Shown here: one piece after another, positions 1-64,000 of the stretch | Position numbering within the stretch: the stretch's first letter is position 1 | Layout: each line of letters begins with the position of its first letter | From: Prorocentrum cordatum | Taxonomy: Eukaryota > Sar > Dinophyceae > Prorocentrales > Prorocentraceae | Reading direction: 5' to 3' | DNA: 64,000 nt | NCBI GenBank assembly: GCA_963575745.1 | Contig: CAUYUJ010016294.1 | Coordinates: 492,157-556,156, forward strand | Translations under genes and position numbers: made by a program | Notes under the pieces: model-generated | What the model saw: the letters and a program-made list of their open reading frames with translations, nothing else | Told to the model about the DNA's origin: nothing | Databases searched by the model: none

Positions 1-444
1 AGAAAAAGCTTCCAAGAAGGCGCGGGGGTTTCTGAGGAGTCCCGCCGCCTTCTGAGAAGGCATTCACCTTTTCATTTCCCCGCCTCGCTCGCCGCCAAAA
101 CAGGAGTCGGAATTCCGAAGTGTCCGGCTGGAATCTTCGGAGACGACACTTTGAAAGGCAGTTGCCCTCCATTCTTGGAGCGGCTACGAACTTCTGAGAC
201 GAACATGCGCGGAGTTTCGGCGAGAGCAACGCCGGCTTCCATACGTGGAACAGCTGCAAAGTTTTAAGACGAGTGCGCTCGGCCTCGAGGCTAATGCCAC
301 ATGTTCAAACCGACCTTCCCTCCATCCGCGAAATTGCTTCACATATAAAGCGTCGGGACCATACATCAAGTCTCAAGCGAAACACCCTGCCCACCCTAAC
401 GACGCGTCTCTGGTCCGACAGGGAGGAGCTTAGAAGTACAACGG
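1..444. other. Unassigned leading region
   Basis: No convincing gene. Short open frames exist on both strands, but none shows a recognisable domain or a coding bias different from its shadows. The stretch is moderately GC-rich and precedes a polypurine tract. Confidence 0.5.
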
Positions 445-637
445 ATGAAAGAGGAAGAGGAGAATAAGGAGGAGGAGGAGGAGGAGGAGGATAATAAGGA
501 GGAAGAGGAGAATAAGGAGGAGGAGGAGGAGGAGGAGGAGGAGGAGGAGGGAGAAGGCGGAGGAAGGGAGGAGGACGACGAGGAGGAGGACAAGAGGGAG
601 GAGGATCAGGAGGAGGACGAGGAGGACGAGTCGGAGG
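445..637. repeat. Polypurine (GGA/GAA)n tract
   Basis: Nearly every base of the plus strand is a purine, in GGA and GAA triplets with occasional GAC and AAT. The long Glu-rich (plus) and Ser-rich (minus) open frames here are products of composition and not genes. Confidence 0.9.
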
Positions 638-1115
638 TGGGGCGGTCTTCTCGCTTATGTTTTTGCCCGCGCTCCACGGGTCTCCGATGCCGAGAGTTCC
701 GCCCGGCGCTGCTTAGGATATTGGGATTTCTGTGGTGTGCAGCACACCTTAGGCGATGCTTAAGAAAACTTGAGTTTTCGGCCAGAGTCTCGATGATTCT
801 TAATGCTGCAGTGCAAGTCTCAAGCTTTTGATAGAAATGTTTGGTTTTTTAATTCAAGTTCTGAGACTCTGAATTTCTTAACCCATGATTTCTTCAGCAT
901 TTCGCATGGTGTAGGCACACAAAGTATGAGACTTTCGTGCGAGCTGCTGTCCCACGACAGTATCGTACACCCTTTTGAACACGCGGATCCCTGGGGCATC
1001 CTGGGAAGCTCGGGGTCGACGAAGGATCTGTCCCCAGGTTCTTACAGCAAGACGTCTTATCCGGGGGTCGAGCTCCTGCCACCCAGGCAGGGTTGTAGGA
1101 GGCCATTATAGGGGA

Positions 1116-1400
1116 CTTGGAGGAGAAGGAGGAGGATGAAGAAGAGGAGGAGGAGGAGGAGGAGCAGGAGGAGGAGGAGCAGGAGGAGGGCGGGGATCAC
1201 GAGAAGCATCTGGAGCAGGATTGTTGAGGGCAGCAGCAGCACGAGGAGCACCTGGGAGGACGAAGGCGCCCACGAAGCCGGAAGAGGAGGAGGAAGAGGA
1301 CGAGGGGGAGGAGGAGGGGGGGGGCGGGGAAGGAAGAGGGCGGGAGGGGACAGGGGCAGAGGGAGGGAGGGTCGGGCCGGACGAAAGGGGAGGGTAGGGA
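1116..1400. repeat. Imperfect (GGA)n purine-rich tract
   Basis: GGA/GCA/GAC-rich imperfect microsatellite. It runs into the left end of the MITE-like element at 1371. Open frames across it are low-complexity on both strands. Confidence 0.8.
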
Positions 1401-1567
1401 AAGGGGCGGTTACGATATTTGCTGCATGTAGCTGGTTTCGGCCCCACCGAGGGGCCCATTCCTCGACACATGGCCGCCTCCGGCGCCGGGAGGCGCCGGG
1501 AAAATCAGCTACGTGAGCTGATTCTCAAAGCCCCCCCGTTGCTATCCCCCCCCCTTTCGCCCCCCGA
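1371..1567. mobile_element. MITE-like inverted-repeat element, copy 1
   Basis: About 200 bp closely matching 21733-21928, including the core around 'ttgctgcatg' and the block 'aaaatcagctacgtgagct'. The ends are G-rich on the left and C-rich on the right and are imperfect inverted repeats of each other. There is no coding capacity, so it would be non-autonomous. No clear target duplication is visible. The terminal inverted repeat is more decayed here than in copy 2. Confidence 0.6.
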
Positions 1568-1603
1568 GAGGGGAGAAGGATCATCCGCAGCAGGAGCAGC
1601 AGC

Positions 1604-1800
1604 AGGACGAGGGGGGGAGGAGGAGGAGGAGGAGGAGGAGGAGGAGGAGGAGGAGGAGCAGGAGTCCCTCTGCAGGATCAGCAGGAGGAGCGGCGGCAGG
1701 TGGCGCAAGTGCGCGCCGGTTGAGAGCGGCGGCTGGAGGAGGAGCACGAGGAGGCAGGATGAGCAGGAGAAGGAGGTGGAGGACGAGGGACGAGGGGGAT
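1604..1800. repeat. (GGA)n microsatellite cluster
   Basis: A GGA run at about 1614-1660, followed by GGA/GCA-rich purine sequence to about 1800. Overlapping open frames on both strands are compositional. Confidence 0.8.
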
Positions 1801-1859
1801 CGGGAGGGGTTGGAGGGCCCAGTCGACTTGCTTCTGGAACACCAGTGCCTCGGGGCTGA

Positions 1860-3015
1860 ACAAAATACCGCTCGCATGTTCTGGTCACAGACGTCTACGG
1901 ACACAGAGAACGTAACGTTGGGCTCCGCAAACGTTGGGGGCCCTTACGTCTATAGACGCATTCGGGGTAGATGCGTCTGTAGACAACGCGGCCGTTGCGC
2001 TCGTCGCAGTACACGGAAAAAGGGTAGATCCGTCTACGGTACGTTCTTGTTCTAGAGCACCACAGGGCACTTCAAGAGGTGAGGGGGATGGCATGGGGTG
2101 TCCCCCACCGCCTCGCGCTGCGAAACAATCAGGACGGAAGGTTGGCATGTTTTGCCTCCAGGGGCCCTTTCTGGGCCCCGCGGGGCCATCAGACATCGGC
2201 ACATATGGAAAGCGGCTCTCATTGAATGGGTCCAGTCTTCTTAGGGTCCAGATTATGAAACAAATCACAGCGTCGGAAAGTCGGGGTGTTCCAGTGAGGC
2301 TTACGCCGAAAATTCGGGGCCCCCCCCTCATCGCAAAGCTCCGCTGTCAACGGCTGTGCACACAGCATTCGCCGGCACGCGGTCAGGCAGCATGGCATCT
2401 TTGGGAGCCTCCGCCGCTGCTGCCGAGACACAAGCACGCTGCAGAGAGCGCTGGGGATGGGGACAAGGAGGACCCCATAACTCCGACGTCGCGCTTTTGT
2501 TCGCAACGTGGACGCCCGAGATCGGGACCCCTCCCCTTGGGAACGTTCGTCCCGAGTCATTCCTGGACGGTCCTTGGGGCCGGCGAGGGCTCCCAGAGAC
2601 AGAGCATTGCCAAAGGCTTCCGGCCGCGGTCCGGTGCACAGGGAGGGGATGTGGGGGGCTCATGGGAGCATCGGATGTCTTCGAGGCTCCTCCTCTAGAG
2701 TGCACTATAGTCGAAAGCGATGGTAAGGATGGGTACAGTCGGGGCCCTGAAGGAGGAACCCTTCTCGTTGGGGAGGGGCTCCGCGTTCCTTAAGTGCTTC
2801 GCAGCTTGCCTCAGGCTTTCCTTATGTTTTTCGACAGAAAATCGAAGATCAACTTATGGGAAAGAGGGGCCCCGTTCCTTATTTAGGGTTCCTCAGGTCA
2901 ACGCCCCGACGATATGCTTCCCAAGAGTATTCTTGCATCCTTGCCTCCCCAGTCTATCCTTGGCCACTTTCGACGGCCGGCCCCGCTTGGAAAAGCTTCA
3001 ACCCGCGCGTCCAAG
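1860..3015. other. Unassigned GC-rich spacer
   Basis: I see no supported gene. A 254-residue open frame on the plus strand (1934-2698) overlaps comparable frames on the minus strand and has no recognisable motif. Short repeats of the type 'cgtctatagacg' occur near 1950-2040. Confidence 0.4.
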
Positions 3016-3017
3016 GG

Positions 3018-3104
3018 GCCTCCTCCTCCTCCTCCTCCTCCTCCCTCCGTCTCCTCCTCCTCCTCCTCCTCCCCTCCTCCTCATCCTCCTCCTCCTTGCA
3101 TCCT
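3018..3104. repeat. (TCC)n microsatellite
   Basis: Pyrimidine-only TCC/CCT repeat on the plus strand, the complement of the GGA tracts seen elsewhere in the window. Confidence 0.9.
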
Positions 3105-4146
3105 CACCGCGCATCCTTACTATCTATCAGTTTAGCCTGCAGCGTGTGCTAGTGTCTGGTAGTCGATGAGGGAGCGTCGATTCGGCGTTCGGTTAGCTCC
3201 GACTCGCAAGAGCCAACAAGATGACACTGTATGCAATACTGTTGGCCCTTCGTGGGCTGCGGGCTATATTTGCATGCGGCACGTTCGCTTCTTCTTTCAG
3301 GCCAACGTTCACTGCAAGAGTTTGCCGCAGGTCGGTTCGTGTGGGGGTCCTGGTGTGCCCAGCGACGTGTCGATTCGCACAATGAGGAGCGGAGCTAACC
3401 CATTTATCTCGCTGAACAGAGAGCCAGCAAGATGACATGGGAGGCCCCCATTAGTTGCCACGGCGAGGGGGCGGGAGGGGGCGGAGCGGCCCCCAGAAGA
3501 GCATCGTGAAGCAGCTGAACGAGCTCGACGCGAAGCTGCCTGCCGGCGGGATCAAGGGGTGCCTCCCGGCCGCACGGGCAGTCTTCAGAGGGCCGCACGG
3601 GCAGTCTTCAGAGAGGCCAGAGGTCAGATAGAGAGTGTCTATTTCCCTCTGGGTCACAACGCGAGTTAGTTATGCCCCCCACCCTTTCCCATGATGCACA
3701 TAATAGCGTAACAATCCCCCCCAATTCGGCCCCCCCAGCATTGGCGCAGTGCGTCCGGCACCAGTCTGTCAAGGCGGGGGGCGGGGGGCGTTACGTTATG
3801 CCCCCCCCGGTTGCTGTCGCCTCGAGTGAGAGCATGTTTTCGCGGTGATGTGATGCGTTGCAGGATTTCCTGGATGTCCCAGATGCCCCAATCCTCCACA
3901 CGGGCTGCAGCGCCGATGGCCGCTAGGCTTTCCACCACTCTCGGGTATAGCCAGGACCCCGGTTAAGAGGAGCCGGTTAGTGATTCCACAATATGGACTG
4001 GAATCGCTAAACCAGGCCTGCCGCAGTTGGTGCTTTTCGGGTGACGGCAATCCCGGTGAGTGGAATGGGACGGGGGGGCGTCCCCGGTACAGATCACCAA
4101 GAACGGTTTTTGACGGGGGTCGTTCCCCGGTTTAGTAAATCGCCCC
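3105..4146. other. Unassigned spacer with a 24-bp duplication
   Basis: No gene supported. A short tandem duplication around 'cgcacgggcagtcttcagag' lies at about 3570-3616. C-rich and G-rich homopolymer runs are frequent. Confidence 0.4.
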
Positions 4147-4147
4147 T

Positions 4148-4240
4148 GAGGAGGAGGAGGAGGAGGAGGAGGAGGAGGAGGAGGAGGAGGAGGAGGAGGA
4201 GGAGGAGGAGGAGGAGGAGGAGGAGGAGGAGGAGGAGGAC
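4148..4240. repeat. (GGA)n microsatellite, about 31 units
   Basis: Uninterrupted GGA repeat on the plus strand. It generates poly-Arg, poly-Gly and poly-Glu frames on one strand and poly-Pro frames on the other. Confidence 0.95.
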
Positions 4241-4823
4241 TCAGGGCGTTCCCGGTCACTAAACCCAGTCCTGCCATCGCCCGACACTCCCGGGACGCAC
4301 CCTGAGCCAATCGCACCACGACGCCATCCTCGTCACCACTGCGCCGCCTGCCGGCCCAGGCGGCCGAGAAGCCCACGCGCGTCGGCGCGGGGGGGGGAGG
4401 TAATCGGCACGAGCGAAATGGGTACGGAAAGACTGGGTACAATTCGGGGGCGGAAAAGAGGGGGGTGATGACTAGGGGGGGTGGATATCATGGCGTGGGC
4501 CATGAGATCTCCCCAGATTTCATGGCGCCTCTTTTCATTTCATTACGTCCCTGGCCCCCCCGCTGGGCCGCGCACATGCCGCCGGTCATGATTTGCACCC
4601 CCCCCTCTTGGACACCCCCCTCTTGGCCGCTCCCGAACAATGTCCAACAGTAGTTCCTGTTCATTTCGAACAGGACTCGCTGTCCGCGCCGCCGCGGAAG
4701 TTGTCCATTTAAGACAAGAAGCCGCCTGCCCAACAGCGGCCGCTGCCGCTTTTGAACAACATTTGTCGTTGAGCATTGTACCCATGTTCTCCGTACCCAC
4801 TTCGGGCGTCCAAAGGTAAGGTT

Positions 4824-5062
4824 GCAGGAGGGGTATCGGTGGCTAGGGGAGGAAAGGGGTACTGTTGTGGAGGACGATCCATGGAGAGGAAGCATGTTGC
4901 CAAATAATTTCCAGGTGTCTCAAACATGTGGTAAACATGTCTTAGACATGTAGAAAACATGTTCAAAACATGTTTAGAACATTTTCCGACATTTCAGGCA
5001 CTTTGAATTCAATGATGGGACTGTTAGGGTGTCCATTGTCGTGGCATCCGCAAGCGGCTAAG
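4824..5062. repeat. ACATGTTT-rich dispersed repeat, copy 1
   Basis: Related copies lie at about 22062-22250 and, split by the retrotransposon, at 25487-25662 plus 42034-42060. The shared features are a 'gagaggaagcatgt' block, several 'aacatgt' motifs, 'ttttccgacattt' and a closing 'gtgtccattgtcgtggcatcc'. Copies of about 35 bp containing 'ggggtatcggtgg' flank it at about 4826 and 5070. This copy gives the uninterrupted sequence of the retrotransposon target site near 5030-5045. Confidence 0.75.
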
Positions 5063-5099
5063 GGTGCAACAGGGGTATCGGTGGCCGGGGGAGGAAAGG

Positions 5100-5820
5100 G
5101 ATGCCGATGCTGCTACCCTTCCTGCGTCTTGCTGTCGTGAGCCTCCTGGGAGGCCCTCGTCGCCACGGCCGGAGGTGCCTCGAGATTCTGGCCAGAGCGA
5201 GCCTCAGGAGACCAGGCCGGGGAGTAGCGGTATCGGTACCCTCTGGTTTGCCCGAGTGGGTGTTCAGGTCGATTGTTTCTGGCCGAACCTTATGTTCTTC
5301 ATATCGTACTCGAGGACCACATCCCTGAGATAATCGAGCGCCAAGAGAAGTAGCAAAACAGGGTCTGCCCGACACGCTAGCGAGGTGTCGAGCGACTATC
5401 GCCTCCCAGGGCCCGACACCTGAAGCCCCTCCAGTTTCGGTACGATCTGGGTGCTCGAAGTTGGTTCCGGTGGTCAAGGCTGAAGGTTGGAACATCATAG
5501 GCCGAACCTCGCTTCTAAGTGGGTTGCAGGCGCCCTGGGGCTCTGAGCGGCTAGTTTCAGGGTGGTTGGCGATGCGGGCTAAGTGGGTTCCGCCCACCTA
5601 GGGGAGTGATCACCCCCTTCTGAGCAGTATGTCAGAGCGTGAATTACCTACCCCGCTTTCGCTTCCAGGCAAAACCAAGTCATACCACGCATAGTATGGG
5701 CAGTTGTAGCCCACTTATAAGCTGGAGTAGGCCTGATGTACGGTGGGGGGCTATTCGTTGAGGGAGGCGCCCGGGAGGCCTCGGACCCTGGAGGATTCCT
5801 CCTCCGATGAGGGCTTCGGT
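5100..5820. other. Unassigned spacer
   Basis: No gene supported. A 179-residue minus-strand frame (5058-5597) and two plus-strand frames overlap, none with a recognisable domain. Confidence 0.4.
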
Positions 5821-5926
5821 GGCATCCCTAAATCTCTAATCCTTATAATTAATTTCTAATCCTTATAATTATTAAACCCTAAAGATTTCCTCCCCACGCG
5901 TCCCTATGGCATCCGAACTCCCTGAA

Positions 5927-6470
5927 TCGAGCCTCATATGGGGATCTTTACGGCCCGCTATGTAAACCACCCACAATCCGATGCAAAAGACAATATAAAC
6001 TGATCATGCGTGCTCCCAGGCGCACCCCTGGATCGAGCCTGGGGATCTTTACGACCCGCGATGTAAACCACCCACAATCCTATGCAACAAATATTATTTC
6101 CTGATCATGCGTGCTCCCAGGCGCACCCCTGGATCGAGCCTGCTATGGGGATCTTTACGACCCGCTGTGTAAACCACCCACAATCCTACGCAACAAATAT
6201 TATTTCCTGATCATGCGTCCTCCCAGGCGCACTCCTGCATCGAGCCTGATATGGGGATCTCTATGACCCGCTATGTACACCAGCCATATTTCTATGTAAA
6301 ACAAATTATTTCCTGATCATGCGTGCTCCCAGGCGCACTCCTGGATCGATGCTGATATGGGGATCTCTATGACCCGCTATGTAAACCTGCCATAATCCTA
6401 CGCAAACAAAATTAGTTCCTGATCATGCGTGATCCCAGGCTCCCAGGCGCACTCCTGGATCGAGCCACGC
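5927..6470. repeat. Tandem repeat, about 105-bp period, 5 copies
   Basis: Each unit contains 'tgatcatgcgtgctcccagg', 'gcgcacccctggatcgagcc', 'atggggatcttta' and 'gtaaaccacccacaat', diverging towards the right end. It adjoins the telomere-motif palindrome and looks like a satellite. No coding potential. Confidence 0.85.
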
Positions 6471-6523
6471 TTGCTATGCTATGCTATGCTATGCTACAGC
6501 CACGGTATAACATGCGAGGAGAG

Positions 6524-6784
6524 ATGATCTTTCTGTGGGGGTGGAGATGCGGGGGGGATTGATAGCCACCGCAGGTGAGTGCCTATGCAGGTAGGTATTC
6601 CTGGCCTTGCCCTGTTAGACCCTAAACCCAAAACCCTAAACGGTTTAGGGTTTAGTGCTTAGGGTTTAGGGTTTAGGGTTTAGGGTCGAACAGGGCAAGG
6701 CCAAGAATACCTACCCGCATAGGCACCCACCTGCGGCGGCTATCAATCCCCCCCCCGCATCTCCACCCCCACATAAAGATCATC
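6524..6784. repeat. Large palindrome centred on telomere-type repeats
   Basis: The left arm (about 6524-6616) and right arm (about 6688-6784) are close inverted copies: 'ggccttgccctgtt' on the left and 'aacagggcaaggcc' on the right. Between them are CCCTAAA units (from 6620) followed by TTTAGGG units (to about 6687). TTTAGGG is the telomere repeat reported for dinoflagellates. The order CCCTAAA then TTTAGGG is opposite to what a simple end-to-end telomere fusion would leave. Confidence 0.85.
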
Positions 6785-6811
6785 CCTCCATTCAAGTCGT
6801 ACAGGGGGAGG

Positions 6812-7190
6812 GTCGATTGCATATAGTCGTACAGCCCGAGAGGGGTTCCGTGCGTGCCCGCTCGCAGATGGTGAGGATATGATCGATTGCATATAGTCGT
6901 ACAGCCCGAGAGGGGTTCCGCGCGTGCCCGCTAGCAGATGGTGAGGGTATGCATGGGCCGATTGTATGTAGTCGTAAAGCCCGAGAGGGGTTCCACGCGT
7001 GCCCGCTCGCAGATGGTGAGGGTATGCATGGGTCGATTGCATATAGTCGTACAGCCCGAGAGGGGTTCCGTGCGTGCCCGCTCGCAGATGGTGGGGGTAT
7101 GCATGGGCCGATTGCATGTAGTCGTACAGCCCGAGAGGGGTTCCGCGCGTGCCCGCTCGCAGATGGTGAGGGTATGCATGGGGAAAGTGC
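6812..7190. repeat. Tandem repeat, about 71-75-bp period, 5 copies
   Basis: The unit contains 'gtcgtacagcccgagagggg' and 'gcccgctcgcagatggtgag'. Because 75 is a multiple of 3, every frame on both strands stays open and gives repetitive proteins (149 and 168 residues on the minus strand, 90 residues on the plus strand). I regard these as artefacts of the satellite. Confidence 0.9.
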
Positions 7191-7404
7191 ACGTCGGAGA
7201 CGATGGATGATCAGGATGTAGTGTTTTTTGGAATAGATCGTGAGGGTTTGCATGGCGGGTCGGGCAGGATATAGTGATTTTTCATAGGGAAAGTGCACAT
7301 CGGAGACGATGGATGATCAGGATATAGTGTTTTGTGCAGTAGATCGTGGGGGGTTTACATGGCGAAGCGCAGGGCGAGCCGCAGGGCGAGCCGCGAAAAG
7401 TCCG

Positions 7405-7590
7405 GAAATTAGGCTTTAGGGTTTAATAATAATAAGATTAGAGATTTAGTGTTTAACAGGGCAAGGCCAAGAATACTTACCCGCATAGGCACCCACCTGC
7501 GGCGGCTATCAATCCCCCCCGCATCTCCACCCCCACATAAAGATCATCTCTCCTCTCATGTTATACCGTGGTTATAGCATAGCATAACGT
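7405..7590. repeat. Dispersed copy of the palindrome right arm
   Basis: 'aacagggcaaggccaagaat' to 'agatcatctctcc' repeats the right arm of the 6.5-6.8 kb palindrome and continues into 'catgttataccgtgg', which is the inverse of the sequence left of that palindrome (about 6495-6525). It is preceded by 'tttagggtttaataataata'. A third copy lies at about 8380-8510. Confidence 0.75.
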
Positions 7591-7609
7591 ACCATAGCAA
7601 GCCTGGGAG

Positions 7610-8060
7610 ATGCACTTGACACGCGTGAACCCTAACAAGGGGGTCGGTTCGGGTCGGGCGGAGTCTAGGGTTCGCCCGACCTCAACGTGCTTTGCTATGC
7701 CACGCCTCTCGTATGCTATGACAGCATAACATAGATTAGCACAAAGGCGAGTTCCACAACATCTGGATAACCGCAGCCTCTAGCGCGGCTGTCGCAGAAC
7801 ACCAGTGCTGAAAAAACATTTGAATTTCCTAAGGAGTTGGCCATGATCGCGCGGCCGCCACGCGCTTTTACATTTTGTCATATTTTGTGCAATGGAATAG
7901 TACCATGCACACATCTTGCAAGAGCAGCATCTTCATATTATATGGTTTTTTTTACAATACATAACTCCGGTACGCTTACGGGGCGGCCGCGCGCGCGTGC
8001 CCTTTGTCGTATTTTTTGTATTGGAATATGAGCATGGACACATCTTGCAAGAGCAGGATG
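7610..8060. repeat. Segmental duplication, copy A
   Basis: About 450 bp from 'cacttgacacgcgtgaaccc' to 'acacatcttgcaagagcag' recur at 8859-9310 with few differences. Within each copy a roughly 110-bp sub-unit around 'gcaatggaata' and 'cttgcaagagcag' occurs twice. No gene is evident. Confidence 0.8.
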
Positions 8061-8507
8061 TTAAGATTATAGTATTTTTTACAACACAGAACTCCGGTAC
8101 ACTTCCCGGTTCGCGACCACGGTTGGGCAGAATGTATTGTTAAAAATGCGGTTTTCTGATAAACGCGATGCGCATGATCAGGATATAGTGTTTTTTTTTG
8201 ACAGGGATCAGCCCGGCCCGCGGATAGAGCCGGTCACGATCCATTGTAAAAAACATCGTTTTCAGAGCGCATGATCAGCGCATGTGCAGGACATCGTATT
8301 TTTTGCAAGGGATGGAGGCCGGGTTGCATAGCGGCCGGTTTTGAAGGATTTAGGGCTTAATAATTATAAAGATTAGAGATTTAGGGTTTAGGGTTTAACA
8401 AGGCAAGGCCAAGAATACCTACCTGCATTGGCACCCACCTGCGGTGGCTATCAATCCCCCCCGCATCTCCACCCCCACATAAAGATCACCTCTCCTCTCA
8501 TGTTATA

Positions 8508-8840
8508 CCCTAACGGGCGGGTCGGGCGGGCGGGGCCCTAACGGGCGGGTCGGGCGGGCGGGGCCCTAACGGGCGGGTCGGGCGGGCGGGGCCCTAACGG
8601 GCGGGTCGGGTCGGGCGGGCGGGCCCTAAGACCCTAACGGGCGGGTCGGGTCGGGTCGGGCGGGCCCTAGCGGGCGGGTCGGGTCGGGCGGGCGGGACAT
8701 TAAAGTATGGTGCGTGTGCACTTGACACGCGTGAACCCTGACGGGCGGGTCGGGTCGGGTCGGGTGGGCGGGCCCTGACGGGCGGGTCGGGTCGGGTCGG
8801 GCGGGCCCTAACGGGCGGGTCGGGTCGGGCGGGCGGGGCA
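8508..8840. repeat. GC-rich minisatellite (gggcgggtcgggcgggc)n
   Basis: Short irregular units of 'ccctaacgggcgggtcgggc' and 'gggtcgggtcgg', interrupted once by 'attaaagtatggtgc' and by the start of the segmental duplication motif. The minus-strand frames rich in RPDPTRP are compositional. Confidence 0.85.
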
Positions 8841-8858
8841 TTAAAGTATGGTGCATGT

Positions 8859-9310
8859 ACACTTGACACGCGTGAACCCTAATGAGCGGGTCGGTTCGGG
8901 TCGGGCGGACTCTAGGGTTCGCCCGACCTCAACGTGCTTTGCTATGCAGCGCCTCTCGTATGTTATGCCAGCATAACATAGATTAGCACAAAGGCGAGTT
9001 CCACAACATCTGGATAACCGCAGCCTCTAGCGTGGCTGTCGCATAGCACCAGTGCTGAAAAACATTTGAATTTCCAAAGGAGTTGGCCATGATCGCGCGG
9101 CCGCCGCGCGCTTGTGCACTTTGTCGTATTTTTTGCAATGGAATATTACCATGCGCACATCTTGCAAGAGCAGAATCTTCAGTTTATTTTTTTTACAATC
9201 TAAAACTCCGGTACGCATGCGGGGCCGCCGCGCGCGAGTGCACTTTGTCGTACTTTTTTGCAATGGAATATGACCATGGACACATCTTGCAAGAGCAGGT
9301 TGTTAAGGTT
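8859..9310. repeat. Segmental duplication, copy B
   Basis: Near copy of 7610-8060 at an offset of about 1.25 kb, again with two internal sub-units ('gcaatggaatattaccatg' and 'gcaatggaatatgaccatgg'). Confidence 0.8.
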
Positions 9311-9574
9311 ATGATATGTTTTACAATTTAAAATCCCGGGTTACATGCGGGGTCGCGAACCGGGGCCGGGCACTTAGTATTGTAAAAAAAATATGGTTTT
9401 CTGATCGCAGGATCAGGATATCATTTTTTTGCAAGGGATGAGCCGGGGTCGCGGCTGGGGCCGGGCAGAATGTACTGTAAAAGATAAGGTTTTCTGATCG
9501 CATGATCAGGAAATTGTATTTGTTGCAAGGGATGGAGGGCGGCTTGCATAGCGGCCGGTTTGGAAGGGATTAGG

Positions 9575-9630
9575 GTTTAATAATTATAAGGATTAAAGAT
9601 TTAGGGTTTAGGGTTTAGGGTTTAGGGTCC
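9575..9630 (+). repeat. Interstitial TTTAGGG repeat
   Basis: Four consecutive TTTAGGG units (about 9601-9628), preceded by 'taataattataaggatt'. The same AT-rich leader precedes TTTAGGG motifs at about 8370, and its inverse lies near 5840-5885. Confidence 0.8.
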
Positions 9631-11940
9631 ACTAGCCCAAACTTGCAGCCCACTTGACCGTGTCCCACCCACCCATGACCCAAGACATATTTTTCTCGAT
9701 GCGGCATCAACACGCGACTCGCAAAATGACGACGAGGACGACACCGATGACGACGACGTTGATATTGTTTTCAAAACGACGACGACGCGGCCGCGCAAAG
9801 ACACCTGGGACGCGGCTGCAACGGCGACGCGGCCCGCGCGCGTGACGACGCGATTTGAAGAACCACGTTTTTTGACGCGAGTCCCTGTGCGATGCAGGGG
9901 CGCCGCCCAGCGGCGGAGAGGTTGCGCGCAAGATCCACGTTTATTGACGCGAGTCCCTGTGCGACGCAGGGCCCCCCGCGGTCGCCGTGGGCGCACCGCC
10001 CAGCTGGCCCGCGGCCGCCTGCGCCGCCGAAGGGTCGGCGCGCCACCCCGCGTCCGCCGGGCCGCCCTCCCGCGAGCTCGCAGAGGGGGGGCCGCAGCGC
10101 CCGCGGCCGCCTCGCCCGCCGCGGGGGCGCCCGGCGCCATTCCTGGCGCTCCGAGGCCGAGGATCTGCGTGAGGGGCGCGCCCTGGGATTTGCAGATCCC
10201 CCCAGAACGCCACTCCTGGCGCTCCGAGGGCAAGGATCTGCGCGAGAGGTGCGCCAAAATGGGGGGGGCGGCCGAAGTGGGGACTTTAGGGCGGCGGAAG
10301 GGCTTTTAGGATTTAAATCTTTATAGGCTCTTAGTTTTTAGGAATGGGTGTTCCACCGACTTCCAGACCCTGAAGTCCTTTTCCAAGGACTCCGTATTCA
10401 ATGCCCTCACCCTGTCCTGAGCATCCATCTCGGATCCCCCGTCCCCTGGGCAAAACCCCGCGCCGCCCCGAGCGCTCGTGCGACGCCCCCTGCCCCCCCC
10501 CTCTCAAGAGGAGGGCAAGTCGAGACAGCGGTGGTTGGTGTTCGCAGGGGGGAGGGGGGGGGCGCCTCAGCGCCACGCCGGGGCGAAACTCGGCGCACTG
10601 ATGCTTTCGGGCCCCCTGCGGGGGTCTGGGAAGCGATTTTTCGATTTGCCGTTTTCTCAAGTCGCCCTCCTCCGATCCTTGCCTCCCGATCCTCGCCTCC
10701 TCCTCCGATGAGCTGGTTTCCTCACTTGTTCTTCCGTCCCCCCCTCTGCCCGCGCCCATCCCCGTTCCGTCTCGCTCCGCTTCCGTTTCGCCCCCTCGCA
10801 CGTCGGCATCTTTAGGTATTCGTCAGTCTTGGCCGCCGCGCTCAAGGCGCGCATTCTTGCGCGCGCGTGGGTCTTCTGAACAGCCTCGCCCCCCGTCCCC
10901 CCCGGCATCCCCTGTCCCATTTTTGGTTGTTTTTTGCCGAGCGCGTTGCGCTACTCGCAAAGTGACTACTCGCAAACGCCAGAAAAACATAGGCTTGCTT
11001 CAAGGAGATTTATCGTAGATGTCCCGCGGCGGATCCAGGCCATTTGCGAGTAGTTATTTTGCGAGTAGTGGAACGCGCTCGTCTATGCACCTCCAACCCT
11101 CGCCCCCTTTCATCCGCCGAGCGCGCCCCACCTACTCGCAGAGTACCGAGTCGCAAATGTGAAAACATGTTGGCCCAGACGTGTTGGGTCATACACCTCG
11201 CGCGCCCCCTCCGTGAAGCAAGATCAGGCGCCCGCATTGGGGGCGCTGGAATCGCCATGTCGTTGCGAGTCTATTCGCCTTGCGCGCGGGCGTCTTGCCA
11301 GTCGCGGCGCGCGGACGGTGGTCACGGGCGCGCGGGAATTCGCAGCGCACAGGCGCGCAGAGAACAGCAAACGCTGAACGGCGTCATGATCGTTGCCAGG
11401 GCACGCGGGCAGAACGCGATCTGTGGGATGTGGGTGGCCTGAACAAAAGAGCCAACCATGCGTACATGTACGCAGGCACATGGTTGGAACATAATCGACG
11501 GCCAGGCCCAGGTGCGTCGACGATTGCGGGCTTCCGCTTTGATGTTTCACGCGGCGGAGCAACGCGTGCAAAAGGGCAGTGCGACATTCATGCGCCTCCA
11601 GCCCCTCCTCTGTCTTTTTGGTGGCTCCGCTCGCACCCCCCCCCCCCCCCCCCCCAGCGGGCGCAGCCCGCGCGGGGCTACATCGGCAGCGCAGGTTCGC
11701 ACGAGCGCGTTCAGACCTGTCTGATGTTATGGCCCACGGGGGGGCGCTGCATAGCCGCGCCGACATAGATGTGCTCGTTCTTTTGCGTCAGCTCTGTTGT
11801 TTCATGTTGCGCGCTGCTTCGGGCGTCCAAGGCCGCGCTGGAGCGTGTGCTTCACTTCCACAAGGCCACGTTTGGCACCCTCGCACTTGGCATCTCCGGC
11901 TGCCCTGGTGGACTATTCATGATTGTTCGTTGTCTCGTTC
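9631..11940. other. Unassigned GC-rich region
   Basis: Several long overlapping open frames on both strands (for example 9622-10257 minus, 9842-10309 plus, 11224-11766 minus) are expected at this GC content, and none has a recognisable domain. Short local duplications occur: 'gacgcgagtccctgtgcga' at about 9878 and 9945, and 'ctggcgctccgagg' at about 10142 and 10207. A perfect 14-bp palindrome 'gcgtacatgtacgc' lies at 11460-11473. Confidence 0.4.
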
Positions 11941-11949
11941 GGATAGCCC

Positions 11950-13860
11950 ACGTTGGGACCGACCTTGAGCTGCTCAGGTCCAGGATGAGCGTGGCAACGT
12001 TCCACTTCATGTTGAGGCCTGGAGAGCGAGTGACATAGTGGTTTCTTCCCACGCAGTTTCCGAGGGACCCGCCCGTGGGCGGTTCACTTGTGAGATCGAG
12101 CGATGTCAGCGCAAGACGCGGTAATCGAACTGCGCGGCAACGTGTTACCTCATGTCGAGGCCCAGTTGGCGAGTGATACATATTGTTCTCCCAACTTAGT
12201 TTTCGGTTGACACACGCGTGGGCGGGTCGCCCGTGGGTTCGGGCGATGTGAATGCGCGATGCGGGAAACGTGCTGCGCGGCAATGAACTACCGCACGTTG
12301 TGGTCCAGGGCGCGAGCAACACGAATTGCTTGCCTCATGAAGTTTTCGACTGACCCAGTCGCGGGTCGCCCGTGTGATCGCGTGGGGTGAGCGCGCGTTG
12401 CGGGAAACGCGTTGCGCGGCAATGTTTCAGTTTGCGCCGAGGTCCAGATCGCAAGCCGTGCAATCAATGCGTTGTTCCCCTCCCAGTTTTAAGATGGCCC
12501 GCCAGCGGGTGGGCCACGAGCGCGCGAAACGGGGAACGCGTTGTGCAGCAACGCGTTAATTCGTGCTGGGGCCCAGAATTCGAATTCAAACGTCGCGCTC
12601 CTCGATTGACCCGTCCGTGGGTTGGTGGCCCGTCAGATCAGGCGGCGCGGACGCGCGGCGCGGGGAATGCTCTGCGCGGCCATCTGCCGTTGCATGTTGA
12701 GCCCCCGAACGCAGCGCAAAGATTGGATGCCCCCCCCATGCTGCTCTCGGGCGCCCCACCCGCGGGCAAACAGAGCGCGCGATACGGGGCGCACGCTGCG
12801 CGGAGGTCGTTCGCCGCATGTCGATGTCCAGTACGCGAGTGAAGGGCGTTTCCCCCCGCTCAGCCTCGGGTTGATCCGCCCGCGGGTCGCCTGCGATAGA
12901 GCTCGCGAGACGAGCTGGCGAAGGGGGGGCGCGCTGCGCGGCAAAACATCGCCTCGTTCCCTGGCCCGGCGAACCGCCCGCGGGTGGGCCGCGGGCAAGG
13001 TCGCGCGACGCGAACCCGCGATGCGGGGAACGCGTTGCGCGACGATTTTCTCATCGTGTCAAAAGCCCACATTGCGCGTGCAGCAGCGTGCAATCCACAC
13101 CCAGTTACCAGGTCACCCACCCGCATGCGTGTCACCAATGAAATCGGTCGGCTTGCGCGCGCGATACGGGAAACGCATTGCGTGGCAGTGTCTGGCCTCA
13201 TGCGGCGGCCAAGACTGCCAGTGAAACAGGTAGCAGGCCCCTCCCAGCGTTCGAGCGACCCGCCCGCGGGCGGGTTGCTTGCGAGGTCGCGCGAGATGGG
13301 CGCGCGAGGGGGGGCGCCTTGCTTTGCAATTTACTGCGTCACGTTGAGGCCACGACGCGAGTGAACCAATGGCTTGCCTTCCCCGCCAAGTTTCTGGGCG
13401 ACCCGCCAGCGGGCCGATTGCCCGCGGCGCCCCGCGGGGTGGGCGCGCGCGACGCGGGAAACGCACTGCGCGGCAAGAAATCACCTCGTGGCGAGGCTGG
13501 GAGCGCAAGTCAAAACAACGCGTGAGGGCGGGCCGCCTATATCTGGCGACGCGAGCGCCCGATGCGGAAAACGCCTCGCGCAGCAATGGAACGCATCGTG
13601 TTGAGGCCCACCGCGAGTCATGCGCATGGTCTGCCCCGCCAGTTCCCCGGGCGACCTGCCAGCGGGTGGGTCGCGCGTGAGATCGGCGAGGCGGGCGCGC
13701 GATGCAGGCGAGCCTGGCGCTGCAATAGTTCCCTGCGGGTGGGAGCTCAGACTGCGAGATTGAAACAGACCCCCCCGCCTAGCCGAGTTTCGGGGCGCCC
13801 GCCCGGGGCCAGGCCGCTTGTGGGATCGCGCGGGGTGGGCGCGCAGCGCAGCTGGAGCGG
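11950..13860. repeat. Degenerate GC-rich tandem array, about 130-160-bp units
   Basis: Recurring blocks in fixed order: 'gcgggaaacgcgttgcgcgg', then a segment around 'gttgaggcccag', then 'gacccgcccgcgggcgggt', then 'gcgcga'. About a dozen diverged copies can be followed, near 12110, 12250, 12400, 12530, 12660, 12790, 12910, 13020, 13160, 13300, 13455 and 13565. The long open frames crossing it are shadows of composition. Confidence 0.7.
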
Positions 13861-14149
13861 CGACGGCGGCAACACAACCGCCAGACCGAAGACGCGGCCC
13901 AGCCGACGGGCGGCGACGAGGCGGTGACGGGGCGGCGACGGCAACATACGTAGCCGCCAGGCCAGAGACATGGCCCAGTTCCTCCGAGGGGGCGCAGAAC
14001 CGGTAAGTGCAAGCATTGCCTGGGGAATGAATCGTAGTGATCGTGGGCCCCAAACGCTGGTGTTTGATAAGAATCTAGGCGGCGAAACCTAGGTGGTGCA
14101 ACCAACCAGCGTGGTGCAATCTAGGTGGTGCAACCCACGTAGTCCAATT

Positions 14150-14490
14150 TATGTGGCGCGATGAAATGCAATGCCAAGCAATGCCGAAAAATTGCAGGCC
14201 ATGCCAAGCATTGCACAGCAATGCACAGCAACACAAAGCAATGTCAAGCAATGCAAATCAATGCCAACCAATGCCAAGGAAAACCAAGCATGGCCAAGCA
14301 AGACGAAGGGAGGCAGAGCACTGCAAAGCATTGCAAGGCAATGCCAAGGCAACGCCAATCAATGCCGATCAATGCACAGCAATGCACAGCCATGGACAAT
14401 ACAAACCAATGCGCGGCAATACGGAGCAGTTCAAAGCAATACAAATCAACGCGAAGCAATGCAACACATTGCGAAGCACTGCGAAGTGGG
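14150..14490. repeat. Low-complexity array of GCAATGC/CCAA motifs
   Basis: Irregular decamer-like repeats ('aagcaatgccaagcaatgc'). All three plus-strand frames are open and give near-identical low-complexity peptides, which argues against a gene. Confidence 0.8.
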
Positions 14491-14660
14491 AGGCGACGAG
14501 GCGACGGGCGACGACGAGGCGGCGACGGCGGCGACATGGCGGCCAGAGTCTCGCAGGCACGAGGCGGCGACTGCGGCCAAATGGCGGTCAGAGCGGCCCG
14601 CAGCCTCAATTCCTTAGAAGAGAGGTAAGTACTCCGAAGTGCATGCCCTGTTTGGGGAAT

Positions 14661-14710
14661 TCGTCTGTGTGCGTGCATGTCTCGATCGGCGTCTGATATG
14701 ATATAAGCCT
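14661..14710. repeat. Short dispersed repeat 'ggcgtctgatatgata'
   Basis: A segment of about 50 bp including 'gtctgtgtgcgtgcat' and 'ggcgtctgatatgata' recurs at about 15723-15773, bracketing the GGGACACC minisatellite. Confidence 0.6.
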
Positions 14711-14784
14711 CCGATACTTATACGACCACTCTTCGGGTGATAAGGAGGTTGTGTGGGGGGGAGAGCGGGGTCAACCAACGTCTG

Positions 14785-15530
14785 ACTCGATCGATCTCAC
14801 TATCGATCTCACTCAACAAGACACCACTGGACACCTCGGGACACCACATCGATCTCGCTATCGATCTCACGATCGATCTCACTCAACGGGACACCGCGGG
14901 ACACCACGGGCCATCACGGGATACCACAGGACACCGCGGGACACCGCTCGATCTCACTATCGGTCTCACTATCGGTCTCACTATCGATCTCACTCAACGG
15001 GACACCATGGGACACCACGGCCCACCAGGGGACACCTCGGGACACCACATCGATCTCACTTTCGAACTCACTATCGATTTCACTTATTGGGACACCACGG
15101 GACACCTGTCGATCTCACGATCGACCTCACTATCGATCTCACTTTTTGGGACAACACGGGACACCTCGGGCACCACATCGATCTCACTACCGGTCTCTCT
15201 CAACGGGACACCACGGGACACCACGGGACACCTGTCGATCTTTTTTTCGATGCCACTATCGATCTTATTTATAGGGACACCACGGGACACCTCGGGGCAC
15301 CACATCGATCTCACTCTCGATCTCACTACTCACTTTCGATCTCACACCACGGGACACCACGGGACAACGCGGGACACCGCGAGCCACCGCCGGACGGACG
15401 GGCGGGCGGGGGAGAATCACTTTTCCCTAGCAACGGCGGACACCACAGGACACCACGGGACACCGCAGGACACCGCGAGCCACCGCCAGACGGACGGACG
15501 GGTTGGCGGGGGAGAATCATTTGTCTTGAC
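14785..15530. repeat. Minisatellite of 'gggacaccacgggacacc' and 'ctcactatcgatctcact'
   Basis: Two interleaved short motifs with no fixed period. Open frames of 340 and 337 residues (plus strand) consist only of repeated DTTGHHGT and SRYRSH type peptides and are treated as artefacts. Confidence 0.85.
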
Positions 15531-17940
15531 TTCGCCCCAGCAACGGCGGGTTTATTCCTCTCGCGCGGCCACGCAGCTTCGCCTCGCCCGCACGCACTAC
15601 ACGAGCGAAACGAAACGATTTCCCGGTTGGGGGTCTCCGTTGCATTGCGTTCTCACCCCCCAACCTCCGACGTCTATAAGTACAAGCATATGCATTCATG
15701 CATATATGCACACATGTATGTGCGCGTGTGTGTGCGTGCATTCCTTGGTCGGCGTCTGATATGATACGATCCTCCCCCTTCTCGGTCTGCAGCCTTTTTG
15801 GCCCAGAGTTTCACCTTTACTTTTTTGCCATCCGTCCCCCTCCACAGTGCGCCAGTTCGGCGCCCCCTGCAGGTCAGCATCGTTAAGATCCCCATCCCAA
15901 CCAGGCCTGGGGTTCTAAGCCCCACCATTCCCACCAGGCCTGGTGTTCTAACCGACGGCGGTAAACTAGCCAGTGGAGCCAAGGCCATGCCAATGGGGAT
16001 GGGCCCAGACATGCGATGTCTTGTTTTTTTCAATACGGGGTCCCTAGAAGTCCCGACCCTGTTCCCTCGGACACGTTTGTAATCTTGAGTTGTTTTTCCA
16101 CGTTCCCAGGGCCCAGTCAGGGCCTCGAGGGGCCGAAAACGTAGAAACCGTCCGTCCTCAGACGGGGCTAGGACGAGGATCAATCCAGGGCGTTTCGGAA
16201 CGCTCAAAGAGCGTTCCGAAACGCTCTGAGAAGGCCGCGGCGCCCGATACATCCTCTAGAGCCGCCGGATCTCAGAGATTCTCGACTTACTGTGAAGTTA
16301 TACATTGCCGCAAACTGATATTTGAGGAAGGTGCCGCGCCAACACATGTTCTGCAAACGAACGTTTCATTGTGACATCTTTTCATTTGGCGGAGGCGCTG
16401 AGCGTATGACTCCCGAGAGCAAAATCAAACCATTGGCCTATGTTATGTTGGCATTGGCGTGGCAATGGCCTGGGGCACTACTCCCCAGGCCCAGAGAAAA
16501 CCCAAGAAAAGCTGAGCAATTGCCAATCACACACAGGAGAGATCGAACAGACCCGAACAGCCTCCCAAGGGAAGCTCTTAGTGTAGTCAAGTTGCGTGGC
16601 ATTTTACGCAGCCGTCGAAGTTCTTCCTTTGGATAAAACTGGGCGAAACGAATAATCTTGGCAGGTTAAAAATTGGCGGGGGGCAGTCCCATAATTTCCT
16701 GCAAATGAAGCTTTGAAGGCCGCGCTTCTTAATTCGGCGGGGGGCTTGACCAAAAGTGCCGCACGAAAAAAAGCGAACCGAACCTAAACACTTGGGTGTG
16801 TCACCACCCGATGTCGTCCTCGTCCTGGCTTCGTCTTACCGTCGGACCGAGGCATGAGATCGAGGTCGGTTCGGGGAGGCTGCTCTACTGCTCTTCGTGT
16901 CTGCTGGATGTCTTGCGCACCCAGGGGGAAGGCACCCACGTTCTTGCAGGATGCACTTTGCTGTCCTGGGTCTGGCTCTACGCTTAATTCATGCCTGTTC
17001 CTCTACAGGAGGAATATTCAAAAATAGTCAAACGATAGTCAGGGGACGATTTTTTGACCACTTTGTAGCATGTTTGGAACCTTCTTGTTTTTTGCATGTT
17101 TTTCGAACTTTCGCCCGAAATCCCAATGTGGGGGGACACGCCCGACCTAACTCTACGCTACGCCCTGCTTCCTCCACGACGCGAGCAGGTCCGACACCCA
17201 GCAGGTTCGGACGCCACTCCTGGGAGGTGAAATTCTGACTTTGCCCCGGCCCGAAATCCGGCTCCATCTGGCCGGATCCCGCCAAGTGCGGCAGCAGGCC
17301 TGCTCATTCCAGCCAAGGCCCGCTTGTTCCGCGGTCCAAACTGGCGCAGCGGCCCCCCGGTGGGGCTCGATCTTTGTGTTTGATCCTCCCGACGAAGCCC
17401 TCCCAGTGGCTGCCTCCGCATGTCTGGCCCAGCGGGCGCGACCGACGGCCGCCCCGCTGCCGCTCGGCCGCGCAGAAGAGGAGGGGAACCCTGGGATGCA
17501 CCCCCAGGGAGCTGTTCCTTGGTGTCGCTCGGACGTGTGCACTTTTTTCGGCGGGGACGATTACGGAGCATCCTGGATCATCCTGCGAGAAAAAAAAAAC
17601 ACACGCACGAAACAGAAAGGCACAGGGAACGGACGTCCGAGCGACGGGGAGATTCGGACGCACCTCTCGCGAGCACGGACCCCCCCCCACCGTGTACCCC
17701 AGGGTTGGGCCCCAGATCTTGCTGGCCCAGGCGGAGCCCCAACGAAGCCCGGGATAGCTGCTGGGCCGACACGTCCCCTGCGAGCCTCGGCCTCGGAGGT
17801 CGGAGGCTCTCGCACCGCACCGCCGAGGCCCCGGGCCTCGGCGGCGCGGCTCCCTGGGGAGGCCGATCCCCTCCACGCCGGCGTTGCCGATGCCCCGCCG
17901 ATGCCTCGGCGATGCATCGCCGATGCACCGGCGATGCCTC
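15531..17940. other. Unassigned region with dispersed repeat copies
   Basis: No gene supported. Segments at about 16150-16290 and 16796-16890 recur in inverted orientation at about 19690-19900 (see separate entries). A 379-residue frame starting at 17241 overlaps minus-strand frames of similar length. Confidence 0.35.
16150..16290. repeat. Dispersed repeat, inverted relative to 19770-19900
   Basis: Contains 'gagcgttccgaaacgctct', 'cgatacatcctc' and 'gccgccggatctcagagatt'. The inverse of this order is present around 19780-19870. 'cggaacgct' and 'agcgttccg' also form a local inverted repeat. Confidence 0.65.
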
Positions 17941-17943
17941 GCC

Positions 17944-17969
17944 TGGCTCAAGTGCCATTTCGGCTGAAG
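17944..17969 (+). other. Tandem relict dinoflagellate spliced-leader sequences
   Basis: TGGCTCAAG (17944-17952) equals the last nine bases of the conserved dinoflagellate spliced leader. One base later GCCATTTCGGCTGAAG (17954-17969) matches the last 16 bases of the leader with two mismatches. Tandem degenerate leaders are the known signature of a trans-spliced mRNA that was reverse-transcribed and reinserted. I could not identify a gene body downstream. Confidence 0.6.
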
Positions 17970-19440
17970 AGCCCCTGGAGGGCGAAAGCTACCTACGCTT
18001 GGCGCACAAACACACGTCAGCATCCGAGCAGGCTCGATAGTCCTTTCGATCGGGGGGCGGCGCGGCGCGATCCTCCGACCCCATCTCGCCGGACCCCGTC
18101 TCAAGAGCCTCTGCAGTCGGCCCGCACCGGCAGGAGAGGCAGCCTTGCCGAAGGGTGCCCTCGCATCCCCGCCCCTCCGCCTCGTCCTCGGCGGCTTCCG
18201 CTGGCCAACCTCGGTCGGAGCGTGTTCACAGGGCCCTTCCGAGGCCCTGGGCATCCTCACCCTGCATCCTTTCTGACGCGGGGAGACTGGAGCTGCGCCT
18301 GCCTGGCCCAGCAGGGGCCACCGATGGCCTCCCCGCTGCCGCTCCCCCGAGGGCCTCTGCGAAGTCCTGCCGCCTTCTGAGGATGCCTCCTCCTCCTCCT
18401 CCTCCTCCTCCTCCTCCTCCTCCTCCTCGTTTCCCCCCCCCTCGCTCGCCGCCGATGCTCGGACCCCATCCCTGGGGGCCTCTCGTGGAGCCCGCCTGGC
18501 CCAGCAGGTGCCACCGATGGCTCATGGCGCCAACATCGCAGAGCGGATTTCGTTCAGAAAAAGATAGGATGGGTGGGACTGGAGTGTCCTGGAGAATTTC
18601 GTTCTGGATTTCGAGGTGAATTTCGCGCGGATTTCCTGGCCAGGAATGAAACTAAATGACACCCACGTGAAATTCACTTCGTTTTCTGCTCGCCGTTTCG
18701 GGGTTTCGCATCGACAGAAATGCATGCAAATATCCACTACAGCACGCCTGTAAGGTCGCCATCTCGGGGAGAGTAACTCGGAGGAGGCGGAGGAGGAGGA
18801 GGAGGAGGAGGAGGAACTAGGAGGAGGAGGAGGAGGAGGAGGAGGAGGAGGAGGAGGAGGAGCAGCAGCAGGTGCCACCAATGGCCTCCCCGCTGCCGCT
18901 CCCCCGGGCCGGCGTGCTCGCCTTCTGCTGCGCCCTCGGCCGCGCCGCGGGCGCCGCGGGGCCGGCCGCGCCCGCCCGGTGGCCGGCCGCGCCGCTGCGG
19001 CCGCTGCCCGCCCTCGGCCTCGAGGGCGCGGGCAGAGTGGGGGAGGCCCGCCAGCTCGGGGTCGGAGGGCAGTGCTCCTCCTCCTCCTCCTCCTCCTCCT
19101 CCTCCTCGTCCTCGTCCTCCTCCTCCTCGCCCCTGGTTCCTCTCCCCCCTCCCCCTCCTCCTGCTCCTCAGCCTCCGCCTCCTCCTCCGCCTCCTCCTTC
19201 TCCTGGTTTCTCCTCCTCCTCCTCCTCTGATCTCCTCTCCCCCCTCCCCCTGCTCTTTCTCCTCCTCCTCCTCCTCCTTCCTCCTCCTCCTCCTCCTTCT
19301 CGTCCTCCATCCTCTGTCCTCCTCACCCTCCGCCCTCTTCCCCCCCCTACTACTCCTTCTTCCTCTTCCCCCCCTCTGGCGCCCTCTCCATGGTCAAATC
19401 GGGAAGAGAAAAACAAGCAGACACAAATAGTCGTCGATTC
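17970..19440. other. GC-rich and microsatellite-rich spacer
   Basis: (TCC)n at about 18387-18430, (GGA)n at about 18781-18868, and (TCC)n-dominated pyrimidine sequence at about 19076-19330. Long proline- and arginine-rich frames on both strands are compositional. No gene supported, although a retroposed gene remnant after 17970 cannot be excluded. Confidence 0.45.
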
Positions 19441-19559
19441 CAATGGAAAATCGGAAGGTATGGGACGTGGGGAGGAAGACGAGGCAAAAGAAGTGTCAGA
19501 AACGATGGGGGACCCTAGGATTTGTGTGTATTCCTTTGTCTGCCCTTGGGCTCCTTCAT

Positions 19560-19900
19560 CGAAGGAAGGTCGGGGCCAAGCGAAGCCAGGACGAGGATAC
19601 ATTGAGGTGGGGAGATGTCGAGGATCTCTGAGATCTGGCAGCTCTGGAGGATTCATCGGGCGCGCACAAAGCACGAAACACAATGAGAGTACCCACCCCG
19701 AACCGACCTCGATCTTATATCTCGGTCCGATTGCAAGGCAAAGCCAGGACGAGGACAACATCGGGTGATGAGAAGTCAAGAGTCTCTGAGATCCGGCGGA
19801 TCTGGAGGATGTATCGGGCGTCACCGCCTTCTCAGAGCGTTTCGGAACGCTCTGAGAGCGTTCTGGACCGCTCTGGCACGGATCTGTCCTCGTCATCACC
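19560..19900. repeat. Duplicated dispersed repeat
   Basis: 'aagccaggacgaggata' with 'gatctctgagatctggc' (about 19585-19640) is repeated as 'aagccaggacgaggaca' with 'gtctctgagatccggcgg' (about 19740-19805). The second copy and its flanks are the inverse of 16150-16290 and 16796-16890. Confidence 0.65.
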
Positions 19901-21345
19901 CCATACGATTCAAAGGAAGGTCGGATTCGGGTTCATGGGTATTTTGCAGAGCTAGTTTCGAATCCTCCGTTTCGGTCAGATTCGATGTCGATGATTCCCG
20001 ATTAAGAATCGAGTCGATGTCGGGTTCCGATATGGGTTCCGATTGTTCAACGGAGGCCTATCAGCTTGCCGATTTCCACCGACTTGATTTTTCCTTTTCG
20101 GCTGCCGATGTTCGCCGATCTGATTCATTTCGATCGCTGATCCGACTTCACCTGTCCTTGCCCTGCCCGTGCAAAGGGGGTCCCAAACATGTACGCAATA
20201 GTTCGTGTCATCGTTCGCACGGGTACGCACGTCGTGCAGCATGAGCACGTGGCTGCCACGCGCCATGAACCAGAGGATGAACTGTTGCATGGCATCACGG
20301 CCCCAGTACGAAAGCTCCCCTCGGCCCGGAGCCAAGGAGAGCAGGGCGCGAGCAAAGCATTGTTGTGCTGTGCTGGCATGCCGTTTCCGTTTCCCCGCTC
20401 TGTTTTCTGGCGCCAGCCCGCGGCCGTCTTGTTTGCGTTCTGGCGGGCGACGGTTCGGAACGGAACGGGGTGTTCGGGGGATGGCGTCGTGTTTTTGTTT
20501 GTAGTTTCAAACGGAAGCGGTGTTCAAAACAAGAAGGACGTTTTGCTCGCGCCACGGAAAAAGATCTGGCCAGCCCTTCGGGTCGTTCGAGTCCTGTCAG
20601 GTGGTGCCCGGGATGCCAGAGCGCTAGGCTGTTTTTTTATGGCCCGTAGGTAGTAGTTTCACGGTTGTATCGGCATGTCAGTGTTTGGGTGGTTGCAATT
20701 TCTTCGGAATTCAGTTTTGACCTGGCTGATATCCTGCCCTCTGCCGAAGAAGAAGCAAACTAGCATCAATCGGTCGGAGGTTCCGCGGATCTCTCAGAAC
20801 TTCACTTTTCCGCTACTTGGCGGCGCCTCCAGCGCCATCTTTGGCGCGCTTCGCGCGCCCGCCAGGGTGGTGCGGAGGCATTGGCGCGTGGCGATCTAAG
20901 GGATCAGCGCGGACCTCTTAAAGATTCCCCAACCAGTGCCTGCTTTGAAGGGTTACCGGCGGATCTTCGAGGATTTGGCGAAACTTGGTGGCCGATTTCG
21001 GTGGGCCACCCGGCTCCCCGGTTCCCTGTTCCATGTTCCCGGGTTCCCGGTTGCTGGTTCCAGGCCGATTTGGGTGGGCGGCGGGGTTCCCGGGATTCCA
21101 GGATCCTGGGGTTCTTGGTCGATCTTCTTATCGCTCGGTCTCTCACCATCGATCTCATGTTTCTGGCCGCTAATTTCGGGGGCAGGAGTGTGACCATGAT
21201 ATCAAGTTCGCCACTTCCACTGTGCACCGACTGTTGACCTGCAGTGCCGTCGATCCGGAATCATGATCGGGGTAAAAAAAGCTCGCAACAGACACCGTGC
21301 ACAGCGTAGTGAATAATAGGGATCGGCTCGCGAGCGGGAGTAGCC
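19901..21345. other. Unassigned spacer
   Basis: Open frames at 20189-20653 (plus) and 20904-21227 (minus) have no recognisable motif. No feature supported. Confidence 0.4.
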
Positions 21346-21348
21346 AAG

Positions 21349-21349
<1 letters not shown>

Positions 21350-21392
<43 letters not shown>
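21350..21392. repeat. (AT)n microsatellite
   Basis: About 21 uninterrupted AT dinucleotides in an otherwise GC-rich neighbourhood. Confidence 0.95.
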
Positions 21393-21395
<3 letters not shown>

Positions 21396-21732
21396 TTATG
21401 TTTCGGGTTGGTGGTTCGCACACCCCAGCGTGCAGTGGGCTCATACGTTGATCAGGCTGGCTAGAAGACATCTTTAGGCACACTCGTCGTCGATCCCTCC
21501 TCCTCCTCCTGCACAGAGTTTCTGCGGGCCCCTGGGGCCGTCGGAGCTGAGACCTCTTCGTGGGGCGCCTGCCGGCAAGCCGATTGTCAATTTGCTGCGG
21601 CTGCCGCACACACGCCCGGCTCTCGCTGCTGCGTTCCCCGGAGGTGCACTCCGACCTGGTGGTCTCCCGCGACCCGGCAGCGGCGGGGAACGGGAGCTCG
21701 ACGGGGAAACAAATGTGCGTGTGTCAATGACA

Positions 21733-21928
21733 CGGGTCGGGCGAAAGGGGGGGATTGGGAAAGGGGGGGGTTACGAAATTTGCTGCATGCAGCTGGTTTC
21801 GGCCGCACCGAGGGGCCCATTCCTCGATACATGCCGCTTCCGGCGCCGGGAGGCGCTGGGAAAATCAGCTACGTGAGCTGGTTCTCAAACCCCCCTTTTT
21901 GCGATCCCCCCCCCTTTCGCCCGACCCG
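21733..21928. mobile_element. MITE-like element, copy 2, with long terminal inverted repeats
   Basis: The left end CGGGTCGGGCGAAAGGGGGG and the right end (about 21905-21928) are inverted copies over about 24 nt, and similarity extends roughly 15 nt further in. The 196-bp interior matches copy 1 at 1371-1567. It has no coding capacity. A target-site duplication is not obvious, so transposon origin is an inference from the terminal repeats and the dispersed copy. Confidence 0.7.
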
Positions 21929-22061
21929 AATGGCACGCTGCCGTGGGGAGCCCGTCGGCAGCCCACTCTGTCGTGTTATTGCTCGGGGACCGGGTCCTTC
22001 TTGGCGCTGGTGGGTTCCCCACGGCGGCGTGTCGCTGATGCCCCTGGTCTGCCGACATGGC

Positions 22062-22250
22062 TGTGGAGGACGAATCACGGAGAGGACGCACGTTGCCCAA
22101 CAATTCGTGCAGATGTCTGAAACATGTGTTAAATAACATTTGCACATGTTAGAAACATGTTTGTAATACTTCCCGACATTTGAAACACATTCTTAGTTCG
22201 ATGATGGGACTGTTAGGGTGTCCATTCTCGTGGCACCCTCAAACTTATAC
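22062..22250. repeat. ACATGTTT-rich dispersed repeat, copy 2
   Basis: Diverged relative of 4824-5062: 'gagaggacgcacgttgccca', 'gatgtctgaaacatgtgtta', 'cccgacattt', and the ending 'gtgtccattctcgtggcacc'. It confirms the consensus at the retrotransposon insertion point. Confidence 0.75.
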
Positions 22251-22709
22251 CCCTGATCCGCCGATGGTTGTTTCAAGCCGCGGCCCCAGAAGACCCGACC
22301 GCGTCTCCAGGCGCTCTCAAAGGGCAGCGTCTGTTTCCGGATCCATCTGTGATTTTTGCTTCCAGAGCAGGGAAAACGTCTCCCGATGGCCAAAGTTGAT
22401 GAATGAGCACCGCCGCTGTACAAAAATCATATCATCGGAGACTTGGGATGGTGCCGCTGACGCGATCCCAGCCCAGTAGTTGATTTAAGTTTACAGCCGC
22501 CGTAGTGTGATTGCAGTGAACATCAGTCTGCGCAGTAGTATGTTGTAATAGGTCTCGGGTCAGCCATGCCAAATATAATACATTTGTTACCTAACAGCGA
22601 AGACTGATAGGTTTCTAGTGGTGTCAAAAGAGCTCACAGATCACTCCACAGGGGGGTCCGGGCAGGTGTTGGGGCGTTTCCGGGCGGCATGAGCCGGGCT
22701 CGTTTTTCA

Positions 22710-23215
22710 CCAACAGTCACACACTTCGTGCTCTTCGCCTTCCCAGAACTCCATTCCCAGGCCACATTCTGGGGGGCCGGATGCAACAGTCACACACAAA
22801 GTGCTCTTCGACATCCCAGAACGCCATTCCCGGGCCACATTCTGGGGGGCCGGATGCAACAGTCACACACTTCGTGCTCTTCGAGTTCCCAGAACGCCAT
22901 TCCCGGGCCACATTTTGGATGCCCGGAGCCAACTGTAGGCCACTTCGTGCTCTTCTATTTCCCAGAACTCCATTCCCGGGCCACATTTTGAATGCCCGGA
23001 GCCAACTGTAGGCCACTTCGTGCTCTTCGAGTTCCCAGAACTCCATTCCCGGGCCACATTTTGAATGCCCGGAGCCAACTGTAGGCCACTTCGTGCTCTT
23101 CGAGTTCCCAGAACTCCATTCCCGGGCCACATTTTGAATGCCCGTACCCAACTGTAGGCAACTTCGTGCTCTTCGACTTCCCAGAACTCCCATTCCTGGG
23201 CCACATTTTCAGCAG
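22710..23215. repeat. 73-bp tandem repeat, 7 copies
   Basis: 'cacttcgtgctcttcga', 'tcccagaactccattccc' and 'gggccacattttgaatgccc' recur at 73-bp spacing (for example 22941, 23014, 23087). The period is not a multiple of 3 yet the minus strand stays open (158 residues, 3-unit periodicity). I consider this fortuitous. The array abuts the long purine tract. Confidence 0.9.
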
Positions 23216-24612
23216 GGGCAAGAGCACGACGAGGAGGAGGACGAGCAAGACCAGGAGGACGAGGACGAGCAGGAGCAGGACGAGGAGCAGGAGGAGCAGG
23301 AGAAGAAGGACGAGCAGGAGGAGGAGGAGGACGAGCAGGAGGAGGAGGACGACCAGGAGGAGGAGGACGACCAGGAGGAGGAGGACGACCAGGAAGAGGA
23401 GGAGGAGGAGGAGAGGGGGAGGAGGAGGAGGAGGAGGAGGGGAGGAGGAGGAGGAGGGGAGGGAGGAGGAGGAGGAGGAGGACGAGGACGAGGAGGAGGA
23501 GGAGGGGGGGGGAGAGTACCAGGAGGAGGAGAACGAGGACCACCAGGAGGAGGAGGAGGAGGAGGAGGAGGAGGAGGAGGAGAGAACACCAGGAGGAGGA
23601 GGACGAGCAAGACGAGGAGGACGAGAACGAGGACGACCAGGAAGAGGAGGAGGAGGAGGAGGAGGGGAGGGGGAGGACTACCAGGAGGAGGAGGAGGAGG
23701 AGGAGGAGGAGGAGGAGAGAGGAGGAGGAGGACGAGAGGAGGAGGAGGAGGACGAGGAGGAGGAGGGGGGGGAGAGCACCAGGAGGAGGAGAACGAGGAC
23801 CACCAGGAGGAGGAGGAGGAGGAGGAGGAGGAGGAGGAGGAGAGAACACCAGGAGGAGGAGGACGAGCAAGGAGGAGGAGACGAGCGAGGAAGCAGAGAG
23901 GACGAGGAGCGAGGAGAGCAGGTGAAGAAGGAGAGAAGAGGAGGAGGACGAGATGAAGAGGACGAGGAGGAGAGGAGACCAGGCAAAGAGAGGTGGAGAG
24001 AGGGGAGGGGAAGGATACCAGGAGGAGAGGAAGGAGGAAGGAGGAGGAGGAGGAGGAGGAACAGGAGGAAGAGGAGGAGGAGGACGAGGAGGAGGAGGAG
24101 GAGGAGGACGAGGAGGAGGAGGGGGGGGGAGAGCACCAGGAGGAGGAGAACGAGGACCACCAGGAGGAGGAGGAGGAGGAGGAGGAGGAGGAGGAGGAGG
24201 AGGAGGAGAGAGCACCAGGAGGAGGAGGACGAGCAAGACGAGGAGGACGAGAACGATGACGAGCAGGAGGAAGAGGAGGAGGAGGAGGAGGAGGAGGAGG
24301 AGGAGGAGGAGGAGGAGGAGGAGCAGGAAAAAGAGGAGGAGGAGGAGGCAGGAAGAGGAGTGAGGGGGAGGAGACGAGGAGAAGGAGGAGGAGGAGGACG
24401 GGGGGAGGAGGAGGGGGGGGGAGAGCACCAGGGAGAGGAGAACGAGACCACCAGAGGAAGGAGGGAGAGGAGGAGGAGGAGTAGGAGAGGAGGAGGAGAG
24501 AGCACCATAGAGGGGACGAGCAAGACGAGGAGGACGAGAAGGATGACGAGCAGGAGGAGGAGGAGGAGGAAGGGAAGGAGGAAGGAGGAGCAGGAAAAAG
24601 AAGGAGGAGGAG
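23216..24612. repeat. 1.4-kb purine tract with higher-order repeats
   Basis: The plus strand is almost purely GGA/GAC/GCA. A higher-order unit around 'gagcaccaggaggaggagaa' recurs near 23514, 23778, 24130 and 24424. Uninterrupted frames of 490-521 residues on both strands follow from composition. Such tracts can adopt triplex (H-DNA) structures. Confidence 0.9.
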
Positions 24613-24959
24613 GAGGCAGGCTGAGGCTGAGGCTGTGACTGCGACTGCCGTTGCCGCTGCGACTGTCATCGCGAATGCGACTACGACTGCGAGAACAGCA
24701 GAATTCGACAACTGGATTTTCATCTGAATCTTAAGGGGAATGCTTTCAGATATGCTTCTACACATCGCTGTTAGGTTGCTTTGCCGGGATAATTTTTTTT
24801 GGGGGGGGGTCAGTATAGTTTTGAATTATGTACAGGTGGTTGAGTGTTGTTCGATTTGGTCATGTTGCAATGAAAGGTCGAATGGCCTTCGCCCCATCCG
24901 GCCACCGTGCATGGGTTTCGGGTCATATTTTTCAGGGATGGCTCTTGGAATCTCTCCTG

Positions 24960-25215
24960 CGCCCATTTGGGGGCCTCTTTGGGGCAGTTGCGGGACCTAT
25001 TGGGAGCCTATTGGGGGCATCTTAGGGCCTCTGGGGTGCCTCTTGGGGCCTCTTTGGGGCCTCCTGGGGGGCCCTCGGGGCCGAGGGCTCGAAATGTCGA
25101 TTCGGGGTCCCCATCTGGGACCCCTCTTGGAGGCATCTTTGGGCCCCCGGCGGCCGTTTGGTCCGGCTAGGGTGTCTTTTAGAGGCCTCTGGGGCCGTCT
25201 TGGGGCGATCTTGGG
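24960..25215. repeat. Degenerate 'ggggcctctt' minisatellite
   Basis: Irregular repeats of 'gggcctctttggggc' and 'cttggggcctc'. A 161-residue plus-strand frame (24740-25225) is rich in GPLWGLLG-like peptides and looks repeat-derived. Confidence 0.6.
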
Positions 25216-25486
25216 GGCTTCTTGAGCCGTTACCTTGGGCCCTTGAAAGACTCCGTTGGATTGAGGTCTGAGGCTTAACGGACCTCAGGACACGCCCATT
25301 CCGTTCCCAGAGGCACGGTGGAGGACACTTATTAATTATGTCTCGTTCAAGCGAGGAAGAACCACCCGGACCGGACAATTGGCGTGTATTAAACGGCTTT
25401 GGGCGTTTCTTAAACAGCACCGCCCTGGTCGATTTCCTCTCTGGGCGCGTTTACTACACGATTTCGCGTGCCGGAGTGGTTATTCT

Positions 25487-25662
25487 TGTGGGGGACGATC
25501 AATGGAGAGGAAGCATGTGGCCAAATAATTTCCAGATGTCTGAAACATGTGTTAAACATATTTTAAACATGTAAAGAGCATGTTTAAAACATGTTTAGAG
25601 CATTTTCCGACATTTCACACATTTTAAATTCAATGATAGGGCTGTTTGGGTGTCCATTGTCG
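25487..25662. repeat. ACATGTTT repeat copy 3, left part, interrupted by the retrotransposon
   Basis: Close match to 4860-5040 up to 'gtgtccattgtcg'. The continuation 'tgtcgtggcatccacaagg' is found only after the right LTR, at 42034-42052. The duplicated TGTCG (25658-25662 and 42034-42038; 6 bp if a flanking T is counted) is the target-site duplication, and the empty site is preserved in copy 1. Confidence 0.9.
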
Positions 25663-25689
25663 ACTTTAAACGGAGAAGGTTAAAGGCGA

Positions 25690-25697
25690 TATATAAA
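25690..25697 (+). promoter_or_regulatory. TATA-like element in the 5' LTR
   Basis: TATATAAA lies 27 nt from the LTR start, followed by GC-rich sequence. In the 3' LTR the single mismatch changes it to GATATAAA. Dinoflagellate genes usually lack TATA boxes, so its use as a promoter is an inference. Confidence 0.4.
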
Positions 25698-25723
25698 TCG
25701 AGCATGTACCGCTGCCGTGCCTG

Positions 25724-25736
25724 GCTCAAGCCGGGC
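25724..25736 (+). promoter_or_regulatory. Spliced-leader-like motif in the LTR
   Basis: CCTGGCTCAAG contains TGGCTCAAG, the last nine bases of the dinoflagellate spliced leader, and the preceding CCGCTGCC loosely resembles the leader start. Present in both LTRs. It could be a relict of trans-splicing captured at reverse transcription, or chance. Confidence 0.35.
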
Positions 25737-25813
25737 CCGGCCAGATATATGACTGTGCCTCACTGAGGCGCACGACTTGCATCAGAGATCGGAAAATACC
25801 TTTTCCATTGACG

Positions 25814-28800
25814 ATGCCCATCCTATCCTTTACTCCAGATCCCATGCTTCGTCTTGCACTCTTGCTCATGCGATATGAGCCAAAGCCTGGGATATGGCAA
25901 CGCTTAAAGCGTAACACATACCTAAGCTTACCAGCTTGTTTTCGACTTGGTAGCGGAGCTGGCTACACTCTCGTGTGGCTGGCTCTCGCTCTGATTCCTG
26001 TAATCCACGGCACAACTTGGTGGACTACTACTACGGTGGAATACCATGTTGCGCCGGCTCTGCGAGGAGCGGAGCCAGTCCGCGATCGAGCTAGCGGGGC
26101 AACCCGCGAACTCGAGACGCTCTCTCCTACTTCACTGCGCTACTTCACTCCCGACTTCCACCAGATGCCAATCGGCAACTCGATCGAGAACGTGGTCACC
26201 CTGCGGGGCTACCCGCAGCGGGGCCACCTGCATCCCGTGCCAGTCAGGCGCCTCACGGCTACTACGCCAGAGCCTGACAAACCACAGCCTAAACCAATCA
26301 CCGAAGCCGAAATGCACATGCATTGGATCAAGATAACTATATTCGGCATTCTGTGGGTAATAATGGGATGTGCTGTGGGATACATGCGGCAGGGGATGGA
26401 CGACACGCGTACTACTGGCCCTTCATGGGACCCTGCCGGTACTACGCCTTTTCGCGAATACGTTCGCGAAGTACATGCATGGTTAAACGTAACGAGTGGC
26501 AATATGACACCACCACAACAAGCTGCAGCACTACAACGAGGCCTTCAAGGTCTGGCTCGTCGTATCGCCATGCAGGTCCCCTCCCAGATCATCAATTATG
26601 GTGTAACTGTCAATGGACAGCCAACGGATGCAGTAACATATATACTGTACTTACTGAGCACCAAATTTGAAAATCTGGAAGATGAGCGCCAGCTCAACTC
26701 TGGCACTGCCCTTATCGACTTCCGCGTCGAAAGGGGCGAGCGAATCGACTCAGTATTAGCTCGATTCGAGATGGCCCGTGACGAGGCTAACTCTGTTGGC
26801 TTTGTCATCCCCAACTTTCAGATCCTAACGCTGATTCTCTTCAGAGCGTTAGGCGTTGGCGCGTCACGAGCCCAACACCTGCTTGAGCCCTTCAATCATC
26901 AGATGCCCCGAACACAAGCAGACTATGACAGGCTGCTGACCAGGATGAGGAACTACGGACATGTTGCCGAGCGCTCTCCTGGCAACATAGCGGGTATCTT
27001 CACAGGGCACCACTCACATGCAGGTGTCTACGCCACGACTGCGGGGTCACCCGCTGGTCCTGGCGAGCCAAATCCCTGGGCTGACCCAGCCGATATGCCC
27101 AACGAGGCCACTGCCCTTTTAGGGCAGACCGGCCAGGCATCGGCAGAGGCAGCTGAGGCGAACGCCTGGTCGAACTACTCGCCAGGCGCCGCCTACACTG
27201 CAAGCCCGCCCTCGGGCACAACCCTCTGGGGCCAAGCGGAGTCATCCGCTCAAGGGTCTCAGCCACCCTCACCGTTTGAATCTGGCACTGACACGGATAC
27301 CTCATCTGACGATGAGCACAATGGCATAGTCTCTGCTGGTAATGACTACCCAGCGGATGACACTCACCTCTCTGAACAACAAAGAGCGGAAGCCGCCTTT
27401 ATGGCTTATCGCAAATCAAAACGCCGTTGGAGGCGCTTTATGAAGAAACCAGTCAGAAAGGTGAGACGTGCAGTACGCCGACATTTCAAACGATTTGGAA
27501 AGGGTCGTGGCAAAGGGGGTCGCAGACGCCGTATGCATGGTAGGGGTATTACTGCTTTCCTCACGTCCTTAACTGATATGGCTTTTGAAGAAGTTCTTAT
27601 CGGAGGCAAAGGTCGGGGTCACAGGCGGACCTCCGGTAAGGGAAAAGGGCGGAGGGGCAACCCTAGGGACGCTTCTGGCAATACTATGAAGTGTCATACA
27701 TGCGGTAGCACAGAGCATTTGCGCGATCAATGCCCGAAGGGGAAAGGAAAGGGATCCGTACATTTGGCTCAAAATTCTTTTATGGATGACATAGATTACA
27801 TTGACTACGAGTTTTACGTCAATCCAGAAGCGGCTCCCGCCGCGGGCTCCTCCACGTATTACGTGATGGCCCGCTACGCTGAAGCAACTGTAGCCCTGGA
27901 AGACTACGCAGTGACCCTCTTCGACGAGTTCCACGGCTGGGACGAGGTCGACGAGGTCGCGTACAATGCTTGGTTCGGTCTTCCAGCGGGGCCACCCGCC
28001 GGCGACGAGGTCTCCGAAGCCGAGACCGTCCCGGCAACAGAGGAAGAACTCACCGCCGTGCTGGCCCCGCAAGTGATTGGCATGCCGTTGCTGCCAAATC
28101 CTTCGTGGGCTGGTTCGGAGGCGGGAGACGCCGATGACGAAATGCGGGGCCATCCCGCGTATTCCGACTCCGAAGAAGCCGAAGAAGATTATAAGGACAT
28201 GCTCCAAGAGCAGGTCTCAGAAGCAATCCGACTCCTGAGTGCGCCAGCACATCAGCAGATAACCATGAACGAACTGCTGTCACACCCAGGAGCTGCACGT
28301 CTACGTCCATACTTGGATTCGGACATGTCAGCATCTCAGATGCTGACAGCACTCCAAGCTCTAGCGGGGTCACCCGCCGAAGAGACGCCAGACGCAACAG
28401 CGGGGCCACCCGCTTGGTCTATGGATGTATTCATGCAAGGTTGTGATCAAATGGACATTAACGACCTCACGATGGAGCAGTTAAACGACATCGGGTACTT
28501 CAGAAGCCCGTATCAAAACGTGTTCATGGTCCAGGACAGCTCAGAGGACTCGGAGGACATGCGCTACGCCAAGAGGGACAGACGACCGTCGCCTCCCCGA
28601 GACTCAGAGCATGACGATCAAAGGCCAATGGCACGCGGTAGTGCGTCAGCGGGGCCAGCCCGCAGAAGGAGCCGTTCAGCTCCCAGACGCCCTACACATG
28701 ATGAATCGGGCTATCCATACAGTACTGAGCACTCCGTCGGAGTATCCGCTCAGCATGTGCCGGATTGGTACATCAAATGGTACCCCGGCTACTCGATGGA

Positions 28801-31800
28801 CACGCTTCGCCACTGGTATTCTAAGGAGTACTGCACTAAAAGGGACGAAACTGGCGCGATAATACGTACCAAGGGTGGCAAGACCAAGACGCCAGAGGCT
28901 TGGGACAAAAGGGCTAAGAAACAGGAGATCATCAACGATCGCAAGACATACAGGAAACAAGTATGTCAGTGCGAGCCCTTCAAAGGTCACATGCGCAGGT
29001 GTCCGATGGACCGCCCCTCCAGGAGCCCTCATCACGGTGAGACCCCGTGGAATTGGTCTCATGGAGATGACGCTGGCAACGTCCATGATCCTAATAAGGA
29101 GGTCCCTGGAGGAGGAAAGCGCATCACCGAAGCCGATCGTGTCCCTATGACCGAAGAGGTGGCCAACGTCGTCAGGGAAAATTGGGTACAGCTTCCCAAT
29201 GACCATCGCCTCAAGGAATGGAACCGCCGATTCCATGAAGAGGCGGGGTCACCCGCAGGATCCAGTAAAGAAGCGGGGTCACCCGCAGGATCCAGCAAAG
29301 AAGCGGGGTCACCCGCAGACGAGGCGCCAGCCGCTGGGTCCGCGGACGACGATTGGATAGCTGTTGCATCTGCTGCTGGGTCCGCCGCCGGCACTGACCA
29401 CACCGAACTGAATGAAGAATGGGCGGCGGAAGACGGCTCAGAGAATCCATTCCCTGATGGATGCGCCTGCTGGTACTACAGCTCTTCGGCGCAGAAGTGG
29501 TTTTGCACGAGGGTAATCTACCGCCATGAGAATGGCAAGTACAAGCTGGCCATAAAAGGTACTGCCGACATCGACCAGATGAGGCAGGTCATCCATGATC
29601 ATGGCCAGCCAGAAGGCCCTCCTAGAGACCCTCCTGGTCCACAACCGGGCAAGGGCAGCAGACCACCTCCAAGACCTAAAGCCGACTCCTCGTCTTCACC
29701 GACTCCTGCGAAAAGGCACCCGTCCAAGAGCCCCGAAGGCACACATGGGCGGGCGAAGGCCAGAGGGATCGCCAAGACGGACGACCCTGAGCCGGCAGAT
29801 CCTCCCGGTCTGTCCGTGACAGAGAGGAAGAAGGCTTTTGCTGGACCATCGACCCCGATGCCACCGGCGACCCAAGGCGATGTCAAGGACGAAGTTCGCG
29901 ACAAGCCTCAGGCAGCTTTCCGAGGTGACTGGACTCCAACTCTGCATCAGCCGCGCCTTGCACCACGACCAGGTTCGGCACGAATGAAAGCGCAGCCGAA
30001 GCCCGAAGCTGGGATGAGGTCGGTGCGGGCAGAAGCGGCCGCCAAGGCTAAGGAGGACAAGGGCTCTGCGGGGCCACCCGCTAAAGCGGCGCCAGCCGTA
30101 GCAGCGGGGACACCCGCAGAAGGCACTCTCTCAAGGGAAGAACGCTTCAGAGTCCTCAAAGAATTTGGCGACCAACAGAAACTAACCGATGATGCAGCTG
30201 CTGACGAAGGTCACCCGAACCCTGGCGCGGAGTCATCCGCAGGAGCTGCCTCGCCAGCCGCAGGCTCTGCTGGGCCACCCGTTAAAGCGCCGCCAGCGGC
30301 ATTAGCGGGGCCACCCGCACACGGGCAACCAGTAATGTCTGTTCTTAGGAACATCCCTCTGGGAGCCATCGAATACTGGCAAGGCATTGAAGGCAAAGGC
30401 CCGAAGCGCACCATAAACCCACGAGTCACTCCAGACGATACTGACCGATACGAGGTCATTAATTGTCCTGATCGTCGTAACTTCGAGTGCCGCAACGACT
30501 GGGAACGTGAACGACAAACCGTGGGAAATATGTTGCGAGACAGGCCGCCACTACGCGTTGCGCAGCATAAAGCAGAGCTCCTGAAGGTCATGGAGAGGTT
30601 CGGCATGGATCCGACTTTGCCGCGTGAAGGGCAGATGACCAAGGTGTCAATATGGTTTTCTACAGCCCTACGCCACAGTCCATATTGGAAGGACGGATTC
30701 AGCCGACACTTCGAAAAGATCAGCACTTTCGATCCATACGATGGCTGGGTTGTTGTTGACGATCTGCTGACAAACTGGACTGAAAATGATCAGTGGAAAG
30801 GCGATCGTGAAATGCACGAGGTGCTGATCAAGGGCAGGCCCCACACGTCATACGTGTATTGGGTGCTGCTAAACTGCTGTGAGATGATTGACCATCACGG
30901 CATGCAGAAGGGCAGGCTCCAGATGAAGTGCGTTGAGGACAGCATGCTGCTGCCTCCCAGGTTTCGACCAAAGGCACGCAGGCCACAGTACTTCATCAGA
31001 GCCACGAACGGCCACAGCAGTCCAGGCATCCACTGTCCCGAGTCGCTGTACAAGCCGATCACAACATGGATGAAAGAACCAGACGACCCAGTATATTTCA
31101 TCCACGGGACACAGTGGGAGTATGTCAAGGACATTCTTGCTAATGGCCTTTCATGCCTCGCACAGGACAACCCTAAAAGGAAGGGGGGGCGCCAATTTGT
31201 GCACGGCTGCCCCTACCTCCCGGGCGACCCGAGGATTCAATCGGGCATCCGTCCTGACTCGGAGGTGCTCATATTCTGCAGCATCAACAAGATGCTGTCC
31301 AGTGGCTTCTCCCTATGGAGATCAGCAAATGACATAGTCATGACACGAGGCCACGACGGACGTATACCGCCCGATCATATCCTCCAGATTGTGAGCATTG
31401 CGAAATATCGGGTCGGCGAAGCCTGGAGCAATCCGCTGGCTTATGACAAGTCGCGGAGGCGGGGCCAACCCGCGGACAGGATTCGCACCGATGACTACCT
31501 GCCACTTAAAATGTGTGACAGAACTCTGGGTGTAATGGAAGATCACGCCATGTACCTAAAGGGCTGGACTAAGACGGACGGTCGTCCATTCAATTTGGTC
31601 ATGACCGAGCAAGATGTTGCTCCACGACCGTACGACACACAGACAGTCCTCATGATGAATGCCCAGGAGGACGAGGTCATGCCTGAAGCGGGGCCACCCG
31701 CAGGTGCGGGGACACCCGCGGTAGACACCTCGGACGGTTCATGGCAACAAGTGGTCACACCAGTAGCAACGGTAGCATCTCCTTGGAGGCCGGACCAGCA

Positions 31801-34800
31801 GTCATGGGTCCAGGCCCTCAACAGCCATTTGACATCAGCCGACGTCTCTGGACTAACCGATCAGCTATACCGTGCTGACCCGTGGGCGGTGCATACAGGT
31901 ATCCAAGACGCACAGCAGAGGAACCTGCGCCCTCCTGCGGGGCCACCAGGCGTCCTAGGACCACAACCACAACGCCCTCCGCAGCAAGCTGGAGGTGCGA
32001 GGTTTGTCCCTATGGGCGGTTCAGATGGTGGCTCGCCGTTTCGGACTCCGCCGTCTGAAACGAGCGAGAACAGCTTGTGGCAAAGACTCCAGGCGATTCG
32101 CGGGAATCCGGCGCTCGCAGCAGCACTCCAGGCAACCACTCCCTTTGGCACTCCGAGGGGTAGTGAAGGAGGAGTGGCTGCGGGGACACCCGCCGAGCGA
32201 ACGCCTGCGGAGTCACTCGCACATGCGGGGCCACCCGCTGACGGACAGCAAGGTTCAGACTACGAACGTCGGGCAGCCAACTTGAGAGCACAGGCTACCT
32301 TTCTGCAGCAACAAGCTGATAGAGTGCCCAGCCTGTTGCGGAACCGCAACATAGATGTTACGAATCATGGCGACTTTCGGCCTCTCTGGAGCTGGACTTC
32401 TGAAGATGCTCCAAATGCTGATCCCACGAATCCATATCGACAGGTGTTTATTCCAGGAATAGCATCACACCCAATATATGGATGGGACAATCATGGACCA
32501 GCAGAGGCACAGGCCATGGACGCGCCGATGTACCCGGAGTACTACGCGCAGATGAATAACACTCCTATGATTGCGGGGCCACCTGCGAACGAATACACTC
32601 GGAATCTTGCCAATGAGATGTTTCGTTTGCAGTTTACACGAGCGGTCGATGCGCAGTCTATGCCGCACTACGCCTACATGCCCACGCCGACGGACCCCGA
32701 GACCGTAGTTCAGCCAGCTGGTCTCGCGGTGCCAGCCGCTATGGGCAGCATGCCAGACTACATCCGCGACGTGCACAACACGCAGCAAGCGATACTGGCA
32801 TCTAGGCAGCAGGCTCGGGACAACGCCAGGCTGCGCCAACAACGCGCGATCCAGAGAAGGATCGAGCGTGAGACCCAAGCGGGGACACCCGCAGACGCGG
32901 GGCCACCCGCTGAACGGACAGATAGACGGCCGCCACCGACGCCATATCGGGAGGGCGAAACCACTTTCGAGCGCCAAGCTCGGACTCGCCCAGACGTGCC
33001 TGCTCCAGTCATTTCAGACTACAACTTCACACAGTGCCCAATCTGTATGGACACCTACGAGATGGGCACCACAGTGTGGAGACTGGCGTGTGGGCACTTC
33101 TTCCACGATATATGCTGGGATCGTGTTGCACAGCAGCACGTCCGCAATCAGCGGCCAGGCGCGCCGAACGAGGCCCCCTGCGCTGTATGTCGTGGGCCGG
33201 GCATAATTACAGCACGTTTCCCGTATGCTGGACAGCGCGACGCTGAGTCGGAACAAGCGCGCCAGCAGGAAAGGTACGTGGCAGATGCCCGGGAAATGCG
33301 TCGGCTCCGGGAAGCAGTGGAGGCACTAGAGGCTCGAGCCGCACACTCGGCGGAGCCATCCGCACGTGCCCCAGCTGCACAGGCATCCCCCTGGCCAGCG
33401 CCAGAGCAAGGCATCCAGATGCCAATCCTGCCTACGCTTCGAGCACAGGAGCCCCCAGCAGCGGGGCCACCCGCCGAAGCGGCTCCCGCCGCCAAAGCGG
33501 GGCCACCCGCAAATGGACCTCCGAATCCAGGATTCCTGAGGGCAATGGAGGCCAACATCAGGCGGAGTGGCAGGAGCGGAGGCGGTACGCGCAGGCCGAC
33601 TGGATCATCCAGGACCTCACGTGTGGCAAGCCCGGTCAGCGCTAGGAGCCGGGCAAGCGCTGAGAGCGCGGAGGCAGCCCAGTTCCACACCACATTCATG
33701 ATCGATACAAAAGGGCTGACCTATGCACGTGACGACACGGACACGCTGCCGCCAGGAGGTGAATGGATGTCCACACTCTCTGCGAATTATTGGGTTCTTG
33801 AACAGGAACCAATTACCGTAGAGGAGCGCCGCCAATATGAGCAGATGTGGTGCACCGAGTTAACCATGAGCCAATGGGTGCTTGAACAACGCCTGTTGAA
33901 AGGCACACTCGGTTCACAGATTACGTACCACACCGATGACCATGGTACGATGGCTCTGGCAGCGCGGAATGGGACATTCTTTCCCGACGAAGACGGACTG
34001 CCGTGCATCTCGTTCATGCTAGACATTGGCTCCAACGTGAACATCATTGGAGCCAATACGGCGCGAACCTTCCAGGAGGCTATGGCCAGGTACAATCATA
34101 GACCTGCCATATGCACCCTGAGCAAGACCCTCTACATTAACGGTGTCGGTGAGGGTGCTGCGATATGTCGGAAAATGGGCAACTTCAAGATCGGGGTGCA
34201 ATACGCCAATGAGGCAAGCCCCCGTATCGAGGAGTATGCCTCCAACATCGCAGAAGGCTCGGGTGCCAACCTCCCGGCCATCTGGGGCCTTGGTGCCATG
34301 GAAGCACGTGACACGATCATCGTGCTGAAGCCAGGCTACCAGAAGGTTATCTTCCCCAGCGGTGATTACACTCTGAAGCTGGGGAGGGGCGCCAAGGTCC
34401 TGAGGGCGAAGAAAACTCCCTCAGGACATCTAGCCATTCCCTGCGGTTTGTATGACGGGGCTAAAAGCCAGACGGTCACGAACACCTTCACAATCCGCAG
34501 CAGTCGAGATGGCTACACCGAGACGGAGAGCGAAGAGGACCCCGTCAATGCGGGGTCACCCGCCGGTGTAGGTGCGGGGCCACCCGCCGGAGTAAGTGCG
34601 GGGCCACCCGCCGAGACCACAGCGGGGCAACCCGCGACGGGACAGTCCATGACCGTCACGACTGATACGTACATTGTCGAGCCGTATCTCGACAAGCAGC
34701 TCCTGGAAGACACGACCCGTTTGATCGTGGACAGGACGCTGAACAGCTGGTGGGAGGGCCAACAGTGTCCCGAAGGGACCTGGCCACATATGAAGGATGC

Positions 34801-35044
34801 CCTGAAGTCCAAGATATTTTGGGCAGTCCAGGAGGCGGTGAATAAATGGGCGCCTGAGAACCAAGCGGGGCCACCCGCGACACCGCCACCACCACCAAGC
34901 TACACGGGCGGAGGTTCGTCGGACTCTGCGGGGCCAACCCGCGTGGAGATCGTGAGCGTAGCCGCACCAGCGACTCCTGCGGAGCCATCCGCTAACAGCA
35001 TGCCCCCGAGTCAGACGGCAACGTGGTCACACGACCGCCGCTGA
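25814..35044 (+). CDS. Retrotransposon ORF1: gag, CCHC knuckle, Tpt1/KptA-like domain, RING-H2, protease
   Basis: About 3076 residues from the ATG at 25814 (inside the LTR) to UGA at 35042. In order: hydrophobic segments at about residues 48-66 and 169-191; a gag-like helical region (about 215-400); a basic stretch (about 540-620); a zinc knuckle C-x2-C-x4-H-x4-C (627-640); acidic and proline/alanine-rich linkers; a Tpt1/KptA RNA 2'-phosphotransferase-like domain (about 1605-1870); a RING-H2 finger (about 2408-2461); and a retroviral-type aspartic protease motif LDIGSNVNIIG with its aspartate at about 2737. Linkers carry many Ala-Gly-Pro-Pro-Ala peptides encoded by the hairpin motif described separately. 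Gag and protease roles are standard for copia; those of the Tpt1-like and RING domains in the element are unknown. The first ATG is chosen because the frame is open from there. A later start after the hydrophobic region is possible. Confidence 0.9.
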   Translation: MPILSFTPDPMLRLALLLMRYEPKPGIWQRLKRNTYLSLPACFRLGSGAGYTLVWLALALIPVIHGTTWWTTTTVEYHVAPALRGAEPVRDRASGATRELETLSPTSLRYFTPDFHQMPIGNSIENVVTLRGYPQRGHLHPVPVRRLTATTPEPDKPQPKPITEAEMHMHWIKITIFGILWVIMGCAVGYMRQGMDDTRTTGPSWDPAGTTPFREYVREVHAWLNVTSGNMTPPQQAAALQRGLQGLARRIAMQVPSQIINYGVTVNGQPTDAVTYILYLLSTKFENLEDERQLNSGTALIDFRVERGERIDSVLARFEMARDEANSVGFVIPNFQILTLILFRALGVGASRAQHLLEPFNHQMPRTQADYDRLLTRMRNYGHVAERSPGNIAGIFTGHHSHAGVYATTAGSPAGPGEPNPWADPADMPNEATALLGQTGQASAEAAEANAWSNYSPGAAYTASPPSGTTLWGQAESSAQGSQPPSPFESGTDTDTSSDDEHNGIVSAGNDYPADDTHLSEQQRAEAAFMAYRKSKRRWRRFMKKPVRKVRRAVRRHFKRFGKGRGKGGRRRRMHGRGITAFLTSLTDMAFEEVLIGGKGRGHRRTSGKGKGRRGNPRDASGNTMKCHTCGSTEHLRDQCPKGKGKGSVHLAQNSFMDDIDYIDYEFYVNPEAAPAAGSSTYYVMARYAEATVALEDYAVTLFDEFHGWDEVDEVAYNAWFGLPAGPPAGDEVSEAETVPATEEELTAVLAPQVIGMPLLPNPSWAGSEAGDADDEMRGHPAYSDSEEAEEDYKDMLQEQVSEAIRLLSAPAHQQITMNELLSHPGAARLRPYLDSDMSASQMLTALQALAGSPAEETPDATAGPPAWSMDVFMQGCDQMDINDLTMEQLNDIGYFRSPYQNVFMVQDSSEDSEDMRYAKRDRRPSPPRDSEHDDQRPMARGSASAGPARRRSRSAPRRPTHDESGYPYSTEHSVGVSAQHVPDWYIKWYPGYSMDTLRHWYSKEYCTKRDETGAIIRTKGGKTKTPEAWDKRAKKQEIINDRKTYRKQVCQCEPFKGHMRRCPMDRPSRSPHHGETPWNWSHGDDAGNVHDPNKEVPGGGKRITEADRVPMTEEVANVVRENWVQLPNDHRLKEWNRRFHEEAGSPAGSSKEAGSPAGSSKEAGSPADEAPAAGSADDDWIAVASAAGSAAGTDHTELNEEWAAEDGSENPFPDGCACWYYSSSAQKWFCTRVIYRHENGKYKLAIKGTADIDQMRQVIHDHGQPEGPPRDPPGPQPGKGSRPPPRPKADSSSSPTPAKRHPSKSPEGTHGRAKARGIAKTDDPEPADPPGLSVTERKKAFAGPSTPMPPATQGDVKDEVRDKPQAAFRGDWTPTLHQPRLAPRPGSARMKAQPKPEAGMRSVRAEAAAKAKEDKGSAGPPAKAAPAVAAGTPAEGTLSREERFRVLKEFGDQQKLTDDAAADEGHPNPGAESSAGAASPAAGSAGPPVKAPPAALAGPPAHGQPVMSVLRNIPLGAIEYWQGIEGKGPKRTINPRVTPDDTDRYEVINCPDRRNFECRNDWERERQTVGNMLRDRPPLRVAQHKAELLKVMERFGMDPTLPREGQMTKVSIWFSTALRHSPYWKDGFSRHFEKISTFDPYDGWVVVDDLLTNWTENDQWKGDREMHEVLIKGRPHTSYVYWVLLNCCEMIDHHGMQKGRLQMKCVEDSMLLPPRFRPKARRPQYFIRATNGHSSPGIHCPESLYKPITTWMKEPDDPVYFIHGTQWEYVKDILANGLSCLAQDNPKRKGGRQFVHGCPYLPGDPRIQSGIRPDSEVLIFCSINKMLSSGFSLWRSANDIVMTRGHDGRIPPDHILQIVSIAKYRVGEAWSNPLAYDKSRRRGQPADRIRTDDYLPLKMCDRTLGVMEDHAMYLKGWTKTDGRPFNLVMTEQDVAPRPYDTQTVLMMNAQEDEVMPEAGPPAGAGTPAVDTSDGSWQQVVTPVATVASPWRPDQQSWVQALNSHLTSADVSGLTDQLYRADPWAVHTGIQDAQQRNLRPPAGPPGVLGPQPQRPPQQAGGARFVPMGGSDGGSPFRTPPSETSENSLWQRLQAIRGNPALAAALQATTPFGTPRGSEGGVAAGTPAERTPAESLAHAGPPADGQQGSDYERRAANLRAQATFLQQQADRVPSLLRNRNIDVTNHGDFRPLWSWTSEDAPNADPTNPYRQVFIPGIASHPIYGWDNHGPAEAQAMDAPMYPEYYAQMNNTPMIAGPPANEYTRNLANEMFRLQFTRAVDAQSMPHYAYMPTPTDPETVVQPAGLAVPAAMGSMPDYIRDVHNTQQAILASRQQARDNARLRQQRAIQRRIERETQAGTPADAGPPAERTDRRPPPTPYREGETTFERQARTRPDVPAPVISDYNFTQCPICMDTYEMGTTVWRLACGHFFHDICWDRVAQQHVRNQRPGAPNEAPCAVCRGPGIITARFPYAGQRDAESEQARQQERYVADAREMRRLREAVEALEARAAHSAEPSARAPAAQASPWPAPEQGIQMPILPTLRAQEPPAAGPPAEAAPAAKAGPPANGPPNPGFLRAMEANIRRSGRSGGGTRRPTGSSRTSRVASPVSARSRASAESAEAAQFHTTFMIDTKGLTYARDDTDTLPPGGEWMSTLSANYWVLEQEPITVEERRQYEQMWCTELTMSQWVLEQRLLKGTLGSQITYHTDDHGTMALAARNGTFFPDEDGLPCISFMLDIGSNVNIIGANTARTFQEAMARYNHRPAICTLSKTLYINGVGEGAAICRKMGNFKIGVQYANEASPRIEEYASNIAEGSGANLPAIWGLGAMEARDTIIVLKPGYQKVIFPSGDYTLKLGRGAKVLRAKKTPSGHLAIPCGLYDGAKSQTVTNTFTIRSSRDGYTETESEEDPVNAGSPAGVGAGPPAGVSAGPPAETTAGQPATGQSMTVTTDTYIVEPYLDKQLLEDTTRLIVDRTLNSWWEGQQCPEGTWPHMKDALKSKIFWAVQEAVNKWAPENQAGPPATPPPPPSYTGGGSSDSAGPTRVEIVSVAAPATPAEPSANSMPPSQTATWSHDRR
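25948..25959 (+). other. Primer-binding site (initiator tRNA-Met type)
   Basis: TGGTAGCGGAGC directly follows the 5' LTR. It complements the 3' end of a tRNA ending GCTCCGCTACCA, which differs by one stem position from the animal initiator tRNA-Met 3' end (complement TGGTAGCAGAGC). Copia elements generally prime from initiator tRNA-Met. It is translated as part of ORF1. Confidence 0.75.
27692..27733 (+). other. CCHC zinc knuckle (nucleocapsid-type)
   Basis: Encodes CHTCGSTEHLRDQC, a canonical C-x2-C-x4-H-x4-C gag knuckle that binds the element RNA during packaging. It is preceded by a Lys/Arg/Gly-rich stretch typical of nucleocapsid regions. Confidence 0.95.
30625..31420 (+). other. Tpt1/KptA-like RNA 2'-phosphotransferase domain inside ORF1
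   Basis: The family motifs appear in order with usual spacing: ALRHSP (Arg1620-His1621), DGWVVVDDLL, FIRATNGHS (Arg1729), FIHGT then DILANGLS (His1764), and RQFVHG (Arg1793). In Tpt1/KptA the Arg-His pair plus two further arginines form the catalytic tetrad, and all four are present. The family removes the 2'-phosphate left by fungal/plant-type tRNA ligation, transferring it to NAD+ with ADP-ribose 1''-2''-cyclic phosphate as product; some members ADP-ribosylate nucleic-acid ends. Its length (about 265 residues) is slightly above the 180-230 usual for the family because of insertions. Domain identity is from motif reading only; activity is inferred. Confidence 0.8.
33035..33196 (+). other. 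RING-H2 finger inside ORF1
   Basis: CPICMDTYEMG, then LACGHFFHDICW, then CAVC gives C-x2-C-x14-C-x-H-x2-H-x2-C-x21-C-x2-C, the C3H2C3 RING-H2 pattern of E3 ubiquitin ligases. It is followed by a short, possibly coiled Arg/Glu/Ala-rich segment. RING domains are not a standard part of copia polyproteins. Confidence 0.85.
34010..34080 (+). other. Aspartic protease active-site motif
   Basis: FMLDIGSNVNIIGANTA has the D-[TS]-G-like triad in the form D-I-G, flanked by hydrophobic strands as in retropepsins, with a second conserved glycine region near LPAIWGLGAM about 85 residues later. Ile in place of Thr/Ser is unusual but occurs in retroelement proteases. Confidence 0.75.
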
Positions 35045-35076
35045 CGGGGGCAGGCGGGCGCGCCGGCGGCGCTCGC
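35042..35076 (+). promoter_or_regulatory. Candidate stop-codon readthrough signal (UGA-CGG plus stem-loop)
   Basis: UGA (35042-35044) is followed by CGG, the type II readthrough context known from plant viruses. After a 9-nt spacer, GCGGGCGC (35054-35061) can pair with GCGCTCGC (35069-35076), giving eight pairs with one G-U around a 7-nt loop. The frame stays open on both sides: 67 sense codons from 35045 to the first ATG of ORF2, most with a protein-like sequence. This supports a gag-pol product made by readthrough. The alternative is a simple nonsense mutation in a once-continuous ORF. Confidence 0.7.
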
Positions 35077-38000
35077 TTGCGAAGAGAAGCCGAATACCGG
35101 CCTCCTCGCGACATACGTTGGCCGCGCTGAGGCCCGAGAAGAAAAATATCATTCAAAATGTCTCGTCATCGAAGATATTCGCACAGCTTGCGCTGAACTC
35201 CGAACCCGTGGATATATATGCGACCGGATTACCCATAATGAGGTAATGACTTCAACTGGAACACAGTATTTGGGAAATTTGTTGGCAGGAGACTACAATA
35301 TGTTGTGGGTGGCCACACCCTCTGATTGGTACGTTCGTACTCCAGGAAAGAGGGCGGGACCACATTATCAACGTATACAAAATCTCCTGATCAAAGCGCG
35401 TGCTCTGAGAATGCAGATAGTTATCCTGGGGCCACCCGGGTATTTCTGGAAACAGGGTCCGATCAAAGATGTTATCGAAGATTTGAAGCTAAGCATTATA
35501 CGAATCAGACTCTGTCATTTCGGTATCAAGTTTGACCGATCCAGTAAATATCCCAGTGGTTCTTATATACAAGTTGCTACATCTTGTCCTCATATACCGA
35601 TAAACTTATGGAAATGTACTTGTGGATCACACAAGGAGCATGATTTGGATTGGTATGGCCAAGATCAGCAACGTGCCGAGTTTCGGTATAAAACTTTGGC
35701 TATTATTATTGCACGCTTCCTTGATCAACTCGATAAAGCCAACATGATCAGGAATGAGCGGAGTGCGGTACACCTCAGTGTGTGTACACGCGTTGACAAA
35801 AAGGTCAGACACTACGTCCAATGTCCACAAAAGGGCCCTCAATGGGACCATGTGGTTCGTAGGGTCACGACCGACCTGGACACGAACAAGATCGTTCAAG
35901 ATATCAGAATCCAGGATCAGCCAACTGGGTACAATTATGTAGCTCCATTACCTGATGGGGTTACAAACATCAGTACTCGGCTATACTGGGAGCCTCCGGC
36001 TCCAGTTCTTCATGGCAATGGTGAGTCGCGAAGGCCACGCCCAAAGCGTGTGACGATCGTCGACGACGATCGATCTCCTCCCCCTTCGATTGAGCGTTGC
36101 CAAACGCGACCCACCAACAACCTTCCTGAAATTCCGCCATTTCCTGACTTAACAGCGGATTCCTCCGCAGCGGATCTCTCCGCGGAAACTGCGTTGCCCA
36201 CTGATGCCAGGATAAAACAGAAAGAAAAGCAGAAAGCTGACAAAGAAGCCGGCATCAAACCGAAGAAAGTCCCGAAGAAAGTGGAAGACGGTAACGACGA
36301 CTGTGGAGAGGACCTCAAAGGGCTTGACTGCTCCACATATTTCAACGACGTTCCTCTTGACGACTCGGACTCGGACAGCGAATCAGAGGACATCTTCATG
36401 ATGTTACCGGCGGGGCAACCCGCTGACTCACATGCTGATGTCTTCTCGATGGTCCAGTCATTATGCTACGGCAGAAACAATCAAGTGGACATGCTTGAAT
36501 TATGTGGGGGCAAGGGTGGTATATCCATATTAGCCTTCAAGAGGGGACTCTCGTCAGGCGGGAACCTTGACAAGATATCTATGGTTGACCTTGGAAACTC
36601 GGAAGTACAAAGAGCAGTCCTCCACTACCTCAAGACTTGCTTTGTCAAGATCACGATTCTGCAGCCAAGCTGCAGAACTACTGGACTTCCCTCCTATTTC
36701 AACGCACAGGTCAATCATGATACGTGGCTTAAACACCACAAAGAGGACCTGCCTCACATCACGTTCTGTGGAACAGTCGCTCTATTACAAGACGACCTAA
36801 GACGTTTCTTTCTCAGGGAACAACCAATGGGCACGTGGGTGGATGAGATCCAGCCATGGAAGGAACTGGCACAACGCAAGGTCACTTGCCAAACGATTAT
36901 TGATCAGTGCACGACTGGTCTCAAAGATTCATTTGGACAATACATCCGCAAGCCAACACAGATGATGGCAAACAAAGAAGAGTTGTTGGCACCTTTCAGA
37001 GGCAAGCGTTGTCCAGGTAATCATGTGCACGCCAATGCTTGTAATAAAGAACTAGCAAGGGCGGCACAGTATACCTACAGAATGCAGTCACTGATCGTTG
37101 ATGCGGTGCAAATCGCCAAAGACCTGTTTGCTTACGGTCGCGATCCATTCGCGAATCGTGAACGCAGCTATGCGTTCGTAACAAACAGTGCTGGCTACGA
37201 CTTGGACGACCCAACAATCCGGAGACACCCAAACGGAGAAATCTGGCGACCACCACCTGGCGGTCTTGGGTGCCCTGGCTGTGTGGACAACAACTACAAG
37301 CAATCACCAAAGCACAGCAGGGATCCGAAGATGTGTCGGTGGTATGATGTTGAACCGTATTACTGGGACTGTCCAAGCTGTAAGAAGGAATATCAGAAGA
37401 GCAATCCTCACCACACCAAGATATCTGGCCAATGCAGATTCGCCGAAAAATGGAAGCTGCCAGATAACTTTGGCCAGCCGCGCCCGGCGGGGCAAGCCGC
37501 TCCTGCGGCGCCAGCCGCGGAAGCGGCTCCAGCCGCAGAAGCGGCGCCAGCCGCAAAAGCGGCGCCGGCCGCGAGAGCGCGCATACGCGCGCCTAGGCCG
37601 CCACGGCCTGGTGAGGGCGATCCAACCGCAGGCGCCAGCAGCCATGACATCACCAGAGCCGACGGGGCTAATGGTGGCAACAGTGGCGCTGGCAGCTCTG
37701 ACGATCACCGTAGACTGCCACAAGTTGCAGCAAGGCGCGGACGCATGGAGGGAGGAGATCCTCCACCACCGCCGCAGCCTCAAGCAGAGCCGAGGCCAAG
37801 GCCAAGGCTCCCTGATTGGACTCGCTTCGACGTTCAGCTCAGCCTCCAAAACCTGCGCAGCTTCGACCCAGCTGTAGTGCAGCGAGAACTCCGCAAACTC
37901 CACCTGAGATGGTTTCATGCCAAGGAGCCAAAAATGCGGATGATTCTAACCAAGGTTGGTCTGGGTGAAACCCGTTTGAGTCTGATCAAAGGCATTTGTG

Positions 38001-41000
38001 ACTCGTGTAGAGAATGTCGAGCCTGGGACAAACCAGGCAACACGGTGATGCCTTCTGTGTCACTGCCAGGACGTTTCAACGAGGAAGTCGAATGTGATCT
38101 TTTCTTTTACAAACAGGAACATATTGTTTTTCACATCATCGACCGTTGTATTCGCTGGGCAGCTGGCACAGAGATTCCTGATAAAGCCATGCATACTGTT
38201 CTCGATGCCTATCATACGACTTGGATGCAACATGGCCCTGCTAAAATCTTATACTCCGATGGGGAAGGAGCACTGAATAATGATACAGCAAAGGCCATCC
38301 TTAAGGCTAAGGGAACAGAGCTTCGTATTCGAGCGCGTGGCCAACACGCTACAACTATCGAAGCTAGGAACGGCATCCTGCGACACCTCTTACACGTGAT
38401 GGGAGAAGAATTGAATAGATTAAATATTCCTCTCAATTTCACTCGTCTCTTACATGAAGCCTTGTTTGCCAGCAACGCATTTACCTTCTACAATGAAGTG
38501 TCTCCGTACAATGCGCTGTATGGCAGACAACCAGCTATGCTTCCCGATTTCCCTGTCTTGGATCATGATCAGTCCGCTGAATCATCAGATCACTCAAGGG
38601 AGGAAACAATCAGGAGGGTTAGTCTGGAGGCAATCACGCAGGCCACTGCGGTTGCCAAGACGAACAGGGCTCTCCGTACGAAGACTACTGCTACGGGTGA
38701 ATTTCACTACAAAGAGGGAGATCTCGTGGACTATCATCGCCCGACCACCACGAAAGACGACTGGGGTGGATGGAGTGGTCCATACCCGGTCATCCGCAAC
38801 GAACCTGACCGAGGCCAGGTCATCGTGAAGGTCGGCAGTCGCGAAGTGCGAGTACAGTATCCTGACACACGACACACACTGTACATCGAAGCACTTATGG
38901 TCCGCGAGATAGGATCGGACAATACGGCCCTTCGGACAGTATTGGCCTTTATTGCCGGTCTGCCAGCGGGGAAACCCGCCATGACTTTCGGATATCTACC
39001 AGCGAAACAGGGTCGGCTGCAGATGACTGCTGCGAGCCGACTTTCGCCTAAGGTGCACTTGGCTCTTCAGTACCTCATACGCAACTACTTTCGTATTGAA
39101 AACGTTGTTGCTGTACGACTTGCCAAGAGCCTGACGAAGTTGCCTGCTGCACCCTATGCAGACAGCTGTACACTAGTGCACTATGATAATGATGTGACCC
39201 CTGGTTTTCATTACTATGAAGCTGATGGCACTGCCTTGAACATCTATGACATCACAGGATCTACACACTCACGCATCATCCAGTGTCTTAAATCCAGGAA
39301 GCCGTCTGCTGGATTTGACCAAGACCTCACTAAGTTTGAGGAACTCGCTGATGGTCCACCACCAAGCGAATCACCTCCAGCAGCTGCTCCTGAGGAGCCT
39401 CCTACGGATAACGATGGTCGGCTCCCGACCATCATAGAGGAAACAGAAGAAGATCTGGATGCTTTTGTCTTGAAGTCGTGGTATGCTGAACTGATGGATG
39501 ACAGAACACTCCTTGAAGCTGACACAGAGGAAGTCATGCATACAGTTCCCACATACATGACAGACACACAGTGTGTGTTAGTCTCTACGACCTGTGAAGA
39601 TGTGCAAGGCCACTTGCCGGAGCGGGGTCACCCGCCAGGATACGACATGGACACTTCTTACTACGTTCCTTTATGCTCCACGGATCCGGATAGCAAATAT
39701 GATCTGGACTCCGATGAGCACGGGAAGTACATCGAGCTCTGCTTCACAGCAGACATGTCCAAAGTCGTCCTGTCCGAGCAGCAACACCGATTGTTGGATG
39801 ACAGCAGCGTCACAACTATGCGAGTATACGTTAGCGCTGCCTCCAAACGTGCCGTGGTCGTCAAGGAAGACGATCTACTCACGAAGGCCGACATCCAAGC
39901 AAATCCGGTCAAAGTTTCCAAAGCCCTCTACACAGAATTGAAGACTTGGCTTGACAACAAATGCTTCCAGATGACTGACTTAAGCAAGGCGTCTAACATC
40001 ATGACGTCACGCTACGTATACAAATGGAAGTTTGTCAAGAACGAAAAGGGCGAAATGGAAAGGACGATCAGGTTACGCTTGGTACTCCGTGGCTTCATGG
40101 ACCTTGAAGCCTTTGATGTCGAAACCTTCTCTGGCACGGCAAGGAGGTCAAGCCAGAGACTGCTCGCAAGTTCTGCTGCATGCAACAAAGCTTGGATCAT
40201 CGCTTCCCTGGACATCAACATGGCTTTCTTGAAGGGACTGACCTATGGCGAGCTCGCCGCGGCAACGGGCGAGAAAGAGCGTGTGGTGTGCTTCACACTA
40301 CCACCTGGGTCAGCAGCTGTCCTTCGCACACTGCCAGGCTTTGAGTCATATGACGAATCAAAGCATTGTCTCCGGTGTCTGAAACCGGGGACGGGCACGA
40401 AGGATGCTCCCAGGGCATTCTCGCTGAAGCTCAGGTCCATCACTAGGAGCTTTGGGCTACAGCCTACTTCATACGACGAAGAGTTCGAGATGAGCCCAAA
40501 CCTCTTGACAGCCAAGCACGTTGATGACATCAATATGACTGGGAAGGAAGAGGCTATTGACAAGTATGTCAAGTGTGTTGAAGATACGTTTGGGAAGTGC
40601 AAACTGAACAAGCACACATACACAAACTGTGCCGTTCGGTACAACAAGACCGATGATGGGAGCGTCACTCTCGATCAGGACGAATACATCAAACAGCTTC
40701 GTCCTATCACACATCCAGAACTCACAGGAGCTGATCCTGAGAGCAAAGCGACAAAGACGATTTCTGATATGTTCGTCAGTCTTCGTGGCGCTCTAGCCTA
40801 TGCGTTGATCACGCAGGTATGGCTGATGGTCTATGTTGTCTCACTACAACGTATCCAGGAACCGACAAACATCCAGGTACGACGACTAAACGCGGTTACC
40901 AGAAAGCTACAGGCAGGTCCGAAGAAGATCGTGTATCAAGCTATGACCCCAACAGGAGAAGTCGACCTGCATAGCGATTCTGGCTATCGTCGTCTCAACG

Positions 41001-41644
41001 GAGATGAAGACGACGAAGTCAAAGGCTATGGTATCCGCGGGGCTAACCTGCTGAGGCGTGGCCACACGCAAGCGGGGAAACCCGTCGTGCACCTGGTGGA
41101 CGCATACTGCAAGTCTCATCGACTGCAGGTGCGTTCGAGCTACTCTGCGGAAACACTGGCAGCAGCCCACAACTTGGAAGACTGCTACCCGACCATTGTA
41201 ACGCTCCACGAGCTACACTCGGGACCATTGACCCCCACACAGTTAAAGAACATATTGGAAATGGGTGGTCTATGTATCAAAGTCACTCTGACTATTGATG
41301 CCGAGTCTGTCTTCAAGTCTTTGTCTAGCAAAGATCTGAAGAAGCCCACAGAATGTACTCTGCTTGGGCACATCAGCTGGATCCGCCAGATGATGGAACG
41401 CGGAATCGTGGAAAGCGTCCAATGGTGTGACACGCGGGATATGACTGCCGATGGTCATACCAAAGGTAGTATTGACCGCGCGTTGCTCCTACAAGTAATG
41501 GCCGGCCAGCAATCCTTCAAGCACGAGCTGAAGAAACATACGCCGTATAGGGCGGGCAGGTCGTCTCAGGACGGCCCTGCCTCCCGAGCCAGCGGGGAAA
41601 CCCGCGGGCAGGTGCGCTTTAGTAGCGAGGAAACTCGCCGGTAG
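35045..41644 (+). CDS. Retrotransposon ORF2: methyltransferase-like modules, integrase, reverse transcriptase, RNase H
   Basis: Same frame as ORF1. Open from 35045; first ATG at 35246 (2132 residues from there, used for numbering). Residues about 1-170: a methyltransferase-like module with GPPGYFW and a C-x-C-x4-H tail. About 413-640: a related module beginning ELCGGKGG (SAM-binding motif I-like). About 740-790: Ala-rich hairpin-encoded linker. Integrase: His/Cys zinc region about 885-925, catalytic D951, D1005, E1039. Ty1/copia reverse transcriptase about 1550-1800 with D1656 and HVDD (D1760-D1761, where YVDD is usual). RNase H about 1905-2110 with D1911, the acidic residues of SAETLAA and TIDAES, and a final TADGHTKGS. 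Everything needed for copia transposition is present and uninterrupted. The coding-like sequence upstream of the ATG argues that translation enters by readthrough. Confidence 0.9.
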   Translation, partial: RGQAGAPAALACEEKPNTGLLATYVGRAEAREEKYHSKCLVIEDIRTACAELRTRGYICDRITHNEVMTSTGTQYLGNLLAGDYNMLWVATPSDWYVRTPGKRAGPHYQRIQNLLIKARALRMQIVILGPPGYFWKQGPIKDVIEDLKLSIIRIRLCHFGIKFDRSSKYPSGSYIQVATSCPHIPINLWKCTCGSHKEHDLDWYGQDQQRAEFRYKTLAIIIARFLDQLDKANMIRNERSAVHLSVCTRVDKKVRHYVQCPQKGPQWDHVVRRVTTDLDTNKIVQDIRIQDQPTGYNYVAPLPDGVTNISTRLYWEPPAPVLHGNGESRRPRPKRVTIVDDDRSPPPSIERCQTRPTNNLPEIPPFPDLTADSSAADLSAETALPTDARIKQKEKQKADKEAGIKPKKVPKKVEDGNDDCGEDLKGLDCSTYFNDVPLDDSDSDSESEDIFMMLPAGQPADSHADVFSMVQSLCYGRNNQVDMLELCGGKGGISILAFKRGLSSGGNLDKISMVDLGNSEVQRAVLHYLKTCFVKITILQPSCRTTGLPSYFNAQVNHDTWLKHHKEDLPHITFCGTVALLQDDLRRFFLREQPMGTWVDEIQPWKELAQRKVTCQTIIDQCTTGLKDSFGQYIRKPTQMMANKEELLAPFRGKRCPGNHVHANACNKELARAAQYTYRMQSLIVDAVQIAKDLFAYGRDPFANRERSYAFVTNSAGYDLDDPTIRRHPNGEIWRPPPGGLGCPGCVDNNYKQSPKHSRDPKMCRWYDVEPYYWDCPSCKKEYQKSNPHHTKISGQCRFAEKWKLPDNFGQPRPAGQAAPAAPAAEAAPAAEAAPAAKAAPAARARIRAPRPPRPGEGDPTAGASSHDITRADGANGGNSGAGSSDDHRRLPQVAARRGRMEGGDPPPPPQPQAEPRPRPRLPDWTRFDVQLSLQNLRSFDPAVVQRELRKLHLRWFHAKEPKMRMILTKVGLGETRLSLIKGICDSCRECRAWDKPGNTVMPSVSLPGRFNEEVECDLFFYKQEHIVFHIIDRCIRWAAGTEIPDKAMHTVLDAYHTTWMQHGPAKILYSDGEGALNNDTAKAILKAKGTELRIRARGQHATTIEARNGILRHLLHVMGEELNRLNIPLNFTRLLHEALFASNAFTFYNEVSPYNALYGRQPAMLPDFPVLDHDQSAESSDHSREETIRRVSLEAITQATAVAKTNRALRTKTTATGEFHYKEGDLVDYHRPTTTKDDWGGWSGPYPVIRNEPDRGQVIVKVGSREVRVQYPDTRHTLYIEALMVREIGSDNTALRTVLAFIAGLPAGKPAMTFGYLPAKQGRLQMTAASRLSPKVHLALQYLIRNYFRIENVVAVRLAKSLTKLPAAPYADSCTLVHYDNDVTPGFHYYEADGTALNIYDITGSTHSRIIQCLKSRKPSAGFDQDLTKFEELADGPPPSESPPAAAPEEPPTDNDGRLPTIIEETEEDLDAFVLKSWYAELMDDRTLLEADTEEVMHTVPTYMTDTQCVLVSTTCEDVQGHLPERGHPPGYDMDTSYYVPLCSTDPDSKYDLDSDEHGKYIELCFTADMSKVVLSEQQHRLLDDSSVTTMRVYVSAASKRAVVVKEDDLLTKADIQANPVKVSKALYTELKTWLDNKCFQMTDLSKASNIMTSRYVYKWKFVKNEKGEMERTIRLRLVLRGFMDLEAFDVETFSGTARRSSQRLLASSAACNKAWIIASLDINMAFLKGLTYGELAAATGEKERVVCFTLPPGSAAVLRTLPGFESYDESKHCLRCLKPGTGTKDAPRAFSLKLRSITRSFGLQPTSYDEEFEMSPNLLTAKHVDDINMTGKEEAIDKYVKCVEDTFGKCKLNKHTYTNCAVRYNKTDDGSVTLDQDEYIKQLRPITHPELTGADPESKATKTISDMFVSLRGALAYALITQVWLMVYVVSLQRIQEPTNIQVRRLNAVTRKLQAGPKKIVYQAMTPTGEVDLHSDSGYRRLNGDEDDEVKGYGIRGANLLRRGHTQAGKPVVHLVDAYCKSHRLQVRSSYSAETLAAAHNLEDCYPTIVTLHELHSGPLTPTQLKNILEMGGLCIKVTLTIDAESVFKSLSSKDLKKPTECTLLGHISWIRQMMERGIVESVQWCDTRDMTADGHTKGSIDRALLLQVMAGQQSFKHELKKHTPYRAGRSSQDGPASRASGETRGQVRFSSEETRR

Positions 41645-41657
41645 CGAGGCTACTCGC
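36155..41657 (+). repeat. Mini-hairpin family in ORF2 and 3' UTR (about 16 copies)
   Basis: GCGGG/CCCGC copies start at 36410 (loop GCAA), 38966 and 41592 (GAAA), and 39622 (GTCA). Compensated stems: GCGGA/TCCGC at 36155 and 36170; GCGGC/GCCGC at 37505, 37523, 37541, 37559; GCGTG/CACGC at 41056; GCGAG/CTCGC at 41625 (GAAA) and 41644 (GCTA). G-U variants at 41037 and 41072; imperfect at 37487. The copy at 41644-41657 begins at the last base of the stop codon and so is non-coding. Confidence 0.85.
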
Positions 41658-41748
41658 GCGCCCTTTCCTTGTAGGCAGCCGCTGCTGCTTAGCACTGTTT
41701 TTCCGCATAATGTAGAAGTGCGGTACCTGCTCGTCTCCCCCCCCTCCG
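41645..41748 (+). other. 3' untranslated region before the 3' LTR
   Basis: Contains the last mini-hairpin and ends in 'ctcgtctcccccccctccg' immediately before the LTR. Where a purine-rich polypurine tract is expected for plus-strand priming, this strand is pyrimidine-rich. Confidence 0.6.
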
Positions 41749-42033
41749 ACTTTAAACGGAGAAGGTTAAAGGCGAGATATAAATCGAGCATGTACCGCTG
41801 CCGTGCCTGGCTCAAGCCGGGCCCGGCCAGATATATGACTGTGCCTCACTGAGGCGCACGACTTGCATCAGAGATCGGAAAATACCTTTTCCATTGACGA
41901 TGCCCATCCTATCCTTTACTCCAGATCCCATGCTTCGTCTTGCACTCTTGCTCATGCGATATGAGCCAAAGCCTGGGATATGGCAACGCTTAAAGCGTAA
42001 CACATACCTAAGCTTACCAGCTTGTTTTCGACT
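41749..42033 (+). repeat. 3' LTR, 285 bp
   Basis: One difference from the 5' LTR. Contains the same ATG frame, which here runs into flanking DNA for 172 residues without significance. Followed by the TGTCG target duplication and the rest of the interrupted host repeat. Confidence 0.95.
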
Positions 42034-42300
42034 TGTCGTGGCATCCACAAGGTTATTCTGGGGGTGGACTTTTCGATTTCTAATCATGACAGAGCGACAG
42101 CGAATTACAATTACTCATGTCGCGGTCGTCGCGGCCTTTGGTGGGCCAAGGCGCATGCAGGCTCCCGGGCCCGCGCGGCCCAGAGCGGCATGGATCCCGG
42201 CGGGGGTGCGGGCCACGGGGGAGCACGACGACGACGAGGCCGACGATCCCGATGGCGACACCGACGAAGAAGGCGATGCTGAGTATGCTCATATGGCTCG
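42034..42300. other. Right flank: remainder of the interrupted repeat plus unassigned DNA
   Basis: Target duplication, then 'tggcatccacaagg' as in copy 1, then GC-rich sequence with no identified gene. Confidence 0.7.
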
Positions 42301-42304
42301 ACTG

Positions 42305-42445
42305 ATAATCATGCTGATGACGATGACGATGGCGATGATGCTGATGCGGATGGGGATGCGGAGGCTGATGATGATGATGCGGGTGATGACGACGACGATG
42401 ATGATAGTGTGAATGATTATAATGGTGATGATGACGATGATGCGA

Positions 42446-42495
<50 letters not shown>

Positions 42496-42560
42496 GGTGC
42501 GAATGTTGACGATGATGACGATGATGCTGATGATGATGATAATGATGAGGATGATGATGC

Positions 42561-42645
<85 letters not shown>

Positions 42646-42663
42646 GATGATGATGATGACGGC
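42305..42663. repeat. (GAT)n microsatellite
   Basis: GAT triplets with GGT and GCT interruptions. It yields poly-Asp, poly-Met and poly-Ile frames of no significance. Confidence 0.95.
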
Positions 42664-42689
42664 GTTGCTTGTGGTAATAGGTGCAGTGG

Positions 42690-44280
42690 CGACGATGATG
42701 GCAGTGCGGAGGAGCGAGGGCGTTGCGGAGTGAGGAGGGGGAGGAGGACGAGGAGGAGCGAGGAGGATTTGCGGGGAGGTGCGAGGAGGAGGAACGGGGG
42801 AGGACAAGGAGCGAGGAGGACGAGTAACGAGGAGGAGAAGAAGGGAGAAGTAAGAGCCAGGAGGAGTGAAGAGGACGAATGGGGAGGATTGATGACGAGG
42901 AGGAGTGATGATGATTCGTGTGGAGTAGGGGCGCGGTGGCTGAGTGAGGAGGACGAGTGCGAAGGAGGCGACGTGCTGAGGGAGTCGGAGGAGGAGTGGG
43001 GAGGATGGAGGGGTGAGGAGAAGGGGGAGGGGGAGAGAGGAGAAGGAAGAGCGAAGAGGAGTGAGGAGGCGGAGCGAGGAGGAATGGGGAGGAGGAGTGG
43101 TAATAAGAGATGAGGAGTGGTTCATCCCCACCGCATACATGTCGTCATCCTTTCCACCATACGATAGTTTATTATCCTTCCCTGTTCCGTCCCCCCCCCT
43201 CCTACGACCCATCTGCTCCAGCACTTTTTAACGTCATCGCACTGCTCGTTTCCGCCGTCCTACAACCCATCCACATCGGACCATGTTCTTCATCAAATTA
43301 CCCCTCATCCTTCGCGTCCCATCGCTCTTCCTCCGCCTCATACCTCCCAACCGCCCCCCTGATCCGGACATGCTTTCCTTCCAACAGTCCCACCCTCTTT
43401 CACGCAACACATCCTCACCTTTACCCCTTTTCTTTTAGTGCTTCCGTCGTTTCTACCATCCTTCCCCTTCCTACCATCCTCCGTAAGTCCCCTCACCATT
43501 CATCCTCGTATCGTTCCTTCTTCTTGTTGTTCCACGTTCTCTCCCCGTGCTTAATTGCACTCAACATCATGTTTCTCCTTCCCATCCTCATCCTTTTCTC
43601 CCCGCTGTTCCTCATCCTGCAATTCCTCACGCTTGCCATTCCATATCATCCTACCGTTATTCCTCCTTCGAGCTGCTCCCCTTCCTCTGTCTTTTCGCTC
43701 TGGCCACTACTCCGTTTCCTTATCACGCTGGTCATTGTTTTCGTCATCCCCCCTCCTGCTCATCCTCATCCGCCACCTCCTCCCGCTGCTCCTCCTATGC
43801 CACTTCATCCGCCTTTTTTATCGTTCGTCCTCATGCCAGCCTTTCTCCTCCATCATTCCATTCTTTCATTCTGTAAGTTATGATCCTCCTCGTTCTCCGC
43901 CTACCGCATGTCCGTGTCCTGACCCTAAGTGTGACCGTTTTTCTCCCATCCCGAGCCCTTCGAATTCATTTTACTGCCGTCTCTCCTCCCGCGCATTCTG
44001 ATACGCCTCCGTTTCATTCCTCTCCTCCCCCTCTCGAATACAATGTTTTCTCGTCCTTGTGCAAGTCCTCCATTTTGCCTCTCCTCCTCCTCCTCCTCCT
44101 TTTCCTGGTCCTCCTCCTCCTCCTCCTCCTCCCACTCCTCCTCCCTTTAATCCTGCTCCCTCTCGTCCTACCAGGGCCGCTCCGCCACCCTTGTGCGGCT
44201 CCTCCCTCTGACCATCGCTCCGCCCTGCCATCGTTCCCCTGGCCCCATCCTGCTGCTTCCCCCATTTGATCTCCCCCGCC
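42690..44280. repeat. Purine tract switching to pyrimidine tract
   Basis: The plus strand is GGA/GAG-rich at 42690-43110, then strongly C/T-rich to about 44280, with (TCC)n at about 44080-44155. A 257-residue plus-strand frame (43110-43883) is made of Ser, Pro, Leu and Phe and is explained by the pyrimidine bias. Confidence 0.7.
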
Positions 44281-44888
44281 ATTCACAAAGTCGACGAGCA
44301 ATGCAAGATTGCGGCAGCCGTGGCCGACTTCGACGTGATGATCGTGGACGAGCGGAGCGTCAGCTCCAAGCAGCTCGATGTGACGGAGTTGCTCCTCCAT
44401 TTCGAAGCTGATTCGATTCGGTTCTAGTTCCGGCGAATGCGTTGCCGATCCTGTCGACGAGTCGCGTCATCAGACTCGGCTCCGACGCGACCGGATTCTC
44501 CAGGAGAGCTTGCGTCACGCCGGCGAGGTGGCAAGCCGTGCATCGCGACGGCACGATCACGAGGAATCTCGTACCTGCGCTCCGCAGGCTGATCTTTCGC
44601 GAAGCTCATCTCGCTTCGCAGAATCTTCGCAGCGCGTGCAAGGCTTTGGCATCTGCCTTCGCAGGCACAAACACGCTGTGCGCCGACATGGGCGACGCCT
44701 TGATCGCGCCGGACTTCGAGAGCCCGGGCACCGAGGTAATCATCGCAGCTGTCCTGCTCGAGTGCATGGCCATCAGAGAGGCTCTGTCCGTCGAGCACTA
44801 CCTCCAGGAGATCTCGCACGCGCGCTGCACAGAGAAGAAGGCGATTGCCGGTTCCACGAAGCTCGCGAGCACGTATGGCGGCCTGTGA
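44281..44888 (+). CDS. Possible gene fragment, unrecognised
   Basis: Normal-complexity sequence between two low-complexity regions. One frame (44281-44425) reads a soluble-looking peptide including KIAAAVADFDVMIVDE before a stop. Another frame (44442-44888) gives 148 residues including LRSACKALASAFAG and EVIIAAVLLECMAIREAL and ends in TGA at 44886. The two could be exons of one gene or frameshifted remnants. A minus-strand frame of 131 residues overlaps. I do not recognise the product. Confidence 0.35.
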
Positions 44889-45316
44889 AGGGCGCTCGGA
44901 GGTGCGCGCGCCCCTGCTGGACTCGGCTCGGGTTTCGTGGTCGGGTTCGGGGTCGTCCTGGGGCGCGTTCTGGGAACCTCTCCTTGGTTTCCAGGATACG
45001 GTTTGGGGTCTCGTCTCTTGTCTGGGCTCTTGGGTGGGCTGGGCCTTCCCCGCGCGGGTTGGGTGCGCGTGGCTTCTGCGACCCGCGCGGGTCTCGGATG
45101 GCGCTCGCTCCTGTCGGTGCCTTGTCTTGGGTCCTCGTCGCCGCGTGGCCCTGGCAGGCTCCGTCGGGCTACTCGTCCGAAGCGACGAGTGCCTTGGCGG
45201 CGTAGCTTGCGAGCTGGCCGTCCTGATGTGCGGGCTGGCGGCGAGAGGCTGCCGCGGACGCGCGCTGCGCGTCGGCGGCCGAGCCTCGACGCGCCCGCCG
45301 GCGCGCCGAGGGTGGC

Positions 45317-45633
<317 letters not shown>

Positions 45634-45639
45634 AGGGGC

Positions 45640-47730
45640 GGCCAAACCGACCCCTACCAAACCATACCTTTTTTTCAAAGAAGGCGGAAGTGCGCAAACA
45701 CAGGGAGCGAATGAGATCCTTCCTGAGAGCGTCGCTCTCGCAAGACCGGGTCGCGGTCCCAGGGGCATGCGGAGAGACAACTAAATCGAGACGTTTTGGA
45801 AACCACTGCACCAGTCAAGCGCTTCGGGGACGAACATAAACGAAAGCGCCAGCGCGGGCAGAAGTCGCGACGACGGGCCGGCAGAAAGAACGACGCAAGA
45901 TAAGGAGCACGGCCCAAGGACAGTCATCGGGGAACGTCAACGGCGCATGAAATCCACGCGCTGCCTTCGAATGGCGCGACCAACGGTGGCCGGCCAGAGC
46001 GACGCGTCTGCGCTGGCACGGGCGTTTATCATTCAAAATATCATGCCTCGGCCCTGCGCTGCGTAGCGCAACTCTTTCTTAATGGGAATCAGAGCTCCAA
46101 GGTGCGCACGTGATGTCGGTGAGCCGAAACGCGCGCTGAACCTGGGCGGCTAGGAAAAAAACGCAACCACCCCCAAAACGAACATATCCCAACGAAGCAG
46201 TCGCATGCTTTGCGCGCGGTGAAGTACGACCGCCAGGGTTTGAACAGTCTTACAACATACCTGGCAAACCTTGAACGATTTCTCAAAAGTGACCGGCGCA
46301 CTCACGACACCAGAATTACAAATAAATCGTTTCGCTACTTCGGGAATTTGACAAAGGAACACCACGCTTTTTGTATTTTTGTATATGGACGAGCAAGTGA
46401 AACGTCACCCACCCTGACGCACGCATACGCGCGCAGGGATGGCGAATCGAGCCAATGATGGCCCAAAGAGACGGTCCTCCTGTGGAGGGGTTTTGACAGC
46501 GCGTGCCCGCTACATATCAGGAGCTTCGAAAGTGCACAAACAGACATATCATAGGATCCACACTTGGCTCTATCACAGAGCGCCCATGTCTGCGTTGGCA
46601 AGTATGGCTCCGGTGCCGAGCCAGGCGCATGAGTACGCACGTGCTGCGCGACCAGGCTCACGCGCCCCATGAAAGACTGCGGACGTTTCAAGGCATTGGC
46701 CACGCATCCCCACAGACGCAACACAGTACGTTGCACATATTGAGGCAATGAGTTGCAAATACTGGGAACCAATAGTATGCCTGGGTGCAACATGCCAGCA
46801 CATGCCGCACAAACCACACGTGCAACCCCCATCCCTCCATTTCCGCCTGATATCCCGTCCACATATTTTATATATCCTTCCCTCCCCTGCCGCCCCCGTT
46901 CGCCCCCCCCCCTCCCCACCCTCTCTCAACTTCCCCCTCCTCCGCCCCCCTCCTCCTCGACCCCTGGCCCAGCTCGCCCTCGCGGCGGAGTGCATTGCGC
47001 AGCGCGTCGCCAGGCGAGGGAACTAAGGGAGGGAGGGGGGAGGGGGGAGGGAGGGGGAGGGGAGAGAAGGGGGGGAAGGGAGACAGGGCGAAAGACGCAC
47101 ACAGGGAGGGGGGCGCGGGAGGGGAGCCAGAGGAGGTAGGAGAGATACGGGGGGAGCGGGGGAGGGAAGGAATGCCGGAGGCAGGGAAGGAGAGGAAGAA
47201 ACGAGGGCAAGGGCGATGCGGGCGAGGGGAGCTAATGCGAGGGGGGAGGGATGGGAGGGAAGGGGCACTAGGGAGGGAGGGGGCGAGGAAAAGCGAGGAA
47301 AGCGGGGGGAGGAAAAGAGGGCAAGGAGGAGAGACAGAGAAGGTGGGGATGTTGTGAGGACAGCGGAGAAGTGGACAGAATGGAAAGAGGGAGATGGCGA
47401 GAGGCCAAAGTGAAGAGCAAGGGAAGAGTGGCGAGGGGACGGCGAGGGAGGGAGAGACACGAAGGAGTAAGGAAGGAGGAGAGGATGGCGGCGGAGTAAC
47501 GGGGAGAAGATCGGGAAAGACCAGCCGGCCTGGACTCCCGCGGCACCTGCGACAAAACCTTGCCCTCCGCCCCCCAGCGAGGCCCAAACTGCACTCGCGC
47601 GGCTTGCGGGGGCCGCGCGACTGTCTTTCGGGGCTCGCCCTGATGAAAATTTCGAAAGTGTGGACCCGGAGCTCGTCACGGTAGGGCATCATTTCCCAGA
47701 GGTCGTAGAGTGGGTATGTCTACCAGACAT
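45640..47730. other. Unassigned region with G/C strand-skewed stretches
   Basis: Plus-strand pyrimidine-rich 46870-46960 is followed by purine-rich (GGGA)n-like sequence 47025-47510. Open frames of 192-274 residues on both strands match the skew. No gene supported. Confidence 0.4.
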
Positions 47731-47731
47731 A

Positions 47732-47834
47732 GCCATTCAAGTCTTAAGTCTTAACTTCAAGTCTTAAGTCTTAACTTCGAGTCTTAAGTCTTAACTTCAA
47801 GTCTTAAGTCTTAACTTCAAGTCTTAAGTCTACT
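47732..47834. repeat. 20-bp tandem repeat 'ttcaagtcttaagtcttaac', 5 copies
   Basis: Units are nearly identical and contain the palindrome CTTAAG. They lie about 380 bp upstream of the gene starting at 48213. Confidence 0.9.
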
Positions 47835-47870
47835 GAGCAGGCCTTAAAGTTATATGTGCTGGCACTAAAC

Positions 47871-47886
47871 ATACGTTATAACGTAT
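47871..47886. promoter_or_regulatory. Perfect 16-bp palindrome
   Basis: ATACGTTATAACGTAT, the centre of an AT-rich patch between the tandem repeat and the gene at 48213. A protein-binding role is possible but unsupported. Confidence 0.3.
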
Positions 47887-48212
47887 TTCCCCTCTTTGCG
47901 GGTGGCTGCGTTGGTTTGTTAGCGGTTGTGTCGTTCGAGATGTCCTTGCAATTTGTCGCTCGAGACTTCCTGGCGAGTTACGGGCTCTCGTCATAGGGAT
48001 TTATCGCGCGTGGGCCGTCGCTCGAGACTTCCCCAGAGAGGGGGGGCAATCGCTCGAGATATCTTTGCGAATAGCGGGCGCTCGCTCGAGACATCCTTTC
48101 AGCGTTCTCCTCCACCTCCTCCACCGTTCCACTGCGACTGCCTTTTGCCCTGCGTTCTCGCCCTCTGCAGCCGTTCTGGCCCAAGGCGCGGTGAATTGCC
48201 CGCCATTTCAAT

Positions 48213-49410
48213 ATGGCGGGCTCTCGGGAGAGATTCAACGATATTGAGAAGCTCACCGCCGCGATTGCCAAGCATGCTACGAGGCCGAATTTTTTGAGGT
48301 ACGGCACAGCCCCTGGGGAAGACAAGTTTACCAACGAATGTGTGCAGGTAGTTTTGGACCTTCACGACTTTGTGAAAGACTTGGAGGATGTATCTCCCAA
48401 CATGAGTATGACGGCGGAAGTTGCCAAGAAGGCGTGTGCGAACGTTGTCCGTGAAAAGGCTGAGGAATGGGGTTTCACTGAGGCTGCAGGCGCGTCGTGG
48501 GCACCGGATACTTCGTTGAAGATCACCTCCACGATGAAGCACCTCTACAATCCTCAGCGACAGTTCAAACTTGGCCAAAAAGTCCCCAAGTGGTTTTCGG
48601 ATCTGAAGAAAAAGCAAGGCGTGGAAGGCCCAATTGAAGAAGATTCGCAGCCTGCAGTCTCTCCCGTCCCTGCGCCGAAGTCGGCGGCGCCGAGTCCCGT
48701 TTCAGAAGTTCCTCCGGTACCAGAGATCGGCTACGACCGCCCCCAGGCCAAGGCATGGCGCAAATTTCGCCACGGCGCGACGGAGCTGAGTGAGAACGTC
48801 TTCGAGAAAGAGGGCTCGGAGTTCATGTGGGCGAAGTTCGGCGACGACGCCGAGTATGAGCTGTCGACGCTTACGGTCGAGGAGTACAGGAACCGAGGCG
48901 CGGAGGTGGTCAAGCCGAAGAGGACGTTGGTGAGCGAGAATCACAAGGGCGCGCAGCTGGAGATCAAAGAGAAGAAGCTCGATGTGCACTGGGGCATCAT
49001 TTTGGCGGTCGACGGCGCCCAGAAGTTGCAACTATCGTACTACAGGTACGACAAGGATGAGGCGCTCGAGATCATGAGACGGTTCTTGGCCGCCTACAAG
49101 AAGGGCAAAACCATCGAGCAGCTCAAAGAGATGAAAATAATAATAAAAAAAAATCATGAACACCAGCCGATGAAACGGCCAGCGGCAAGTGATGCGCCAG
49201 CAGATGGCCCTGCGGTATTCAAGCGTCCTGCAGCCGTCGCGAAGAAGCCCTCCAGGGTCGACGACGACGAGTTCGAGGGCGGCGAGGACGCGCAGGAGGA
49301 TCCCGAGGAGGACGAGGCCATGAGCCAGGAGGACGAGGCCATGCTCGAGATCGACACGGTCGAGGTCGACGGCCCCGAGGTTCGCGGCGCTGCCGAGGGC
49401 CAGCAGGAGG
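48213..49410 (+). CDS. Exon 1 of a KRPAA-motif protein gene, function unknown
   Basis: Starts at ATG 48213 within an inverted repeat (CCCGCCAT...ATGGCGGG). About 400 residues of normal complexity: a helical N-terminal part (about 1-140), a proline-rich linker, a mixed alpha/beta-looking part (about 170-310) and an acidic tail with MKRPAASDAP and FKRPAAVAKK motifs, which are frequent in dinoflagellate nuclear proteins. The frame runs on into a (CCT)n-encoded poly-Pro stretch that I take as intron, because similar KRPAA sequence followed by a stop resumes at 50575. The donor is probably in the 'caggaggcgagc' region near 49405-49415. No enzymatic domain recognised. Confidence 0.7.
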
Positions 49411-50574
49411 CGAGCTATAAACGCACATTCCGCCCTCCTCCTCCTTCTCCTCCTCCTCCCCCTCCTCCTCCTCCTCCTCCTCCTTCTCCTCCTCCTCCTC
49501 CTCCTTCTCCTCCTCCTCCTCACCTTCCTCCTCCTCCTCCTCCTCCTCCTTCTCCTCGTCCTCGTCCTCCTCCTCCTCCCTCCTCCTCCTCCTCCTCCTC
49601 CTCCTCCTCTTCCTCCTCCTCCTCCCTCTCATTCGAGCCTCGCGTTCAATCTGACGCGAATGTTCAGGGAGTGGTTTCCACTCATCCTCGTCTTGATCGA
49701 GGCCCCTCCTCCTCCTCCTCCTCCTCCTCCTCCTCCTCCTCCTGAGGTGGCTCCAAAATCGAGCGTCAATTTTGTAACGATTTTTGACGCTCCATTTTCG
49801 GCTCCTCCACCCTCCTCGGATCCTCTACCTAGATCCTCCTCCTCCTCCTCCTTGTCCTCAACTTCCTTCCCTCTCTTCCCCTTCCCTCCTCTTCCGACTC
49901 TGACTCGTCGTCGTCGTCGTCCTCCTCCTCCTCCTCATCTGCCTTCTCCTCCTCCTCCTCCCCCTCCTCCTCGTCCTCCTCCTGGGTCAGTCGGTTGGGC
50001 CCCTCCTCCTCCTCCTCCTCCTCCTCCTCCTCCTGGGTGAGTCGTTCAGATCTCATCCAGAGGGATCGAGAAGCCCGAGCGACTCACCCAGGAGAAGGAG
50101 GGGGACGAAGAGGAGGAAAGGGATGAGGAGGAGAAGGAGGAGGAGGAGGAGGAGGAGGAGGAGGGGGAGAAGAATGAGAATGAGGAGGATCAGGGGTGAA
50201 GGAGGAGAGGGTGAGGAGGAGGAGGAGGAGAAGGAGGAGGAGGAGGAGGAGGAGGAGGAGGAGGGGGGGAGGGGGAGGAGGGGCGGAGGAGGAGGTGGAG
50301 GAGGAGGAGGAGGAGAGGAGGAGGAGGAGAGAGGAGATGGAGGAGGAGATGGAGGAGGCGAAGGAGGAGGGTGAGGGTGAGGATGAGGGTGGGGGAGGCG
50401 AAGGGGGAGCCCCCCCCCCGCTGACGGAGGGGAAACGGATGGACAGAAGGCCGAAAATGGAGCGTCAAAAATCGTTACAAAATTGACGCTCGATCTTGGA
50501 GCCACCTCAGGAGGAGGAGGAGGAGGAGGAGGAGGAGGAGGAAGGAGGAGGAGGAGGAGGAGGAGGTGGAGCAG
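49411..50574 (+). repeat. Intron built as a large foldback of (CCT)n and (GGA)n
   Basis: The first half is CCT-rich and the second half GGA-rich. Two near-identical inverted copies of about 62 bp (49743-49806 and 50448-50509) contain 'gagcgtcaattttgtaacga' and its inverse, and the centre has 13-bp perfect arms (50032-50044 and 50080-50092). The intron RNA could fold into one stem of several hundred base pairs. Boundaries with the exons are approximate. Confidence 0.75.
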
Positions 50575-50773
50575 GAGGCCCCCCCGTGCCCCGAAGGACA
50601 TCGTGCTTAAGAAGCCCGCGGCCAAGAGACCCGCCGCTGCCGCGGACGACGGAGCTGGCGACGAGGACGCCGCGGAGACCGCGGAGGCGGAGACCGCGGA
50701 GCCCGCGGAGCAGGGCAGCATGCCCGCGCCCAGCGTAGGCAGTCTGTACTCGAAGTTGTTTTCGACCCAGTGA
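50575..50773 (+). CDS. Terminal exon of the KRPAA-motif gene
   Basis: Reads KDIVLKKPAAKRPAAAADD, an acidic Ala/Glu stretch and SVGSLYSKLFSTQ before TGA at 50771. The KRPAA motifs match those at the end of exon 1 and support joining the two. The acceptor is likely 'ggtggagcag' near 50573. Confidence 0.6.
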
Positions 50774-51011
50774 GGCTCAAAACATAGACTGGGCATCCCT
50801 GAGTCCGAGGGGCCAGATTGATCTCCCAAGGGCCTGTCCTCCTCCTCCTCCTCCTCCTTCTCCTCCTCCTTCTCCTCCTCCACTTCTCCCCGTTCCTCCT
50901 CCTGCCCCTCCTCCTCCTCCTCGCATCTCCCTTCCTTCTCATCCAACCCTCCTCTTCGAGGCCCTCGCAAGTTTCCTCGATAGATTCTGTCAACCGTTGT
51001 TTGCTACATCG

Positions 51012-51122
51012 CTGCTCCATCGCTGCTCCATCGCTGCACCATCGCTGCACCATCGCTGCGCCATCGCTACACCATCGCTGCACCATCGCTGCTCCCGGCT
51101 GCGCCATCGCTGCTCCATCGAT
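51012..51122. repeat. 12-bp tandem repeat 'catcgctgcacc'
   Basis: About nine units with CTCC/CACC alternation. A related array ('catcactgctcc') lies at 54955-55135, so the two arrays bracket the 51.3-54.4 kb gene. Confidence 0.9.
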
Positions 51123-51319
51123 GCCTGCTGCGGGGTCCCTCGGTAGATTCGAACGGCATTTCGACGCGCAAAATCCCATCGGGGCCTCAGCGAGGCCCCG
51201 ACTTCCAGCTAGACGGTAGCCAATCGACCACACATGGTGGAATTCTGTCGGACTTGTTTTGGGGCCGCCGCCGTTTCAGTTCGAACGGTTTGAAAAGGCT
51301 TCGAGGGTCGGCCGGTTCG

Positions 51320-51625
51320 ATGGCGTCGACGCGCAGCCCCACCGCCAGCCCAGAGCCTGGGCCTCGCGCTCGCCGCCGTCGCACGCTGTCGCCCACGCCG
51401 ATCGCCGAGCGCCAGCACGCGACCCAGCACGACAGCCAGGGCGTCGAGAACCTCGAGCGGTTCGAACCGAGCCCGATCGCGGTCGACAGCAGCAGCGAGA
51501 AGGAGAAGGGGTCGGCGGATGAGGCGAAGCCCAACAACACCTGTGAGTTCTCCTACAACTCCTCGCAGACGGGCTCCCAGAAGCCATGGCGCTGCACGCT
51601 CGACGGCCAGCCTCCAGGCGATGGC
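51320..51625 (+). CDS. Exon 1 of an unrecognised acidic-protein gene
   Basis: ATG at 51320 gives MASTRSPTASPEPG and about 100 residues, Arg/Ser/Pro-rich and then polar (NNTCEFSYNSSQTGSQKPW). Coding quality falls off at about 51625, where purine repeats begin. Taken as the first exon because the next sensible frame resumes at about 51850 in a different phase. Confidence 0.5.
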
Positions 51626-51849
51626 AGGGGGGGATCGACGGATGAGAGATGGAGAAGCGAAGGAGGGGGAGGAGAAGGGAGCAGGTGGATCGGAAGCAGG
51701 ACGACAGAAGGGGACATGAGGGAGGAGAGGCTCAGGATGAGGAAGATGGGAGGAAGAGGAGGAGGAGAAGGAGGAGGAGGAGGAGGAGGAGGAGGGTGGA
51801 GAAGGATGATATGGAGGAGGAGGAGGATGAGGAGGGGGAGGAGGAGAGT
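51626..51849. repeat. Purine-rich (GGA)n intron
   Basis: GGA/GAA repeats separating exon-like sequences. Frames through it are poly-Glu or poly-Arg. Confidence 0.6.
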
Positions 51850-53261
51850 GGGGAGCCGCCAGGCGCTTTCGTTGGCGAGGAGGACGCCCCGAAGTCCGCG
51901 GAGGAGGAGCGCAGGCACTTCAACGCGGCCATCGACGCCAGCATGCAGGATGTTCACGATCGTGGCGAGTACGAGCAATGGCGTCAGAAAGCTGATGAGG
52001 AAGCCAGCCCGCTCGTTCGCCGCGAGCTGAGGTCGCACGTCGACGTCCCCGACAGCGAGCCGCTGGCACCTGCCGACAGCAAGCCCGAGGAGCAGCGCGC
52101 GCCAGAGGAGCCGCCCGCCGACGGTTCTGACTGCGAGGGCGACATCGCTACCGAGCAGCCGTGCCCGTTCTGGGCGAAGGGCATGCGAGGCGAGTTGGCA
52201 GGTGCAGACCTGGAGGAGTACCCCGAGGAGGAGTTCTCGAGCGAGTCGGAGGCTGACTTGGACTCTCTGGTGCCTGCGGATATTCCTGGATGTCCTGCGC
52301 TCCGCCGCGGTAAGGCTGCTGCTCCAGGATCCCGTGCGATCGGCGCTGGAGCTTCTGCGCCTGCAGCTGCTGCGCCTACAGCTGCTGCGCCCGCGCTGCT
52401 GCGCCCACGGCTGCTGCGCCTACGCCAGCGCCTGCGCGGCCGAGGCCGAGGCCGAGCGTGGCTCCGCAGCTGCGCGCAGCACCTGCGGCTGCTGCTCCGT
52501 CGACGAGGGTGGATGCCGAGCTGCGGAATGCAGCGGCAGCAGCTCCGTCGAGGGTGGGCGTCGAGCTGCAGGAGGCGCCGCCGTCGACGCCGCAGACGTC
52601 GAGCCATCCGATCGCCGAGGCCACGCCCGACAAGACCTTGGCTTTTCAGACGGCGGAAGCCATGCTGCACGAGAAGCTGAGCGAGGCCCCTCCCGAGCAC
52701 GCCGTCAAGCCCGATGACCGCAAGATGGCGATCCTGGAGGAGAACACGGCGGAGCGCAAGCGGGGGAAGCGCAACGTGACGGGGAACTTGCAGCTCCTTA
52801 AGGCCGTCGAGGAGGACGGCGGCCACTTCGAGGCCCGCAGCGCCCTTGGCTGGCGATTCGATCGAGCGGTCGACGCGGGCGAACTCTTGAAGAAGCAGCT
52901 CGCGGAGGCCGAGGACAAGGAGGCCTTCAAAGCCAAGTGGGCCAACAGCAAGTACGGCAAGATCAAGGCCAAGTACCGCACCTTCAGCGAGACGCACGAG
53001 GAAGATTGGTCCAAGCGCGGGAAGGTGATCAGCTTCCTGAAGATGTGCTACGAGGAGGGCGGCCCGTCGGGCCACTTGGACCACGCCACGGTGGCCAACA
53101 TGAAGGTGCACGCGCTGAAGTGCATCGAGCTGGGCTTCCCCTTCGTCCAGAAGGACCCCAGCCACGGCGGGCTGAAGTTCCTCTACTTCGAACTGCAGTT
53201 CCGCGACAGCTTCCGCAAGAAGTACGAGGAGGTCACGCAGCAGGGCGACGAGGACTCCTGA
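51850..53261 (+). CDS. Main exon of the unrecognised acidic-protein gene
   Basis: Reads through EERRHFNAAIDASMQDVHDR, an acidic region and an Ala/Pro repeat, then (in a frame shifted by one base at about 52381-52400) a long well-formed segment: GNLQLLKAVEEDGGHFEARS, a Lys-rich helical region and MKVHALKCIELGFPFVQKD with DPSHGGLKFLYFELQFRDS, ending at TGA 53259 or splicing shortly before ('gaggaggtcacg', about 53230). A basic, Lys/Glu-rich, probably DNA- or RNA-associated protein is a guess only. The DP-[SN]-HGG segment resembles DPNHGG in the gene at 56.7 kb. Confidence 0.6.
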
Positions 53262-53564
53262 GAGGGAGGAGGAGGAGGAGGAGGAGGAGGAGGAGGAGGA
53301 GGAGGAGGAGGGGGAGAAGGAGGAGAGAAAAAGGAGGAGGATGAGGAGGAGGTGGAGGAGTTGCATTTTGGCGCTCTGCGCGGGCGGGCGCAGGAGGAGG
53401 ATGGGGAGGAGGAGGAGGAGGAGGAGGAGGAGGAGGAGGAGGCGGAGGAGGAGGAGGAGGATGGGGAGGAGGAGGAGGATGAGGAGGAGAGGAGGAGGAT
53501 GAGGAGGAGAGGGGGAGGAGAAGGATGAGGAGGAGGAGGAGGAGGAGGAGGAGGAGGAGGAGGG
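53262..53564. repeat. Purine-rich (GGA)n intron or spacer
   Basis: Nearly pure GGA, broken by a 45-bp complex segment near 53360-53395 containing 'tgcattttggcgctc'. Confidence 0.7.
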
Positions 53565-53888
53565 TAAAGAGTCTGGCACCCCGCAGGCCCGCGCTGGCGG
53601 CCCCGCGCCTGGTCGCAAGGAACCTGCTCCAGCAGATCCCGTCTCGAAGGCCATCGCCGCTTCGAAGCGGATTGTCGATATGGCCAAGCGGGTGATCGAG
53701 AAGACGAGCGGGCACATCGAGAAGATCGAGAACCTTGGCGAGTGGGCCTGGGCGAACAACCCCAGCGTCGGCGGTGCCATTAAGGCCTCCATGGACGCGC
53801 TGAGCGACAAGATCGACGAGACCGAGCTCGGCCAGAAGCTCAAGTCGGGATCGTCGATTCAGCAGGTCGATCATGCCGTAGCCAAAAG
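53565..53888 (+). CDS. Exon-like segment with helical content
   Basis: Frame encodes SKAIAASKRIVDMAKRVIEK and ENLGEWAWANNPSVGGAIKA, ending at 'aaaagaggtgaggag', a good GT donor (AGAG|GTGAGG at about 53889). No stop before the donor. Probably continues the gene of 51.3 kb. Confidence 0.55.
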
Positions 53889-54104
53889 AGGTGAGGAGGA
53901 TTGAGAGGGGGAAGGGGGGCGGGAGGAGGCGAATAGAGGAGAGGAGAGGAGAGGAGAGGAGAGGAGAGGGGAGGAGAAGAGGAGTGGAGAGGAGAGGAAG
54001 GGAGGCGAGGAGGGGGAATGAAAGGAGGGGGGAGGATCAGGGTTGAGAGGGGATTCGAGGAAGAGCGGCAGAACACAGAAGGAGGGAGGGGGCCTCGAAA
54101 GCCA
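53889..54104. repeat. (GAGGA)n intron
   Basis: 'gaggagaggagaggagagg' repeats on the sense strand, running up to a likely acceptor 'cgaaagccag' near 54100. Confidence 0.6.
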
Positions 54105-54425
54105 GACACGATGTCAATGCCGAACTCGCCGTCGATCGATGGCCTCCCTCCCCAGGTCAAGAAGGACATGACATCGGAGGACATCATGGCGCAATCGGGG
54201 CTGCTCCACGGTCTGAAGGACCTTCCTACTTCTCATTCTCAGTATTCTCTTTCTCCTTTTCGTGCTCCTTCGCACGTCTCCTGCTCGCAGAAACCCGCCG
54301 ACCTCCTCGCGCAGAGCGTGGCGAAGAACGTGAAGGCTGGCGGGATCCCGATGGCCACGTCCAATGCGAGCCCGAACGAGGCCGACGCAGCCCAGAGGGG
54401 CCGTAAGAGGGGTCGGGGCCAGTGA
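54105..54425 (+). CDS. Last exon-like segment of the 51.3-kb gene
   Basis: Encodes PSIDGLPPQVKKDMTSEDIM and later KPADLLAQSVAKNVKAGG and a basic end RGRKRGRGQ followed by TGA (54423). The middle (about 54228-54290, 'cttctcattctcagtattct') is less convincing and may contain a short intron. Confidence 0.5.
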   Translation, partial: DTMSMPNSPSIDGLPPQVKKDMTSEDIMAQSGLLHGLKDLPTSHSQYSLSPFRAPSHVSCSQKPADLLAQSVAKNVKAGGIPMATSNASPNEADAAQRGRKRGRGQ

Positions 54426-54747
54426 GCTGGCAGGCAGCAGAGGTGCAGGGCCTCGAGCTGCACGGCTCGCGGCTCAGAGAGCTGGGTGGCTGGCGGCCAG
54501 CCCAGAACGCCAGAGCCTCAACACAGGGGGGAAGTGAAGAAGGAAGCGACGTCAATGGGATCAAACCGATCGGAGATCCCGTCGATATCTATTTCCCTCT
54601 TGACCTCGCCCTTATGCTGAGGCTCACATCAATTTACCGTTGGCATATGCTCGGGGCGCAGTTGCCAGCTCGGGGATCAGGGTTGAAACGTTTCTGTAGG
54701 AAGCTTCGAAGGCAAACAATCACATATGCAACAGCTGCGCTGACATG

Positions 54748-54905
54748 TCCGGCGGTTTTATACAACAGTCCGGCGGTGTTATACAAAAGTCCGGCGGTGT
54801 TATACAAAAGTCCGGCGGTCTGATGCAAAAGTCCGGCGATCTGATGCAACAGTCCGGCGGATTTATACAAAAGTCCGGCGGTGGGATGAAAAAGTCCGGC
54901 GGATC
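54748..54905. repeat. 21-bp tandem repeat 'agtccggcggtgttatacaa'
   Basis: Eight units. Being a multiple of 3, it encodes a heptad-like repeat (SGGVIQK) on the plus strand and similar periodic peptides in two minus-strand frames, so translation is not evidence for a gene. Confidence 0.85.
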
Positions 54906-54954
54906 CGCGGGGTGTACTAATTTCTGGCGATTTTTTGCCATCCGAAGCCCGATT

Positions 54955-55135
54955 CCATCACTGCTCCATCACTGCTCCATCACTGTTCCATCACTGCACC
55001 CATCGCTGCTCCATCACTGCAGGGAGGCACTTCACCTGATCAAATACAGGGTTTGGTGCACCCCCCCCCCATCGCTGCACCATCGCTGCTCCATCACTGC
55101 TCCATCACTGCGCCATCACTGCACCATCACTCGAG
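54955..55135. repeat. 12-bp tandem repeat 'catcactgctcc'
   Basis: Two blocks (about 54955-55020 and 55070-55132) related to the array at 51012-51122. Confidence 0.85.
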
Positions 55136-55471
55136 TCGCTGCGACCGCGGGGGGGCCGAGAGGGGCTCGACGAGGTCCTAACGTTCCAGGGAAAAATCAG
55201 AAAAACTTCAATGGGGACCATGAAAACCATTACGGATCCAGGACCAGCTCAGGAAAACCAAAGGAAATACAAACAAAACTTCGAATCAGCAGAGAGAGCC
55301 CGCCCCTGCCCGTCCGCGATCGAGAGCCAGCGCGGGGCGACGAACTCGCCTCGGGGGATTAGACATCTGGCGCAGAGATAGGCGGATAAGGAGAGAGCAT
55401 GATGAGGAGGACGAGGATGAGGATGAGGATCGAGGGGCTGAGGGGGTGGAGGAGGAGGAGGAGGAGGCGCA

Positions 55472-55483
55472 CCATAGCCATTT
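55472..55483 (+). other. Possible relict spliced-leader fragment
   Basis: CCATAGCCATTT matches the first 12 bases of the conserved leader (after its first, variable base) with one mismatch and lies seven bases before the ATG at 55491. The rest of the leader is not recognisable. Confidence 0.3.
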
Positions 55484-55490
55484 AACCGCC

Positions 55491-55829
55491 ATGGCGGAAG
55501 GTCCAAGACGCAAGCGAAGGCGCATCACACCTGTTTTAGACGTAGACCAAGCCCAGAGGCAGCAGCAGGAAGCAGGCAATGCTTTCCTCAAAGAGCTGCA
55601 ATCCATGTACACGGCTGGAACGCCTATGTCGGCAAAAGCGATGTGTTCTCTTTCATATCTAGCCGCCGAAGCTGGCGCAACGGGGCCGTGTAAATCGTGG
55701 GGCTTGTCGCCCGACCGTCAGACAGGAGCATTTCAAGATCACATCTACAAAATGATTGACAATACGTGCGGCGGTCACCGAGCTCCAGCGCTGAACATGA
55801 AGATGCCATGCCAAATTGGGAGTCGAAGG
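55491..55829 (+). CDS. Exon-like ORF, unrecognised
   Basis: ATG 55491 opens MAEGPRRKRRRITPVLD, basic and then about 95 residues of normal complexity (ELQSMYTAGTPMSAKAMCSL, then GLSPDRQTGAFQDHIYKMI). A clear donor GTAAGG at 55830 ends it. The first part of a gene, perhaps of the one that follows at 56.7 kb, with an AT-rich intron between, or an independent gene. Confidence 0.55.
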
Positions 55830-55924
55830 GTAAGGATGGACGTCGCAGAGCTCAAAAGTGAAGCTTGCTTTTTTCGGAGATGCCCGTTTTCGCATCATCT
55901 CTGAAGCCCCTTTCTTCTTCATAT

Positions 55925-56335
55925 ATTAAGATTCTTGTAGATTTTCTACGTTATATATGGATGTTCGGATTCTGATTTCTATATTATATATGGTTTTCGG
56001 ATTCGATATTATATATTATATATGGTTTTAGGATTCGGATTTCTATATTATATGGTTTTCGGATTCGATATTATATATTATATCTGGTTTTAGGATTCGG
56101 ACTTCTATATTTTATATGGTTTTCGGACTCGCATTTCTATATTATATATGGTTTTCGGATTTGGATTTCTACATGATATATGGTTGTCGGATTTCTGCCA
56201 TTATTATATATATGGTTTTCGGATTCGGATTTCTATATTATATATGTTTTCTGATTTATGTCATCATATTATGTATGGTATGAACTTTATTATATATGGT
56301 TTTCTGATTTCTGCCACTTGTATATATTAAAGGTT
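55925..56335. repeat. AT-rich tandem repeat, about 33-37-bp unit
   Basis: 'atatggttttcggattcgg' and 'atttctatattatatatgg' alternate about ten times. It is the only AT-rich block of this size in the window and would lie in an intron if 55491-55829 and 56709 onward belong together. Confidence 0.85.
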
Positions 56336-56681
56336 TGGAATCCTGATTCATCAGATTCGTCGCAAGCTTTCACTCCTTTTAAGGGGTCGGCGGAATCGCG
56401 CAAGCTACTTCAATTGAAGGTTTGGGCTCCAGAACCACCTTTATTGAAAGCGTTCGCTCTCTGAGTTCCGCGCAATATATGAGATTTGGGCGGGGAACGC
56501 GGGCGCCCGGAGAAGGGGGGGGGACGAGGAGGAGGGGGGGCGGAGGAGGAGGGAGGGGGAGGGGGGGGGGGGCCTTTGGCCCCTGAAGCGTATGTTGGGA
56601 GGGCCAGATCTAGAGGGTGCCCGCAAAATCGAGACCCGCGATGCCTCGTGGCTGCCTTGTGTATCGATGGTTTCAGGGGCC

Positions 56682-56702
56682 CCACAGCCATTTAGTCGCA
56701 AG
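56682..56702 (+). other. Degenerate relict spliced leader
   Basis: Gap-free match of 16 of 21 positions to the dinoflagellate spliced leader, including AGCCATTT and the final CAAG. It lies seven bases before an in-frame ATG (56709). Consistent with retroposition of a trans-spliced mRNA; chance similarity is possible. Confidence 0.45.
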
Positions 56703-56708
56703 CATAGC

Positions 56709-58442
56709 ATGCTCCCACCGTCGCGCCCCGCTTCAGCCACACGCTTCCAAACTGACCTTTTGGCAGACAGTTTGCGAACCAACCTTTTGGAATGGAATGA
56801 TGTGATTTGCTTGTCTTCCAGTGGGCTTCTATCAATTGTCACGTCATGGGGGAGTGACTTTCCAAAGGCTCGCAGTTTGGCAAGACGCAAAGACTTCTGG
56901 AATCAATTGCCAAGTGGATTTGAACTCGGCCGACACGGCGATGACGTTCTGTATGGTTTGGGTATTGCACCTGTGCTGTTCCAGCGAGTTGGAGCGATTC
57001 CAGCGTTTTTCGATTGGCAAAGTGTAATCAACAGTATAATTGGGAGTGCTGGGCCGACTCGCCCTTCATTCTACCCGCCATCCTATCCAAGTTCTTCCTC
57101 TTCCAAACCCTCGTCATCTGCCTCTGCGGCGGCATCATGTGATCAGTCAGACGCAGGGAGCACGTGGGGCGAGGCACCGAACTTGAACGCGCAGATCGTC
57201 CCAGCAGCTTCACCATCGTTGGTCTCAGCGCAGAGCCCGGGTATAGCGAGAAAGGTTGGTAGCATGAGTAGGGATCAACTCGTGAAGCTTGTGCTGAAGC
57301 AGGACAGGGCAGTGGTGGAGCTCAGACGTGAACTCAGGACCAAGAATCAAGCGTTGCGGCGCAGGACATCCAGACTCAGGGTGCACAAGAAAACCGTCAA
57401 GACACATAAGGAAGCTGTCAAAAAGGGTACCAGTGCTCTCTTCAAGCGTGGGAAAGCTGACAGATATATGACCCTCGGTGGTGGGTTGAGTTTAGCGCTC
57501 CGGAGGGCTACTGGCAACACATCTGCCTCGAGTCTTGCGTGGACCTTGCAGATGGACGTGTCTGGCAAGACTGTAATCAGATACGAGGTGCTCCTCCGCG
57601 CCTCGTTGGTGGCAGCATCTCTCAGCTTCCACCAGCAACATCAACGCGACCTCAGGTTTTTTGCCAATGATCCAAACCACGGTGGCGCGTGGTGTTTTGA
57701 AGTCCACGTTCTTCGCGGCGACGCAACGAACGCTGCCATCTGGCAGCGGCAGAAAATCAGGTGTTCAGAAATGGAATCGTGGTACATGTCAGAGCCAGTG
57801 GGAGCGAACGAGGAGTGGGAACGTGACAAGGTTTACGACAGGCTCGACTGTCGCAGGATGCTTGGGGCGCTCACGCCAGTCCGATCCGATCAAGCGCAGG
57901 GCACCTTTGCTCTTTTCATGCAGCAGGCGAAGTCTGTGGGCACACCAGCAATCGAAGATCTGCGCAATTCGGAGGAGCCCATCCCGATCCTTGACGAGCG
58001 CAGCGATGAGGCGATGCCCCCTCCGCCCGAAGGCCCAGCAGAGGATGCAGTAGCAGTTGGAGGTGATGCCGTGATGATCGTGGATGAGGAAGGCCCGGCA
58101 GCAGCTCCATCCCGTCTCGACAAAGAGGAGTCGCCGCCGCACGTCGTCCACGTATACGCCATATGCACGGACGCAGGCCCTGACGAGGCTGGCTCTCGGA
58201 GGATTCTGCATGGCCTCTGTGCTCGGGTACCGCGGGTCTGGCTTTTTGATATTGACTGTTTAGCGCACCAATGTCACCTCATGGTGTCGACATCTCTCAA
58301 GTTGTTCAACGATTTCACGACCGAGCATTTCGGGTGGAAATAAGGTGCCGTGTTGTCAAAATTGATGCATTGCTGGAGGGAAAAGGGAGTGGATATCCAT
58401 GACGAATGGAAGCGGCAGTATGGCGAAGGGCGGGCGTTCGAG
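56709..58442 (+). CDS. hAT-transposase-like gene, first exon, with in-frame TAA
   Basis: ATG 56709 (frame open from 56592). Reads FFDWQSVINSIIGSAG, a Ser-rich linker, a basic coiled region (about residues 190-260: VVELRRELRTKNQALRRR), then RDLRFFANDPNHGGAWCFEV and, near the end, FDIDCLAHQCHLMVSTSLKL, which resembles the C-x2-H-x-L/M region of hAT transposases. TAA at 58341 interrupts it, but the same frame continues with GAVLSKLMHCWREKG to a likely donor at 58442 (GAG|GTTTGT). So the TAA is a nonsense mutation, a sequencing error or lies in a tiny intron. hAT relationship is inferred from weak motifs. Confidence 0.6.
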
Positions 58443-58652
58443 GTTTGTGGGAGGACACGGGTGTGTGCAAAATGCTGTTGAGTTTGAGTTCGCAAAGCTC
58501 GGGCCAGGAGCTCGCTCGGCGCCTGAGCAACCTATCCGCGGCCCCCTCCCACCGCCTTCAACCAGTGGGCAGGGTGTTCCCTGGAGCGGGGCCGCGGCTT
58601 CGTTGCTTAGGTGCTGGGTTGGCTTTCTGTTTCGGGCCGCCGCCGTAGGATT

Positions 58653-58811
58653 CCGCCCCAGTGTATACACGGGCGGTGGGGGCAAATCGCGAAGTGCGAG
58701 GAGTTTGTCGCTAAAGCCAAACTGGATGAGATCCGATCGGTTTTTCGGGCTGTTGTTGAAGAAGGCGGCCAAGAAAAAAACCTGGCCTGCTTGCTGAGAG
58801 CACCGATGTGA
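58653..58811 (+). CDS. hAT-like gene, second exon
   Basis: After an acceptor 'gccgccgtag' (58652) the frame reads IPPQCIHGRWGQIAKCEEF and continues about 35 residues. The R-W-[GN] motif after the H-x-L/M segment parallels the T-R-W-N-S region of hAT transposases. Ends near TGA 58809 or splices shortly before. Confidence 0.5.
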   Translation, partial: PPQCIHGRWGQIAKCEEFVAKAKLDEIRSVFRAVVEEGGQEKNLACLLRAPM

Positions 58812-58954
58812 TCGAGGATCCCGGACGGAGTTGTGAAAGTTGCGAAACGGGGGGCTTCTCAGAAGGCAGGGTGATTCTTAGAAGCAATCCAAGGTCCTCT
58901 TAGAAACGACACGGAGGGCGGGGGGGATCGGGCCCGCGGGGCCCCAGCTTTTTG

Positions 58955-59442
58955 TGTCACCAAGGAGTGCACAGAACAACTTTCTCGCTGGAGCAGAGAT
59001 GTCATGAGTGCACTGAATGACGACAACTTTTGGCACATGATGCACGTGGCCATGGCCATGAGGGGGCCATACATGCACCTTTTGTATTACATCCAGGAGA
59101 AGTCGATTCAGTCCTTCGAACTTCGTGCGCAGACGCCGACACGTTTGTATGGTCTCGTCAATGGGAAAGGTGCTCAGCTTCTGACGGAGTTGCGAGACCT
59201 CCTCAGACCTGGGTTTTGGTCCGACCACCTCTCCAAGATGTCTGAGGGTTTGCAAGACATCGTCGCTCCCTTTCTTGCCAAGGTCGCCCTCAGCCAGATT
59301 TCAGATCACGATCGCAGGATCATGGGGCGAATTGCTTCTTTCCCGTGCAAGCTACTTGCACTTGTGGGGCCTGATCGTGATAGGGTTCGCAGAGTATGCC
59401 GTGAATTGGTGGCCGCATCAGAGGCCCTGCGCAAATCAAAAA
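58955..59442 (+). CDS. hAT-like gene, third exon
   Basis: From about 'gtgtcaccaag' the frame reads SRWSRDVMSALNDDNFWHMM and some 140 residues of well-formed helical protein (GLQDIVAPFLAKVALSQI) to a candidate donor 'aaaaatgtgatgag' at about 59443. No catalytic motif recognised. Confidence 0.55.
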
Positions 59443-59531
59443 TGTGATGAGGGCGAGAAGGATGGGGGAGGGGAGAGGTGGGGTGAGGAAAATCAGAAGG
59501 GATGTAGAAGGGGGGCGAGGGCGAGGGGTCA

Positions 59532-59660
59532 GGCCGATCTCCACATCACCGCCCTGAAGGTTCGCACCGTGTTCCGGGCAGAGATTGATCGGGCAATCGA
59601 CACGGGCGTCATCGTCGGGCCCTTGTTTGCGATCTTACGGACCCCTGGGCTGATCAAAAC
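59532..59660 (+). CDS. hAT-like gene, short exon
   Basis: After 'gaggggtcag' the frame reads ADLHITALKVRTVFRAEIDR and VIVGPLFAILRTPGL, then degenerates into 'cccttcgggcc' repeats. Flanked by purine-rich and GC-repeat introns. Confidence 0.4.
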
Positions 59661-59679
59661 CAAAACCTATGTCCTCCCT

Positions 59680-59746
59680 CCCCTTCGGGCCCTTCGGGCC
59701 AGGGAAGGGGAGGCCCTTCGGGCCCTTCGGGCCCTTCGGCCCACCT
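59680..59746. repeat. 'gggcccttc' short tandem repeat
   Basis: 9-10-bp units within a likely intron, ending in a candidate acceptor 'cccacctag'. Confidence 0.85.
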
Positions 59747-60290
59747 AGGACCCTGGCGTCGGCATGGAGGCCCGATTCCCAAGACATCGAGAGCATAAAC
59801 AGCTTGATTAAAGCAGAGACGAGGCGTTCCCCGCACTGCAGCCTTGCCCTGCTCGATGCACGCATTGGGATCAGACGATATTTGGGGATGGGCATTGCGG
59901 TATTCAACGCTAAGAAGAAATGGTCAGACTGCAAGGATGCTGTGAATGCAGCGCTTGACGAAGGTGTATCCCATTGCCATTTAGCTGATGGTGTTTATGG
60001 AATGGTTCGGTTTAGTACGCCCCCTGCAGATATGACTCTCACAATTCCTACACCATCTTTTATCGAGGGGGGAGATCTCGACGCCGCTGCAATGGAGTGG
60101 GGTGCTTCCTACAACTTAGCGGTGAAGAGGCTCGTCAAAAGCCGTTTACCTGTCATCCTCGACATAGAAGGCATCGGCACTTACATTTGTGGTAAAACCT
60201 ACGGTCACCATTTGCTCCTTGTTCCGTGTGTAGCTGGATCGTCTGCGATTGACCCGGAGGCCAGGACAGGCGCTTGGGCGCCCAACAGGA
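59747..60290 (+). CDS. hAT-like gene, C-terminal domain exon
   Basis: Reads RPDSQDIESINSLIKAETRR then SPHCSLALLDARIGIRRYLG, the kind of segment seen near the C-terminus of hAT-like dinoflagellate proteins, then about 130 further residues (VILDIEGIGTYICGKTYGHH) with mixed alpha/beta character. Coding quality ends where GGA repeats start at about 60295. Confidence 0.55.
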
Positions 60291-60640
60291 AGAGGAGGGA
60301 GGAGGAGGATGAGGAGGAGGAGGAGGAGGGCGAGGAGAGGAGGAGTGGGGAGGAGGAGGAGGAGAGGAGAGGAGGAGAGGAGGAAAGGACTGAGGAGACT
60401 GAGGGAATTTCTGCCCTCGCCCTCCTCCTCCCCCCCCCTCCTCGCTCCTCCTAAAAGATACATTCACATGCGAACGCGAGCCGCCCCCCTCCTCCTCCTT
60501 CTCGCCCTCCTCCTCCTCCTCCTCCTCAGCAGCAGAGGTCGCAGAGGTCGGACCCCCCCCCGAAGTTTCGCCGAGACCCCCTCCCCAAAGGTTTCGCCAG
60601 GGCCCGCTGGGCCAGCTGGGCCCCCACCCCCCAAGGTTTC
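60291..60640. repeat. Purine then pyrimidine intron
   Basis: (GGA)n at 60291-60410 and (TCC)n-rich sequence at 60415-60530, a smaller version of a foldback arrangement, then C-rich sequence up to the next exon. Confidence 0.65.
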
Positions 60641-60644
60641 GCCA

Positions 60645-61423
60645 CGACAGTGTTCGCGAAGGCGCGTGAGAAGATCGTTGAGAATGCTCCAGTGCCTCTC
60701 CTGTTCGCGGAGTACCTGCACGACGTTGATGCACTCCCCTTTGCCGAGGCCCTGATGGATCTCACAGAGGCCATGCCGATCAAACGCAATCACAAGAAGA
60801 AGAAAGCAAAACCGAAAGCAGCAGCGTTGGGCGGGCCCGAAGAGGGCCCTGGAGCCGTCGAGGATGAGGACGACGACGGCGCTGACGACGAGGCCCCCGA
60901 GGGCCCCGAGGGTGAAGAGGGTGGAGGAGGAGAAGGAGACGACGACGATCTCGGAGTCGCACTCGGGGATATCATGGATGAGTGCGAAGGGGGGCCCGGA
61001 GCCGACGAAGCCCTCGGTCATGCCGATGATGGGGGCGTGCCCAAGGACCTGGCGCGGCGAGAGGGGGGGGGGGGGGATGGGGGCGCACCAGGGGCGTCCC
61101 TCATGCGACCGCCGACTCCGACTGCTGCCCGGCCCGCCGCCGCTGCTGCATTGCTGCTGCTACTTGCTGCTACTGCTACTGCCACCCACCCCCCAGGTGC
61201 GCCCCCCTCTGCCGAGAGCTCTGGCCCTTCCGACCCTGCAGTCCCTGGGAACGGCCCCGAGGAGGAGGCCAAAGCTGCTGTTAAACATCTCGAGGAGAAA
61301 ACCAAAGCGGTTGAGAAGGAGGCGTCGCAAGAGGCCATCGACGCAGCACTGCTGGCGCTGTACGGTCCTGATGCGGACCTCCCAGGTGACGAGACCATCG
61401 GCCTAGACGTCGGTGCTTCGGGC
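60645..61423 (+). CDS. hAT-like gene, acidic exon
   Basis: Reads AREKIVENAPVPLLFAEYLH and ALPFAEALMDLTEAMPIKRN, a Lys-rich stretch, a long Asp/Glu/Gly-rich acidic region and a helical Ala/Glu segment (KAAVKHLEEKTKAVEKEASQ). Ends at 'ggccgagagcgagagcg', where the GA microsatellite starts. Confidence 0.5.
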
Positions 61424-61453
61424 CGAGAGCGAGAGCGAGAGAGATATATTTAT

Positions 61454-61538
<85 letters not shown>

Positions 61539-61816
61539 ATTGCCTTTCTTTAAGAGCGGTTCCGGGCCAAGGTTTGAAAACCGAAAAGGTTTCTCCACAA
61601 TCTGGTTTCCCCCGGACCAAATATTTGTTTGAATGCACTGCATTTCTCTGGAGCTCAAGCTCGAGACGCGCTTGGATATGACTTCTGTCGACCCAGGTTT
61701 CCACAACTGCCAAGCATGTCCAGTTGTTTGCACGTGGCGCTGAGCAAAATCTGCTCCAGCAGCTCGTTTCGTGTGTTGCACTGTTTGTGCTCCCTAGCCT
61801 TTGGGGTTAAAAAGAG

Positions 61817-61887
<71 letters not shown>

Positions 61888-61907
61888 AAGAGAAAGATAT
61901 AGAGAGA

Positions 61908-61946
<39 letters not shown>

Positions 61947-62049
61947 GGAGAGATAGAGATAGAGTGACGCCCGAGAGGGAAAGTGGCTTGTGCCGCTCGG
62001 GACCGAGGAGTCATCGGAATCTGGCACTCTTTGCCTTCGGCTTAACAAG

Positions 62050-62113
<64 letters not shown>

Positions 62114-62195
62114 CGATATATATATATATAGAAAGATAGAGGGATAGAGATAGAGTGACGAGAGAAAGAGGGGGAGCGAGAGAGAGATCCATAAG
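61424..62195. repeat. Intron with three (GA)n microsatellites
   Basis: GA runs at about 61458-61538, 61810-61955 and 62052-62190, separated by complex sequence (61540-61805, 61960-62040) in which I see no coding signal. Confidence 0.75.
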
Positions 62196-62204
62196 GTATT
62201 GCCC

Positions 62205-63085
62205 TTGACTTGGCCGCAGCTGGAGTTGGAGGGGGCGGGGGCGACGGCGGCCCTATCCACGTCGGTCCTGAGCTCTATGTGTTTGATGTGGAGAAGGCTG
62301 CTACCGCATGGTCGAGTGCCATTGATTCGTCTCTCGCAGCGCTAGAACGCATGAAGGCGCCGCCGGCAGGTGTGGCCGCCTCGAGCCATCGCCAGCTCTC
62401 ATTGGTCACGAACACTCGCGAGGTGTTCTACGTGTGTTGGAGCGACTGGAGCAACAGAGTGGGCGCGAGGATTCGCCTCGATGCGAAGACGCGTAAGCCT
62501 GTGTGGGAGCCAGCATCAACGTACCCAGGGGGTGTTCGCGAGGTGCACTATCCAGCAGAGGACGTAGTGGTGTGGGACATCGGGGTGCTGCTGTATAAGC
62601 AGAAAGCGCTCCGAGAAACGCCCCATCGAGACATCTTGCACTTAGAGCGTCTGATGAGGCATCTCGTTGATTACTCCCGGGCCATTGGCGAGAAGATTGA
62701 CGGCGTGAAGGGGCATGCCTGTAGCTTCTGCAACGGGGGAGGGGGCACGTTTAGGTGCACATGCTGCTTACTCGACCTTCACAGCGAGTGTGCGGGCAAG
62801 TTGTGTGAAGTAGGGGGGGGGGGTGTTGCGCGTGGAAGCCGCGCGCCTCCCAGCTATTCCCGAGCTAGCGGGCGGCCCCCATATATACGGGGGGCTGTGC
62901 CAGCTGTGCAAGAGGGTGTGGGCCTAGTGCCGGCGGCGGCGCCAGCCTACCAACAGTGGTGCGGTTCTACTGTTAGGCAGCACTGCTGCGAGCCAAGCGC
63001 ACTGGAGGAGGTGGAAGGGGAGGAAGGAGGAGGAGGAGGAGGAGGAGGAGGAAAGAGGGAACGCTATGACGTTACGACGTTATGA
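62205..63085 (+). CDS. hAT-like gene, last exon, with a Cys/His cluster
   Basis: Reads VGPELYVFDVEKAATAWSSA, EVFYVCWSDWSNRVGARIRL and VVVWDIGVLLYKQKAL, then a zinc-binding-looking cluster CSFCNGGGGTFRCTCCLLDLH followed by SEC (C-x2-C-x8-C-x-C-C-x3-D-L-H-x2-C). After about 62810 the sequence becomes Gly/Pro-rich and ends at TGA 63083. The cluster resembles a shortened PHD/RING-like finger. Whether this exon belongs to the same transcript as 56.7-61.4 kb is inferred from strand and spacing. Confidence 0.5.
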
Positions 63086-63125
63086 TGCTATGATGCCATG
63101 GTGTTATGAAGATACATGGTCACCA

Positions 63126-63250
63126 TTGGGGCATACAGACATACACGCATGCATACATATATCTATATGTACATACACATGTGCACACATACATATGTAC
63201 ATACATATGTATATACTTATATACATACACACGTACATACATACAAACGG
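63126..63250. repeat. (CATA/CACA)n microsatellite
   Basis: Imperfect tetranucleotide repeat 'catacatatgtacatacata' with alternating purine-pyrimidine character. Confidence 0.9.
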
Positions 63251-63329
63251 TGGTGGCTCATTCAGACATCAGCTGTGACGGCCCTGTTTGCACGCCAGAG
63301 GCCACCTCTGAAATACATGGTTGGGGGGA

Positions 63330-64000
63330 GGGTGCCTCCAGAGATGATATCTGAAGGCGCCCTCCCCAGCCATAGCTGTCAGAGATGATCTCTGAAGCCC
63401 TACAGCGGGCTAGGGCATTCAGAGATCATCTCTGAAGGTGCCCTCCCCAGCCATAGCTTTCAGAGCTGATCTCTGAAAGCTATGTCGGGGGAGGGCGCCT
63501 TCAGAGATCATCTCTGAAGGCCCTAGCCCGCTGTAGGGTTTCAGAGATCATCTCTGAAAGCTATGGCTGGGGAGGGCGCCTTCAGAGATGATCTCTGAAG
63601 GCCCTAGCCCACTATAGGGTTTCAGAGATCATCTCTGAAAGCTATGGCTGGGGAGGGCGCATTCAGAGATCATCTCTGAAGGCCCTGGCCCACTGTATGG
63701 TTTCAGAGATCATCTCTGAAAGCTATGGCTGGGGAGGGCGCCTTCAGAGATCATCTCTGAAGGCCCTGGCCCACTGTAGGGTTTCAGAGATCATCTCTGA
63801 AAGCTATGGCTGGGGAGGGCGCCTTCAGAGATCATCTCTGAAAGCTATGTCCGGGGAGGGCGCCTTCAGAGATGATCTCTGAAGGCCCTAGCCCGCTGTA
63901 GGGCTTCAGAGATCATCTCTGAAAGCTATGGCTGGGGAGGGCGCCTTCAGAGATCATCTCTGAAGGCCCTAGCCCACTATAGGGCTTCAGAGATCATCTC
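63330..64000. repeat. 81-bp satellite of nested palindromes, running off the window
   Basis: Each 81-bp unit has two copies of the palindrome TTCAGAGATCATCTCTGAA separated alternately by 'agctatggctggggagggcg' and 'ggccctagcccactataggg'. Spacing is exact (63540, 63621, 63702). From 63330 to about 63470 the units are in the opposite orientation, with the switch at 'ttcagagctgatctctgaa'. A 61-residue open frame (63697-63882) is repeat-derived. Confidence 0.95.

Follow-up and report, generated by a model that had tools for sequence, protein, structure and literature searches.

The 64,000-nt stretch of dinoflagellate DNA analysed in this study (the window) contains a whole Ty1/copia-like LTR retrotransposon of ~16.4 kb on the forward strand (25657..42038), as evidenced through its LTR pair and an RVT_2 match. 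The 5' and 3' LTRs (25661..25949 and 41747..42035, both +, ends placed to within a few nt) are 99.65% identical across 289 nt, with 1 mismatch, and TTGTCG, read by eye from the sequence, lies at both ends of the element as a candidate target duplication, in agreement with the structure of Ty1/copia elements. ORF1 is an open frame of 3115 aa from stop to stop (25697..35044, +), with a CCHC knuckle region that scores under Pfam's cutoff, a KptA/Tpt1-like domain, a RING finger and a DIGSN motif, which we take to be protease-like and at which Pfam gave no match. A single TGA separates it from ORF2 (35045..41644, +; 2199 aa), which shares its reading frame and holds the reverse transcriptase region, of the RVT_2 type by its match to PF07727 (E 2.2e-11; 44.3 bits, cutoff 31.6). 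A Pfam search of 37805-39304 for an integrase upstream of the reverse transcriptase gave no match; this region has conserved residues that may be HHCC-like.

Between 26069 and 41657 the element carries 53 perfect 5-bp GCG..CGC stems with 4-5-nt loops (47 + 6), and in 45 of them the loop has G as its first and A as its fourth base. These 45 GCG/GNNA hairpins form 30 clusters when members ≤50 nt apart are merged. With any stem allowed, GNNA hairpins number 38 in ORF1 and 17 in ORF2, and this total of 55 within both ORFs is close to the ~57 copies of the original prediction, a pattern that is real and stronger than was claimed. The module, present in ~50 copies, typically has a stem of exactly 5 bp (GC-NN-G / C-N'N'-GC), as in 42/47 GNNA hairpins of the element, and a G..A tetraloop. 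GNRA tetraloop hairpins likewise have a G..A loop, but in this first family 8/47 loops are GNRA and most are GNCA, and its hairpins are classed as GNNA, merely GNRA-like. Structured RNA with compensation on both arms, as had been proposed, is strongly supported, with both free pairs Watson-Crick at 39 of the 43 sites of the form GCGNN-GNNA-NNCGC. A definition by GCG alone is too narrow, since GCAAG/CTTGC (39604), ACGCA/TGCGT (37162) and TGAGC/GCTCA (26683) are counted as members because hairpins occupy these columns in a second element family as well. Sense-strand GNNA hairpins outnumber antisense ones by 47 to 10, and four further palindromes (27830, 33479, 36155, 36170) have a GNRA reading solely on the opposite strand.

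Within ORF1, the sense-strand hairpins begin with GCGGA GCCAG TCCGC (26069) and GCGGG GCAA CCCGC (26094; together 26069..26107), followed by GCGGG GCTA CCCGC (26203..26216) and TGAGC GCCA GCTCA (26683..26696), which is conserved in the second family with loop GACA. GCGGG GCCA CCCGC recurs at 27986..27999, 30305..30318, 33461..33474, 33497..33510 and 34865..34878, the last with one stem change in copy L009 and one base missing in L016, and GCGGG GTCA CCCGC is found at 27041..27054. Hairpins 28364 (loop GTCA) and 28400 (loop GCCA) share the stem GCGGG/CCCGC (28364..28413), which also carries 5-nt loops at 28144..28158 (GCCAT), 28649..28663 (GCCAG), 31459..31473 and 34928..34942 (both GCCAA). GCGGA GTCA TCCGC lies at 27236..27249 and at 30227..30240, where it is broken in 3/8 other copies, and GCGGA GCCA TCCGC at 33350..33363 and 34979..34992. 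Pairs or larger groups are formed by 30068 and 30104 (30068..30117), 32180 and 32225 (32180..32238), 32879 and 32897 (32879..32910), 31688 and 31706 (31688..31719; an 18-nt unit with an additional copy in L012), 29243, 29273 and 29303 (29243..29316; 30-nt tandem units) and 34550, 34574, 34598 and 34622 (34550..34635; 24-nt units), the last two varying in unit number among copies. The palindromes at 27830..27843 and 33479..33492 both read GCGGC GGGA GCCGC on the minus strand.

Sense-strand hairpins in ORF2 comprise GCGTT GCCA AACGC (36094..36107), GCGGG GCAA CCCGC (36410..36423), ACGCA GCTA TGCGT (37162..37175), those at 37505 and 37541 (GCGGC GCCA GCCGC; 37505..37554), GCAAG GCCA CTTGC (39604..39617), GCGGG GTCA CCCGC (39622..39635), GCGTG GCCA CACGC (41056..41069) and GCGGG GAAA CCCGC (38966..38979 and 41592..41605). 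At GCGTG GCCAA CACGC (38335..38349) the window codes for Arg, whereas 13/14 relatives shown code for Pro (APxQHA). The last two, 41625 (GCGAG GAAA CTCGC) and 41644 (GCGAG GCTA CTCGC), span 41625..41657; 41644 starts on the final base of the ORF2 stop codon, is tallied as ORF2 frame 2, and is kept in all 4 other copies compared, with a loop change in one. Two palindromes at 36155..36183 give GNRA hairpins (GGAA, GAGA) when read on the minus strand.

The abundance of these hairpins far exceeds chance. Synonymous-codon shuffles gave a mean of 0.23 GCG/GNNA hairpins in ORF1 (max 3, 300 shuffles) against 34 observed, and 0.18 in ORF2 (max 2, 300 shuffles) against 10 observed; almost no hairpins of this class arise, so the reading of the original prediction stands on this check, and common-motif stem-loops recur across the genome RNA above chance, as would be looked for in dispersed packaging signals. 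Elsewhere in the window, on either strand, there are no GCG/GNNA hairpins but two of a different kind, GCGCC-GGGA-GGCGC on the + strand. When any stem is allowed, GNNA hairpins are also seen in both flanks, at background density: the left flank has 5 on the + strand and 10 on the - strand, the right flank one on each. Seven unrelated loci (70 kb) have 15 and 11 on their two strands. Genome-wide, there are 8343 exact matches to the word GCGGGGCCACCCGC, compared with 127 to the reversed control, and among the matches listed (the first of the 8343) most are clusters within copies of the window element.

That the palindromes are a product of codon use in an AGPPA-type peptide serving as a spacer or cleavage site is very improbable. 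Frame 0 does hold 34 of the 45 GCG/GNNA hairpins (frame 1 has 3 and frame 2 has 8), and the AGxPA peptide is enriched in ORF1 and in one relative, but hairpins outside frame 0 encode unrelated peptides, those of the second family lie mostly in another frame and encode xG[ND]x'P, the hairpins vanish under synonymous shuffles, and four-fold stem sites are constrained ~tenfold, which together refute selection at the peptide level.

This constraint was observed in comparisons among element copies. At four-fold sites, stems differ from the window at 3/558 positions and elsewhere at 1513/11849, and in pairwise comparisons, in a set that leaves out the window and its nearest copy, at 18/1409 and 3498/27390, respectively; in ORF2, pairs without the window give 0/126 for stems vs 334/5216. 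Across nine copies the constraint spans exactly the hairpin's 14 nt, whilst loop position 2 and the flanks on both sides are unconstrained, and the loop G and A changed at 0/187 and 5/227 synonymous sites. Stem-loop conservation therefore exceeds coding need, as would be expected of dispersed packaging signals, and stems do not decay in sister copies beneath a conserved peptide, the outcome that would have spoken against the prediction. Together with the strong strand bias, these comparisons show the module to be selected as a paired sequence independently of the peptide.

The original prediction also listed, as a possible role, a parasitic micro-element spreading within the retrotransposon. 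In the form considered here, 14-nt palindromes would copy themselves through gene conversion or template switching at similar hairpins, and linkers would tolerate them although they have no function. Tandem units of 18, 24, 30 and 36 nt differ in number among copies, bases immediately flanking frame-0 hairpins evolve fast, and in L009 and L013 a segment of at least 33 nt resembling ~32177-32212, the apparent source of a copy-paste insertion, sits at the equivalent of 34971. New hairpins arise when a hairpin is duplicated in tandem together with its spacer, when one hairpin serves as template for another, and probably also through point mutations. However, a selfish palindrome should show insertions without later constraint; here insertions and duplications exist but synonymous stem sites are constrained, the many different stem sequences are not expected from copying, strand bias is strong, and compensatory change at orthologous sites has largely refuted this improbable explanation already. 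Palindromes inside open reading frames are also known as the Rickettsia palindromic elements and their like; those are far longer and regarded as selfish, unlike the 14-nt, strand-biased and constrained hairpins of the window. Inverted repeats also coexist with protein function in Nematomorpha mitochondrial genes, but these reach up to 284 bp and a shared tetraloop hairpin goes unmentioned in the portion of that account drawn on here (PMC6649704).

Confinement to one retrotransposon, as first proposed, is true within the window but not in the wider sense, as this genome has a second family, with ORF2 proteins 61% identical to those of the window family, that uses the same device. One copy has 41 GNNA hairpins with 15 different stems, mostly with GAAA loops; 35/41 loops are GNRA (including GAAA, GCAA and GAGA), 39/41 stems are exactly 5 bp, and the hairpins again exceed codon-preserving shuffles. 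Sense/antisense counts in three copies are 41/2, 40/2 and 40/5, so that antisense GNNA hairpins are more numerous in the window element (10). Across all pairs of these three copies, four-fold stem sites differ at 0/110 vs 104/2851 in the ORF1 part and 0/57 vs 165/3016 in ORF2. The pattern GC..GG..AC..GC, with inner pairs free, has 76 sense sites in both families, of which 71 have both pairs complementary and 4 of the remaining 5 deviate by G-U alone; on the antisense strand there is one site, unpaired.

Four hairpins fall on the same alignment columns in the two families and show compensatory changes; they make up 4/17 GNNA hairpins of the window family in ORF2 and 4/10 of the second. In the latter, 37162 is GCGCG GAAA CGCGC and 39604 is GCTCG GAGA CGAGC, each with two compensated pairs, 38966 is GCAGG GAAA CCTGC, a synonymous compensation with AGKPA in both, and 41056 is GCGAG GAAA CTCGC. 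A fifth shared hairpin, 26683, is conserved; it is one of the 8 that each family has within the gag-side region covered by the comparison. Most hairpins do not share columns between the families. Positions of the module turn over while stem complementarity persists, and two or more families of this genome share it. The shuffles, stem constraint, pairing and shared-column compensation indicate that the hairpins are sense-strand RNA structure under selection, neither a peptide motif nor limited to the window element.

The preservation of stems and loops points to an RNA-level signal, by which the element perhaps recognises and packages its own RNA. Of the roles suggested originally, binding by an element protein or packaging is the most compatible with these data and the parasitic one is disfavoured by constraint and orthologous compensation. 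The best explanation, which we hold to be probable on balance, is that an element-encoded protein binds the dispersed hairpins for recognition, packaging and condensation. The binder, itself a guess, would most likely be the Gag/nucleocapsid region of ORF1, where the CCHC knuckle and a basic stretch lie; binding along the entire RNA would distinguish the genome RNA from host mRNA and condense it into particles, and a loop preference differing by family would allow family-specific packaging. An analogue is offered by certain RNA viruses with dispersed packaging signals, which tend to be degenerate and difficult to establish from sequence alone. Single-stranded RNA viruses are described, in the text drawn on here, as having multiple dispersed sequence-structure motifs in a genome RNA that share a recognition motif (PMC6281560); the present case differs in being an LTR retrotransposon with ~50 near-perfect, fixed 5-bp hairpins and a G..A tetraloop, known from sequence alone. 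Ty1, the relative studied best, is an element of the same class whose Gag binds and packages Ty1 RNA, but in the sections considered its signals lie near the 5' end without a dispersed repeated hairpin, Gag's selection of its own RNA is called unclear, and Gag binding sites have no particular base preference, which counts against hairpin-specific Gag binding (PMC8396678).

A role in translation, stability or RNA compaction would fit dense coding-sequence hairpins equally well, and the folded strand may be single-stranded cDNA. Compaction of the 16-kb RNA for packaging by GNRA tetraloop-helix docking, with no specific protein needed, is unlikely, since the window family has mostly GNCA loops, which are poor canonical docking loops, even though its loop G and A are kept at synonymous sites and GNRA loops prevail in the second family, which is mostly canonical where the first prefers GNCA, in hairpins repeated ~50 times per RNA. 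We also doubt that the hairpins slow the ribosome between domains or shield a long mRNA from decay or silencing; they do lie within coding RNA, predominantly on the sense strand, but a 5-bp stem is a weak obstacle to a ribosome, 41644 is kept despite starting at the end of the ORF2 stop codon, and slowing alone leaves the G..A loop requirement unexplained. In local folding, 25/45 hairpins had a pair probability >0.5 (mean 0.57), with 0.02 for 26069; the low values probably arise in part because the arms of neighbouring hairpins are interchangeable. They count against the protein-binding explanation, as do the mostly non-GNRA loops and the 10 antisense hairpins of the window element, the small share of hairpins at common columns, and the ORF2 relatives that lack strictly complementary sites.

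Returning to recognition by an element protein, it is quite conceivable, if a little doubtful, that a giant dinoflagellate copia clade has an RNA barcode of ~50 hairpins, a family loop code (GNCA vs GAAA) and a co-evolving protein reader. Under this tentative barcode, 5-bp hairpins in a polyprotein gene would be upheld by compensatory evolution for self-recognition, packaging or condensation. No dispersed hairpin code in a retrotransposon was met in the literature search results, and if true this would be the first, as far as known. Because the signal is so repeated and clean, selection, strand, stem length, loop and compensation are all measurable here from genome data, and with well over a hundred element copies (131 scored) and two or more families that differ in their loops, specificity is directly testable.

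Among further relatives, strictly complementary sites were absent from the ORF2 relatives P0011, P0015, P0016, P0021, P0022, P0023 and P0024. The proteins of some relatives carry the peptide signature of the second family, and peptides that recur in predicted proteins, for instance AGPPA or HGNVH, can be a mere reflection of RNA structure. In other relatives, peptides of the form [HLRPQ]G[ND]X have complementary codon partners in 33/61 cases, compared with 14.1 expected.

The hairpins are hosted by an LTR retrotransposon that spans roughly 25657-42038 and has an RVT_2 reverse transcriptase and LTRs matching at 99.65% over 289 nt. Its two long open frames, ORF1 and ORF2, lie in one reading frame with a single TGA between them. 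The element family is recent and abundant: in the 4.13 Gb genome, where the window sits in contig C15445, a 300-aa reverse-transcriptase segment is listed as 100% identical to that of the window at 131 places (131 of 10763 candidates scored). Protein fragments named Prorocentrum cordatum are up to 98-99% identical to ORF1.

Within the element there are 53 perfect GCG-type 5-bp stems with 4-5-nt loops, and the loop is G..A in 45 of them; these 45 fall into 30 clusters. All three frames are used, with frame 0 giving AGPPA and its variants and other frames giving, for example, RGHP and SGETR. Synonymous shuffling, the codon-preserving check proposed at the outset, gave mean GCG/GNNA counts of 0.23 for ORF1 and 0.18 for ORF2 against the 34 and 10 observed, and chance in GC-rich DNA is ruled out as a source by these shuffles together with antisense controls. 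The stem covariation that had been claimed was borne out, as both inner pairs are complementary in 39 of the 43 GCGNN-GNNA-NNCGC sites, where these pairs are unconstrained. No GCG/GNNA member of the element's kind was found in the rest of the window on either strand, and any-stem GNNA hairpins are there at background density. In four palindromes (27830, 33479, 36155 and 36170) the sense-strand loop reads TYYC, so that they form GNRA hairpins on the minus strand only; the one at 27830 is less conserved. Rfam at its gathering threshold gave 0 matches for 25600-42100.

Comparison with further copies from the same genome revealed strong constraint; eight covered the ORF1 region, with identities of 87-99% in every pair, and four covered the ORF2 region. 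The window and its nearest copy were left out of the pairs, to lessen the bias from having picked the hairpins in the window. Four-fold sites differ at 18/1409 in stems, 23/998 in loops and 3498/27390 elsewhere, where copy pairs share history, so that the differences are not independent events, and the comparison sites have the same history. Stems are kept better than the peptide demands, rather than decaying under it. Across 27 frame-0 hairpins, the share of comparisons that differ is 18.6% at position -1, 0-2% within the stem and 11.2% immediately 3' of it; for loop positions 1 to 4 it is 1.2, 13.7, 1.2 and 3.5%, with position 2 variable despite amino-acid change. Peptide selection could not produce this profile, and a peptide motif as the cause of the hairpins is ruled out by frame use, four-fold sites and the second family described below.

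That second family was reached with a distant relative, P0002, as the query against the genome (38 places scored of 18734 candidates, 59-60% identity; three copies fetched), and an open frame of 2167 aa is present in many of the 38 places. The copy compared with the window is 61% identical in ORF2 protein and 48% in the N-terminal part of ORF1. This same copy has 41 sense GNNA hairpins (35 GNRA) against 2 antisense, with 15 kinds of stem and a length of exactly 5 bp in 39 of the 41; the remaining two carry 40 each in sense, with 2 and 5 in antisense respectively. Synonymous shuffles gave 0.66 for ORF2 (10 observed) and 2.1 for part of ORF1 (21 observed). Confinement to one retrotransposon, as originally proposed, thus holds for the GCG/GNNA kind in the window, but not in view of this family.

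The pattern GC..GG..AC..GC, which leaves two inner pairs unconstrained, occurs at 36 sites in the window family, 34 with both inner pairs Watson-Crick, and at 40 in the second family, 37 with both (71 of 76 together), the latter with 11 inner types. Antisense strands and window flanks gave one site each, both unpaired, and four of the five exceptions, as read from the printed sites, deviate by a G-U pair alone. In a codon alignment of ORF2 (17 GNNA hairpins in the window family, 10 in the second), four hairpins occupy the same columns with stems that are different yet complementary: ACGCA/TGCGT at 37162 against GCGCG/CGCGC in the second family, GCGGG/CCCGC at 38966 against GCAGG/CCTGC (both sides synonymous, AGKPA), GCAAG/CTTGC at 39604 against GCTCG/CGAGC, and GCGTG/CACGC at 41056 against GCGAG/CTCGC. 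In the gag-side part, where each family has 8 hairpins, one is shared, at 26683, with its stem kept and loop changed. All other compared hairpins were found in one family alone, so positions turn over. It is almost beyond doubt that the hairpins are real and functional as base-paired structure.

Relatives in other species were compared as protein sequences only; their DNA was sought in viral_contigs and genome_contigs and none was found. In the second family's commonest frame a hairpin spells x-G-[N/D]-x', with complementary codons for x and x'. Over all sites, 59/152 had a complementary partner against 32.5, and the G[AST] control was likewise above its null (58/169 against 36.2). Because conserved columns confounded this test, any column common to more than three of the 23 proteins was removed, which cut the sites from 145 to 61. 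In these filtered columns of 23 ORF2 relatives, 33 of 61 [HLRPQ]G[ND]X sites had a complementary partner against 14.1 (sd 3.2; maximum 26 in 5000 shuffles); three of four control centres fell below the null and G[AST] above it (17/59 against 10.6, sd 2.5, maximum 19). Repeated peptides include DPGNRI-like ones in P0018 and HG[ND]V in P0013, both ORF2 relatives, and seven relatives have no strictly complementary site. The ORF1 relative P0030, 40% identical, has AGxPA 8 times against 0.1 expected.

Eight isolated exact matches were fetched, of which seven (L017, L019-L024) lie outside the element and one, L018, belongs to a decayed relative in the same genome and covers its ORF1 and the start of ORF2. 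GC-rich GNNR hairpins number 13 on the sense strand of L018, where 1.3 would be expected, and 3 on the antisense strand; the remaining ORF2 of this relative (L029) shows no excess, with 3 on each strand. The word GCGGGGGCGCCCGC, frequent in L018, was dropped as largely a background word (2411 against 1968 in the control). A distant copia relative lies near L022, and L017 and L023 contain similar sequence, including GGCGGGGCCACCCGCC, which is perhaps another repeat.

Between copies of the element, the number of tandem units varies; these are 18-36 nt long with a hairpin in each. At the equivalent of 34971, two copies (L009 and L013) have an insertion in common, with hairpins at its joints, and at least 33 nt of it correspond to a stretch 2.8 kb away, at about 32177-32212. 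The insertion is a copy-paste event, within the element or between copies, and may have arisen by template switching or gene conversion. A changed stem was seen in six hairpin-copy cases among ORF1 GNNA hairpins over eight copies, three of them at 30227, in a count that skipped copies gapped within a hairpin (e.g., 34865 in copy L016). A single copied micro-element, inserting parasitically, was rejected as the whole story, given the stem variety and the compensation at orthologous sites. In L016 a long A-rich insertion lies immediately 3' of a hairpin, near the equivalent of 34594.

The near-fixed stem length, fixed outer and closing bases, two fixed loop letters, strong sense bias and roughly 50 copies would be marks of a repeated protein-binding site. 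Gag/NC is the natural candidate binder, because ORF1 has a CCHC region (below Pfam's cutoff), and its binding to hairpins along the RNA could lead to recognition or packaging of element RNA. Such use by an element protein is our best guess, favored somewhat over even chances; RNA compaction through tetraloop docking seems improbable, and effects on translation or decay equally so. The closest working parallel would be dispersed packaging signals (PMC6281560). No description of such a hairpin system in retrotransposons was found in searches of the openly accessible literature.

The ORF1/ORF2 junction (35042-35110) comprises TGA-CGG and a strong predicted stem-loop immediately 3', with TGACGG kept in 9/9 aligned copies. 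The junction looks like a stop-codon readthrough signal that would yield a polyprotein of >5000 aa. ORF1 also encodes a KptA/Tpt1 (RNA 2'-phosphotransferase) domain (30740-31351; PF01885, E 6.4e-17) and a RING finger domain (33032-33193), and KptA/Tpt1 and RING families are listed for P0030 too. In two public Prorocentrum cordatum gene models (P0026 and P0028), separate ORF1 pieces of the element are fused in one protein.
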